A program made the translations under genes and the position numbers. A stretch of DNA of 64,000 nt from Cymodocea nodosa (Eukaryota; Streptophyta; Magnoliopsida; Alismatales; Cymodoceaceae): assembly GCA_036874045.1 (NCBI GenBank), contig CM072335.1:19661501-19725500 (forward strand). The letters are read 5' to 3'. The notes beneath the pieces were generated by a model. That model had not been told where the DNA came from and ran no database searches. It worked only from the letters and a program-made list of their open reading frames with translations. Shown in pieces: positions 1-64,000 of this stretch. Numbering within the stretch: position 1 is the stretch's first letter; each line of letters begins with the position of its first letter.

Positions 1-690
1 AATTCTGCAATTTATGAAAAATTATATTATTGGAGACCTACAGGAAATTGGGGTGAAGATTTACACTTACGTGTGTATAATTTTTTGAACATATCTTGGA
101 ATGAAAACATTATAATATATCTAGGACAGAAATCATTAATTAACCAAACACATGTCATACTTGATGGTTATATCTATTTAGTCACGAAGATATCAATAGC
201 ATATAGATTTGATTTATACATAGTGAGCATAGACAGTTATGATGATTATATAGAAATTTTACCTGTACCGAGTGAAATAGCTAAACCACCATCTGCAGAA
301 TTTAATGAAATTCAAATAGGAATGTGGTATAATGAAGAAGTTGATCCTACTTTATGTTTGATAAGATGGTGGGATGAATTGATGAAATTTCAAATATGGA
401 TTATGGAAGACATGAATGAATGGAAGTGGGAAGAGGAGTATATTGAAATAGATGTAGAAATAGAAACTGCTACATTACCCTGGAACCAAAAAGGATCCCT
501 TACTGCATTACATATCATTAATGGTAATACACTCGTATTTGGAATTTATAATATATTGCATGTTTACAAATTAAAAAGTAACAAGAACTGCATTAAAACA
601 GAATTAATAGCAAGAAGAACTATGCCTAAAAAGTTTGCTTGGACTGATACATTTATTCCATTTGTTTCTACTTTTCAATCATGTTCTTAA
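1..690 (+). CDS. F-box-associated protein, C-terminal part, element A0 (partial at left edge)
   Basis: The frame is open from base 1 to a TAA at 688-690 (229 codons); the N-terminus lies outside the window. It aligns without gaps to about residues 150-378 of the F-box proteins at 9696-10832 and 11552-12688. Visible blocks resemble the F-box-associated domain that binds SCF substrates: a VSIDSYDDYIEILPVPSEIA block, a GMWYN...CLIRWWDE block, a WIMEDMNEWKWEEEY block and a late GNTLVFGIYNILHVYKLK strand. It is clearly diverged from the other two copies yet has no stop or frameshift. It is followed by the same 3' noncoding region and polypurine tract as copy 2, so it belongs to a second element of the same family rather than to a host gene. 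The substrate is unknown. Confidence 0.75.
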   Translation, partial: NSAIYEKLYYWRPTGNWGEDLHLRVYNFLNISWNENIIIYLGQKSLINQTHVILDGYIYLVTKISIAYRFDLYIVSIDSYDDYIEILPVPSEIAKPPSAEFNEIQIGMWYNEEVDPTLCLIRWWDELMKFQIWIMEDMNEWKWEEEYIEIDVEIETATLPWNQKGSLTALHIINGNTLVFGIYNILHVYKLKSNKNCIKTELIARRTMPKKFAWTDTFIPFVSTFQSCS

Positions 691-820
691 GCTGTGATTT
701 TGTGTGTTTAATGTTGTGTATTCTGCATTTATTTTTAGAAAGAAAAAAAAAAGAATTTTGAAGTTTTCATGTTCATTTAAAAAAAAAAAAAAAAAACAAA
801 CGAAACAAAATATCAATCCA

Positions 821-893
821 ATTTGTTGGTATCTGTTCTGGGAAACCAACTGGCTTGCTTGTGAGCCACCAAAGGCATAAAAGCCTGGGTTCC
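821..893 (+). other. Conserved three-hairpin segment after the F-box ORF
   Basis: Three successive short stems are visible: GTTGGT pairing with ACCAAC, TGGCT pairing with AGCCA, and GGC pairing with GCC around an A-rich loop. The segment recurs about 130-150 bases after the stop of F-box copies 1 (10957-11010, cut at its end) and 2 (12809-12880). It may be an RNA structure such as a packaging, termination or stability signal; no function is shown by the sequence. Confidence 0.4.
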
Positions 894-1108
894 ACACAAG
901 ACACTGATTTATTAATATCTGTTAAATGTTATTTTGTTTTATATTCTGTATTTATCTGGGAATGAAAAGTTTTTCAGAATCAAAAATCGGAATATGCAGA
1001 AAGAGATACAAATGGAACAAGGTATGTAACCAATTACTTATCCTGAATTTTAAATCAAACAAAACTTTATTCATGCCTACTACAATTACTGTACTTATTG
1101 TCAAATCT

Positions 1109-1151
1109 TTTACATTGAGGACAATGCAAAATGTAGGTATGGGGGGGAGGT
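1109..1151 (+). other. Internal polypurine-like tract of A0
   Basis: An ATTGAGGACAATG box is followed by a run of seven G's and GAGG. The same box and G-run occur in A1 (13121-13161), E (27664-27704) and C (53919-53957, minus), always about 1.1-1.3 kb before the terminal polypurine tract. This box is typical of Athila/Tat-type gypsy elements downstream of pol. Confidence 0.6.
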
Positions 1152-2450
1152 AATTAAAGTAACAGCCATGTAAGTTTGTTAATTAAAGGAATTAAAATGG
1201 TACTACAAAGTTTTGAGGAAATTGAAAATTTTTATGAATTTGCTATAACTATCTGATAATTGAGACTGTAAAATTTTTATAAACTACTTGAATGTTATAT
1301 TTAGAAGGCTATAGAAGATGCTATAGAATTTATTATTTATGTATATCTAGATATAGTATCTTATGATTTTTCTGAATTTCATGAGTTTAACAGTTTCACG
1401 ATTTTAAAATGAAATCAGAATATTTAATGCTTAATCAGAAAATTATCTGAAGTCCTGAAGGAGCTGAGATGTGAATTCTAGATTAAATGAAACACATATG
1501 ATGAAAGATACATTTACTTTGACTGATTGAACTTGTAGAATGATTTATGTGTAGATCTTATTAAACTACAGATAAAGTATGAGCTTATTGTTATGGATTC
1601 GTATTTTTAGTAAATGATAGAAGTAGGATTATATGAGATTGGTGTTTTACTGCATCTGTATTAATGAAATATGTGCATATATAGTATGTGATTAATGCTT
1701 TGTTTTGTGTGTGCATTTATTTTTAGAAAAAAAAAGAAAAAAAGAAAAAACTTTGAGAGTTTATTGACTTGTTTGATTACGAGCCTTTTGTACTTGAGTA
1801 GATAGGTATGTAAGGATTGTTGACCTGAAAAAGGACTTTGAAAATCTGGCAACCTAAGATTCTGATCAGATCTGGGATTGTTGACTGAAAGCTCGTTACA
1901 TGGGTACATTACAAAGCTCTTGTATGATTCAAGCTTGTCAAATTAACTTTTAAAGTACATAAAAAAAAAGAAAAAAAAAAAGAAAGAAAAAAAACATATA
2001 CTATTCTGAAAAGATACAAGTGTTTTGTGAAATACAGATATCTTATGAATCGAGTATATTTTCTACTATCTAGAATTGCTGAAATATGAATCTAGAATTG
2101 ACTTTTGAAGTTGTTTAATGGAAATACAATTCTTTATTCTACTTGTCTTAATCAGATTGAATTGGATTGTACTTTGATTCGTATGTTGTTGAAATTTCTT
2201 CTAGAAAAACTTATTGGAAAATTCAGGATTACAGATGATGAAAAGAAGAACAAACGATAATATAATTAACACCTATATGAAGATGATATACTTTGTATGT
2301 AATTTATATATATTCTAAATATCTTTGCAGGTTGATTACTGAAACATACAGAATATATGTGTATGCTAAACAGAAGAAAAAAAACAAAAAGGGGACGAAT
2401 TAATTCTAGCACTTTTTGAAAGACCAATTAATTAGATCTTAGTTTGCTAA

Positions 2451-2480
2451 GGGACTAGCAAAATTTAGGTATGGGGGAAG
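2451..2480 (+). other. Terminal polypurine tract of A0
   Basis: GGGACTAGCAAAATTTAGG is followed by ATGGGGGAAG and then at once by TGTTTAGAA, the first bases of the family A LTR. This is the plus-strand primer site for reverse transcription. It matches the A1 tract at 14441-14471. Confidence 0.75.
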
Positions 2481-2496
2481 TGTTTAGAAAAATAAG
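2481..2496 (+). other. Deletion junction: LTR start fused to mid-pol
   Basis: About 15 bases of the family A LTR (from TGTTTAG) run straight into a reverse-transcriptase frame. The rest of the LTR, the primer-binding site, ORF1, protease and the N-terminal half of RT are missing. The simplest reading is two tandem family A elements sharing an LTR, followed by one large deletion. Confidence 0.6.
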
Positions 2497-4436
2497 TAAA
2501 AGATATTAGATCATTTCTAGGACATGCTAGATTTTATAGAAGATTTATTAAAGATTTTAGGAAAATAGCTAGACCTTTAACCAATCTATTAAAAGATGTC
2601 CCATTTAATTTTGATAAAAATTGCAAAGAAGCATTTTTCAAGCTTAAAACTAGCTTAATTTCAACTCCTATAATTCAAGCACCTAATTGGAACCATCCAT
2701 TTGAATTAATGTGCGATGCATCTAATTTTGCTGTAGGAGTAGTGTTGGGACACAAGATAGAAAAATCTCCTAGAGTGATTCATTATGCAAGCAAAACTTT
2801 AAATGATGCTCAAGTTAATTATACAACTACTGAAAAAGAGCTATTAACTATTGTGTTTGCCTTAGAAAAGTTTAGATCATATCTGATTGGAGCTAAAGTA
2901 GTAGTATATAAGGATCATTCAGCTTTAAAACACCTAATAGCAAAGAAAGAGACCAAACCTAGATTGATCTGATGGATATTATTATTACAAGAATTTGATC
3001 TAGAAATTAAAGATAAAAAAGGTTGTGAGAATGTAGTAGCAGATCATTTATCAAGATTACAAATAGAAAAATCAAATATTGAAATTAAGGATAATTTTCC
3101 TGATGAACAATTAATGACCATCAACACAATGCCTTAGTATGTAGACATAGTTAATTACTTAGTTACTAGTTTAACACCTAAATATTGGAATAGATAGGAT
3201 AAGAAATTGTTCTTTACAAGAGTAAAATATTACTATTGGGAAGACCCATACTCATTTAAGAAATGTCCTGATCTGGTTTTAAGGAGGTGTGTTCCAGAAA
3301 CTAAATATTAGAGCATATTGTCTTGCTGCCATGACCAAGCATGTGGAGGGCATTTTGGTTTAGGGAAAACTGCTGCTAAAATTCTATAATGTGGATTTTA
3401 TTGGCCAACACTATTCAAAGATGCTCATAAATATTGCTTAAGTTGTTTAAAATGTCAACAAATAGGAAGAATATCAAAGAGGAATATGCTGCCTCTTAAT
3501 CCTATTGTTGTGGTTGAAATCTTTGATGTGTGGGGAATAGATTTTTTGGGTCCATTTTCTATGTCTAATCAATTTAATTATATATTGTTAGGGGTGGATT
3601 ATGTATCTAAATGGATAGAAGCTATTCCTACAAAAACTAATGACAACAAAGTGGTAATACATTTTATAAGAACCAATATAATTGCCAGATTTGAAATACC
3701 TAAAGCTATTATCAGTGATAGAGGAACTCATTTTTGTAATAGAAGTTTTGAAACCTTAATAAAGAAATATGGTGTAAATCACAAAATTACAACATCATAT
3801 CTTCTGTAAATAAGTGGACAAGTAGAAAGTGCAAACAAACAAATTAAGTTAATCTTAGAAAAAATAGTAAATCCTACTAAAATAGATTGGGCTAATAGAT
3901 TGATAGACGCACTTTGGGCTTATAGAACTGCTTATAAGACAAACTTAGGTATGTCACCTTTTAGGCTAGTATATGGAAAAAGTTGTCATTTACTAGCTAA
4001 AATTGAACATAAAGCTTATTGGGCATTAAAAACTCTAAACATTAATTTAAATCAAGCTACTGAGAATAGAAAAATATAATTGATTGAATTAGAAGAATTT
4101 AGGAATGAAGCTTATTCAAAAACTGTAAGAGAAAAAGAGAAAATGAAGTTCTGGTATGACAGGAAAATTATTCCAAAAACCTTTGAAATAGGACAAGAAG
4201 TATATCTTTATATGACTAGACTCCATAACCATCTAGGAAAATTAAGATCTAGATGGGCAGGACCTTACATAGTTTGAAATATTTATCCCTATGGAGTTAT
4301 TGAAATTGAAAATCCTAAAAATCAAAATATATTTAAAGTAAATGGATAAAGACTTAGGCCTATTTTGAAAATACCAAAAAGTTCCCTTGGAATTATAGAA
4401 GAAGTAAGAGTAGAGGATTACTCGAGCTTCACTTAG
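2496..4436 (+). pseudogene. pol: Ty3/gypsy pol fragment of A1: RT end, RNase H, integrase
   Basis: One frame runs the full 647 codons with no frameshift but about nine internal stops. In order: the RT tail ([17 protein letters not shown]), RNase H ([39 protein letters not shown] in place of the usual TDH), the integrase zinc region (CHDQACGGHFG ... CLSCLKCQQ), the DDE core ([27 protein letters not shown]) and the C-terminal RWAGPYIV block. Stops sit where relatives have Gln or Arg, as expected from CAA/CAG/CGA to TAA/TAG/TGA change (for example 2970, 3195, 3807, 4077). It is dead as a protein. The family is Athila/Tat-like by RT and integrase wording and by the tRNA-Asp primer sites of its relatives. 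Confidence 0.9.
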
Positions 4437-5253
4437 TAAGAAATTTTCTGAGTATAAAAAAAAAAACCTTATTTAAATATAATGACGGTTAAACTAAAAG
4501 GAATTATCGGTTTTACCGAAACATATTTTAAAAAGAAAAAAAATTGTTGTGGTTCAACCGACATGATCAACCAGTCTAACCGAAACACAAAAATATAAAA
4601 TGATATATATATTATATTTAGTTTAATGTCGGTATTACCGAAGTATAGTATCGGCTCAACCGAAAGAATATATATATATATGTATGTATATAATTTAGGT
4701 TCAACCGAGGAATATAACGGTTTGATCGAAAAATTTTAAAGTGTGGAAAAAGTAAGATTGGCTAGACCAAAAATTCTTCGGTCTTGACCGAAGTAAAAAT
4801 TATTATTATATTCATTTTTATTAGATATAACTTTATGGGAAGTCCGTTGAGTTACACTTAACTCAATGAACTTACTCCGTTGAGTCTAAGATAAGTTAAC
4901 GAACTTACCTCGTTGAGTTAACTCTAGCTCAACGGAGTATTGTAGTTAAGTCCACGGACTAAGTCCGTGGAATTAACCATAATTCCACGGATGAGAGAGT
5001 GAGAGTTTTGCGTGGGAAGTGACTCGATTACCTGCCTAAACTTAGGACTTATTTATACTAAACTTAAGGTTTGGGGGCATTATCCGTAGAATCATTTAGA
5101 ACTTAGAACAGTAGAGATAAGAGCGATTCCATTTCATTGTGTAACTCTACGATGAGGAAGATGACACCCGAGTTCTAGGAAAATGTAGTTGACACGTTAG
5201 AATTTCTTAAAGATTCGGAGGAATGGCACACGAGGTAGAAAATCAAGAATACG
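4437..5253 (+). promoter_or_regulatory. Spacer between pol and accessory ORF with two classes of inverted repeats
   Basis: No gene. At 4484-4800 there are repeated near-palindromes built from TCGGTT and ACCGAA half-sites separated by two to five bases, plus a TATATA run at about 4669-4690. At 4838-4992 a second class begins, made of TAACTCAACGAA and its complement TTCGTTGAGTTA, ending with TCCACGGACT/AGTCCGTGGA. This second class is the same as in the family A LTR. Downstream (about 5047-5060) is an AT-rich TTATTTATACTA stretch that could be a TATA region. I read it as an LTR-derived internal promoter; this is inference. Confidence 0.45.
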
Positions 5254-7150
5254 ATGAGGGAAAAAGAGCTACAAAAGGTAGAATCTGACCTTTTCTATTG
5301 GAGGAAAGTGTTAGTAGATTTGGGTATACAAATATTTCAGATAATGGAAACTAGAATCAAAGTTGCTACGGAAGTTGCTGTAAGTAGAGAGAGAAGAATC
5401 AGGCCAAATAATGAAGTTACCCTAGAACTAATCCAATGTAAGTCCCACCTCTGGTTCAAAAGACGCATAGGTAGACAGACTCAGTGGCAATCTGGGAGCA
5501 ACAAAGGAAAGAAAATGAAGAAGAGGCAACTGAAGAACAAGTGGAACCGACTGCTGAAAGACCTGTTCCTAAGGAACAACAGCTAGGACCTTTAGTTCCA
5601 CCACCAAGGCCATTGGAACAAGCAGCAATTTTGGGGCCTTCTACTGAGGAAGAAAGAAGAGAATTTCAAGAATTGGTTCAAATAGGAAAAGACCAAGAGA
5701 ACTAGAAGAATTGGTAGTAGCTATAGCATATCTGGTGTTTGATGCACGATGCAAAAAGAGGGCTGTAGAAAAGTTGAAAGCCCAATATAAAATCAAAGTG
5801 GAACAACATCAAGAAACTACTACCAGACCTAATGCAAGAGGAGCTGAAGCTGGTCCTTTGAGATCAGTAATTATAGAAAAAGTTAAATAGGAAGATCCAG
5901 TACTTGTGACTCAAAGGCCTATAGAGCCCATTTTTGTAGATTTAATCTCAAAAGAAGAAGAGGAAGATCAGACACAATTAATCAGAAGAAGGAAAGAAAA
6001 ATAGATAGTGCCTGAATATCAAGAAGAGATTAAATCTGAAATACCAATATCAATAGGGCCTGTAGAGTCGATTTTTGTAAACTTGCTATTCGATTCTAAG
6101 GAGAAGCAAGAGCAAAGAACTCTTCAACAAATTTTGAACAATATTCAAGACAGAGTGGAGAGTTCTACCGACTCACCACCACAGACAAAAGCAGAAGCAA
6201 AAATACAAGAATTTGTGGAGCATTTTCAGCAAGTTCAAGTTCAGCATATGGAAGAGCAAGTTCAAGAACAAACCCCTCTAGAGCAACAAATTCACATTCC
6301 TGACCTGATTGAAACAACAATTCTAAATGAAGTACACTTTTGGAGTTAGGAAGCTTATAATAAATACCAAGAGATAAGGGGTTGTGATATCATTTACAGT
6401 AGACCTATAAATTGGGACGGAATGCAAGAAATCAAAGATTTATTTGAGTTCTAAGGTCTACTGTAGTTTATTTCTCAAGAAAGAGGGCATGTAGTATATG
6501 AGAATCTAGTGCCCTACTTTTATGCAAACTTAAGAGAAGGAGAAGGATGATTAATTTCCAATGTGGAGCAAGCTGATGTATAGATAACACTAGAGCTTCT
6601 CCACAACATTTTAGGATTGAAGAATGAAGAACTAGAAATTTTGGAAAGCACAACTATAGTCGAGTGGATAGAACAGACCATAAAGGATTGTTTAGATATC
6701 AATCTTGGTGTGCCATTATTAAATAGACTAAAGCAATTAAATGGTAAAGCACACATGATAGCTAACATTTTGATTAAGAATATTTACCAACGACAAGGCC
6801 ATGATATAGAACTAAGTCAATTTGTCAAATGGGCCACATATGTAGTTGTGAACAGAATTCAGATAAATTGGTTTATAGTTTTTATCTCCAAGCTGAGAAC
6901 AGTGAAGAAGAAATTATTTTATGGAGATCTGATTCCACTATTGATGGTGGACTGTATCGATTTCATGAAATAGACATCTAAATGGATAAGATCTAGAACC
7001 ATTTCAGTGAAAGAGTACAGAAATTATGCTGTTGTAGAGATTGCTGAACCTTCTAGAGGAGTTACAGGAGTTGTAGAAAGGATTAACCAATTAGAGCAAC
7101 AAGTAGAAAGACTCCAAAAGGAAGTAGATGAACTTAGGAGAAAATATTAA
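5254..7150 (+). pseudogene. Accessory ORF of gypsy A1, 'putative plant transposon protein'-like
   Basis: Most of the protein (5702-7150) is in one frame with scattered stops; the first part lies in other frames (5254-5586, 5484-5705). The N-terminal half is Gln/Glu/Pro-rich and probably disordered. The conserved core, about 6385-6960, contains YSRPINWDGM, LVPYFYANLREGEG, ILGLKNEELEILE, LNGKAHMIANIL and KLFYGDLIPLL. It aligns closely with the minus-strand ORF of copia B at 17314-17950 (YSRPVKFEGM, LINCFYSNLIVEEG, VLGLKNEGVKLSE, LNGQAHFIAKLL, ILFYGDMIL). The FYANL...ILG pattern is that of the retroelement-linked plant domain called putative plant transposon protein (PF20167). The last 30 residues form a heptad-like coiled coil (INQLEQQVERLQKEVDELR). 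Function is unknown. Confidence 0.65.
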
Positions 7151-7944
7151 ATTGTATTGTTTGTCTACTTGTATATATTTGTATGAAAAATATCTAATTG
7201 ATTGTAATGTAAATTATTCATATAAATGAATGTATGTTTTTCAGATGTTTTTGCATTAGTATTGGAGAATGATGTAATGGATGAATTATCTTGAATATTA
7301 TATAACTATTTGAACAATGTGCAAAACTATTTAAAAGATTTATAAATTTTATAAATGACAAGATTAAATGCAAGATGACTGGTTAATGCTGAAAATATCT
7401 ATACGTTGCAAAGTAAAATATAAGTTCTGCATAATATGAAATGAACTGTAAGTTAAATATTTATATCACGATCAGATTCAAATGAGTTTTAAATTAAAAC
7501 ACTTCATTAATGACATGTATTTAACTTTATTTAAGTTAACAGAATGTAGGAGAGAAAAACATAGAAGTTAATACAAGGAGTAAGCTTAAAAGTTGCTAAG
7601 TGTTAACTCAACGAAGTAAGTTCGTTGAGTTAACCTTAACTCCACAAGGTCAATAATATAATATAAGGTCACTCCGTTGAGTTATCTATAACTCAACGAA
7701 GTTAGTCCATGGAGTTAGCAACAGTAACTGAAGTTTGTCTGTTGAGTTAACTGTAACTCAACGAGGTTAGTTCGTGGATTGAGCTAAACAGTTATTCTTT
7801 TAGCCATGAATGAAACTTCGTAGGTCTAGCGGTTATTAAAATTTAAAATTAGAAGTGACACACGTAACCATAAAAATAGGAACCGCACTACACGTTACAA
7901 GACACATTCTTGCAATGAGATTCATTTGCTTTATGGACATGCAT

Positions 7945-7954
7945 TATAAATATA
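7945..7954 (+). promoter_or_regulatory. TATA box upstream of A1 gag
   Basis: TATAAATATA sits downstream of the inverted-repeat array and about 175 bases before the gag ATG at 8130, the same relative order (array, TATA, leader) as in the family A LTR (TATA at 15279-15288). Confidence 0.4.
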
Positions 7955-8085
7955 GAACAGAATGTTATTTACAAGTTACCAACACTTTTGGAAGAAAAGG
8001 AACTTCGTTGGGGAACTAAAAGGAGAAGCAGCTGATTCAACTTCATCCGTCAACAACTATTTACTAAGTATAAAGCTTCAAATTG

Positions 8086-8091
8086 GTATGT
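8086..8091 (+). promoter_or_regulatory. Candidate 5' splice site in the gag leader
   Basis: ATTG|GTATGT is a good plant donor sequence, 44 bases before the gag ATG. The nearest acceptor-like AG (8125) would give an intron of only about 40 bases, too short for plants. Paired with the strong acceptor at 9683-9684 it would remove gag and join the leader to the F-box ORF. This is inference only. Confidence 0.3.
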
Positions 8092-8129
8092 AATTAATCT
8101 TCTATTATTTTACTTTATGTTAAGAGTTT

Positions 8130-9478
8130 ATGAGCACATGGATTCATTCTCCTAGCACTAAACGATTAGTAAGAACACCTACACAGGATTCTTCAACACA
8201 GAGATGTACTGAAATATTTTCTGAATTAGACTTTAACAAAATCCTTAGGGGTGTAGCTAACCTTTCTTTAAAAGAGAACGAAGATATGACTGCTCCAGTA
8301 GAGAAACCATTAAGGGAAATTCTGTATCTTGAATTAGTTGATGAACCTTCATATATTCGATTACCAAACTTTGAGGGAGATAGGTTTGAACTAAAATCTA
8401 ATTATATTAGTCAATTGCCACATTTTCATGGATTAGAAAGAGAGGATGCCTATTATTTCCTTAGAGAATTTAACGAAGTTTGTCAAATGATGAAAATGCC
8501 GAACATGAGTATTGATGGTATTAAACTTAGATATATCCCTTTTTCTTTAAAAGACATAGCTAAGAGATGGTATATACTCTGTTGCCTAATTCAATTTCTG
8601 CATGGATTGAATTTTGCTCTGTTTTTCTAGAAAAATATTATCCAACACATCAAACAATTAAAAAGAAGAAGGAAATATTAATGTGTAGCCAAAAACAGGG
8701 AGAATCATTTTGGAAATATTTTAAAAGATTTAAAGATTTACTGACTCAATGTCCACATCATGCAATGAGTAAAGCACAATTAATAGGTATAATTTATGAA
8801 GGCATAGATATTTCAACGAAATCTTTATTAGAATCTACTTGTTAGAATGGATTTTTAAAACTGTGTAGTGAAGAAGCATGGGCATATTTAGAAAACTTTG
8901 CAAAAAGAACTGCATAGTGGGAAAACTCAACTGAAGTTATTATAGATAAAAGAATATTGCCAAGGGGAATGCATGAAATAGATTCAAGCACTATGCTTGA
9001 AGTTAAATTAACTGAATTAATAAAGAAAATAGAAGAGTTATCATTAAATCAGAAGCTAGTAGAAAAGAATGCAAACGTTAATGATTTAGATATTATTTAT
9101 GCTAGAAACTAGAAAGATAACTTTGGAAATTCTTATAACCCTAATTAGAGAAATCACCCAAATTTATCTTAGAGAAACAACAATTTCCTAGGAGGAGAAA
9201 ATATAAATGACAAAAATATAAGTTATGAAGCTTTAATTGAACAAGGTTCTAGAATAGAAAAATTAGAAAAGATAATCCAACAATTAAACAATCGTCTAGA
9301 TCTTGTATTTGGAAATGCTGCAATTCAAAATCAAAATATAAATAGAAATATACCCCCTAGACAGAAAGAATCAATGGAAGTTAGACCAACTAGAGGATTG
9401 CCAATGCAAGCAATACCTAACCCTGCCAACAGAACTATTAATGAAATTGATACCACCTCTAGGAGGGTAGCTGAATAA
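8130..9478 (+). pseudogene. gag: Gag capsid-type protein of A1, located downstream of pol
   Basis: The retrotransposon gag domain is recognisable: RFELKSNYISQLPHFHGLEREDAYYFLREF, a KLRYIPFSLKDIAKRW block, LLPNSISAWIEFCSVFLEKYYP, ESFWKYFKRFKDLLTQCPHHA and IIYEGID. The C-terminal part (RIEKLEKIIQQLNNRLD ... RQKESMEV) is the usual gag tail. One frameshift lies near 8570, and there are about five stops, nearly all at former Gln or Trp codons; the duplicated tail at 11011 keeps two of the Trp codons. No CCHC zinc knuckle is seen, unlike the gag of E. Position is the oddity: in ordinary gypsy elements gag precedes protease, here it follows integrase and the accessory ORF. Confidence 0.8.
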
Positions 9479-9695
9479 AATAGTATAACTAAAGTAACTA
9501 TGTATAATATAGTAAGCTGAAAAATATAAAAAAGAAAAAATGTAAGTTTAATTATAGTTAGTAGTATCATAGAGTTATTACTTAACTCATCGAACTTAGT
9601 TCGTTGAGTTATGACCTAACTCCACGGGGGTGTGAAGTAGCTATGTTAATTTTGTCTTTGTTAATTTTTGTTTATGTTATACAGAATCACTATAG
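9479..9695 (+). promoter_or_regulatory. Spacer between gag and F-box copy 1: palindrome and 3' splice site
   Basis: At 9583-9611 is a 29-base near-perfect palindrome with half-sites TAACTCATCGAA and TTCGTTGAGTTA around CTTAG, then CCTAACTCCACGG. It is followed by a T-rich tract and TTATACAG ending at 9684, a strong plant 3' splice acceptor 11 bases before the F-box ATG. In the duplicate (11438-11551) the palindrome is kept but the acceptor AG reads AA. Confidence 0.5.
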
Positions 9696-10832
9696 ATGGA
9701 ATTGATGAAATTAACACTAGATGCACTAAGGGAAGTACTAAGTAACCTGTCAACTAAAGATCTATGCAGATTGTGTTGTGTGTCAAAGGAAATCAAAGAC
9801 TGTGTTAGAGAAAAATATTTTCATGGACTACATGCTGCAAAGATGACTAAGATAAGAGATGGATTTTTATGGAAGTCATTTAATCGTAGTTCAATCTGCT
9901 ATGAATATCTGAATATGGAAGAAACTACTAGAATTCCACCCAATACATTAAAAGGAATAGATCATATTATGGGGATGGATGAATGATTAATTATATATAG
10001 AATCAAGCCAAGGTATGCAATTCTGTTACCTGACATTTTGATTAGAAATCCTATCACAAGAGGAGAATGGAATATAGGAAGGCCTAATAGATATGAAGTA
10101 CCAACTGAAAATTGTGGGTCAGCTTTAATATTTTCTGATAAAAATTTAGCCATTCCTGAAAAATTAAATTATTGGAGACCAACTGGAAATTGGGATGAAG
10201 ATTTATGCTTAAGTGTGTATAATTTTCTAAATAGATCTTGGACTGAAAATACTATGATATATCTAGGACAAAAATCATTAATTGACAGCATGCATGTCAT
10301 ACTTGATGGATATATATAGCTAGTCACAGATATATCAATTGCATTTAGATCTGATTTATACATAGTAAGTATAGACAGTTATGATGATTTTATAGAAATA
10401 TTACCTATACCGAGTGATATAGCTAAACCACTAACTTCAGAATATGATCAAATTCAATTGGGAATGTGGTATAATGAATATGATAATCCTATTGTATGTC
10501 TGATAAGATGGTGGGATGAATTGAAGAAATTTCAAGTATGGATTATGAAAGACCTAAATGAATGGAAGTGGGAAGAAGAATATATTGAAATAGATGTAGA
10601 AATAGAAATAACTACATTATCTTGGAATACAAGAGGATCCCTTTCTGCATTTCATTTTATTAATAGTAATACACTTATATTTAGTATTGATAACATACTG
10701 CAAGTTTACAAGTTCAAAAGGAAAGCAAATTGCATTAAAACAGAATTAATAGCAAGAAGAATTATGCCTAAAAAGTTTGCATGGACTGACACATTTATTC
10801 CATTTGTTAATACTTTTCAATCATGTTTTTAA
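9696..10832 (+). pseudogene. F-box/FBA protein, copy 1
   Basis: The reading frame is 378 codons, the usual length of plant F-box proteins with an F-box-associated domain. Residues 5-45 form the F-box (LDALREVLSNLSTKDLCRLCCVSKEI), which would bind SKP1/ASK in an SCF ubiquitin ligase. The remainder has FBA-like blocks: LIIYRIK...AILLPDILIRNPITREEW, YIYLVT, VSIDSYDDFIEILPIPSDIA, GMWYNEYDNPIVCLIRWWDE, WIMKDLNEWKWEEEY and the final NTLIFSIDNILQVYK. Two nonsense codons are present: TGA at 9984-9986 (GGA in copy 2) and TAG at 10317-10319 (TAT in copy 2). There is no frameshift. Start chosen because the ATG directly follows the splice acceptor and precedes the F-box. Codon use is AT-rich like its neighbours. 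The substrate is unknown. Confidence 0.8.
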
Positions 10833-11010
10833 ACTATGATTCTATGCTTTTAATATTGTGTGTATTCTGCATGTTTGTTTTTTTTTTTTTGAAAAGAAAA
10901 ATTTTAGTTTTAGTTTTATTCTATAAAAAAATAAAAACAAAATATCAATCCAGTTTGTTGGTATCTATTTTGGGAAACCAACTGGCTTGTTTATGAACCA
11001 CCAAAGGCAT
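10833..11010 (+). other. 3' noncoding sequence after F-box copy 1
   Basis: A T-run at 10878-10890, an A-rich stretch and the first two hairpins of the conserved three-hairpin segment; the segment is cut at CCAAAGGCAT by the tandem-duplication junction. Confidence 0.6.
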
Positions 11011-11341
11011 TGGAGAAATCATCCGAATTTATCTTGGAGAAACAACAATTTTCAAGGAGGAGAAAATATAAATGACAAAAATATAAGTTATGAAGCTTTA
11101 ATTGAATAAGGACTAGAATAGAAAAATTAGAAAAGATAATCCAACAATTAAACAATCGTCTAGATCTTGAATTTGGAAATGTTGTAATTCAAAATCAAAA
11201 TATAAATAGAAATATACCCCCTAGACAGAAAGAATCAATGGAAGTTAAACCTATTGGAGGATTGCCAATGCAAGCAATACCTAATCCTATCAACAGAACT
11301 GTTAATGAAATTGATACCTCCTTTGGGAGGGTAGCTGAATG
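11011..11341 (+). pseudogene. gag: Gag C-terminal fragment in duplication unit 2
   Basis: This repeats the gag tail of 9146-9478. It keeps Trp codons in RNHPNLSWRNNNF that are TAG in unit 1, but has a CAA to TAA change and a small deletion at about 11105-11112 (EQGSRIEK reduced to a stop and LE). It has no start of its own and is a by-product of the duplication. Confidence 0.75.
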
Positions 11342-11551
11342 AAACAGTATAACTGAAGTAACTATGTATAATATAGTAAGCAGAAAAGAAAAAAAATGTA
11401 AGTTTAATTATAGTTAGTAGTATCGTAGAGTTATTACTTAACTCAACGAACTTAGTCCGTTGAGTTATGACCTAACTCCACGAGGGTGTGAAGTAGCTAT
11501 GTTAATTTTGTCTTTGTTAATTTTTGTTTATGTTATACAAAATCACAATAG

Positions 11552-12688
11552 ATGAAATTGATGAAATTACCACTAGATACACTAAGGGAAGTACTAAGTA
11601 ACCTGTCAACTAAAATTCTATGTAGATTGTGTTGTGTATCAAAGGAAATCAAAGACTAAGTTAGAGAAAAATATTTTCATGGACTACAAGTTGCAAAAAT
11701 GACTAAGATTAGAGATGGATTTTTATGGAAGTCATTTAATCGTAGTTCAATCTGCTATGAATATCTGAATATGGAAGAAACTATTGGAATTCCACCCAAT
11801 ACATTAAAAGGAATAGATCATATTATGAGAATGGATGAAGGATTAATTATATACAGAACCAAACTAAGGTATGCAATTCTGTTACCCGACATTTTGATTA
11901 GAAATCCTATCATAAGAGAAGAATGGAATATAGGAAGGCCTAATAGATATGAAGTACCAACTGAAAATTGTGGGTCAGCTTTAATTTTTTTTGATAAAAA
12001 TTCAGCCATTCCTGAAAAATTATATTATTGGAGACCAATTGGAAATTGGGATGAAGATTTATGCTTAAGTGTGTATAATTTTCTAAATAGATCTTGGACT
12101 GAAAATACTATGATATATCTAGGACAGAAATCATTAATTGACAACATGCATGTCATACTTGATGGATATATATATCTAGTCACAGATACATTAGTTGCAT
12201 TTAGATCTAATTTATACATAGTAAGCATAGACAGTTATGATGATTTTATAGAAATATTACCTATACCGAGTGATATAGCTAAACCACTTACTTCAGAATA
12301 TGATCAAATTCAATTGGGAATGTGGTATAATGAATATGATAATCCTACTGTATGTCTGATAAGATGGTGGGATGAATTGAAGAAATTTCAAATATGGATT
12401 ATGAAAGACCTAAATGAATGGAAGTGGGAAGAAGAATATATTGAAATAGATGTAGAAATAGAAATAGCTACATTATCTTGGAACACAAGAGGATCCCTTT
12501 CTACATTTCATTTTATTAATGGTAATACACTTATATTTAGTATTGATAACATACTGCAAGTTTACAGGCTAAAAAGGAAAGTAAATTGCATTAAAATAGA
12601 ATTAATAACAAGAAGAATTATGCCTAAAAAGTTTGCATGGATTGACATGTTTATTCCATTTGTTACTACTTTTCAATCATGTTTTTAA
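11552..12688 (+). pseudogene. F-box/FBA protein, copy 2
   Basis: Same 378-codon frame as copy 1, with one nonsense codon: TAA at 11657-11659, replacing the Cys codon of KDCVRE at residue 36, at the end of the F-box. From 11699 to the stop at 12688 the frame is open (330 codons including an internal ATG) with all FBA blocks intact. The F-box itself reads LDTLREVLSNLSTKILCRLCCVSKEI. The upstream splice acceptor has lost its AG (11539-11540 reads AA), so this copy may not have been expressed in the same way as copy 1. Only one stop in 378 codons contrasts with the heavily stopped pol of the same element. Confidence 0.8.
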
Positions 12689-13120
12689 ACTATGATTCTG
12701 TGCTTTTAATGTTGTATGTATTCTACATGTTTATTTTTTTTAGAAAAGAAAAATTTTAGTTTTAGTTTTATTCTATAAAAAAAAAGAAAACAAAATATCA
12801 AACTAGTTTGTTGGTATCTGTTCTGGAAAACCAACTGGCTTGCTTGTGAGCCACCAAAGGCATAGGAGCTTGGGTTCCACACAAGACACTGATTTAACAA
12901 GTTAAATTGTTATTTTGTTATATACTTTGCTTTTATGTGTGAATGAAAAGTTTTTCAGAATAAAAAATCGGAAGATATTGAAGGAGATACAAAAGGACGA
13001 GGTATGTAATTGATTACTTATCCTGAATTTACATTTCAACTAAGTTCGTTGAGTTAGATGCAAAGTTAACGAAACAATATTCATGCCTGCTATAATTACT
13101 GTATTTATTGTAAAATCTTT

Positions 13121-13161
13121 TACATTGAGGACAATGCAAAATGTAGGTATGGGGGGAGGTA
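13121..13161 (+). other. Internal polypurine-like tract of A1
   Basis: ATTGAGGACAATG followed by GGTATGGGGGGAGG, as in A0, E and C; about 1.3 kb before the terminal tract. Confidence 0.6.
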
Positions 13162-14440
13162 ATTAAGTAACAACCACGTAATTTTTTTAATTAGAGGAAT
13201 TAGAATGGTACTGCAAAAGTTCTGTCTATGGAAATTGAAAATTTTTTGAACAAGAATTTACTGTAACTATCTGATATTTGAAACTATAAAATTTTTAGGA
13301 ACTGTAACTACTTGAATGTTATATTTATAATCTTATATAAGATGCTACAAATTTTATTATTCATACAAATCTAGATATGGTATCTTATGTTGTTGCTGAA
13401 TTTTATGAGTTTAACAATTTCACGATTTTAAAATGAAATCAGAATGCTTAATTGAAACTCAGTTAATTATCTGAAATCTTGAAAGAGCTAAAATGTTGAT
13501 TTTTGGATTAAATGAGATGCATATGATCAAGGATACATTTAATTTGATTGATTAAACTTGTAGAATGATTTATGTGTAAAGCTTATTAAACTACAAAAAA
13601 AGTATGAGCTTATTGACATGGATTCATATTTTCAGTAAATAATAGAAGCAGGACTATATGAGATTTGTGTTTTATTGCATCTGTATTAATGAAATACATA
13701 CATATATTGTGTTGAAAAGAAAAAAAAAAAAGAGAGAAAAACTTTGAGAGTTTATTGACTTGTTTGATCACCAACCTTTTGTACTTGAGCAGATAGGTAT
13801 GTAAGGATTGTTGACCTGAAAAAGGACTCTTTAAATTTGGCAACCTAAGATCCTGATCAGATCTGGGATTGTTGACTGAAAGCTCGATACATGGGTACAC
13901 TACAAAGCTCTTGTCTGATTCAAGCTTGTCAAATTAACTTTTAAAGTACAAATATGCATATACTATTTTGAAAAGATACAAGTGTTTTGTGAAATACAGA
14001 TATCTTTTAAATCGAATATATGTTCTATTATCTAAAATTGTTGAAGTATGAATCTAGAATAGACTTTTGAAGTTGTTTATTTGAGATACAATTCTTTATT
14101 CTACTTGTCTTAATCACATTGAATTAGATTGTGTTTTGATTCGTATGTATTTGAAATTTATTCTGGAAATCATATTGGAAAATTCAAGATGACAGATGCT
14201 GAAAAGAAGAACAAATGATAATATAATTAATACCTATGTGATGTTGATATATTTTGTATGTAATTTACATATATTCTAAGTATATTTGCAAGTTGAAGAG
14301 GAGAAAACAAAGTTAAAATAGATTATTGAAAAATACAGAAAATCTATATAGTAATCTAATTTATTATTCTGAAGAAGAACTAAGTGAAGACTTAATTCTA
14401 GCACTTTAGAAAGACCAACTAATTAGATCTTACTTTGCTA

Positions 14441-14471
14441 AGGGACTAGCAAAATTTAAGTATGGGGGAAG
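14441..14471 (+). other. Terminal polypurine tract of A1
   Basis: GGGACTAGCAAAATTTAAG then TATGGGGGAAG, directly before the LTR start TGTTTAGAA at 14472. Confidence 0.8.
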
Positions 14472-15278
14472 TGTTTAGAATAAAAAAGTGCATAATATTA
14501 ATGGTTAAATGATGGTTAATTGCATAATATTTAGCTTATCATATGAGAATTAAGCCATTATGTTATAATTGCACTGTTATATGCTTTAATGAAAGAATCT
14601 ACATAATTTCATGGAATTAATGTTAATTTAGTATATTTCTGAACTATCGATAAATTGTAGGCTGTGAAATTCTGAAGTATTTGAATTTTCTATTATTTCG
14701 GAGAGTTATGTTTAATGTACTAGATAGTTTTGTTTTAAAGAATATTTTATTATTTCCTGAAGTACACGTGGTGAAACCATAATGCATGACTTAAGTGGAT
14801 TTTCAGTAAGTTATATATTAACTATTTGAAATGCATCTAGGCAACGAATAGTTAGGTTCGTAAGTGTCTGAAATATTTGAACTTGTTAAGTTAGAATTAT
14901 GCACATGTTGAATTTAAATGCTTTAGTATATCACATGAGATGCACATGTTTAACTCGTTAAGTTAGCATAACTGTATGCGTTGAGTTAAATGAATACACA
15001 CTAAGGTAACGCGTTATGTTAGCAGCTTATTTCTTTATTGCATGTGTTTTATAGTTAAATCAACGAAGTAAGTTCGTTAAGTTATCTATAACTCCACGGA
15101 CCATTTAATTTCTAATATGCCACTGTAGCGATTATAGAAATAGGACATTCGAAGGAAAACCACGATTGCACGTATCACGTAGGAATTCACTCGTGGAAGG
15201 GGGAAGAAATCACCATCGTTGATCTTAATGAAGGAAATCTAATTGATCATCTAAAGTAGAAGCAGTTACTACTGAAGA

Positions 15279-15288
15279 AATATAAAAG
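15279..15288 (+). promoter_or_regulatory. TATA box of the family A LTR
   Basis: AATATAAAAG, conserved in solo LTR F (about 45780-45789) and, reversed, in the G LTR (about 62120-62130). It lies downstream of the inverted-repeat array, as expected at the U3/R border. Confidence 0.55.
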
Positions 15289-15442
15289 AAGAGGAGAAAA
15301 AACGAAGAAAGTGTGGTTGGCGGTGTGTGGTAGTGTGTGTAAAGGTGGAGGACTGCGCTAACTACAGGTAGTGTCGGAAGTTCACTAAAGCATCCACACC
15401 ATCACCAACAATTCACCAACATCACCAACATTACCATAATCA

Positions 15443-15447
15443 CCAAC
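15443..15447. repeat. Target-site duplication of copia B, left
   Basis: CCAAC immediately before the B LTR; the same five bases follow the other end at 47855-47859. Joining the flanks restores the family A LTR sequence as seen in F. Confidence 0.85.
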
Positions 15448-16634
15448 TATAGGATCGTCTGTATCACAAAAGGGGGGGTGAATTGTGTCTTTAATAATTA
15501 AAATACTAGCAGATAAAATAAGAGCACAAAACAATTGTAAATGAAATTCTATTCTTTATGTAAAGACAGAATTTACTATATCTTTTTAGCTTAATTCCCT
15601 TCTTGAAAGTTTTGATACAGTAATGTTCGATATACAATTCAAATAGAAAAACAAAGCTCGTATTCAAAACTAATTTTGAGTTGTATAAAACCTGATCTTT
15701 ATGCACATAGCTTCTTTCTTTCTCTTTGCTCAGCTTCTGTATCTCTTCTTCCCCAATTGTCGAATTTCCAGACTTCTTGCGTTTGCAGCTTCTTTTCTGA
15801 AATTGCTTGGAATTTCGAACTTCTTCTGATGTTGGAGAATTTTTCAGAATATGAATATTTAAACTTAACTTTTCAGTTAGGGATCTAGATTGAATATTCA
15901 GAGTTGGTTTTTGAGATTGGGATCCTCTGTTGTAATGCAGCTCGTACTCTCTATTAGTAGAACTATGTTCTCACGTTCAACATGTTCATCCACTTAATCC
16001 ACAATCCACGTACTAATTTTTTCTTTAATCCAAATTACTATCTTTTTGAGTTTCCACTTTCTCCACTATAATTTTGAATTTCCACGATCTCCACTCGTAG
16101 ATTCATCGAGACTTTATCTTCCTGGAGTCTTGTAGAATATCTTCTAAGTCCTCGATTTAGTCGAACACTTATCCTTTAAGTTTTGTAAAAACTCGAATAC
16201 TTATCTGTAACTCTTCGAGTTTTTGTACCTGCAAAACACGTGACTAAACATAGCAAACTTATCTATTTGTTAGTCATTTTATAAAACTCAAAGACTTATC
16301 TATCCATGCATATAAAAACTCGAACAGTTATCTAACTATTCGATTTTCATTACCGAACGCGCATGGAAAACACGTGACAACTTAAAACATTAAAAACACA
16401 CGCGTAGATAACTTAACTATACGAGTTTTTTAACATAAACTATTCGACAAAAATGAAACGTTAACTATCTGAAAGTTTAACTATCGAAAATCTAACTCTT
16501 CGAAAATCTTTAACTTATCCGACATAAAAATGAAACTTTCCGATAATCTGTTAACTATTATACTTAGAGAATATTATTTAGACTTATTTAAAAACTTTAA
16601 TAAAGTATATATCATCAAAACAAAATTCCTAGCA
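15448..16634 (-). repeat. 3' LTR of copia B
   Basis: Matches the 5' LTR at 44624-44968 plus 47011-47854. The terminal TG has become TA at 15448; the other end is ...CCTAGCA at 16634, next to the polypurine tract. Its U3 side holds repeated CTCGAATA/TATTCGAG and CTATCGAAA-type half-sites with TTAACTAT spacers (about 16180-16560) and CACGTG at about 16240 and 16372. Short ORFs inside are not genes. Confidence 0.85.
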
Positions 16635-16648
16635 ATCTCCCCCTTTTT
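16635..16648 (-). other. Polypurine tract of copia B
   Basis: On the minus strand AAAAAGGGGGAGAT abuts the LTR start TGCTAGGA. D has the same tract at 34147-34160. Confidence 0.8.
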
Positions 16649-17313
16649 GATGATATCAAAATCTAATAAGTCAAATAATCTATCTCTTCTCCCCCTTTTT
16701 GGCATTATAAAAAAGTAAATAAAATGTAAGGAAGAAAAATATTCTAAGTACATATCGTTCAAAAAGATATTTTTAAACATGCATAACTATCATGGATTAA
16801 GCATAAATTATTTAAATATAAACTATGAAAAATAATCACATGAGTATTAAACGCAGTAAACAGCTTACATAATATTTTTGGTAACAAATTATAATACATA
16901 AATCATGTAATACATAATTTGTATAATCACAAGCCTCTTTGTCTTCGAAAAATATTGATCAGAGTGTCTGAAATTTGCTTTGCAATTTCTGTACTTACTC
17001 TGTTTATCTGATCAATTACTACTTGATCTAAATCATTTTGTGAAACTTGTGATGGTTGTTGTAAAAATTCAATATGGATGTATGTATTTATACCTGTATT
17101 TGTATCTATCTGTATACTTGTATTTATATCTGTATGTATACCTGTATTTATATTTGTATGTTACTGTTGTTCTAAAAATTGTGTTGATTGTTGATGTTGC
17201 TGTTGTGACTATGTTTGCATATCTTGTTGTTGTTGTTGTCGGACTACAGATGTATCTACTTCCTGGTATTTTTAGAGTTCCTTTGTAGAGAAAGATCTTG
17301 ACTTTAATCTTTT
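16649..17313 (-). other. 3' noncoding region of copia B with a TGTATTTATA minisatellite
   Basis: No gene. Around 17075-17165 there are about seven imperfect copies of a 12-base unit, (C/T)TGTATTTATAC and variants. GTT trinucleotide runs lie at 17180-17245. Long ORFs read across the minisatellite on both strands are repeat artefacts. Confidence 0.6.
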
Positions 17314-19368
17314 CTATGGCCAAGGTGTAATATCTGTTTGACTTGCCACAATTCTCAAAATCATATCACCATAAAATAATATACTCTGCAAATGTAGGAT
17401 ATGAGAAACAAAAATATCATACCAGTTCACCTGTATATAGTTAATTAATGCATATGTAGCATAAAGACAACATCTGCCAACTTTTGCACCATGACCAAAC
17501 CTCTGAAACAATGAAGCATGCAGTAATTTTGCAATAAAATGTGCTTGGCCATTTAAATCATTTAGTAATCTCATTGGTTTGTTGGCAGTTGGATCTTTGG
17601 CTAAACTTTGAATGTCCATCCCAAATGATAAATCTGTTTTCTTTCTGATAATTTAACTCCTTCATTTTTCAAACCAAGTACTTGATAAAGTAAATCTGAA
17701 GTTAAATATATGTCATTTTCTTGTATATTGGAAATAGGAATACCTTCTTCCACTATTAAGTTTGAGTAAAAACAATTGATAAGTTCGGGTATAACAAGAT
17801 GGTCTGGCTGTTGTGGAAGTAGAGTCAACAAGCCTTGAAATTCAAACATTTCTTGTATATGTGCCATCCCTTCAAACTTAACTGGTCTTGAGTATAAAAC
17901 TATAAAAGTTCTATATGTTTGAAATTTTTCATAACAGGAACCATTTTTGAACCATAATAATGTATTTTCGTGTAAACTCTATTTAGGATTAGGTATTTTC
18001 CTGTCATGATGTTCTGATCTAGGACTGGTTTCAAAATTATCAGTAGTATCTATATTTTCAGAGCTTTCAGAATTGGTGGAATTTCTATCAAAGCTGGTAT
18101 AAATGTCTGACATATCTATTATTGTCGTATCAATAATCTGTTGAAATTCTACTGTTTGTTCTTCTTGAGACATATCAGTAGCAACAGTCTCTGTATCAAT
18201 CTGTCTATCAGCGACATTTATATCTATGATTGATCTATACAACAACTGTCTCTGTAGGAAAGAATGCTCTATAATAGATTCATTTTGTATTTCTGAAATT
18301 TCTATACTTGAGACATTGGCAGTGTGATATTCAATTTGTAACTGTGTATGTTGTTGATTATATACATTTATCAACAAGTATATTATATACTGTAACAGAC
18401 ATAACTATATGTATAAACTGTAGTATAAGCAACTATACCAAAAATCAAAAGTTTCTATCCAAGATACAGTTAGAGGAAGAATATCTGTACATTCCTCTTC
18501 AAATGAAATGTCTTCAGCATTCATAGAATTAATGTCTATATCATTAAAAATATCATCAAAATTGATATCATCTGGATATGTATCATCAAAATTTCCTACA
18601 TGTTCTCTTTCTGTAGGAAAGGAATGTGTGCTTGCAACATGATGTGAAAAATTGTCCATTGTATTAAAAGATACATTATGCACTAATGTGACACAATACC
18701 TTAGAGTGTATGCATGTAATCTAATATTTGTCACATCGGTTGGGATTCCTGACACAAATGTCTGTCCAGCTTTTGCAATGGGACATAGTTTTCCATTTTT
18801 CAATGATTCTTCTTTTTGCTGCATTATTCCTTCTACACCTGTAGTTAGTCCAAAATATTCTAATGTCTTTTTCTTTTTCCGACTATATGTCTGCAGTGTT
18901 TCTGGTTGTTCAGGAGGTTCTAAAATTTTCTTAATTTCTCTTGTTAAAGGCACCTGTGGTCGTGATGGTCCTTCACCATGATGCCTAGGTGGTAATAATG
19001 GAATATAGAGTTTTAAGCTCTCAACCTCTGCCATTTTTAGTTGATAAACTTTTTGTCCTTCACTTCAAAGACCCATTTTCCTAATGGCAGTTTTCTATTC
19101 ATCTATATACTATTGAATGTCATCTAAAATAGTCGAGGGAAAATAATGTTGGGAATACAATGATTCTAATTCCCTATTTGCATTTTCTATCATTGGTCCC
19201 CATTTCTTTCCATAGTAAGTGATAGATTGTATCGATTTTTCAGGTATCTATCCAAAACTTGTAACAACCGCAAGGTTAGGTTGTAAAGTTCATTTCCATA
19301 GTTGTAATGTGGAAAGTTCAGTCTGTTTTAGTCTAAACTGTGTTTCAACATAATTGCGAATAAACTTC
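17314..19368 (-). pseudogene. Accessory ORF of copia B, 'putative plant transposon protein'-like
   Basis: The frame runs from about 19034 to 17601 with few stops, then shifts once near 17610 and ends at 17314. Upstream sequence to 19368 seems to belong to it but is stopped and is cut by E. N-terminal part: Pro-rich, then basic KKKKTLEYF. Middle: acidic, Asp/Ser-rich, probably disordered. C-terminal third: the conserved core (YSRPVKFEGM, FEFQGLLTLL, LINCFYSNL, VLGLKNEG, then INYIQVNWYDIFVS and ILFYGDMIL), homologous to the ORF of gypsy A1 at 5254-7150. It lies after pol, where SIRE elements carry their envelope-like ORF, but no signal peptide or membrane span is evident. Role unknown. Confidence 0.65.
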
Positions 19369-20899
19369 TGTTCAAGCTTTAATTTTGCCCATTTTTAATG
19401 AATTTTATAAGTAATTTTGCATGATATTATATATCTATGGTGGATAAATGATATTAATTATGGGTAATATAAGTCTTGAAATATAGTGCAATATAGAAAT
19501 TTAATTAACAAGTGCATCCCCCATTGGATATAATTTTACATGGAACACATTGATTTATTTTGCATGTCCTATGTTGGCTAACGTCTCTTGGAGTTCAACT
19601 TCCATTAATTGTAGGTAACATATATGGGAGGAGCTTAATGCAAAAGACCAAAGAAGATGTAAAGAATCAAAAGTTGGTGGACTAAACTTTAAAGAAGAGG
19701 ACATGCCAACACCTTATTGGCCCTCCTAGATCTATGGCATCTTATTGGCTTGGTGATAAAACCAAGGTGCCACATCAAAGAGAGAGAAGACAAAACAACA
19801 TAAATACAAGGGGAGAGGAATTTCGGCCAACAACTTGGTGTTTCCAATGAGAGAAAGAAGGAGGAGAAGAAGCTTGGAGGTGAGGCTTGTGCTTCCAAAG
19901 AGAGACCATCCATTCATGCTATTCACCATTCCAAGGGCTAAGGAGAAGACGTCCAAGCTTGGAGGTGGATTTGCTGCCAAGTTCCATTGAATTCAAAGCT
20001 CTAGAGAAGAAGATAAGAAGCTCCTAAGGTAGTGACAACTCTTAGAGTTTATTATTTTCTTGTATAGAAGGAAGAATTGATGAGAAATGGTGGTGAACAT
20101 CTCAATTATATGTCTTTTTATCTAGATAGAGTTCAATGAATGTATATGAATGTTTAATTCTTCTTTTCAACTTCTAATTTGCATCCTCTATTCACGTGTA
20201 TTGTTGGGGCTGTTGGTGAGGCTTTCACATGAGTGAATGACACTCATCAATGGTGGCTTGGCGCATTTGAGAAGAAGGTGTGAATTGAAAGAAGAAGAAA
20301 ATAAGTGTTGATGTTCATTTGAATGAAGAACCTATCACTTATATCTAGTTGTTAATTTTAATTCAGTAGTTAATTGAGTTTGTTATATCTTATATAGATC
20401 ACATTTTGTCCTAATCAATCTCCAAAAAGAATTTCTAATGCAAGTAGTATAGTATAGTTTAGCTAAATTAGCAAATAGCATAGTTGCATGCATTTAGTAT
20501 AAATTAGAATAGAGTAGTATAGTCTATTGAACCTTCTTGTTTTATTTTTCTTTCCTCAATATTGATGCATTGATATCACTTCTAAAATCACGTGGAACTT
20601 GTGTGCATGTTATAATTGAATGAGTTGATAGATTTATAAGTAAAGAAATTGATTCACATCACCATTTTCCACAATACATTGCCTTGAAACTACATGATTT
20701 GTGAGCTTGTGTTAATTTTGATTATTCTACATTCACATGTCATTAATTTACTGAAGTATACCTAAGAGCTTGAAGAACAAGTTGAGTAATAGTTGATTAA
20801 GTCATAAACACAATCCTTGTGGAAGAATGACCTGTATTTGCCATGTACACCAAAATAACTATGCACTTGCAGTAAAGCTTGAGCTAAAAATATAGCTCA
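19369..20899 (+). repeat. 5' LTR of gypsy E
   Basis: Starts TGTTCAAGCTTTAATTTTGC; the same bases follow the polypurine tract at 28881. The end is placed at a CA about 10 bases before the primer site and could be off by a few bases. It does not contain the inverted-repeat arrays seen in A, B, D and H. No gene is supported in it. Confidence 0.7.
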
Positions 20900-20908
20900 A
20901 TAAGTTTT

Positions 20909-20926
20909 TGGCACTGTTGCCGAGGA
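20909..20926 (+). other. Primer-binding site of E (tRNA-Asp type, degenerate)
   Basis: TGGCACTGTTGCCGAGGA differs at a few bases from TGGCGCCGTTGCCGGGGA, the complement of the plant tRNA-Asp 3' end, seen intact in F at 46949-46966. Confidence 0.7.
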
Positions 20927-21051
20927 TTGGCAATTTGGCTTAGTTTATTTTTACCATATTTGAAGTTCTTAGTTGGTTGTTTGATAAATTTTCATAAACA
21001 TATCTTTCTTGTGCTTAGTTGTGAATTTTATTGCTTAAATTTCTTGCAAGT

Positions 21052-21458
21052 ATGTCAAATTTTCATCATGATGATCCTTTTAAGTTTATAAATGATTTTT
21101 ATCTGAAAGTGCTTGTTCTTATTGCCATGTAAAAGGTCATGATGAAAGCATATGTACCAGCAAGTTATTTAATATAAAAATTCAACCAATAGAAGAAACA
21201 ACTTATGTTAGTGATGAATATGATGTCTTGCATGATGGTGAATTTTCTTACGATTTTGATATGCATAAATCTCATATTGATGAAAGAAATGATGTTTGTG
21301 ATTGCTCTCATATTAGTAGTAGTTCTATAGAAGAGTCCATGAGGAATATAGAGAGAATCATAGAGTTAGGAGATAGCTATTATGTTGCCACTAAGCTCCT
21401 ACAACAAAAAGAAGATGTAATTGTCATAGATGATGAAGAAGACTCTAATGTAGATTAA
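21052..21458 (+). pseudogene. ORF1 of E: short protein with one CCHC zinc knuckle
   Basis: ATG at 21052 (MSNFHHDDPFKFIND), then a one-base shift near 21095 into the frame holding CSYCHVKGHDESIC (21114-21155), a CX2CX4HX4C knuckle. The rest is acidic and ends at 21458, three bases before the next frame. It has no capsid domain. Similar knuckle ORFs start elements C (59055-59438) and G (about 50590-50878). It looks like the nucleocapsid part of a normal gag left at the 5' end. Confidence 0.65.
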
Positions 21459-21461
21459 AAC

Positions 21462-24400
21462 ATGAATTTAATCTTAAGATCTGGAAAAACCATAGAAAGA
21501 AACATATTAGAACATGAAAGTGAAGAAAAACAAAGTGAAGAAAATGTAGATGAAAAGGAAGAAAATATGTTGACAAGAGATGAACATAAGGATGTAGAAC
21601 TAGAACATGAAGGAGTTGAACTTGAAAAATGTCTAATGGATGAAACTAATGAAGAATTAATTGAAGAAAACCCTGTTATAGACTTAGAAATGGATAAAAA
21701 GAAAGAAGAAACATCTGAAAATATGAACAACAAACCACCATTTCCTAGTCAGCTTGACAACAACAAAGAAAATGAGGAAAATGAAGCTATAAGAACCATA
21801 TTTGAGAAAATCAATGTTAATATGCATATGTTAGAATTAATTAGAAAAATTCCAGCATATGGGAGGGTGCTTAAAAACCTTTGTACCAAGCATAGGAAGC
21901 CAAGAAAAAAAATTAAATAAGCAAGTTTATTTAACTGAGTTAAGTAGTTCAATGTTGCTTGATAGTTTAGCTAAAAAATTCAATGATCCTGGTGTTCCTC
22001 TAATAACTTGCTTAATAGGGAATGTTTTAATTGAAAAAGCATTATTAGATCTTGGTGCAGGAGTTAACGTGATGCCAAAACACTTATATGAACAATTGGG
22101 AATCACAGGAATTAAGAAAACTAGAACATTAATTAAACTAGCTGATAGATCATATAGGAGTCCCATGGGTATTGTAGAAGATGTCTTAATTCAAATTGAA
22201 GATTTTATATACCCAGTCGACTTTATCATTTTAGAAACCAATGCACCAACTTGTGAACCAAATGAATCTACATTGATCCTAGGGAGACCATTCTTAGCAA
22301 CTATTAATACCCACATTAATTGCAGAAATGGTAAAATGTCAATCTCCTTTAACAATAAGGTGATATCATTGAACATTTTTAAAAGAGATAGGACTATAAA
22401 CCATCAAGTAGATGACAACATTAGTGTAAGCATTTCTGAATTATTTGAAGAAGTCGAAAATAGTAGTAATGAGGAAGAACTTAGTGCTGAAATTTGCTTT
22501 CTAGACGTTGAAGATAATCTAGAACACAAGGCATCGTTACAAGAGAATAGTGGTGAGCATGAAATGAATAATGACTTGATTTTAGAAGTTAAGGAAAGGA
22601 ATAAATTAAAAGCACTCCCACAAAATCTGAAATATGCATTCATAGATAAGCAAAATGAATATCCTGTTATAATTGGAGCAAACTTAATCCCAAACCAAGA
22701 AGAAAAATTAATGAAGATATTAAGTAAAAATAAGAGAGCTCTTGGTTGGCAATTGAGTGACATTGTAGGAGTTAGTCCCACTATAGTTCAACATAGAATT
22801 ATCCTAGAAGATGAGAACTATGCCTTTAGAGAACCTCAACGTAGATTAAATCCCCAAATGAGTGAGGTGGTAAAGAAGGAGATAGTTAAATGGCTTGACA
22901 ATGGCATTATATACCCTATTAGTGATAGTAGGTGGGTAAGCCCTGTGCATGTAGTGCCTAAGAAATCGGGCTTTACAGTAGTTGAAAATCAAGATCATGA
23001 GTTAGTGCCTACTAGAATAAAAACTAGTTGGAGGGTATGTATTGATTATCGTAAATTGAATTCTGCAACTCGTAAAGATCATTTCCCATTGCCATTTGTT
23101 GATTAGATGCTAGAAAGGTTAGCTGGATGAAAATCAAGATCATGAGTTAGTGCCTACTAGAATAAAAACTAGTTGGAGGGTATGTATTGATTATCGTAAA
23201 TTGAATTCTGCAACTCGTAAAGATCATTTCCCATTGCCATTTGTTGATTAGATGCTAGAAAGGTTAGCTGGACATGAATTTTATTGTTTTCTTGATGAAT
23301 ACTCTGGGTACAATCAAATACCCATAATCTCTGAGGATCAAGAAAAGACTACTTTTACTTGTCCAAGTGGAACCTATGCTTTTAGGCGTATGCCTTTCGG
23401 TTTATGTAATGCGCCTGCAACATTTCAAAGATGCATGGCAGGAATTTTTTATGATATGAATGAAAATTTTTTAGAAATTTTCATGGATGGCTTTTCTATT
23501 TTTGGCAAAAATTTTGATATTTGTTTACATCATTTAGATATGGTTTTGCAAAGATGTGTTGAAAAGAATTTTATTTTAAATTGGGAAAAGTGCCATTTCA
23601 TGGTGAATGAAGGCATAGTTCTTGGGCATGTGATATCTAATAGAGGGATTGAGGTGGATAAGGCAAAAATTAACGTTATATCTCATTTGCAGCCACCTAA
23701 ATCTGTTAAGGAGGTTAGAAGCTTTTTAGGACATGTTGGTTTTTATCGTAGATTTATTCATGATTTTAGCAAGATAGCAAGACCTATAACTAATTTACTT
23801 GCAAAAGATTCTGAGTTTGTTTTTGATGAACATTGTCTTGCTGCCTTTAATCAACTTAAGCATGCATTAATATCTCCTCCTATAATTCATGCCCCAATAT
23901 GGGATTATCCTTTTGAAATTATGTGTGATGCCTCCAATTATGCAGTAGGTGCAGTACTTGGGCAAATAATTGATAAGAAACATCATGTCATATGCTATGC
24001 TAGTAAAACTTTGAATGAAGCTCAAGTAAATTATACTACCACAGAAAAAGAATTTCTTGCTGTTGTTTTTGCTCTAGATAAATTTAGACCATATTTAGTT
24101 TGCAATCAAGTTATTGTGCATATTGATCATGCAGCTATTAAACATTTGATGAGTAAAAAAGATGCAAAACCAAGATTAATTCATTGGGTTTTATTGTTGC
24201 AAGAATTCAACATAGAAATTAAAGATAAGGTTGGAAAAGAAAATTTAGTTGCTGATCACCTCTCTAGATTAGAAAATATTCCAGCATGCAATAATGTGAT
24301 TAATGAAAAGTTTCCTGATGAGAGTTTATTTCTAGTTGGTGAGTTACCTTGGTTTGCAGACATTGCTAACTATCTTGCTATAGGGTTAATACCAACTGAT

Positions 24401-25573
24401 TTATCTAAACCATATAAGAAAAGATTGAGGTACATGGCTAAACATTATGTTTGGATGGAACCTTATTTGTATAAAATGGGTTCTGATCAAATTTTAAGAA
24501 GATGTCTTCCTGAAGATGAAATTGCTAATGTCTTAAATTTTTGTCATAGTCATGCTTGTGGAGGTCATCTTAGCCATAGAAAAACTTCTTTGAAAATTCT
24601 TGAATGTGGATTTTATTGGCCTTCTCTAATTAAAGACTCTAAAGATCATTGTAGACATTGTGATAGATGCCAAAGAATGGGAAAAATTTCCAAACGAAAT
24701 ATGATGCCTTTGAATCCTATCATTGAAGTTGAAATTTTTGATGTTTGGGGCATTGATTTCATGGGACCATTTACCATTTCTTTTGGTTATTCTTATATTT
24801 TGTTGGCTGTTGATTATGTTTCTAAATGGATTGAAGCTATCCCAACTAAGAGAAATGATGCTAAAGTTGTTGATTTTCTTAGATCTAACATTTTTGCTAG
24901 ATTTGGTATTCCAAGAGCTATAATTAGTGATAATGGACCTCACTTTTGCAACAGAGTATTTCAAATGACTTTGAGGAAGTATGGGGTTACTCACAAGTTA
25001 GCAACACCATATCATCCTCAAACAAGTGGGCAAGTTGAGGTATCCAATAGACAAATCAAGCACAAGCTCGAAAAAGTAATCAAACCAAGTAAGAAGGATT
25101 GGGCAGAAAAGCTTAATGATGCACTTTGGGGTTATAGGACTGCCCATAAAACTGTGTTGGGAATGTCACCATTTAGAGTAGTTTATGGGAAAGCATGTCA
25201 TTTACTTATAGAAATAGAACATAAAGCAGAATGGGCTATTAGAACATTTAACATGTGTGTTGATGATGCAGGAAAAGCAAGGAAATATCAACTCAATGAG
25301 CTGGAAGAAATAAGAAGAGAGGCTTATGAAAATGCAAAGATTGCAAAAGAACGAGCAAAAGCATTCCATGACAAGAAAATTTTAAGAAAGGACTTTCATG
25401 AGGGACAAGAAGTTTTATTATATAACTCTAGATTACATTTATTCCCTGGAAAATTTAAGACTAGATGGACAGGACCATTCATCATTAAACATATATATAA
25501 TCATAGAGCTATAGCTATAGAAAATTGTAAGACAGGATTTAAAACTGTAGTGAATGGTCAAAGACTTAAATAA
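21462..25573 (+). pseudogene. pol: Ty3/gypsy pol of E: protease, RT, RNase H, integrase
   Basis: Three frames: 21462-21905 (acidic linker, then NMHMLELIRKIPAYGRVLKNL), about 21905-23106 (protease with DLGAGVNVMP and LILGRPFLAT, then the start of RT), and 23252-25573 (rest of RT, RNase H, integrase; 773 codons open). The breaks are a frameshift near 21905, a TAG at 23104-23106 (FVD*MLERLAG, Gln in relatives) and a 145-base tandem duplication. The RT catalytic box reads FMDGFSIFG: the second Asp of xxDD is Gly (23489-23491), so the enzyme would be dead. Integrase has its HHCC region (HSHACGGHL ... CRHCDRCQ), DDE residues ([24 protein letters not shown]) and [11 protein letters not shown]. Confidence 0.9.
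22983..23272 (+). repeat. 145-bp tandem duplication in E RT
   Basis: 22983-23127 is repeated at 23128-23272, apparently without differences, including the TAG stop. As 145 is not a multiple of three, it shifts the frame. The stop predates the duplication since both copies carry it. Confidence 0.9.
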
Positions 25574-26014
25574 TATTATCTTGGAAAAACCTACAATCAT
25601 GGAGAGAGTGCTTTGTTGTTGGAACCTAATTATAATTAGTTTTTATATGTATTTAGTTGTAGATGTAGTTTTTCTTTTCTTAATTCCTAGTAATTTTTCA
25701 TTCTATGTATTAGTGTGTTAGTAGTTAACAATAAAATTGATTATTGCAAGTTCACGTCAAAATTTTATATGCTTATTATCATGCATCTATCCTTGTTGTT
25801 TCATGTCATCTTGAATTTATATGGTGAACCATTCATGCTGAAATTTTATGATATATGATGGTACTTGTATACTTTGATGATATTTCACCATGTAAATAAC
25901 TCTTGCATATACTCTTGAATTACATAACTGATGTGAATGTCTTAGTGCATGAAAAGTTGGGAGAGAGGCGTAGATAACAAGTTGATACACATCGAGAATC
26001 AAAAAGAAACACAC
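25574..26014 (+). other. Spacer between integrase and gag of E
   Basis: AT-rich, no gene, no LTR or primer site seen. Thus gag downstream of pol is not explained by a visible nested insertion here. Confidence 0.6.
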
Positions 26015-27310
26015 ATGGCAGCAAACAACAATGAGAGGAGAGTGGTGCTCAAAGACATGTTCTATCCTACACAGAGAAGTAGGATCACTTGCATTCAACT
26101 ACCAGATGAGAATGGAGCACATTTTGAGTTGAAATCCCACTACATCAACCAATTACCAAAGTTCATGGGACATGATGATGAGGATGCTTATGGCTTCCTT
26201 GAAGAATTTGAAGATGTATGCAACTTAATGAAGATACAAAATCTGACAGATGATTCCATCCTATTGAGATTTGTTCCCTTTGCCTTGAGAGACCAAGCAA
26301 GAAGGTGGCTTCAAAGTTTACCACCCAACTCTATTACTTCATGGGAGCAATTTAGTGCCATCTTTTTGAAAAGATTCTATCCAATTGCCAAAACAAATGA
26401 GATGAGAAAGGTTATTAATTCTTGCTATCAAATGTCAGAAGAATCATTTGCTAATTTCTTTAGCAGGTTCAATGAATTGCTTGTGAGGTGTCCACATCAT
26501 GGGATACCCTTGTGGAGACAATGCCAAATCATGTATGATGGAATCCCTACATCAGTAAAGGGCTTGCTGGAATCCATGGTGCAAGGAGACTTTGCAAATC
26601 TTGAAGACACAATGGCATGGAACTTCTTGGGAGAGTTGGCGGCAAAGACATTAAGCTGGGAGAAATCCTCTCCAAGATCTAAAACAAGGCAAGAGAAGGG
26701 CATTCATTCCATAAATGCAACCACGACCCTTGAAATGAAATATGGAAGCCTATTGAAAAGGGTTGAAGCAATAGAAGGAAAAGGGAAAGAACCACTCAAG
26801 TGCTTGGGATGTAATATGGTAGGCCATATTGTGAATGAATGTCCTATGTTGGCTAACCCTTCTACTGATGTTCAGGAAATATACACAAGGAAAAATCAAA
26901 GGCAAGAAGTTTATGGCAACTCCTACAACCCATCTTGGAGGAACCACCCAAACTTTTCATGGAGAAACTCACATTTTCAAGATAATCAACATGGTGAATC
27001 CTCAAATTTTCAAGGCAATCAACCTACACGAAATACTATGGAATTGGCTAAGAAAAATGATCATTCAGCAGCAATAGAAGACATGGGAAAGAAGATAGAC
27101 AGCTTGATCAAAGGCATGGAAGCATATGCCATGAACAACGCTAAGTATCAACCAATTGTGCATGCTAATGCACAATCAATCAGCAAGATAGAGGCACAAC
27201 TATCCCAACTATCAGCAAGGCTTTGCGAGAGGGAGAAAGGAACCATTCCAAGCCAAGCTATCACAAATCCACGTGTCAACCAAGTGGAGACAACTTCAGG
27301 AGAAAAGTAA
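26015..27310 (+). CDS. gag: Gag of E (capsid and zinc knuckle), downstream of integrase
   Basis: An intact frame of 431 codons from ATG 26015 (MAANNNERRVVLKDMFYP, matching the usual gag start; an in-frame ATG also lies at 25949). The gag domain spans about residues 30-190: FELKSHYINQLPKFMGHDDEDAYGFLEEF, LRFVPFALRDQARRWLQSLPPNSITSWEQFSAIFLKRFYP, SFANFFSRFNELLVRCPHHGIP. A CCHC knuckle CLGCNMVGHIVNEC is at 26801-26842, followed by SWRNHPNFSWRN and a tail ending near QLSARLCEREKG. In typical Athila/Tat elements this protein is at the 5' end, fused or close to protease. Here it is the last ORF and the only intact one of the element. Confidence 0.85.
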   Translation: MAANNNERRVVLKDMFYPTQRSRITCIQLPDENGAHFELKSHYINQLPKFMGHDDEDAYGFLEEFEDVCNLMKIQNLTDDSILLRFVPFALRDQARRWLQSLPPNSITSWEQFSAIFLKRFYPIAKTNEMRKVINSCYQMSEESFANFFSRFNELLVRCPHHGIPLWRQCQIMYDGIPTSVKGLLESMVQGDFANLEDTMAWNFLGELAAKTLSWEKSSPRSKTRQEKGIHSINATTTLEMKYGSLLKRVEAIEGKGKEPLKCLGCNMVGHIVNECPMLANPSTDVQEIYTRKNQRQEVYGNSYNPSWRNHPNFSWRNSHFQDNQHGESSNFQGNQPTRNTMELAKKNDHSAAIEDMGKKIDSLIKGMEAYAMNNAKYQPIVHANAQSISKIEAQLSQLSARLCEREKGTIPSQAITNPRVNQVETTSGEK

Positions 27311-28880
27311 AGAGAAGAATCACTTGCAATCAACAAGATAGCTAGAGGCAACCTTTTATCTCCACAACTTATGCTCAGCTTATTTGATAAGAGACTTATT
27401 TTATTTCATGCTTGAGATGTTTAATTTTAAAGAATAAAATTTGATGATATATTTGAAAGTAGTTAGATGCATGATTTTCAAATACTTGAAGGGTGTAGAA
27501 TGGGTTGAAAGACTTTATCATGATATCATGTGTTTGTTTGACAAATTGATGTTCAACCATAATTAGAGTTAAATACAATTTATCTACACCACTTGAAGAG
27601 CAGTGCACAACAGGTATGCGCTAACATTTTTTTTACTTATTCTTATTGTTGAAACAATCCTTTCTACATTGAGGACAATGCAGTAACTAAGTGCGGGGGG
27701 GAGGAGAAAGTAAAAAAAATGTTTTAGGATGCATATTATAGCAATGAAATTGAAAATTTTCCAAATGTAAGTTTCTTTCACAAGCAGGTTGGTGGTAAGT
27801 TTGAAAATTCGTTCTATATGTTGCATGCCACCATGTTTTATGTGTATCCATGATAAGAACTTGCATGTCAATTTTTTTTTTAGGAAATAGCTTTGTTAGT
27901 TTAATTTTGATTTTGAATTATTGCATCTTAGCCTTACTAGCATGCTACTCAATCTCCATTGTATGCTCTTAAGGTTAAGATCATTAATTCTTTATTAGTT
28001 TTAGCTTTGTTTTCATTTAAACTTAATTTCTTTTTGTGGCATGTTGAATTTTCCTTAGTAATGTTCTTTCCTTATGATGTCTTACACTTAGAGCTGAGCT
28101 TATCTTTAAGGTGAGGATAGGAATATGCATTTGAGATTCCAACCATAGTATCTTACTTATAACATATACACATTCTTGCACTAGACTCTTAATCATGTGG
28201 TATCTAGAGGACTCTTCTTATGACATGAATCTTGAGGAGTGGCTTAGGAAATCTTTCCAATAGGTTGTCCCATGAGAAGGGTAGATATATGAATTTGGGA
28301 ATAAGGTTTGATACCCATTCTCATAAGGTTGTTGGGGACGGAGGCTAAGTAACCTCTTAGTCTTCACGTGTAAACCCTTTATGGGAGGTATCCTAAGGGT
28401 AGGGTAGGATGTGAGAAAAGAGAGGTATCTATTAAAAAAAAAAAAAAAAGAGAAAAAGAAGAAGTTGTTCTATAGAATGAATAAAGAAAATACTTTTATA
28501 GAATCAAAAAGAAGAAAAACTCAATTGAAAATAAAGGGGCAATGTACTAGAGGATAGAAACCTAAAGAAACCTTCATGTATTCTTGGATTAAGTGAGATG
28601 AACCTAGATGCTATTGATTATGGGTCTAAGCACTTTGCACTTAATAGTATCTTAAAAACTTATTTTCCTTAGGTTGGCATTAGATGTCCATTCTAAATTC
28701 CTCACCATTACAAGAACTCAGCTTGTGAGTGGAGATTATCTATAAGTATTGTTGCATTACTTGGTGAGAATTTAATTTGCCTTAATTTTCTTTATTGTGT
28801 TTGTTTGTTTAAAAGGGGTTCCTTAATCTTTTCTTCTTTAAATTTTGCCAGAGGACTAGCAAAGTTTAAGTGTGGGGGGG
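27311..28880 (+). other. 3' noncoding region of E with two polypurine tracts
   Basis: No gene. An internal ATTGAGGACAATG box with G-run is at 27664-27704, an A-run at 28434-28449, and the terminal tract GACTAGCAAAGTTTAAGTG plus seven G's at 28851-28880. Confidence 0.75.
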
Positions 28881-28959
28881 TGTTCAAGCTTTAATTTTGC
28901 CCATTTTTAATGAATTTTATAAGTAATTTTGCATGATATTATATATCTATGGTGGATAA
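28881..28959 (+). repeat. Truncated 3' LTR of E
   Basis: The first 79 bases match 19369-19447 exactly by eye, then the sequence changes to copia B/family-A-like sequence at GGTGGATA|ATTAAAC. The remaining ~1.45 kb of LTR is gone. Confidence 0.8.
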
Positions 28960-29392
28960 TTAAACATAACTGTTCGAGTTTCAACTGAGACATAATAAAG
29001 CAATGAAATTCAACACGTGCATAATTCTAACTTAAGGTGTTCAGATATTTTCGGATACTTATAAACCTAACTATCCGATGCTTCGATGCATTTCGAAGAG
29101 TTACCAGATAACTTACTGAACATTCACTTAAGATATGCATTTAGGCTTTGACACGTGTACTTCAAGAAATAATAAAATATTCTATTGATCGTTTAAAACA
29201 TAATTGTCCGATATATATACAATATAGTCTTCCGAAATCATAGAAAATTCAGATACTTAAGAATTAAAAAGCTTGTATTTTACCGATAGTTTAGAAATGT
29301 ACTGAATTAATGTTAATTTTCTGAAATTATGTAGATTCTTTCATGAAAACATATAATAGTTCATAAGAGTTGAATTATTATATGAGAAATTG
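28960..29392 (-). repeat. Family-A-type LTR (U3) fragment inside copia B
   Basis: Read on the minus strand, a GTAGGGGGAG tract at about 29388-29397 is followed by sequence alignable with the start of the family A/G LTRs: AAAGAATCTACATAATTT, AGTACATTTCTAAACTATCG, AATATTTTATTATTTC, GTACACGTGT and CATCGGATAGTTAGGTT. It is about 80 percent like 62480-62690 of the G LTR. It lies between RNase H and the accessory ORF of B, the same relative place as the array-bearing spacer 4437-5253 in gypsy A. Confidence 0.6.
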
Positions 29393-30492
29393 CTCCCCCT
29401 ACATAAATGTAGTCTAAAGAATCTATGGCGTACTTAAACTGGGTTGCCAAGCCCTAAATAGATTTGGCTTTAAAATGTCAAATAACTTACTTAAAAAGGA
29501 TGCTAAGCCTTAAATAGATTTGAGTCTCTCTATTTTTTATTTTTTTTTAAAATATGAATTAAATATAGAAATAAGTAGTAGATTTAACAATTTAGACTTT
29601 CTGGCTTTTATCTTATTCAGTTTACAAAAGATAATTCATAGAGATATACCTTCAGGAACTTAAAAGAATTCAATAATGAGTACACAAACTTAAGACAATA
29701 AATATCATACATTATGTGTAAAGAGTAGATAATAAGAAAAAAAATAACAAAGATTATATGCACAGATTATGGCAGGATTGTTATAACACCTTGAAAAATA
29801 AATTAAGCTTGAGTACATTGCCCCCTTTTCTTTTTTCTTTTCTTTTTGTTTATATGCATATATATATATATTTTATGTATTACCTCTCATAATATCATCT
29901 TTTTACGTGATCACAATCCCTTACTTAGGGGAAAGATAACCAGTTACTCAATGATAAGTGAGAATAGGTAAAAAAACTTTATTTTTTAATTGTAATCTGA
30001 ATTACTTGCAAAATGAGTTTTCAATTAGCACATCTCAAACCAGTTGGTTTAAGTGACTAGGGTTTAAGATCCCCCAATGGACTTAATTACTCAAGTAATT
30101 GCAGAAAAAAAAAAGAAATAAAACAAGACAGTAAATTAAATTAGAGGCAACCGCAAGACTTAATTTTTTTCTAACAAAATGTTAATAACTTTCCTTTAAT
30201 AAAAAAGTATATACTTTCTATGTATTTTCCTGTTAAAATCTCTATAATAGCATATACATAAGTAAGAAAAATATAGTTGGCACTCACATTGAATCAATTT
30301 AACTTTCCTTAAGTAATCTTTTTTGAATTTTTCTTAAATAAATTGACTTCAATAAAAATCAGAATTTCATAAATTCTTAACTACCAGAAAACTGTAATTC
30401 GAAAATAGATATTTTGTTTTTTTAATAATAATAAAGACATTAAATTCTAAAACTACTATTATAACAAACCAAAATACAATGAATAGGATAAT
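29393..30492 (-). other. Noncoding stretch downstream of B RNase H
   Basis: AT-rich, no gene recognised. Contains a CCCCCTTTTC pyrimidine tract followed by TTTTC repeats (29821-29850) and a TATATATATA run (29861-29870). Confidence 0.6.
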
Positions 30493-32223
30493 TTAAACAT
30501 CAGATAACCAACAGATACCAAGTTCTAATCGTAATTTTGAAAAGGTATTTTCATCTAAGGGTTTTGTAAATAGATCTGCTAATTGTTTTGTGGTAGGAAC
30601 AAAATTTAATAATATTTTTACTTTTATAATATTATCCCTTAGAAAATGATGTCGAACTTTTATATGTTTTGCTCGTGAATGTAAGATAGGATTTTTAGAT
30701 AAACTTATTGCAGAACTACTATCATAGAAAATCTTAGTTGGTTCATAGTCTAAATTAAAATCTTTTAAAGTTTGTCTGATCCACAGGATTTGAGCATAGT
30801 AAAGTGCGGCAGCTATATATTCAACTTCAATTGTAGATAATGCTACACAATTTTGCTTTTTGCTAAACAATGACACTAAAGAATTTCCTAATAATTGACA
30901 AGTGCCACTAGTGCTTTTTCTTTCAGACTTACATCCTGCAAAATCAGCATCACTATAACCTACTAAGTTTAAAGAACTATGTTTAAAGTAAAAGAATCCG
31001 AAATTGATGGTTCCTAATAGATATTTAAAAATTCGTTTAACAACAAGTAGGTGTGATTCCTTAAAATTAGATTGATATCTAGCACAAGTACACACACTAA
31101 ACATAAAATCTGGTCGGTTAGCTGTTAAATAAAGTAATGAACCAATCATACTTCTATATTGTTTTACATCTACAATTTTTCCAAAGTCATCTTTATCCAA
31201 CTTAGTGATAGTACTCATTAGCATATTCTTTGTTTTAGTGTTGTCTAAACCAAACCTCTTTAATAAATCTTGAGTATATTTTTCTTGTGAAATAAAAGTA
31301 CCCTAATCTAATTGCTTAATTTGTAAGCCTAGAAAAAATGATAGTTCACCCATCATATTCATTTCAAATTGATTAGTCATGTCTTTCGAAAAGGACTCAA
31401 CTAATTTATCATTTGTTGCTCCAAATATGATGTCATCTACATAGATTCGAACTACTAATATATCTTTTTCAATCTTCTTGATAAAAAGAGTGTGATATGC
31501 TTTTCCCATAGAATACCCTTTTTCCATAAGGAATTTAGATAATCTCTCATACCAAGATCTAGGGGCTTGTTTAAGGCCATATAGTGCCTTCTTAAGCTTA
31601 TAAACATATTTAGGATGTTTTGAATCTTTAAAACCTAGAGGTTGTTTTAGATACACTTCTTCTTTTATATATCCATTTAAAAAGGCAGTCTTAACATCCA
31701 TTTGATATAATTTGAAATCCATATAACAAGCATATGCTAACAAAATTCATATTGATTCTAGTCTAGCAACAAGAGCAAATGTTTCATCATAGTCAATTCC
31801 TTTCTCTTCCTTGTAACCTTGAGCAACTAATCTAGCTTTATTTTTAACTATATGTCCATCTTGATCTATTTTGTTACTAAATACCCACCTTGTTCCTATT
31901 ATGGACTGATTTTCAAGTGGTGGAACTAGATCCCATACCTCATTTCTTATAAATTGATTTAGCTCATCTTGCATACCTAAATACCAAAATTCATCTTCTA
32001 AGGCATCTTCAATTTTCTTAGGTTCTAGTAAAGAAACAAATGAATAAGCACCACAAAGGTTGACTACTAATGACCTAGTCCTAACTCCTTAATTAGGATT
32101 GCCTATTATCTGATCGATAGGATGAGATGAAGCATAATGCCAATTTCTATGTTGTTCCATATTTTCTATAGGTATGCCATTATTTTCTTCTAAATTTTCA
32201 TCATTTAAGTTTATATTTCTTAT
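30493..32223 (-). pseudogene. pol: Ty1/copia RT and RNase H of element B
   Basis: Minus strand. From 32223: linker, then RT ([110 protein letters not shown]), then RNase H (YSDADFAGCKSERKSTSGTCQLLG, STIEVEYIAAA, SRAKHIKVRHHFLRD, LADLFTKPL). The YVDD catalytic box is intact. At least four stops interrupt it (near 31975, 31744, 31302, 32088). It continues on the other side of D at 41111 (integrase). SIRE-like by wording. Confidence 0.9.
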
Positions 32224-34146
32224 TGTTAGGATCAATAGGCTCACTAGAGGGGGGGTGAATGGTGAACGTGTGAAGTTTTTAAAATTCTTTTGATGTTGAC
32301 TCAAATGATTCAACAGAAATGTAATGAGATGAAACTAAGTGAGTGCAAAATAGTAGAGACAAGAAACACACAGCAAATTTTTAGGTGGTTCACCAACTTG
32401 GCTAGTCCACCCCCAAGATTCACTTGGGCTTCACTAAGTGATTCAACACTTACACACTTGCTTTCAGGTCAAAGCAAGAACCAACTACACAAAAGTTTTC
32501 AAGTAAAAACTTCAGTAAACCAACCTCTAGAGTTTTCAGGTCGAAACTCAAACCAACACTGTATGTAGCTTTCACGTTGAAGCCACGAACCAACAACTTT
32601 AAACCTTCAATCAGAGTTTTGGCGCAAGAGCTTTTTCTGCAGTAGATCTTTAAAATATGCTTCACTGTTTGCAGACTAGAGTGTCAATGGAATTCGAGTG
32701 TAGCTCACTGTATATCTCTACTGTATATCTATTGTCTGTATTTTGAATATATACTTGATATGTACAACGATCATATTTTCCTCTAATGGATGTATTCTAC
32801 TGTACTTGATTAGGATCAAGTCCCAATACGACAAGTGACTGTTCAGAAAATCGTTTCAAGATATCTTACCGATTTTCCTATTCTTTCAAATAGTTAGCTA
32901 TGAAACTCTCCGAAGAGTAATTGTAACTCATCAAAAGATCACTTAACCTTTACTGCTAGGTAGGATTCCAGAATATTTAAATGTGAGCTGTCACCCAATC
33001 GGATACTTATAACTGTAACTCACCGAATAGTTATATACTTGTCGGATAGTTTGACTTTATCAACTTTCCGATTGCTTTAATTTAGCACGTGCATAAAGGG
33101 CTGACTTAAGTTTCGGAAGGTTATCCTTGTAACTCACCGAAATGCTTCAAGATTTCGGATAGTTATTTTTCTAACTCTCCGAAAACTTATTTAAGCCACT
33201 CTTTGGAATTCTGCATGTGGGAAATTCAATGACTTAAGTTTCGGATGGTTAAACTATAACTCACCGAAACTCTTTTGAAATTTCGGATAGATATCTTTCT
33301 AACTCATCGAAAACCCATTTGAGCATCTGTCTGTAATTCTGCACGTGGAAAATTTACTGACTTAAGTTTTAGATAGTTAAATTGTAACTCACCGAAACTC
33401 TCTTGAAATTTCGGATAGTTATCTTTCTAACTCTCCGAAAACTTAAATGATCTTCTTTCTGGAATTCTACACGTGGTAATTTCAATAACTTAATTTTCGG
33501 ATAGTTAAAATGTAACTTACCGAAACTCTCTTTGAAATTTTGGATAGTTATCTAACTCTCTGATTTTCCCTTTTAAGCTTTCAACTGCTGGCTTCTCCAT
33601 TTTGCACATGTGTAATAAAATGACATAAGTTCCAGAAAGTTATGCCTGTAACTTACCGAAAAACTCGAATAGTTATCTAACTCTCCAAAAAGAAAACTCG
33701 GATAGTTATCTAATTCTCCGACAAGTCCTTCCATTCTGTATTTCTGCACATGGTTTATTGAATGACTTAACTTTCGAATAGTTATACCTATAACTCTCCA
33801 AAACGTCCTTTAAGCTTCTAGATAGTTCACTCCTTAACTATTAGATCATTCAATTCTCTTAACTATCTGATTAAATAAATCTCCGAAGGCTTTGTAAAAT
33901 TTGGATAGTTATCCTTCTAACTGTCCGATAGTCTTGAAATTGTTTTACTCTTCAGATACTTGAACCTGTAACTGTCCGATTTTGCTGTATCTTGAAAGTA
34001 TTATCATCTGGAACCTTCTTGATCTGTTCATCTGCTTGGAATTTATTCTAACAGCCTTCTGATCTAATGCAGTACAGACTTAACTATGAAATACAATATA
34101 TTTCCTCACATAGGTTTTGCATTATCAAAATACTCAGGTTCTAACA
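32224..34146 (-). repeat. 3' LTR of copia D
   Basis: TGTTAGG ... TAACA, 1,923 bases; very similar to 39243-41110. Contains the inverted-repeat/G-box array at about 32840-34000. A 71-codon ORF on the minus strand (32450-32665) is open in both LTRs but has no recognisable domain. Confidence 0.9.
32980..33860. repeat. 128-bp tandem units with paired inverted repeats and G-boxes, D 3' LTR
   Basis: Each unit has CTTAAG, then TTTCGGATAGTTA with TAACTCACCGAAA, then a second TTTCGGATAGTTATC with TAACTCTCCGAAA, and a CACGTG-like box. The boxes start at 33085, 33213, 33341, 33469, 33604 and 33745: spacing 128, 128, 128, 135, 141. The matching boxes in the other LTR start at 40092, 40220, 40348, 40476, 40568 and 40710, so one interval there is 92 rather than 135. 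Confidence 0.8.
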
Positions 34147-34160
34147 ATCTCCCCCTTTTT
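34147..34160 (-). other. Polypurine tract of copia D
   Basis: On the minus strand AAAAAGGGGGAGAT abuts the LTR start TGTTAGAACC. Confidence 0.85.
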
Positions 34161-34534
34161 GATAATGACAAAAACCTTTACAATTATTTACATGTATTTC
34201 ACTCCCTAGTGTATTTCTATATATTTAGTCACAGAGAAACATAAAACAGGAATTTATCAAAACTATTCTGATGAGGAGGGATTTCTCCCCCTGACTTTGA
34301 GTAGACTTCTCCCCCTATCTGTGTGCTGAGTTTTTCTCTTTCAATTCTTGCTGGAAATACTGTAAGTGACCATATACTTGACAAATTTCCAAATTCTTCT
34401 CCCCTTTTTGTGATTATATAAAAAGGTGAGGACTGTAAAACTAATTTTTTGTAAAACTGATATTGATTGTAACCTACACGAGTAGGTTAGCAGAAAAACA
34501 AGCTCCCATATTGTGAGCTTGATGAATAAAATAT
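34161..34534 (-). other. Noncoding stretch between D pol and polypurine tract
   Basis: No gene. Several CTCCCCCT pyrimidine runs (34286-34316, 34399-34405), on the minus strand extra purine tracts, lie near the terminal tract. Confidence 0.6.
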
Positions 34535-37500
34535 TTAAAGATCTTGTAAAGAACATATTCCTAGATTTCGTCTAATATGATTAAAAGTTGATTCATTTAA
34601 AGGTTTGGTGAAAATATCTGCAAGTTGATTTTTTGTTGGTACAAACTTAAGTGAAATGTTCCCTTTCTCCACATGATCTCTTAGAAAATGATGTCTGATC
34701 TCAATATGCTTGGCTCTGGAATGAAGTACTATATTCTTAAATAGGCTGATTGCACTGCTGTTATCACAAAATATGATTGAATTCTGAATTTTCAGTCTGT
34801 AATCTGCTAGAGTTTGCTGCATCCAAAGGATTTGTGCACAGCATAATCCAACTGCAATATACTCGGCTTCAGTAGTAGATAAAGCTATACAATTTTGTTT
34901 CCTACTGAACCATGAGATTAAAGAACATCCAAGTAATTGACAAGTACCACTAATGCTTTTTCTATCAGATCTGCTGCCTACATAATCTGGATCACTATAA
35001 CTTGTTAAAATCAAACTACTATCAGTTGAGTAGAATAATCTGAAATTTTTTGTTCCTTGTAGATATCTGAAAATCCTTTTGACTGATTTCAAATGTGATT
35101 CCTTTGGTGATGCTTGAAATCTAGCACACAAGCATACACTGAACATAATATCTGGCCTGTTGGCTGAAAGGTATAACAGGGATCCAATCATACCTCTATA
35201 TTGCCTTTGATCCACTACAACACTTGAATTATCCATTTCCATTTTAATGCTTGAACTCATTGGAGTATTTACGGATTTGATGTTTTCATAACCAAATTTC
35301 TTCAACATCTCTTTGCAGTATTTTTCTTGGTTGACAAAGATACCATTATGCACTTGATGAATCTGTAATCCCAAGAAAAACTTCAATTCTCCCATCATGC
35401 TCATTTCGAATTTATTTTTCATCAAATACTGAAATTCATGACAGAGATCTTCTGAAGTGGCTCCAAAGACTATATCATCAACATATATCTATACAATCAA
35501 CATGTGTACATCAAAAGTTTTGATAAACAAAGTGTTGTCCACTTTGCCTATAGAAAAATTGTTTTTAGTTAAAATTTTTTCAATTTCTCATACCAAGCTC
35601 TAAGTGCCTATTTCAAACCATATAGAGCATTTCTCAGTTTGTAGACATGATCCAGCTTGAGTTCATCTTCAAATCTAGGAGGTTGTTTAACAAACACTTC
35701 TTCTTGAATTTCACCATTTAAGAAGGCACTTTTCACATCCATTTGAAACAATCTTATCTTCATACTACTTGCAAAGGCAAGCAACATTCTGATAGCTTCA
35801 ATCCTGGCTACAGGAGAAAAAGTTTCTTCATAGTCAATATCTTCCTATTGATTGTAGCCTTGTGCAACTAATCGAGCTTTATTTCTGAGAATGTTACCTT
35901 CTTCATCTAATTTGTTTTTGAAAATCCATTTAGTTCCAATGATGGATTTTCGTGCAGGTTTTTCTATTAGTTCCCACACATTGTTTTTCTGAAACTGATT
36001 TAATTCTTCCTGCATAGCCATTGTCCAGTAGGTCTCCTTACAAGCTTCATCTACTGATTTTGGCTCCATTTCTGACACAAATGCACAAAAATTGCAGAAA
36101 TCTTGTGCTTTGCTTATAGTTTGTACCCCTTTAGATATATTTCCAATAATTTGTTCCTTAGAATGATCAGATCTAAACTTCCAACTGTTATGATTCTGAT
36201 ATATATGGTTGAGATTCTGGTCTAACACTTGTGAATTGGTATTCTGCTTGCTTTTATCATCTTCAAAGTATTCATTTTCACTATCATTATTAATCTTCAA
36301 CTTTTTGAAATTCTGTAACAGATCTTCATCAAACTGAACATTTATACTTTCCTCCACTCTTCTATCTTCAGCAAAATATACTTTGTGAGCTTTGCTTCTC
36401 GAGGAGTAACCAACAAGTATGGCAAGTACAGACTTAGCATCAAACTTGTCTTTAGCATTTCTTATATTTAAAACAAAACATTTGCATCCAAATGTCTTAA
36501 AATAGCCAACATTTGGAGTTTTATCGAACCAAATTTCAAAGGGTGTCTTATTCAATATGGATCTAATGTGAGTTCTATTGGAAATGTGACAAGTTGTTCC
36601 TACAGCTTCTGCCCAAAGAAATTTATGTAGATCCGTGGCATTTAACATAGTTCTAGCCATTTCTTGTAATGTCCTATTTTTCCTTTCCACAACTCCATTT
36701 TGAGCAAGAGTTCTAGGACAAGAGAATTCATGCAGAATTCCAAATGAATTGCAAAGGTTTTCAAATTCATAGTTTTCAAATTCACCTCCATGATCACTTC
36801 TAATTTTCTTCACTGTTAGTTCCTTCTGATTCTGAACTCTTATGCAGAAATTCCTGAACTCATTGCAAGTTTCATTTTTATGTGTCAAAAATATCACCCA
36901 AGTTAATCTGGAGAAATCATCAACAATAACAAAGGTATATTTTAGACCCCCAAGACTTGATACTTGAGAATGACCAAACAAATCTAGATGTAGTAGTTCT
37001 AATGGCCTTTTGGTGGAAACAACACTTTTGCTGTGAAGAGCAGTTCTCTTCTGCTTCCCTAGCATACACTCACTACACACTCTATCCTTCTTAAAAGTGA
37101 GTTTAGGCAGACCCCTAACAAGATCACCCGTGGATAGCTTTCTGATATTCTTCATACTAATGTGACCAAGTCCTCTATGCCACACCCAATCGTCTTCACT
37201 AGTTGCTACCAAACAGGAATTGCTTACAGAATTTTCACATGGAAAGTTTAATGTATATATTGAGCAATTTCTAATACTAGTAAATTTTGTTTCATTTGTG
37301 GCAAGATCAATAATGTAGTAGTTTTTAGCATTAAAAGAAATAGTATAGCCTTTATCACATAATTGTCCTACACTTAACAAATTTTGTTTTAATCCATTTA
37401 CATGCAAGAAATTCTCAATTATACCATTTTTAGATGTAATATTTCCTATTGCAGTTATTTTACACTTTTCATTATTTTCAAACTTAACAGATCCTGAACT

Positions 37501-37566
37501 TAAGTTTTTAACTGAGTCAAGAAAGCTTTTCTTACCTATCATGTGCTTTGAGCATCCACTGTCCAC
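34535..37566 (-). pseudogene. pol: Ty1/copia pol of D: protease, integrase, RT, RNase H
   Basis: Minus strand from 37566: protease MDSGCSKHMIG, the GAG-pre-integrase region (WHRGLGHISMKNIRKLS), the integrase zinc and DDE core (LHLDLFGHSQVSSLGG, VDDFSRLTWVIFL, IRSDHGGEFEN, NGVVERKNRTLQEMARTML), then RT start ([12 protein letters not shown]). 35426-35844 is broken by stops and shifts but still shows QMDVKSAFLNGEIQEEVFVKQP and IYVDDIVFGAT with a TAG two codons upstream. 34535-35425 is open and holds the RT end and RNase H (YSDPDYVGSRSDRKSISGTCQLLG, STTEAEYIAVG, SRAKHIEIRHHFLRD, LADIFTKPL). Confidence 0.9.
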
Positions 37567-39181
37567 AGTCCATTTAGTTGAACGTGCTTGAAACTCCTTA
37601 TCACCCTACAAATCATATTGAAATTAAAGCTTTTGGTACCCAAATCTTCTTGGGTCCAGTGGAGTTTGTCCTTAAAACATTAAATCTATTGCCTCTTGGC
37701 AGCCACATATGACCTGATCTTCGTTTAATGGCAAACACAGTGGTGCCATCTCTATAAGATCGAATCACTCCACCACAATAAGGTATTTCCTGTGGTGTAG
37801 CATACCCTAGGCCATATTTATTCCCATTTTATCGTTGAGATCCTATTATTTTATTTAATCCTTTTTGTCCTTGAGTGAATTTACATATAGTATCTTTCAA
37901 ATCTGATATAGTAGTTAATAGATTTTTATTTTCATCTTTTAATCCATAGTTATCACAACTATACTTATCTAAATTTGATTTTAGATTTCTATTTTCAACT
38001 ATAGTTGATTCTAATTTAGCAAATGAATTTTTTAGGCAATGATTTAATCTTTTAATTTCTTTCTTAAAATATCTACATTTCACATATAAATTATCTACAG
38101 TAGATAGAAGACTGTTTATGTCTAACTCATCATGCTCATTTTTTGAACTAGAGGAAGTAGAGCATACCTCTTGTGCTGCAAAACAAACATTGGCTGCTGC
38201 TTCTTCTTCAGAATCTAATGAACAGCTTGAAGAGCTACTGTCATCCTACGTAGCTTTGAGAGCCATCTTCTTTTTGTCTTTCAATCTCTTCTTCTTATGG
38301 ACAGAAGGACTGTATGTGCCCTTGCCTTTTACATTTGAAACATGTAGGGACCGTTCTTTTAGAAGAGCTGGACTTATTATTTTTCTTCATAAACTTTTTG
38401 AAGTTCCTTGCCAACAACATGATTTCATCATTGTCTGAGCTTAGAGCTTCCTCTATAGATGGAAATGCCATTTCCTTTTTCTTTTCAGCTTTCTTTTCAA
38501 CAGCTCCTTCTTGCTCTTTCTAGTCCTTCATCTAAGCTTCGTGGGCCAGAAGATTGCCCAACAATTCTTCAACTATGTAATTGTTGAGATCCTTTGAATC
38601 TTGAATAGATGTGGACTTCTGTTTCCACTCAAAAGTTAAGCTCCTCAGGATCTTCTGTACCTGTTCACGTGAAGAGAACTCCTTTCCCAAGCCTTTCAGA
38701 TTGTTAATGATTTCAGTAAATCTAGAAAACATTTCAGTTATATTTTCATTATCATTCATTCTAAATAGTTCTAGTTTTCTCAAAAGAATACTGATTTTTG
38801 TATCCTTAACTTGGTTTGTACCTTCATGAGTAACTTGAAGGATTTTCCAAGCCTCATGAGCAGACTTACATGCAGATACCTTATTATATTGATCAGTAGT
38901 TAGTGCACAATAAATGACATTCAACCCTCTAGCATCCAACTGGATGATTTTCTCATCCTCCTCAGACCAATTCGAAATATCACTGGTTGAAAGTGTAGTT
39001 CCAAGAACAACAGTCTTCCAGAGTAAGAACAACAATCTTCTAGAGTAAGAACAACAGTCTTCCAGAGTTTAACATTTGAACACCTAAGGAAGCACTCCAT
39101 TCTATTCTTCCAATAGTTATAATTGGAACCATTGAATAGAGGAGGTCTGTGGATGTTTTGTCCCTCAGCAAATTGAGTCAT
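37567..39181 (-). pseudogene. gag: Ty1/copia gag of D
   Basis: Minus strand, starting MTQFAEGQNIHRPPLFNGSNYNYWKNRM. Gag blocks of the UBN2 type follow (LNVIYCALTTDQYNKVSACKSAHEAWKIL, KISILLRKLELFRMNDNENITEMFSRF), then the knuckle CFKCKRQGHIQSFC (about 38300-38345) and a coiled-coil stretch at 37829-38083. A frame change near 39000-39068 coincides with about three tandem copies of a 26-base unit containing AAGAACAACAGTCTTC; a stop follows at 38529-38531, and more stops lie at 38100-38300. Confidence 0.85.
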
Positions 39182-39230
39182 AAATCTAGATGGTTAAATC
39201 TTATGAAGGATTACCCTTGCTCTGATACCA

Positions 39231-39242
39231 ATTGTTAAGATC
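39231..39242 (-). other. Primer-binding site of D (tRNA-iMet)
   Basis: On the minus strand TGGTATCAGAG, complementary to the initiator tRNA-Met 3' end, two bases from the LTR. Confidence 0.9.
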
Positions 39243-41110
39243 GACAGGCTCACTAGAGGGGGGGTGAATGGTGAACGTGTGAAGTTTTTAAAATTCTTTT
39301 GATGTTGACTCGAATGATTCAACAGAAATGTAATGAGATGAAACTAAGTGAATGCAAAATAGTAGAGACAAGAAACACAACAAATTTTTAGGTGGTTCAC
39401 CAACTTGGTTAGTCCACCCCCAAGATTCAGTTGGGCTTCACTAAGTGATTCAACACTTACACACTTGCTTTCAGGTCAAAGCAAGAACCAACTACACAGA
39501 AGTTTTCAGGTAAAAACTTCAGCAAACCAACCTCTAGAGTTTTTAGGTCGAAACTCAAACCAACACTGTATGTAGCTTTCAGGTTGAAGCCACGAACCAA
39601 CAACTTTAAACCTTCATTCAGAGTTTTGGCACAAGAGCTTTTTCTGCAGTAGATCTTTAGAATATGCTTCACTATTTGCAGACTTGAGTGTCAATGAAAT
39701 TCAAGTGTAGCTCACTGTATATCTCTATTGTATATCCGTTGTCTGTATTTTGAATATATACTTGATATGTACAACGATCATATTTTCCTCCAACGGATGT
39801 ATTTTACTGTACTTAATTAGGATCAAGTCCCAATACTGCAAGTGACCATTCAAAAAATCGTTTCAAGATATCTTACCGATTTTCCTGTTCTTTCGGATAG
39901 TTAGCTATGCAACACTCCGAAGAGTATCTGTAACTCACCGAAAGATCACTTAACCTTTACTGCCAAGTAGGATTCCAGAATATTTAAATGTGAGTTGTCA
40001 TCCAATCGGATACTTATAACTGTAACTCACCGAATAGTTATATACTTGTTAGATAGTTTGACTCTGTCAACTTTCCGATTGCTTTAATTTAGCACGTGTA
40101 TAAAGGGCTGACTTAAGTTTCAGAAGGTTATCCCTATAACTCATCGAAATGCTTTAGGATTTCGGATAGTTATTTTTCTAATTCTCCGAAAACTTATTTG
40201 AGCCACTCTCTAGAATTCTGCACGTGGGAAATTCAATGACTTAAATTTCGGATGGTTAAACTATAACTCACCGAAACTCTTTTGAAATTTCGGATAGTTA
40301 TCTTTCTAACTCTACGAAAACCCATTTGAGCATCTGTCTAGAATTCTGCATGTGAGAAATTTACTAACTTAAGTTTTGGATAGTTAAACTGTAACTCACC
40401 GAAACTCTCTTGAAATTTCAGATAGTTATCTTTCTAACTCTCCGAAAACTTAAATGATCTTCTTTCTGGAATTCTGCACGTGGCAATTTCAATAACTTAA
40501 GTTTTAGATAGTTATCTAACTCTCCGATTTTCCCTTTTAAGCTTTCAACTACCGACTTCTCCATTTTGCACGTGCGTAATAAAATGACTTAAGTTCCGGA
40601 AAGTTATGCCTGTAACTTATCGAAAAACTTGAATAGTTATCTAACTCTCCGAAAAGAAAACTCGGATAGTTATCTAATTCTCCGACAAGTTCTTCCATTC
40701 TGTATTTCTGCACGTGGTTTATTGAATAACTTAACTTTTGGATAGTTATACTTGTAACTCTCTGAAACGTCCTTTAAGCTTCTAGATAGTTAACTCCTTA
40801 ACTATCCAATCATTCAATTCCCTTAACTGTCTGATTAAATAACTCTTCGAAGGCTTTGTAAAATTTGGATAGTTATCCTTCTAACTATCCGATAGTCTTG
40901 AAACTGTTTTACTCTTTAGATACTTGAACCTGTAATTGTCCGATTTTGTTGTATCTTGAAAGTATTATCATCTGGAACCTTCTTGATCCGTTCATCTGCT
41001 TGGAATTTGTTCTAATAGCCTTCTGATCAAATGCAGTACAAACTTAACTATGAAATACAATATATTTCCTCACATAGGTTATGCCTTATCAAAATACTTG
41101 GGTTCTAATA
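39243..41110 (-). repeat. 5' LTR of copia D
   Basis: 1,868 bases; the outer CA has mutated to TA at 41110. Relative to the 3' LTR it lacks about 43-55 bases in the array near 40500-40530, one inverted-repeat half-unit. Divergence is a few percent by eye. Confidence 0.9.
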
Positions 41111-42570
41111 CTTATTCTATCAGATAATCTCCCAATTTCTTTATCAACATCATTTGATACCATTTCTGGGAGAATTTCTGAATCAAAGTTTTCAACATGT
41201 CTAACACCCAAATGAGAATTTTCATGAAATTTTACATGTAGAGTTTCCTCAATGGTTTTTGTTGATTTATTATAAACTCTATATGCCCTACTTCTAATGG
41301 AATAAGCAACAAAAATACCCTCATCTGATTTGGCTCTAAATATGTCTCTTCATTCCTTAGTGTTTAAAATAAAATACTTATAGCCAAAGGATTTTAAATA
41401 ACTTATTTTGGGAACCCTGTTATACCATATCTCATAAGGAGTTTTATCTAAAATTGGTCTTAGATGTACTCTATTTATAACATAGCATACTGTATGAATT
41501 GCTTTTGCCTAGAGAAATAGGGGTAACTTATTCTCATTTAATGTGGTTCTGGACATTTCCTGAAGTGATCTATTTTTATGTTCTACTATCTCATTTTGTG
41601 AAGGAGCTCTTGGAAATGAGTACTATGATCTATGCCTAATTCTTCACAAAAGGTGTCCATTTGATCATTATCAAATTTTGTACCATGATCACTCCTAAGT
41701 TTTTGAATTTTAAGATTTTGCTCATTCTAAACTTTATTATAGAATATCTTAAATATTTCAAAAACTTTAATTTTATTAGCTAGAAAATAGACCCAAGTAA
41801 ATCTAGAATAGTCATCAACTAGTACAAAAGCATAATGTTTACCTCCTAGACTAATTGTCCTAGTAGGTCTAAATAAATCCATATGCACTAGTTCTAATAC
41901 TCTTTTGCTTGTTATTTCATTTAAACTTTTAAAGGATGTTTTATGTAATTTACCTAGTTGACATGCATCATACATAAACTCTTTTGAGTACTTAATACTA
42001 GGTAAACCTCTAACTAGATTCTTTTTAGACAACTTTTGTAATAATTTTAAATTTGAGTGTCCTAGCCTTCTATGCCACAAAATAACTTCATCTGATTTTG
42101 CAATTAAGTAAGCATTGTCTTTAATAATATCAGAAGGAAAATTTAGAATACAAACAGATCCTTTCTTGTATGCAATGAATAAAATTTTGTTTGTAGACAT
42201 GTCCATAATCTTATAGGAATCTTTTTCAAAAATTACTTTGTAAAACTTCATTAAGACAGGAACACTCAATAAATTAAAACCTAAGTTTTCCACTAATAAG
42301 ACATCATTTATAAAGCATTTCTCAATTACCTGAACCTTGCCAAACCCAAGGATATTTGTTTTACTTTTATTTCCAAAGGTAACTTGTCCGTTCTTTCCAA
42401 AGATAACTTATCCGTTCTTGGTCTTTGTTATTTCTGTAAGTAATCATATATCTCCAGTCATGTGGCTGGATGCTCCACTGTCCATTATCCATTTTGATTT
42501 GTGTACCTACAAAACAGTCAAAAAGAGATTTTATCTCTTGGAACCCATTTTTGAGTGGGTCCAAGAATTT
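41111..42570 (-). pseudogene. pol: Ty1/copia protease and integrase of element B
   Basis: Minus strand. Protease signature WIMDSGASSHMTGD at about 42443-42484. The GAG-pre-integrase and integrase core are open in 41727-42293: LWHRRLGHSNLKLLQKLS, VRGLP, CQLGKLHKTSF, LELVHMDLFRPTRTISLGGKHY, VDDYSRFTWVYFL. Below 41727 the second part is heavily stopped and shifted but shows RSDHGTKFDND. The frame resumes at 32223 beyond D. Confidence 0.88.
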
Positions 42571-42599
42571 TAGAGAGAGTCATATCAAAATAATCCATA

Positions 42600-44505
42600 T
42601 TTTAGACTTCAACTTATCTATTTTCTGATAATTATTTTTGCATTTCTTTCTCTTAGTGTTATAATTATCAGAACATTTATCTCTATGTAAACTAGAGTTG
42701 AAATTTTCATTTCTGACATTATTTGATTTCCAATATCCGATATTCTTTAAATATGAAGAAAATTGATCAAGAATATTAAGATTCTCAAATGACTTAGCTT
42801 GATTTTTCTGAAAATTTCTTTTGACATTCTTGCATCGTGTGGTATCATTTGTATGCTACATTTTATCAATTTGCACATATTTTTCTCCCTTTTTAATTAC
42901 ACACAGAATAGTTTTTCACTTACTATTCTTAGTACTAGAAATAAAGACATTATTTTTAGTAGTACCATCATGCAATATATAATTTTCAGAAGATGTATTG
43001 TGTAAATCAATACCATGTTTTTCTACATTTGATATTTTACTACTAAGTTCATTTGTTATAGTTTAACTATTATTCCATTTACTTAATATAGCCTTTTGAT
43101 CACAAACCTTAATCTTTAACATATCAATTTCTGAATTTAAATCAGTAATAGTCAGTTTCAATTTTTCAATTTCACAGATCATTTTCTTCTTATCAGCAAT
43201 TAAATTTTCACAATTAGCATGCAATTTTCTTTCTATTGTAGTAAACTTTAAAATTTCCTATGCATGCCTTTGATTTTCTTCTTTAAATTTATTCAACGTA
43301 GAGTTCAGAAAATCAACCTTATTTTCAGATTCATTTAGCATTTTCCTAATGTTCTTTCCTTCTATTTTTACTTTCTTATATTTTCTAGCCAGTCTATTGT
43401 ATTCAACAAGTAATCCATCAAAACTATCAAAGTTAGCATTTTGATCAAAGGATACCTCATTGGATTTTGCCATGAAGCATACGTTTGCTAGATTTTCTTT
43501 TGAATCTAATGTTGATGAGGATTCATTGTCTGATGTTGAATCCTTTGTTTCTTCACTTTGTAAAGCTGAAGAGTCATCCCATGTCACTTTAAGTGCCTTT
43601 CTCTTTCTGAATTTCTTACTCCTAAAATTCCTCCTCGAATTCTTCTTATCTTTGTTAAGCGGACAATCAGTTTGAAAGTGACCCAGTCTATTGCACTTGT
43701 AGCATATGATTTTGTCTTTCGTGAATGACTTCTTCTCCATATCTCCAGATGTCTTTGCTGACCTAAAGTTCATGTGTTTCTTCAATAGATTTCTAAATTT
43801 TCTAGTCAACAACAGTAAATCATCGTTAGAATCACTAGTGACTTTTAAGACTTTATCAGCCTTAAAAGCTAGATCCTTTCTAGGATTTTTCCCTTTTGGA
43901 TCTAAATGTTGTGCTTCATAGGCTGTCAGATTTCCTATGAGATCATCAAGAGTATATGTATTTAAATCTTTGTACTCTTCAATAGATGTTGTCTTTTGAG
44001 CCCAAATTTTAGTTAAAGATCTAAGGATCTTTCTTGCCAAGTCTTTTTCCTCGAATTTCTTGCCTAAAGATTTTAATGAATTTACAATCTCAAGAAAACG
44101 GGAAAACATGTCAGAGATACATTCATTTTCGTGCATTTTAAAAAGCTCATATTTATGTACTAACATATTAATCTTAGATTCCTTGACCTGGTTAATACCT
44201 TCATTGGCAACTTCTAATGCATGCCATATCTCATATGCAGTTTGATATGCAGAAACTTTATTAAATCGATCATGAGATAAAGCACAAAACAAGATGTTTA
44301 AACCTTTAGCATTCAATGTCATTCGCTCCTTTTCATCAAAAGTCCAAGTATCATATGGGGTCGTAACTAACACTATAGAATTGCTAATTATATGCCATAA
44401 TTTGAAATCGATTGACTGAAAGAATACTTTCATCCTATATTTCAAGTAGTCATAATTACTACCTTCGAACATAGGAGGACGATTAGTGGTCTATCCCTCA
44501 GTCAT
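42600..44505 (-). pseudogene. gag: Ty1/copia gag of element B
   Basis: The start is placed at 44505 (MTEG, then a TAG where D has Gln, then TTNRPPMFEGSNYDYLKYRM); the frame from 44472 to 43258 is open for 404 codons. It has the UBN2-type gag region (LNILFCALSHDRFNKVSAYQTAYEIWHAL, INMLVHKYELFKMHENECISDMFSRF), the knuckle CYKCNRLGHFQTDC (43665-43706), basic Arg/Lys-rich RRNFRSKKFRKRK, and acidic Ser-rich sequence. After a TAG at 43255-43257 the same frame continues as a coiled coil (IADKKKMICEIEKLKLTITDL) to about 43050, then decays. Confidence 0.88.
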
Positions 44506-44611
44506 AACTAAGATTTCAATATTATCCATTTTAAACAAATGATCCTAAGAAAATGATAGGAAAACAAATTCCTAAATAGAGAAATAAAAGCTCTTAATTA
44601 AGATAAGATGC

Positions 44612-44623
44612 TCTGATACCAGT
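44612..44623 (-). other. Primer-binding site of B (tRNA-iMet)
   Basis: Minus-strand TGGTATCAGAGC next to the 5' LTR. Confidence 0.9.
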
Positions 44624-44968
44624 TGTAGGATCGTCTGTATCACAGGAAGGGGGTGAATTGTGTCTTTAGTAATTAAAATACTAGCAGATAAAACAAGAGC
44701 ACAAAACACTCGTAAATGAAATTCTATTCTTTATGTAAAGAGAGTATTTACTATATCTTTTTAGCTCAATTTACTTCTTGAAAGTTTTGATACAGTAATG
44801 TTCGATATACAATTCAAATAGAAAAACAAAGCTCTTATTCAAAACTAATTTTGAATTGTATAAAACCTGATCTTTATGCACACAGCTTCTTTCTTTCTCT
44901 TTGCTCAACTTCTATATCTCTTCTTCTTCAGTTGTCAAATTTCCAAACTTCTTGCATTTACAACTCCT

Positions 44969-47005
44969 TGTTTAGAATGAAAAAGTACATAATATTAATG
45001 GTTAAATGATGGTTAATTGCATAATATTTAGTTTATCATACGAGAATTAAGCCATTATGTTATAATTGCACTATTAGATGCTTTAATAAAAGAATCTGCA
45101 TAATTTTAGGGAATTAATGTTAATTTAGTATATTTTTGAATTGTCGGTAAATTGCAGGCTGTGAAATTCTTAAGTATCCGAATTTTCTGTTATTTCGAAG
45201 AGTTATGTTTAATGTATTGGATAGTGATGTTTTAAATGCTTAAAGAATATTTTATTATTTCCTAGATTACACGTGTTGAAACTACAATGCATGACTTAAG
45301 TGGATTTTCGGAAGGTTATCTGTAACTATCCAAAATGCATCTAACCATCGGATAGTTAGGTTCGTAAGTATCCAAAATATTTGAACTTGTTAATATAGAA
45401 TTATGCACGTATTGAATTTAAACGCTTTAGTATATCACATGAGATGCACTTGTTTAACTCGTTAAGTTAGCATAATTGTACGCGTTCAGTTACATGAATA
45501 CACACTAAGGTAACGCGTTATGTTAGCGGCTTATTTCTTTATTGCACGTGTTTTATAGTTAAATCAACAAAGTAAGTCCGTTGAATTATTTGTAACTCCA
45601 CGGACCATTTATTTTCTAATATGCCAATATAGCGGTTACAGAAACAGGACATTCGAAGGAAAATCACGATTGCATGTATCACGCAAGAAATCGCTCGTGC
45701 AAGGAAGAAGAAATCACCATCGTTGATATGAATGAAGGAAATCCAACCGATCAACGAAGTAGAAGCAGTTACTACTAAGAAATATAAAGGACAAGGAGAA
45801 AAAAATATACGTGTGGCTAGTGTGTGTGCAGAGGAGGACAAACCGAGCTATCTATAGGTAGCGTCGGAAGTTCTCTAAAGTTCCACACCAACCATCACCA
45901 CCACCACCATAATCACCAACCATCAGAGGTCTATGAGGATACTTTCCTAATGTCGGGTTGATTCTGAGCCAAACACGGTGCCTGACAACCACTGTGAGGA
46001 GTGATCGCGTTGCGGGAAGGGAAACCATTTTTACCAAGCACTAACTCATATCTCAAGAGATCGTAAAGCTTCTAGCCTTGGTTTCGAGTTGATGCTAGTA
46101 TGTTGAAGAGGAGATCAACTTGCAATTCTGGACTCACGATTCTATAGGGAGAGGAGATAGAATTGTAAGTGGTTAAATTTTCAGTGGTGTAATCGCGTTG
46201 CATGTAGTGACGGAAGTTTTTACTGTCAATAGAGATTACTTTTACATTTCACCTTTCACCCATTTTCATGATCATATAAAAACAAAAATACCAAAAACAA
46301 CTTATCTGTGTTTATAGTTAGTATTTGAGTGTTGTATTGTTTGTTTTCTATCATGATTATTGTTATCATTGTTAGTGTTTGGAATGTTTCATGTTTGTTT
46401 AAATTTAAAAAAAGAAAAGAAAATAGTTTTACAGTTTACTGAAATCGAATTGTTCCTAACACTTAAAGATTTTAATGGTTACTGTTTGAAATATCTGAAT
46501 GTTAGTATTTCTGAATGATAAATTTAATATTAACTAGCATTAAAGAGCTTAATTGATGTTATTTACAATCTATGGAACCGCTCAATGGTTGACCAAATTC
46601 CTTTGTAAATAGCAGTATTAAACTTGATTGATAACTTCGTTGAGTTACTTCAATTTCACGAGGTTAGTTCGTTGTGTTAGCTATAACTCAACGAAGTGCT
46701 TACTGAAGATATAAATTTCATTATTAAAAACAGAACAATACACAATTCTTCCTCAATTCTCTATGGGATCGACATGTACTTGCACACAAATACAATATAC
46801 ATTGTGCACTTGCAGTTAAAATACAAATTGAAATTAATATCTAATTTGTGTGAAAGATGGTTTGTTGACTTCTAAAAAGGACTTAATGTTAAGCATAAAG
46901 ATAATTAACTAAGTTACAAATAAAAGTTAACAAGGCAATCAAGTTTTCTGGCGCCGTTGCCGGGGAACTAAATAAGTTCTCTAGTGCCGCCTAAAAATCC
47001 AACCA
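44969..47005 (+). mobile_element. Solo LTR F of gypsy family A, with an internal primer-site-like sequence
   Basis: TGTTTAG ... ATCCAACCA, 2,037 bases, flanked by CTCCT (44964-44968 and 47006-47010); removing it restores the B LTR. It contains the A-family inverted repeats (45557-45605, 46620-46700), TATA (about 45780), an ACC/CCA trinucleotide run (45890-45920) and, 57 bases before its end, a perfect tRNA-Asp primer-binding sequence. No gene is present. Confidence 0.85.
46949..46966 (+). other. Intact tRNA-Asp primer-site sequence inside solo LTR F
   Basis: TGGCGCCGTTGCCGGGGA is complementary to the 3' end of plant tRNA-Asp. A partial second copy, AAGTTCTCTAGTGCCGCC, follows at about 46975-46992. 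Confidence 0.8.
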
Positions 47006-47854
47006 CTCCTTTTTTGAAATTGCTTGGAATTTCGAACTTCTTCTAATGTTGGAGAATTTTTCAGAATATGAATATTCAAACATAACTTTTCAGTTAGGGA
47101 TCCAGATTGAATATTCAGACTTGGTTTTTGAGATTGGGATCCTCTATTGTAATGTAGCTTGTACTCTCTATTAGTAGTCGAACTATGTTCTCACGTTCAA
47201 CATGTTCATCCACTTAATCCACAATCCACGTACTAATTTTTTCTTTAATCAAAATTACTATCTTTTTGAGTTTCCACTTTCTCCACTATAATTTTGAATT
47301 TCTGCGATCTCCACTCGCAGATTCACCGAGACTTTATCTTCTTGGAGTCTTGTAGAATATCTTCTAAGTCTTCGATTTAGTCGAACACTTATCATTTAAG
47401 TCCTATAAAAACTCGAATACTTATCTATAACTCTTCGAGTTTTTGCACCTGCAAAACACGTGACTAAACATAGCAAACTTATCTGCTCATTGGTCATTTT
47501 ATAAAACTCGAAGACTTCTCTATCCATGCATATAAAAACTCGAACAGTTATCTAACTATTTGATTTTCATTACCGAACGCACATGGAAAACACGTGACAA
47601 CTTAAAACATTAAAAACACACGTGTAGATAACTTAACTATACGAGTTTTTTAACATAAACTATTCGGTAAAAATGAAACATTAACTATCCAAAAGTTTAA
47701 CTATCGAAAATCTAACTCTTCGGAAATCTTTAACTTATTCGACATAAAAATGAAACTTTCCGATAATCTGTTAACTATTATACTTAGAGAATATTATTTA
47801 GACTTATTTAAAAACTTTAATAAAGCATATATCATCGAAACAAAATTCCTAACA

Positions 47855-47859
47855 CCAAC
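47855..47859. repeat. Target-site duplication of copia B, right
   Basis: CCAAC, paired with 15443-15447. Confidence 0.85.
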
Positions 47860-48971
47860 CATCAGAGGCTTGTGAAGATACTTTCCTGATGTCGAGTTGA
47901 TTCCGAGCCAAACACAATGCCTAACAACCACTGTGAGGAGTGATCGTGTCGCGGGAAGGGAAGCCATTTTCACCAAACACCAACTCATATCTCAAGAGAT
48001 CATAAAGCTTTTAGCCTTGGTTTCGGGTTGATGCTAGCATGCTAAAGAGAAGATCATCTTGCAATTCTGGACTCGCGATTCTATAGGGAGAGGAGGCAAA
48101 ATTTTAAGTGATTAAGTTTTCAATGGTGTAATTGCGTCCCATGTAGTGACGAAAGTATTTACTATCGATAGAGATTTTTACATTTCACCTTTCGCCCATT
48201 TTTATGAACATCTCAAAACAAAAATACCAAAAACAACAACTTATTTGTGTTTATATTTAGTATTTAAGTGTTGTATTGTTTGTTTTGTATCGTGATTAAA
48301 GTTATCATTATCAGTATTGTGAATGTTTTATATTTGTTTGATTCAAAAAATAGAAAATAGTATTACAGTTTACTAAAATCGATTCGTTCCAAATACTTAA
48401 AGATTTTAATGGTTACTATTTGAAATATTTGAATGTTAGTATTGCTTAATGATAAATCGAATATTAACTAGAATTAAAGAGATTAATTGATGTTATTTAC
48501 AATCTGTGGAACCACCCAATGATTGGCCAAATTCTTTTGTAAATAGCAGTATTAAACTGGAAAGATAGGCTCGTAGAGTTAACTTAAGTCCACGAGATTA
48601 GTCCATTGAGTTATCCATAACTCCATGAACTTAGTCTGTTGTGTTAACTGTAACTCAATGGAGTGATTACTGAACACATTAAGTATAATATAAAAAAAAT
48701 GGAACAGTACACAATTCTTACTCAATTCTCTATGGGATTGACTTGTACTTACACACAAATACAATATACACTGTGCACTTGCAATTAAAATACAAATTGG
48801 AATTAATATCTAATTTGTGTGAAAGGTTGTTTGTTTACTTCTAAAAAGAAATTATTGATATAAGCATAAAGACAAATTAACTAAGTTAGAAACAGAAGTT
48901 AACAAATACAAGTTTTCTAGCATTGTTGCTTAGGAACTAAACAAGTTCTCTGGTGCCGCCTAAAGCAACCA
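47860..48971 (+). repeat. 3' LTR of A1, right part
   Basis: Continues the LTR from 15447 (CATCAGAGG ...), collinear with 45919-47005 of F. It includes inverted repeats at 48565-48665 and a degenerate primer-site-like block at about 48905-48925, and ends ...GCCGCCTAAAGCAACCA at the same point as F. The sequence then changes to minus-strand pol of element G. No gene. Confidence 0.82.
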
Positions 48972-50878
48972 AACATCCATCCTATTGCTTCTTTATAAGT
49001 TTTTACTACTTCTTTGAATTTAGCAACTTAATCCTCTTTTAAATTTGAATCAATAATGATTGGACATGTTTGTTTTTCTTCTAGAAATATATAGGTTAAT
49101 TCAGGAGGTAAAGGCTTTAATTCTAAATGTTGCCCATCAGAAGCTAGAGCTCCTAATTCAACATCATCATTTCCTATGTTAATTTCTTCTTGATCTCCTT
49201 CTACATTTATGCTTTCACTTTCTTCTAAAGTTTCAGAATTTAGTTGCCTATTTAATTCTTCTTGAATCACATCATCTAGCATATCTCCTTCATCCTCTAA
49301 AAAGTCTATAGTATGTAAAGACATTTCTAACTCTTCAAACTTTTCTGGTTTGAAAATGTTTAATTGAGTATCATCATTACCATATGCTAACTTCATTACT
49401 CCAGTTTTACAATTTATAACAGCCCCTGATGTTGTTAAGAATGGTCTTCCCAAAATTAAAGATGTATCATGATTTTAATGCTTAATTTGTTGGAAATCTA
49501 AAATTACAATATCAATAGGATATATGAAATTTTTGATTTTAATTAAGACATCCTCTATTTTTCCTCTAGGATATCTTATACTTCTATCAGCTAATTGAAT
49601 AATAGTCCTAGGAGGAGTTAAGCCTTCTAATCCTAAGGATGCAAATATATCACTTAGCGTAACTTTTATACTTACACATAAGTCTATTAAGGTTCTTTCT
49701 AGAATGGTATTTCCTATGGTGCATGATATAACAGGAATTCCAAGATTAGATAAATTTTTAGGAATTTGTGGTAGAAATAGGGAACTACTTTGCTTAGCTG
49801 GAAAGACTTTCCTTAAAACTTTTCACTCTCTTTTCTTAGTACACCAATCCTTAAGAAATTTAACACAAGGTAGCATTTTTTGCAATAAGTCTGACAAAGG
49901 AATGTTAACTTGTACTTTTTCAAAAATTTCTCTAATTTTTTCTTATTTTTCAAGAAATGTTTGTTGTAATCTTTCAAGATAGGGTGCTAATGATTGTGAT
50001 TTAAAAGATTCTTTTTATTTCATTTGATTTGTTTGATCATTTTTAGTCTCATTTTTAGATTTAGATCTTTCTTCATTGATTTCTAAGTTTTCAGATATTA
50101 CATTCTCATTATTATTTTGATTTTTGCTCTTATCCACCTTCATATTACTTTCTGTTTGAATTCTTGGTGGTATATCAGTTCCAAATCTTAATGTTATACA
50201 TACATCTTTCAGATTTTCGTTGCTTTCATGATGTTCTTGTATATCATTTTCGTGATTATGATCTTCAACTATTTTTAGTTTTAAATTGCATTCTTTAAAT
50301 TCTATTGCATTGGTATTTTGTTTTGTTTGTATGTCTTGCAAATTATGCAGATCTGTAACATTAAAGTTCGCATTTGTGTTTTCCTATTGCATAACTTGTA
50401 ATTTCATTGTAAATTCATCCAATGCTTTTAATTTTCTTTCCAGATCATCTAATCCCATTACATTCAATTTTTGATCAATTTTCATTATGATTTTTTCAGT
50501 TTCATAAATGACATCAATTTTAGGTTCTAAATATTCTTCTCTATAGTTTAATTGGTTGACTTCTTGTTGATGACACATATATTGTTCCAATTTGTCCATG
50601 TTTCACTCTAAGCTACGCTCTAGTCTATCATACCTATCCTAAACTTCCTTGTCTCTCAACATATTACACATTCTAAACTGACCATCAATTAAGTAAACCA
50701 TAGGATTCTCATACTCAGCTCTATTATATTGAAGATAATTCATTTGTTGTTCATGTGATCTAACCATTTGCAATCGTCTCAGTTTCAAATAATCAGAAAT
50801 GTCGTGACCTTCCTAGTTACAGAATTCACATATGCTAACTATAGGTTTCAGAAATCTTTGAGTATAAGCATATGCCAT
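48972..50878 (-). pseudogene. pol: Gypsy element G: ORF1, protease and start of RT region
   Basis: Minus strand from ATG 50878 (MAYAYTQRFLKPIV). A degenerate zinc knuckle CEFCN*EGHDISDY comes first, then Gln/Glu-rich coiled-coil sequence (IIMKIDQKLNVMGLDDLERKLKALDEF) and an acidic linker. The protease region (LIDLCVSIKV in place of the usual LIDLGASINV, TIIQLADRSIRYPRGKIEDVLIKI, LILGRPFLTTSG) follows, then LELKPLPPELTYIFLEEKQTCPIII before RT. Many stops. It ends abruptly at 48972, where the A1 LTR begins; the rest of G would lie beyond the left edge of the window. Confidence 0.8.
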
Positions 50879-50958
50879 ATTCTCAATTATAGAAGAAAAC
50901 GCACATACTCCTCTTGCTATTAAAACAAAACAACACTCATAGTTGCTTAGCTTCTCAA

Positions 50959-50976
50959 TCCTCGGTAACGGCACTA
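50959..50976 (-). other. Primer-binding site of G (tRNA-Asp type, degenerate)
   Basis: Minus-strand TAGTGCCGTTACCGAGGA, eight bases inside the LTR end at 50984. Here the site lies outside the LTR in the normal place, unlike F and A1. Confidence 0.65.
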
Positions 50977-50983
50977 GAAAACT

Positions 50984-51189
50984 TGTTGAAGGTTTGTTAA
51001 CTTCAGTTTTTACTTGTTTAATTTGTCTTTATGCTTATATCAATAATTACTTTTAGAAGTAAACTAACAACCTTTCACACAAATTAGATATTAATTCCAA
51101 TTTGTATTTTAATTGCAAGTGCACAATGTATATTGTATTTGTGTACAAGTATAGGTCGATCCCACAAAGATTGAGTAAGAATTGTGTAT
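50984..51189 (-). repeat. 5' LTR of G, inner part
   Basis: Matches the last ~200 bases of the family A LTR before the primer site (AATTAGATATTAATTCCAAT, GTGCACAATGTATATTGTAT). It is interrupted at 51190 by element C and resumes at 61134. Confidence 0.8.
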
Positions 51190-52813
51190 TGTTTGGAATT
51201 TTTGAAGTTTTAAATTTTAAACCGCAAGTGCATGGCATCCAATGAAGTACGTCAGCAAGTACAGGTCGAACCATAGGGAAATGGGGATAATCTAGGATTC
51301 TAATTACAAGAATATGGTAAGCAAATACTTTCCAAATATAGATTAGACTACAAAAAAGGTAAGTCCACAGATTTTTAATTTATCGACCATTCAACATATT
51401 AGATTGAAAATTTAATCTCAATCAAATCTGTTAATGTGACTTTAGATAAAAATTTTCACACTTAAAAATGCACGAATGTTATGACTGAAAATTCAGGCAT
51501 TGAAAATGATGAATAAAATTGGAAACTTCTGCGTGTTAACAACAATATCTTAAAAACTTTATAAATCCAGAATTACTCAACTAAAAATTACAAAATCAAA
51601 TGCGTTGCAAAATAGATAGGATGCAGATATTAATGAAATATTTATTCAATTTTTACGCCATCTGAGTTGTGAGAAAAACGTGTTACAATCAAGAAAAAAG
51701 AATCTCAGATTGAATTATGTGCTCGATACAGTTATAGCTTGAAAACGGCATCAAATATTTTTTGATTGCTATGAAATTTTAGAGAATCATAGAAGACTTA
51801 TTATATCACGATTGTGAATTTTTTCAAAATTTTCAGTTACACAAAAATTCTCCAGGACACATATGAATTCTCGGAATAAAAATAGATCAACAAAACTGCA
51901 AATCTGCAAACAACATGCACAACCTTCAACGAATTCTATTTTGTTTCATGCATAATAGAATGTAATATCCAGATTTCAGCATCAACAAACAACAATATAT
52001 GAATATATATCAATAACAACACTTGTTTTTACGATTTTCAGATGAAAATAACAAAGATTCACGGATTCAAAAAGGAACAAACAATAAAAACGAATCTGTT
52101 TTCTACTTTTACCCTATTACAATGAAAACTAAGAACATAATTAACTACATACGTGAAACATAATAAAATGTGATACATCTGAAGCCAAAGAAGAGGGGAA
52201 AGTGGAGAAACGATTTGTGGAACCTCACAAATAAAGAAGAGAACCCTTTTGAAGATAGACGTCCCTACTCCAAGATGTGGGATGAAGGCTTTCACGTTGG
52301 AGATGACTTGTGGAATGAAGATGATGATATCCGAGTTGAAGAGAGGTGGTGGAATGACCGACATTCTCCTTCCTTGCTTCAAGATGCAGAGCTCTAAGAG
52401 GGGGTGACGGCTGGTGGTGTTGGAGGTGGAAAACAAAAGAGCCCAGGAGAGGAGCCCTAGATGTGCATCACTCTCTTTTATAAAGAGAGTTTCCAAGTTT
52501 GGAGATCCATCTTTGATTCAACGATTGGGATTAAATCTCACTTGATTTTCTTCCTCCAATCTTCAATTTCCATGATCTTCTATTGAATTATAAACTTTTC
52601 ATAACAATAAATACATCAAAGTATCAAGTCATCCATAAAATTCATAAATGATGCATGTTTGAAATAATTTCCTACTTTTAATTGTATAAAATGGGGATTG
52701 GTTCTTATTGGTTAAATAATGTAATAAATGCATAATATGACTTTAATAAATCTCATGTAAATCTATTTAACCAATAAGATACTATAAAAATATGCAACAT
52801 TTTAATCCAAACA
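51190..52813 (-). repeat. 3' LTR of C
   Basis: 1,624 bases, TG...CA, a few percent different from 59503-61128, mostly transitions by eye. It lacks the inverted-repeat arrays. An ORF on either strand at 52059-52496 is shared with the other LTR only because the LTRs are copies; no domain is seen. Confidence 0.9.
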
Positions 52814-52846
52814 AACTCCCCCATCCTTAAACTTTTACTCGTCCCG
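52814..52846 (-). other. Terminal polypurine tract of C
   Basis: Minus strand GGGACGAGTAAAAGTTTAAG then GATGGGGGAGTT, the same box as in A and E. Confidence 0.8.
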
Positions 52847-54186
52847 AGTAATAAAAATAACTAAAATCAAGAACTTGAAATCACACGAAAAATTATTCAG
52901 TTCACTTGTCACTATTGAACTCGTTGGGCATGGTGGTGGCTCAAACTAACATCACAATCTTTCACAATATCCACCAGATTCAACAAGTTTACACTATTGG
53001 AATGAGAAGTCACTTGTCCACAAGAACTATTTTGCCTTGAAAAAAAGGATTCGCACCCTCATTACTCAAGAAAAATTTCATTGTATAACAATATGACAAT
53101 GAATCAAATGAAAAAAATATGTAGTAGTGACTAACTCCCACCCTTCAAATGAGATAAGTTAGAAAATGCTTAGAATGAACAACCAAAGTATCAACATCAT
53201 AGCGTGCTAATCAACCCACTCTCAAGAAAATAAAAGAAGTTAGACACTTGAAAAAGCCCACTACTTCCTCACATCCCATATGTCTCCAAGCCCCCTTTTT
53301 CTCTTTTCTTCTTTTTTTTTCTTTTCTTTTCTTTTCTTTTCCTTTTTTTTTGGGTTGCTTTGGCCTCTTTTTTCTTCTTCTTCTTCTTTTTTGTTTTTGT
53401 TTTTTTTTTTTGGTATCAAACACCTTATTTCACCATTAAGCCTAACCTACCCTAAGAAACTCCTTAGCATGCTTGATGTGATAACTTAGGTGTTTTCCTA
53501 AACATATCCTTTAAAATCTCGTAGAAGTTTGGGAGGGTCCTAAATATCTCACCAAAAGTCATGTAATGAATAACCTGATTATGGTGGCGCTCGACTTAGG
53601 GATCACTCAAAAAAGGTGTATAAAAATAACAAGGCGTAAGTTCAAGTGATCAAGAAGACTCAACTCAAAACACAAATAGCTTAAACTCATCTTCTTTGGA
53701 GAACATCACTATTAGGTCCTGTGCTTTTTGGTCCTAGAGTCTCACCACTCAAAAAGGAAATGGGGTTGTCCCATAAAATCTCATAGTGACAACTGAATAG
53801 ACAATCTCATCAAGTGTGTTTTTCAAGTAAAAATACAATAAAATCATGCATCTAAATATGTATCTAAAATTTTAAAATATGAGCCTATCAAAGCAATTGT
53901 AATGAAATGAATTTCACCTTCCCCCCATGCTTAAATCTGACATTGTCCTCAATGTAATATAAAAGAGGGGATATAGATATCATACCAGACTGAAGTCACT
54001 TAAAGTCAAACCATATTCTATACTTGTGATGTTTGCGTGGAATTCTTGTTAAAAAAATATCTTAAAAGTTACATATAAGGTATGTACTAAAGGTTATAAG
54101 TTGAAGATAATACAACATAATTTGTAATGAAATAACTGTTTTAGCCTACTACATGTTGTCTTATTCATGCATCATTAAATTATATG
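52847..54186 (-). other. 3' noncoding region of C with pyrimidine tract and internal polypurine-like tract
   Basis: No gene. On the plus strand 53294-53412 is almost pure T/C (TTTTC and TTC repeats), a purine tract on the element strand. The internal ATTGAGGACAATG box with G-run is at 53919-53957 (minus). Confidence 0.75.
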
Positions 54187-54516
54187 CTAATCAAAGAAAG
54201 AAAAACCTTGGTCAATTTGATCAATAAAGCGTTGAATTTCTGCATCCATCTTCTTTCGTGGTTTCGCATTCGTCATCTTTGGCTCTTTGTCTTTGTTTGT
54301 CCTATCAAAGTAATAGATGTAATCATCTTCATAGCGCTTCTCAAAGGTGAGCACAGACTTTTCTATTACAGCATTGGAATTTCTTGCGCTTGTAGATGGT
54401 TGTGCTGTGGTGACAGGAGCTTTTCCTTTTTCTACCCATGTTGCCTTTGCTAGTTGTGCTTGTTGTGTTGCCTTCTCCTTTGATTGACGATTTTTTCTAG
54501 CTTTTGTAGTCTCCAT
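54187..54516 (-). CDS. Small basic ORF of C between integrase and the polypurine tracts, unknown function
   Basis: 109 codons, open. The N-terminus is strongly basic and Gln/Ala-rich (KARKNRQSKEKATQQAQ), then comes a Ser/Thr/Pro linker and the sequence VLTFEKRYEDDYIYYF, then a basic/acidic C-terminus. It resembles no family I can name. It occupies the place where E has gag and A has the accessory ORF and gag, so it could be a remnant or an unrelated accessory protein. Confidence 0.4.
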   Translation of the reverse strand: METTKARKNRQSKEKATQQAQLAKATWVEKGKAPVTTAQPSTSARNSNAVIEKSVLTFEKRYEDDYIYYFDRTNKDKEPKMTNAKPRKKMDAEIQRFIDQIDQGFSFFD

Positions 54517-54851
54517 GTGTTAAACCTATGAAAAAAAACTTCTACAAGAGCTACATGTGGATAAGCAATAGTTATGATAAAACAATAATAAGTATTTCAG
54601 CACATGAAATAATAAACATGAATTTCAACAATGAAACAACAATTATAACAATAATGCACATCAAGTAATCTCCATACAATAAAATAAGAACACACTCCCA
54701 CAATACCATAGATAAGAAAAGTAGACAACAAAAGAGTAAAATAAAATAAAACTTCTAACTACTAAACTAAACTAAGATAGTGAAACAAACTAAAAGAAAA
54801 CACACAAAACAAAGATAAAAGGAAAAGAAAAACAAAATCTACTATTTCCAT
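54517..54851 (-). other. Spacer between C integrase and small ORF
   Basis: A-rich (plus strand), no gene or structure recognised. Confidence 0.6.
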
Positions 54852-57800
54852 TCATTCATACTGAGGTTCTTGCAAATTCTCCTCTTTAGCTCTAAAATCA
54901 ATACCAACAAGTGTCTTCAAAACAGGCTTGAGTCTTTGTCCATTAACCTTGAAAATGGTGTGGTCTTTAGGATTCTTGATATCTACAAAACCATAAGGAT
55001 ATACCTTATGCACCACAAAAGGCCCAGCCCAACGAGATCGTAACTTACCAGGATGAGTATAAAGCCTAGACATATACAACCAAACATCATGTCCAAGGAC
55101 AAATGATTTCTTACTTATCTTTTTATCATGAACAACTTTCATTTTCTCTTTCCCTGAGATAGTTCTTACATATGCTTCATCTCTCATCTCCTCTAATTCT
55201 ACCAATTGAAACTTCCTAAGTGGGCCAGCTACTTCTAAATCCAAATTGAGTTTCTTTATAACCCAAAAAGCTTTATGTTCCACTTCTACCAGCAAGTGAC
55301 AAGCTTTCCCATATACCATTCTATAGGGGGTCATTCCAAGGGTAGTCTTGTAAGTAGTTCGGTACGCCCATAGTGCATCCACTAGCTTGTCTGCCCAATC
55401 TTGTCTAGTGCGATTAACCATCTTTTCCAAAATTGTCTTAATTTATTTATTAGCACTCTCAACTTGACCACATGTTTGGGGATGATAAGGGGTAGCAATT
55501 TTATACACAATTCCATATTTTTTCATTAAAGCCTCAAAACTTCTGTTGCAGAAATGCATGTCCCTATCACTTATAATAGCTTTAGGCATACCAAACCTTG
55601 ATATAATATTATTTCTTACAAATTTCACAACTACCTTGTTATCATTAGTTCTAGTAGGGATAGCTTCAATCCACTTGGAAACATAATCAACTGCCAACAA
55701 TACATAAAGATATCCTACTGAAATGGGAAATGGGCCCATAAAGTCAATCCCCCAAACATCAAATACTTCAACTTCAATAATGGGGTTGAGAGACATCATG
55801 TTCCTCTTTGAAAATTTTCCCAATTGTTGACATCTAGCACAACTTATACAATACTGATGTGCATCCTTGAATAAAGTTGGTCAGTAAAATCCACACTGTA
55901 GCACCTTGGCAGTAGTCTTCCCAGAGCCGAAATGTCCTCCACATGCTTGGTCATGGCAAAAGGAAAGAACACTCCTAACCTCATTGTTAGGGATGCAATG
56001 TCTTAAGATCAAGTCTAGGCATTGCTTAAACAAATAAGGATCATCCTAGTAAAAATACTTGACTCGAGACAAGAAGATCTTCCTATCCTGCCTTGTCCAA
56101 TCATGTGGCATCGATCCCATGACTAAATAATTAACAATATCTGCAAACCATGGGACGACATTAACCATTAAAACTTGCTCATCAGGAAATGACTCTCCAA
56201 CTTCTGAATTTGAGGGTGCTAACTGCAGTCTGGATAAATGATCAGCTACAACATTTTCACATCCTTTCTTGTCTCTGATTTCAATATCAAATTCCTACAG
56301 CAATAAAATCCATCTCATCAAATGTGATTTGGCATCCTTCTTTGCCAACAAATACTTTAATATTGCATGATCTGTATACACAATTACTTTGGCTCCAATC
56401 AAATATGACCTAAATTTCTCCAAAGCAAATACAACAGCCAAAAGTTCTTTCTCAGTGATTGCATAATTGAGCTGAGCATCATTAAGGGTTTTGCTGGCAT
56501 AACAAATTACATATGGAAGCTTATTAATCTTTTGTCCCAATACTGCCCCTATTGCAAAATTAGAAACATCACACATAACCTCAAAAGGATATGCCCAATT
56601 AGGAGATTGGACAATAGGGGATGATACAAGTTGATTCTTAATCTTATAAAATGCTTCCTTCCACTCTTGATTGAACAAAAATGGGACATCTTTTAACAAG
56701 TTCGTTAAGGGTCTAGCTATCTTGCTAAAATCCTTAATGAACCTCCTATAGAATCCAGCATGGCCTAGAAAGGATCTTATATCTTTAATTGTTTTAGGCT
56801 CAGGTAGATTGGCAATTAATTCCACTTTTGCCTTATCCACTTCCAATCCTTTCTTAGAGACCATGTGTCCCAACACAATTCCACTTTGGACCATAAAATA
56901 ACACTTTTCCCAATTTAAGACCAGCTTCTTCAATTTGCATCTTTCTAGTACTGATCTTAAATTCTTCAAACATACATCAAATGAAGATCCAAAAATAGAA
57001 AAATCATCCATGAAAATCTCAAGACAACTCTCAGTCATTTCATTAAAAATGCCCATCATGCACCTTTGGAAAGTTGTTGGCGCATTACAAAGTCCAAAAG
57101 ACATTCACCTATATGCAAACGTTCCAAAAGGGCATGTGAAGGTTGTCTTCTCTTGGTCTTCAGGTGCCACAACAATCTGATTATAACCTGAATATCCATC
57201 AAGAAAGCAATAATATTCTTGCCCTGCTAATCTTTCTAACATTTGATCAATAAAGAGCAATGGAAAATGATCCTTCCTAGTGGCAGCATTGAGCTTCTGA
57301 TAATCAATACACACACTCCAACCAATTTGCTTCCTCATAGGGATGAGCTTGTTCTTATCATTTGCTTCTACTGTCACTCTAGATTTCGTAAGGACAACTT
57401 AAATAGGACTGATCCAAGTACTATCAGAGATTGGATATATGATATCATTATCCAAAAGTTTAATTATTTCCTTTTTAACTACCTCTCGTATGTTGGGGTT
57501 TAATCTCCTTTGAAACTCACGAGAGGGCACAACATTATCCTCCAAATAAATTCTATGTTGACAGATAGCAAGACTTATACCCTTGATATTTGCCATAGTC
57601 CAACCAATGGCTTCTTTAAATTCCTTTAGAAAATCTAACAAACTCATCTCTTGTTCTCTAGACAAGTCATTTGCAATAATCACCGGAAAGGTTTCATGTT
57701 CTCCTAAAAATCCATATTTCAAATTGACAGGTAAAGGTTTCAACTCTAAGGAAGGAGCCTTTAAAGTTGGGAGTTCATGTGGAGTATTGGTGGGGAGTTC

Positions 57801-58709
57801 CCAAACTTGGCTCTCCTCATCCTCTCCTCCAATGAACTCAACTTCATCGTCTTCACATCTCAATCCAAAGTTTGATTTATTTAAAATATTTAGCATCTTT
57901 ACCTACACAATCTCATCCATTCCATCCTCTTCATCTTCAAAAAATTGGAGCATTTGTGCACTCACTTCATCATCTTTATGCTCCTCAATTATTCCTCCTT
58001 TAGGATGGAAAACATTCAACTCAATTCTCTTATCTCCATAGGTTAACCTCATGACACTTGACTTATAATTAATCACTGCCTCAGTAGTGGCCAAAAATGG
58101 TCTACCTAAAATAAGAGGAATAAAATCAGACTTATGTAGAGAATTACAGGTTTCTAAAACTAAAAAATCTATAGGGTAAATACAATCTCTAATCCTAATT
58201 AAGACATCCTCGATCTTCCCTCGAGGGTATCTTAAAGACCTATCAGCTAATTGTACAATGGTTTTGGTGCTTATCAAGCCCTCTAATCCTAGGGATTCAA
58301 AAACACTACTAGACATGACATTAATTCCAGCTCCCAAATCTATGAGAGCTTTATCTAATGTTTTATCCCCAATAATACAAGAAATCAAAGGAGTACTTAG
58401 ATCATCTAACTTAAAAGGAAGGTGGTTGGTAAAAGGAGAACCAACTTTTTGAGCTAGAAAGGCTCTCTTAATGACTTTCCTGGTTCTCTTCTTAGTGCAC
58501 CACCCTTTAAGAAATTTAGCACAGTGAGGCATTTGTTTTAATAAATCTAGGAGAGGTATATTAACTTGCACCTATTTAAAAATTCTTTCAATATCTTCAT
58601 CTTTTATATTTTCATTTAATTTTAACCTATTAGGATAAGGTGCTAAAGCTATGGGTGGAGTAGGTTCTAAATGATTTTCTTTAGATTCTAAATCTACTCC
58701 CTCTCCATC
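54852..58709 (-). pseudogene. pol: Ty3/gypsy pol of C: protease, RT, RNase H, integrase
   Basis: Together with ORF1 upstream, one minus-strand frame runs 59438 to 54852 (about 1,529 codons) without a frameshift, broken by about ten stops. Protease: [68 protein letters not shown], and an intact [10 protein letters not shown]. RNase [44 protein letters not shown]. Integrase: CHDQACGGHFG...[48 protein letters not shown]. The stops fall where relatives have Gln, Arg or Trp (for example FY*PTL, LLL*EFD, K*IKT). Confidence 0.92.
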
Positions 58710-59438
58710 TCAGTTACTATGTTGATTTTCAATATTTTCATTTTCCTTATTTTCTTCTTGTCTAATTATTTCATCTTCTTCTCTTGTGGGTGGGGTCTTA
58801 TGAGTGACATTACCTGATTTAAGTGTTACATAAGCATCTACTAAGTCATTTTCTTCACTTAAATTTTTCCCACTATTTTCATTATTTTCTTCAATTGTTA
58901 CAAAATTTTCTAAATTATCCTCTCGTTCTCTTTCTATATTAATTTGAAATTGGTGCTCTACCTCTTCACTAGGTTGGGTTGAAGACTCCTCTAATCCTAT
59001 AAATGGATTTATCTCATAACCTCCTTCTTCTACCATCCTAGCTAGATCTTCAATTTATTTTCCTAAGGCTTGCACCTCACTCATAATTCTAAATTCTTTT
59101 TCCTTAATTGGTTGTTCATAAATAGTTGGTTGAGTATAATAATTTTGACATTCATTTTCTTCATGATAGTAATTAATTGAATTAATGGATTTTACTATTT
59201 CATCTTCAGGGTTTTGTAGACATTCTTCTTCATTATGTCCTAACATTAAACATTTATTACATTGTTTAACATTTTCTGATGGTTGAGGTGGATAATAATA
59301 AAGATTGCAATTGGTTGTGGTATGCCCCTCTACATGACATAAGTCACAATAAAGAGAACATTCATCTCCAAAGGCATAGAAATTATTCTCCATAATTACC
59401 TCCTTTGAAGATGCACAACCAAAACATTTAAAGCTCAA
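58710..59438 (-). pseudogene. ORF1 of C: two zinc knuckles plus acidic linker
   Basis: Start probably at MENNFYAFGDECSLYC (about 59391). Two CX2CX4HX4C knuckles: CDLCHVEGHTTTNC and CNKCLMLGHNEEEC (about 59220-59348). After a stop near 59054 an acidic, Glu/Asn-rich linker runs to 58710. There is no capsid domain: normal gag should carry capsid before the knuckles. The same arrangement is seen in E and G. Confidence 0.75.
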
Positions 59439-59479
59439 GTCTAATCCAAAAAAAAATTAAAACCCATACTGTGCCAATT

Positions 59480-59496
59480 CCTTGGCAACGGTGCCA
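59480..59496 (-). other. Primer-binding site of C (tRNA-Asp type)
   Basis: Minus strand TGGCACCGTTGCCAAGG, six bases from the LTR end. Confidence 0.8.
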
Positions 59497-59502
59497 AAAA
59501 CT

Positions 59503-61128
59503 TGTTCAAATTTTTTGAAGTTTTAAATTTTTAAACCGCAAGTGCACGAAGTCCAATGAAGTACGTCAACAAGTACGGGTCGAACCACAAGGAAATGGGG
59601 ATAATCTAGGATTCTAATTACAAGAATATGGCAAGCAAATACTTTCCAAATATAGATTAGACTACAAAAAAGGTAAGTCCACGAATTTTTAATTTATTGA
59701 CTAATCAACAGATTAGACTAAACATTTAATCTCAATTAGATCTGTTAATGTGGACTTAAGATAAAAATTTTCACACTTAAAAACGAACGAATGTTATGAC
59801 TGAAAATTCGGGCATTGAAAATGATGCATAAAATTGGAAACTTCTGCGCGTTAACAATAGTATCTTAAAAACCTTATAAATCCCGAATTAATTAACAAAA
59901 AATTACAAAATCAAATGCGTTGCAAAATATACAGAATGAAGATATTAATGAAATATTTATTCGAATTTTTTCTCCATCTGAGTTATGAGAAAAACGCGTT
60001 ACAATCACGAAAAATGAATCTAAGATCGAATTATGTGCTTGATACAGTTATAGCTTGAAAATAGCATCAACTCTTTTCGGATTGCTATGAAATTTTAGAG
60101 AATCATAGAAGACTTATAATATCACGATTGTGAATTTTTTCAGAATTTTCAGTTACACAGATATGCTCCAGAACACATGAATTCTCAGAATAAAAATAGA
60201 TCAACAAAACTGCAAATCTACAAACAACATGCACAACCTTCAACAAATTCTATTTTGTTTCATGCATAACAGAATGTAATATCCGGATTTCAGCATCAAC
60301 AAACAATAATATATGAATATATATCAATAACATCACCTGTTTTTACGATTTTTAGATGAAAATAACAAAGATTCAAGAATTCAAAAAGGAACAAACAAAC
60401 AAAAACGAATATGTTTTCTGCTTTTACCCTATTACAATGAAAACTAAGAACATAAATAACTACCTACGTGAAACATAATAAAATGTGATACATCTGAAGC
60501 CAAAGAAGAGGGGAAAGTTAAGAAACGATTTGTAGAACCTCACAAATGAAGAAGAGAACCCTTTTGAAGGTAGACGTCCCTACTCCAAGATGTGGGATGA
60601 AGGCTTTCACGTTGGAGATGACTTGTGGAACGAAGATGATGATATTCGAGTTGAAGAGAGGTGGTGGAATGACCGGCGTTCTCCTTCCTTGCTTCAAGAT
60701 GTGGAGCTCCAAGAGGGGGTGACGGTTGGTGGTGTTAGAGGTGGAAAACAAAAGAGCCCAAGAGAGGAGCCCTAGATGTGCATCACTCTCTTTTATAAAG
60801 AGAGTTTCCAAGTTTGGAGATCCATCTTTGATTCAACGATGGGGATTAAATCCCACTTGATTTTCTTCCTCCAATCTTCAATTTCCATGATCTTCTATTG
60901 AATTATAAACTTTTCATAACAATAAATACATCAAAGTATCAAGTCACCCATAAAATTCATAAATGATGCATGTTTGAAATAATTTCCTACTTTTAATTGT
61001 ATAAAATGGGGATTGGTTCTTATTGGTTAAATAATGTAATAAATGCATAATATGACTTTAATAAATCTCATGTAAATCTATTTAACCAATAAGATCCTAT
61101 AAAAATATGCAACATTTTAATCCAAACA
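59503..61128 (-). repeat. 5' LTR of C
   Basis: 1,626 bases, TGTTCAAA ... CCAAACA. See 51190-52813 for the partner. Confidence 0.9.
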
Positions 61129-61133
61129 TGTAC

Positions 61134-62691
61134 TATTTTGATTTTTATATTGCAGTTTATGTGTATTCAGTTAAACACTCTGTTGAGTTACAGTTAACAC
61201 AACAGACTTAGTTCGTGGAGTTATAGCTAACTCAACGAACTAACCTCGTGGACTTAAGTTAACTCTACAAGTCTATCTTTCCTGTTTAATACTGCTATTT
61301 ATAGAGGAATTCGACCAATCATTGGGCGGTTCCACAGATTGTAAATAACATCAATTAAGCTCTTTAATGCTAGTTAAGATTAGATTTATCATTAAGCAAC
61401 ACTAACATTCAGATATTTCAAACAGTAACCATTAAAATCTTTAAGTATTTGGAACAAATCAATTTCAGTAAACTGTAAAACTATTATCTATTTTTGGAAT
61501 CAAACAAACATAAAACATTCACAATACTAACAATGATAACATTACTCACAATACAAAACAAATAATACAACACTTAAATACTACATATAAACACAGATAA
61601 GTTCTTGTTTTTGGTATTTTTGTTTTGATATGTTCCTGAAGATGAATGAAAGGTGAAATGTAAAAATCTCTATCGATAGTAAAAACTTCTGTCACTACAT
61701 GCAACGCGATTACACCATTGAAAACTTAATCACTTACAATCCTGTCTCCTCTCCCTATAGAATCGCGAGTCCAAAATTGTAAGATGATCTCCTCTTCAAC
61801 ATACTGGCATCAACCCAAAACCAAGGCTAGAAGCTTTATGATCTCCTGAGATATGAGTCGGTGCTTGGTGAAAATGCCTTCCCTTCCCGTAATGTGATCA
61901 CTCCTCACAATGGTTGTCAAGCATCATGTTTGGCTCAAAATCGACCCGACATCAGAAAAGTATCCTTACAGTCCTCCGATGGTTGGTGATTATGGTGGTG
62001 GTGGTGATTTTGGTGATGGTGTGAAGCTTAAGTGAACTTCTGATGTTGCCTGTAGTTAGCGCGGTTCTCCACCTCTGCACACACTGCCAACCATACTTTT
62101 TTCATTTTTTCTCCTCTTCTTTTATATTTCTTCAATAGTAACTACTTCTGCTTAGATGATCGATTGGATTTCCTTCATTCATATCCACGATGGTGATTTC
62201 TTCTTCTTTCCACGAGTGAATTCCTGCGTAATACGTGCAATCATGGTTTTCCTTCGAATATCCTATTTTTGTAACCGCTACAGTGGCATATTAGAAAATA
62301 TATGGTCCGTGGAGTTATAGATAACTCAACGTACATACTTCATTGATTTAACTATAAAACATGTGCAATAAAGAAATAATAACTTCAGATGTTTTGGATA
62401 GTTACTACTATAAGTATCCGAAAGTTATATGCATTTCGGATAGTTAGCACCTAACCTTCCAAAAGATAACTTAAGTCAAGTTTCCAGAACGCGACATGTG
62501 TCCTTAGGCAATTTTATGATAAAAAGATATTTTGGATACTTAAAAATCTAACTATCTGATGCTCAGATGCATTTCGGATAGTTAACAAATAACTTATCGA
62601 AAATCTACTTAAGTCATGTATTAAGGTTTCAACACGTGTACTCCAAGAAATAATAAAATATTCTTCTATCGTTAAAAATATAACTATCCGG
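61134..62691 (-). repeat. 5' LTR of G, outer part
   Basis: Reverse-oriented family A LTR: inverted repeats at 61173-61265 and 62310-62345, a GGT trinucleotide run at 61990-62010, a reversed TATA at about 62120-62130, and TTTCGGATAGTTA/TAACTATCTGA half-sites at 62390-62600. Truncated at 62692 by copia H. No gene. Confidence 0.8.
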
Positions 62692-63644
62692 TGTTAGGGC
62701 AAGTATTACAGGTGTGGAGTATGCCACAAGTAGTTCAGGTTCAATTGGAAGCTTGTTAGCAGTAAGTATTCGGCAGTTATATATTTTCAGTAGGTTATAA
62801 ATCTAAGTATCTAGAAATAAAAGTTAAGTCGGAGGCTTTGAGTTAACTATCCGAAAGTCAGAAGATTTCGGAGAGTTAAGTTGTAACTATCCAAAATGAC
62901 TTAAAGGACACTTAAATGGATCTTCAGATAGTTAAAAAGCCAAGTATCCGGAAAGTAGTGACTTAAGTGGATCTTCGGATAGTTAGGCAGTAACCATCCG
63001 AAGTTCATAAGTTTTTCGGAGGGTTATCGGTAGAACCTTCTGAAATGCCTAAAAAGACACTTAAGTGAGTTTTCGAATAGTTAAGGTATAACTATCTGAA
63101 AGACATGTAGTTTTCGGTGAGTTATCAACATTACCTTCCGAAAGGACAAAGAGAGAAAGGTAAGTGACTTTTTGGACAGTTAAGTCTGTAACTGTCCGAA
63201 TACAAAATCTCTTAGATAGTTAACCTAATATTGTACCGCCCGTTCAGAAAGAATATTCTCTTCAGATAGTTAAGTCTGTAACTATCCGAAATGTTGCAGA
63301 TTTCGGAGAGTTAAGAAGATAAGGGTCCAAAATTAATAGCCTCTTCTCTAAAGCATTGTTTCTCTACTATAATGGCTTGTATGTAATTAAAGGTTTATAA
63401 ACCCTAAGTTGGGTAGTATATAAACCTTTATGATGTTGTAAAACATTGCAGTTGATTGTGTCGAAGCTCATAAGGAACCCTCAACTCTCCGTGGACGTAG
63501 GCTGTTGCTAAACCACATAAATCTTGTTTCTTCTCTGTATTATTTCTTCTCTTACTTTCACTCCTAGCATCGGTGAGTTTAGAGCTGAGTGTTTCAATAT
63601 CGTGTCATAGAAGGTTAACTGAACGATTCGTTAAGAAATTAACA
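62692..63644 (+). repeat. 5' LTR of copia H
   Basis: TGTTAGGG ... TTAACA, 953 bases, ending two bases before a tRNA-iMet primer site. From 62780 to 63320 it is packed with TTCGGATAGTTA / TAACTATCCGAA inverted repeats and ACTTAAG boxes. A TATA box lies at 63418-63428. Confidence 0.85.
63418..63428 (+). promoter_or_regulatory. TATA box of copia H LTR
   Basis: AGTATATAAAC downstream of the repeat array, about 220 bases before the LTR end. Confidence 0.6.
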
Positions 63645-63646
63645 AT

Positions 63647-63658
63647 TGGTATCAGAGC
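63647..63658 (+). other. Primer-binding site of H (tRNA-iMet)
   Basis: TGGTATCAGAGC, complementary to initiator tRNA-Met. Confidence 0.92.
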
Positions 63659-63681
63659 CGAAGGTTCTTCAGTTTAATAGA

Positions 63682-64000
63682 ATGGCAGACGATAGAAAGC
63701 TTAAGATTGAGAAGTTTGATGAAAAAGATTTCAGATACTGCAGGTCTTAGATCGAAGACTATTTGTATCAGAAGGATCTTCATCAACCGCTGTTTGGAAG
63801 AAAACTAGAGAAGATGGATCAGGAAGAGTGGGAGTTGTTGGACAGAAAAGCTTTAGGTCTCGTCAGGTTGTCACTGGCAAGAAACGTTCATTCAAACGTC
63901 ACCAAGGAGAAAACAACAGCTGACTTGATGAAAGCTTTGTCTAATATGTATGAGAAGCCTTCAGCCACCAACAAGGTATTTCTCATGCGTAGATTATTTA
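63682..64000 (+). pseudogene. gag: Ty1/copia gag of H, N-terminal part (runs off the window)
   Basis: ATG 24 bases after the primer site. MADDRKLKIEKFDEKDFRYC, then TAG at 63748-63750 (Trp expected at this spot in Tnt1/Tork gags), then IEDYLYQKDLHQPLFG, WELLDRKALGLVRLSLARNV, LMKALSNMYEKPSATNKVFLMRRL. This is the N-terminal gag of the Tork/Tnt1 group, distinct from the SIRE-like B and D. Apart from the one stop the visible frame is open. Confidence 0.85.

Follow-up and report, generated by a model that had tools for sequence, protein, structure and literature searches.

Family A, a Ty3/gypsy retrotransposon lineage with several copies in the 64,000-nucleotide stretch of Cymodocea nodosa DNA analysed here (the window), combines two unusual traits: a resident F-box gene and a gag gene located behind pol. 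The explanation that we think probable is that of a high-copy family with a pol-before-gag order and a stable, selected F-box gene, whose protein would serve as an SCF adaptor. Silencing keeps plant retrotransposons in check, and to our knowledge few genes are known by which they answer it; an F-box gene kept by selection in a family of many copies makes the question of counter-silencing addressable with one protein.

Results

F-Box Frames in the Window

Three copies of one F-box frame lie in the window (Table 1), one in element A0 and two in A1, exactly where an earlier note, made by a model from the sequence alone, had placed them, and the length of 378 codons that it gave for the full frames holds for both A1 copies. 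It had counted these two as full-length copies, and in this it was mistaken, because both are broken by stops. Both are present in A1 as claimed, but as one gene plus its duplicate: they form a direct tandem duplication with a unit of approximately 1.86 kb that starts within the end of gag, which makes the second copy a by-product of local duplication. Identity between A0 and A1 is 85% over the coding part and 86% over the 1.7 kb of non-coding DNA downstream, a stretch that runs to the polypurine tract and then into a TG-starting sequence that is found again as a separate LTR at 44969. The gene is located between gag and the polypurine tract, and in more than one family member, as the earlier note had it. 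Behind the F-box stop the translations reveal an A-rich tract (700-810 and 10840-10940), perhaps left behind by the capture of a poly(A) message. A0 stops some 10-25 bases into its LTR, where the RT part of the next element follows directly; this junction is most simply read as a deletion.

Table 1. Parts of family A identified in the window, in window coordinates
Feature	Position	Strand	Remark
F-box frame of A0 (3′ part)	1-690	+	last 229 codons, open; truncated by window edge
Internal purine tract of A0	1136-1150	+	elements B and C each have a counterpart
Terminal polypurine tract of A0 and first LTR bases, then junction to pol	2470-2489	+	
RT end, RNase H and integrase of A1	2490-4360	+	RT_RNaseH E 4.6e-29, rve E 5.6e-15; 5′ part missing
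ORFx, broken frame between integrase and gag	5239-7147	+	junctions recurring in genome
gag (capsid), broken	8124-9475	+	resembles gag of element B; recurs in genome
F-box copy 1 of A1	9696-10832	+	378 codons, two in-frame stops
Tandem duplicate (gag end and F-box)	11009-12868	+	93.6% identity to 9144-11015
F-box copy 2 of A1	11552-12688	+	378 codons, single stop, at codon 36
Internal purine tract of A1	13146-13159	+	present in 29/30 residence-test loci
Terminal polypurine tract of A1	14461-14471	+	tract and LTR start in 30/30 residence-test loci
3′ LTR of A1, proximal part only, TG start	14472-15429	+	85% identical to 44969-45920
LTR copy of family A	44969-46941	+	PBS at 46949
5′ end of another family A copy	48968-51193	-	LTR end, PBS near 50976, zinc-knuckle-like broken ORF, protease region

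Residence of the Gene in the Genome

The genome searched was the host's own (374.6 Mb in 28 contigs). Scoring the best 118 of 6684 candidates for the protein of A1 copy 2 gave matches of 84-100% protein identity on most large contigs, nearly all over the full query length, 16 of the 118 being stop-free within the query and the other 102 containing stops. For the A0 protein, the best 150 of 5890 candidates were 90-100% identical, 83 of the 150 without a stop. Both lists consist of best scorers and are therefore biased to open frames, and the copy numbers are lower bounds.

A less biased test of residence used as its query the element DNA 3′ of the F-box (13171-14440). The best 40 of 6186 candidates were scored, and 30 of those 40 places, one of them (L039) the window itself, were cut out and examined. 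The F-box occupies the expected position in 27 of the 30 (it is missing from L058, L062 and L065); the internal purine tract is present in 29, the terminal tract with the LTR start in all 30, and the distal part of the LTR in 25. Among 30 loci drawn from the 118 of the F-box search, two of which (L009 and L011) are the window itself, gag lies upstream in 23 and a purine tract or the flank downstream in 26. Searching with the F-box domain led to the same family, which accounts for seven of the eight best places cut out (best 150 of 4219 candidates scored), and F-box searches in this genome are swamped by its copies. The gene occurs across subfamilies whose DNA differs by 15-27%, and the tree of the A1-type F-box frames is star-like, with terminal branches mostly of 0.02-0.05. 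The F-box is a conserved additional ORF, held at one fixed place by most family A members examined (27/30). The earlier note had regarded it as a resident part of the family and had named two outcomes that would speak against this; the opposite of the first was found, since most members examined hold the ORF, and insertion boundaries of its own, the second, were nowhere seen.

On contig C2, seven F-box matches fall within 1 Mb (8752576-9714401); they score almost alike, have frames of the same length and contain a single stop apiece, and five gag matches lie among them. We read this cluster as a segmental amplification of one copy.

Gene Order of Family A

We conclude that family A has the order LTR-PBS-protease-RT-RNase H-integrase-ORFx-gag-F-box-PPT-LTR, a composite of junctions from different places, drawn from the pol-ORFx, ORFx-gag, 5′-end and F-box-flank junctions that recur in dozens of copies. 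In the window, pol, ORFx, gag and the F-box succeed one another in this way (Table 1). The order is repeated at a native place on contig C7, picked for its open F-box, where locus L071 matches 2490-6115 at 91.2% and 6108-6959 at 91.9% and the adjoining L069 carries on from 6960 through gag and the F-box at 90-93% and has an insertion near 7685. Of 40 places scored for the pol-ORFx junction (3900-5700; best 40 of 5265), 34 span it over its whole length, and so do 34 of 40 for the ORFx-gag junction (6600-8500; best 40 of 5703), the window included in both cases. The 5′ stretch 49000-51193 on the minus strand, comprising LTR end, PBS, zinc-knuckle-like ORF and protease, is found again, at 90-92%, in 39 further places of the 40 scored (best 40 of 8144); no capsid gene was recognised in it.

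Partners within 16 kb were then sought between the lists of best-scoring matches. Among the matches listed, pol-ORFx has gag as a partner in nine cases and the F-box in seven, the F-box has the flank in nine, and the 5′ end has pol-ORFx in two (at 2.23 and 2.29 kb), all downstream and on the same strand. For gag and the F-box there are 13 pairs among the matches listed, ten of them downstream on the same strand (nine of the ten at a spacing of 1.10-1.14 kb), one upstream and two on the opposite strand. The means expected by chance for the four pairs tested were 0.04-0.18. Because most places have no partner among the matches listed, these links are samples. On contig C8, a chain of 5′ end, pol-ORFx and ORFx-gag passes through one place.

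The RT_RNaseH and rve matches (E 4.6e-29 and 5.6e-15), a polypurine tract adjoining a TG-starting LTR, and a PBS behind the LTR end are all features of Ty3/gypsy elements, but the trait of gag ahead of pol is absent; we read family A as a rearranged member of the group, not as a non-member. The PBS pattern is one that we take to be Athila-like, and the Athila name derives from relatives of gag and from motifs rather than from a phylogenetic tree. An env-like ORF behind pol would be expected of an Athila element; ORFx sits behind integrase and matched no Pfam family above the cut-off. Since its place ahead of ORFx and gag recurs family-wide, the pol segment 2490-4360 is assigned to one element together with gag and the A1 F-box copies. 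The remark in the earlier note that the frames lie beside a heavily stopped pol stands as a count (nine stops in about 620 codons of the translation, junction codon excluded), but this pol is part of the same element. We had also considered a pol-less element consisting of gag and the F-box, based on a weak PBS-like match near 8003 that 101 of 500 shuffles equalled, and dropped it because the pol-ORFx and ORFx-gag junctions recurred; an LTR-end-like match at 7815-7848 outscored 500 shuffles.

Related short-hairpin arrays, GTTGAGTTAACTC-like, are found behind pol (4841-4991), ahead of gag (7602-7786) and in the LTR (15046-15101). A copia LTR and adjoining pieces (15442-16634, 44618-44969 and 47006-47854) lie between or inside family A copies and also in L069 and L070; two stretches considered as LTR, 15789-16634 and 47006-47854, were dropped and appear to be pieces of a copia insertion.

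Element B (20909-28878, plus strand), a relative of family A, has a PBS, a zinc-knuckle ORF, protease, RT and integrase up to 25573 and, behind integrase, an open gag of 453 aa (25949-27310; capsid PF03732, E 9.8e-20), with purine tracts after it; no F-box was seen in it. Its gag has relatives in plants, the best at 38% identity. A perfect 145-base tandem duplication (22983-23272) breaks its otherwise long protease-RT frame. Element C (51199-61128, minus strand) has an LTR pair 93.9% identical, a zinc-knuckle ORF, protease, RT, integrase and both purine tracts, and no capsid gene was seen in it.

The Protein

The F-box itself is as recognisable as the earlier note held: PF00646 matches 9696-9983 at E 3.6e-10 and the open genomic copy L013 at E 1e-10, with bit scores of 39.8 in the window and 41.5 and 32.1 in 378-aa genomic copies (cut-off 20.5). 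In copy 1 it is confined to the first 96 codons. The FBA-like blocks also claimed were not recovered; neither FBA nor any other C-terminal domain, nor any Pfam match outside the F-box, appeared at E up to 1 in two 378-aa copies and two window pieces. The predicted structure had a pLDDT of 38, and no fold search was therefore made. Among 5.8 billion proteins, a collection that includes many plants, no homologue was found at E 0.01 (476 candidates) or at E 10 (2365 candidates), in a search that depends on words of five residues in common and overlooks very distant relatives. The viral contigs yielded no relative. No host parent gene was found in the protein collection, and the genome lists are saturated by element copies.

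Selection and Decay

Between A0 and A1, dN/dS is 0.49 for copy 2 (P 0.0035) and 0.45 for copy 1 (P 0.0005), against means of 0.97 and 0.98 in neutral simulations with the substitution pattern of the flank. The same comparisons contain 0 and 1 stops versus 7.9 and 7.7 expected under neutrality, and there is no indel in 690 coding bases as against 19 events in the 1.7-kb flank (four beside homopolymers). Total divergence is equal in coding part and flank (K 0.166 and 0.157), so the constraint can be seen in which changes occurred rather than in how many.

The deeper comparisons go the same way. The open copies L013 and L018 give dN/dS of 0.40 and 0.38 relative to L001 (80% nucleotide identity) and of 0.26 and 0.26 relative to L008 (73%, over the first 182 codons, the remainder being lost); in each of the four, none of 400 simulations was as low, and neutral dN/dS was 0.91-0.98 overall. 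Stops number 6 versus about 16.5 expected for L001 and 1 versus 10.3 for L008, a scarcity that is favoured by the choice of L013 and L018 as open copies. Conservation of the F-box core does not clearly exceed that of the remaining protein, with 31/45 identities versus 34/55 and 132/192 elsewhere (L013 to L001).

Counts of fixed differences and singletons were made after 18 of 58 loci, divergent or duplicate, had been excluded beforehand. When A0 is set against 40 A1-type copies, 23 nonsynonymous and 14 synonymous differences are fixed and no stop is (six multi-change codons set aside); among singletons the counts are 135 and 35, with 21 stops in addition (P 0.033, or 0.015 counting stops). Pseudo-frames in the flank (19 loci) show no such shift (fixed 116/34 versus singletons 420/146, P 0.46), and the fixed ratio of the F-box differs from that of the flank only at P 0.09. 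A comparison of shared with singleton changes in 30 copies was discarded as evidence of selection, the drop being no greater than in non-coding pseudo-frames. Copies 1 and 2 of the tandem pair fit neutrality (dN/dS 0.66, P 0.17; 3 stops versus 3.8 expected).

The F-box frame has been under purifying selection between subfamilies, while lineages were active, and decays after insertion. The proposal of selection after capture is upheld between subfamilies, where dN/dS of 0.26-0.49 lies far under the value near 1 named as its test, but not for recent dead copies and the tandem pair, which are indistinguishable from neutral.

Discussion

By analogy, the F-box protein likely acts via SCF. It would be made as a separate product of the element's 3′ part; its N-terminal F-box would bind host SKP1/ASK, and its C-terminal part may recruit a client protein to the SCF ubiquitin ligase. 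The most attractive candidate for the client, purely by analogy, is a protein of the host that keeps the element down, for example one that acts in silencing. We offer as a tentative possibility that a pol-before-gag Ty3/gypsy lineage uses a permanent F-box gene of its own as an SCF adaptor that removes a restraining host factor, a form of counter-defence. If this is true, it would be a plant retrotransposon counter-defence gene that works by directed protein destruction. Host silencing is a hypothetical target here, because the SKP1 contact of one viral P0 serves stability and not suppression directly (PMC6593998). That same observation, along with the place of the F-box directly behind gag in the family order, would suit a protein that serves the element's own cycle, through turnover or processing of Gag or ORFx or by stabilising itself via SKP1. 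We consider such a role rather unlikely taken as a whole, and control of Gag or ORFx by the F-box protein is a fair rival.

A transduced host gene of no use to the element would account for the neutral substitution seen between the two tandem copies and in recent ones, and for the stops in most of the best-scoring A1-type places, but it is hard to reconcile with purifying selection and missing stops between subfamilies, with the presence of the F-box across subfamilies, and with the majority of stop-free frames among the best-scoring A0-type places; we judge it improbable. Host F-box genes lying in old retroelement debris and multiplied by segmental duplication were rejected as an explanation. 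The window alone is compatible with the duplication of a locus and some copies are clustered, as are those on C2 between 8.75 and 9.72 Mb, but the copies, found on most large contigs, keep one and the same order, have PPT and LTR start, and form a star-like burst. Contradicted by this genome-wide context, by the order pairs and by the 27 of 30 residence loci, the idea seems to us very improbable. Family A also suggests that a position of gag behind pol need not keep a Ty3/gypsy family from prospering, a point relevant to the way in which the ratio of Gag to Pol is set.

In the open-licence literature, judged by titles and the openings of abstracts, we found neither a family-resident F-box gene in an LTR retrotransposon, a search that leaves aside the captured genes of rice and sorghum, nor gag behind pol in such an element, an absence that is no proof in either case. 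Diaspora, as described, has gag first in a single gag-pol frame (PMC1142308), whereas family A has its gag after pol and ORFx, and an F-box gene besides. The sense additional ORFs described for plant LTR retrotransposons are env-like (PMC7264820); that of family A encodes an F-box protein behind gag. Single captures of host-type genes in or beside LTR elements resemble family A in that respect and include the transduced genes of maize Bs1 (PMC13317346), the captured genes of rice and sorghum (PMC3726574) and, in Thlaspi arvense, an F-box "LTR-gene" mentioned as a single gene (PMC8764390). These are reported as single or few genes, whereas the gene of family A is common to a high-copy family, is selected, and has no parent that we could find. 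The Gypsy elements of Phalaenopsis that carry an AlkB m6A demethylase with a proposed role in escape from host control (PMC9289625) are alike in the family-wide gain of a host-type gene and different in its domain; the screen reported there entered 121 angiosperm genomes by reverse transcriptase and lists 15 extra domains, and the word "F-box" is absent from its main text. The cytosine methyltransferases of dinoflagellate and charophyte retrotransposons (PMC5890265) are likewise host-derived regulatory genes that were kept, with a different gene and different hosts. Viral Clink and P0 (PMC3588083) are parasite-encoded F-box proteins expected to contact SKP1, as is the protein of family A, a likeness by analogy with no sequence relation shown. 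Athila-type Ty3/gypsy elements share with family A related gag and pol and a long LTR, and they include pol-less families with gag or with gag and env (PMC2410132). In Arabidopsis, the gag and env of Athila have been under selection in active lineages and decayed afterwards, a course comparable to that of the F-box gene in family A (PMC2410132).
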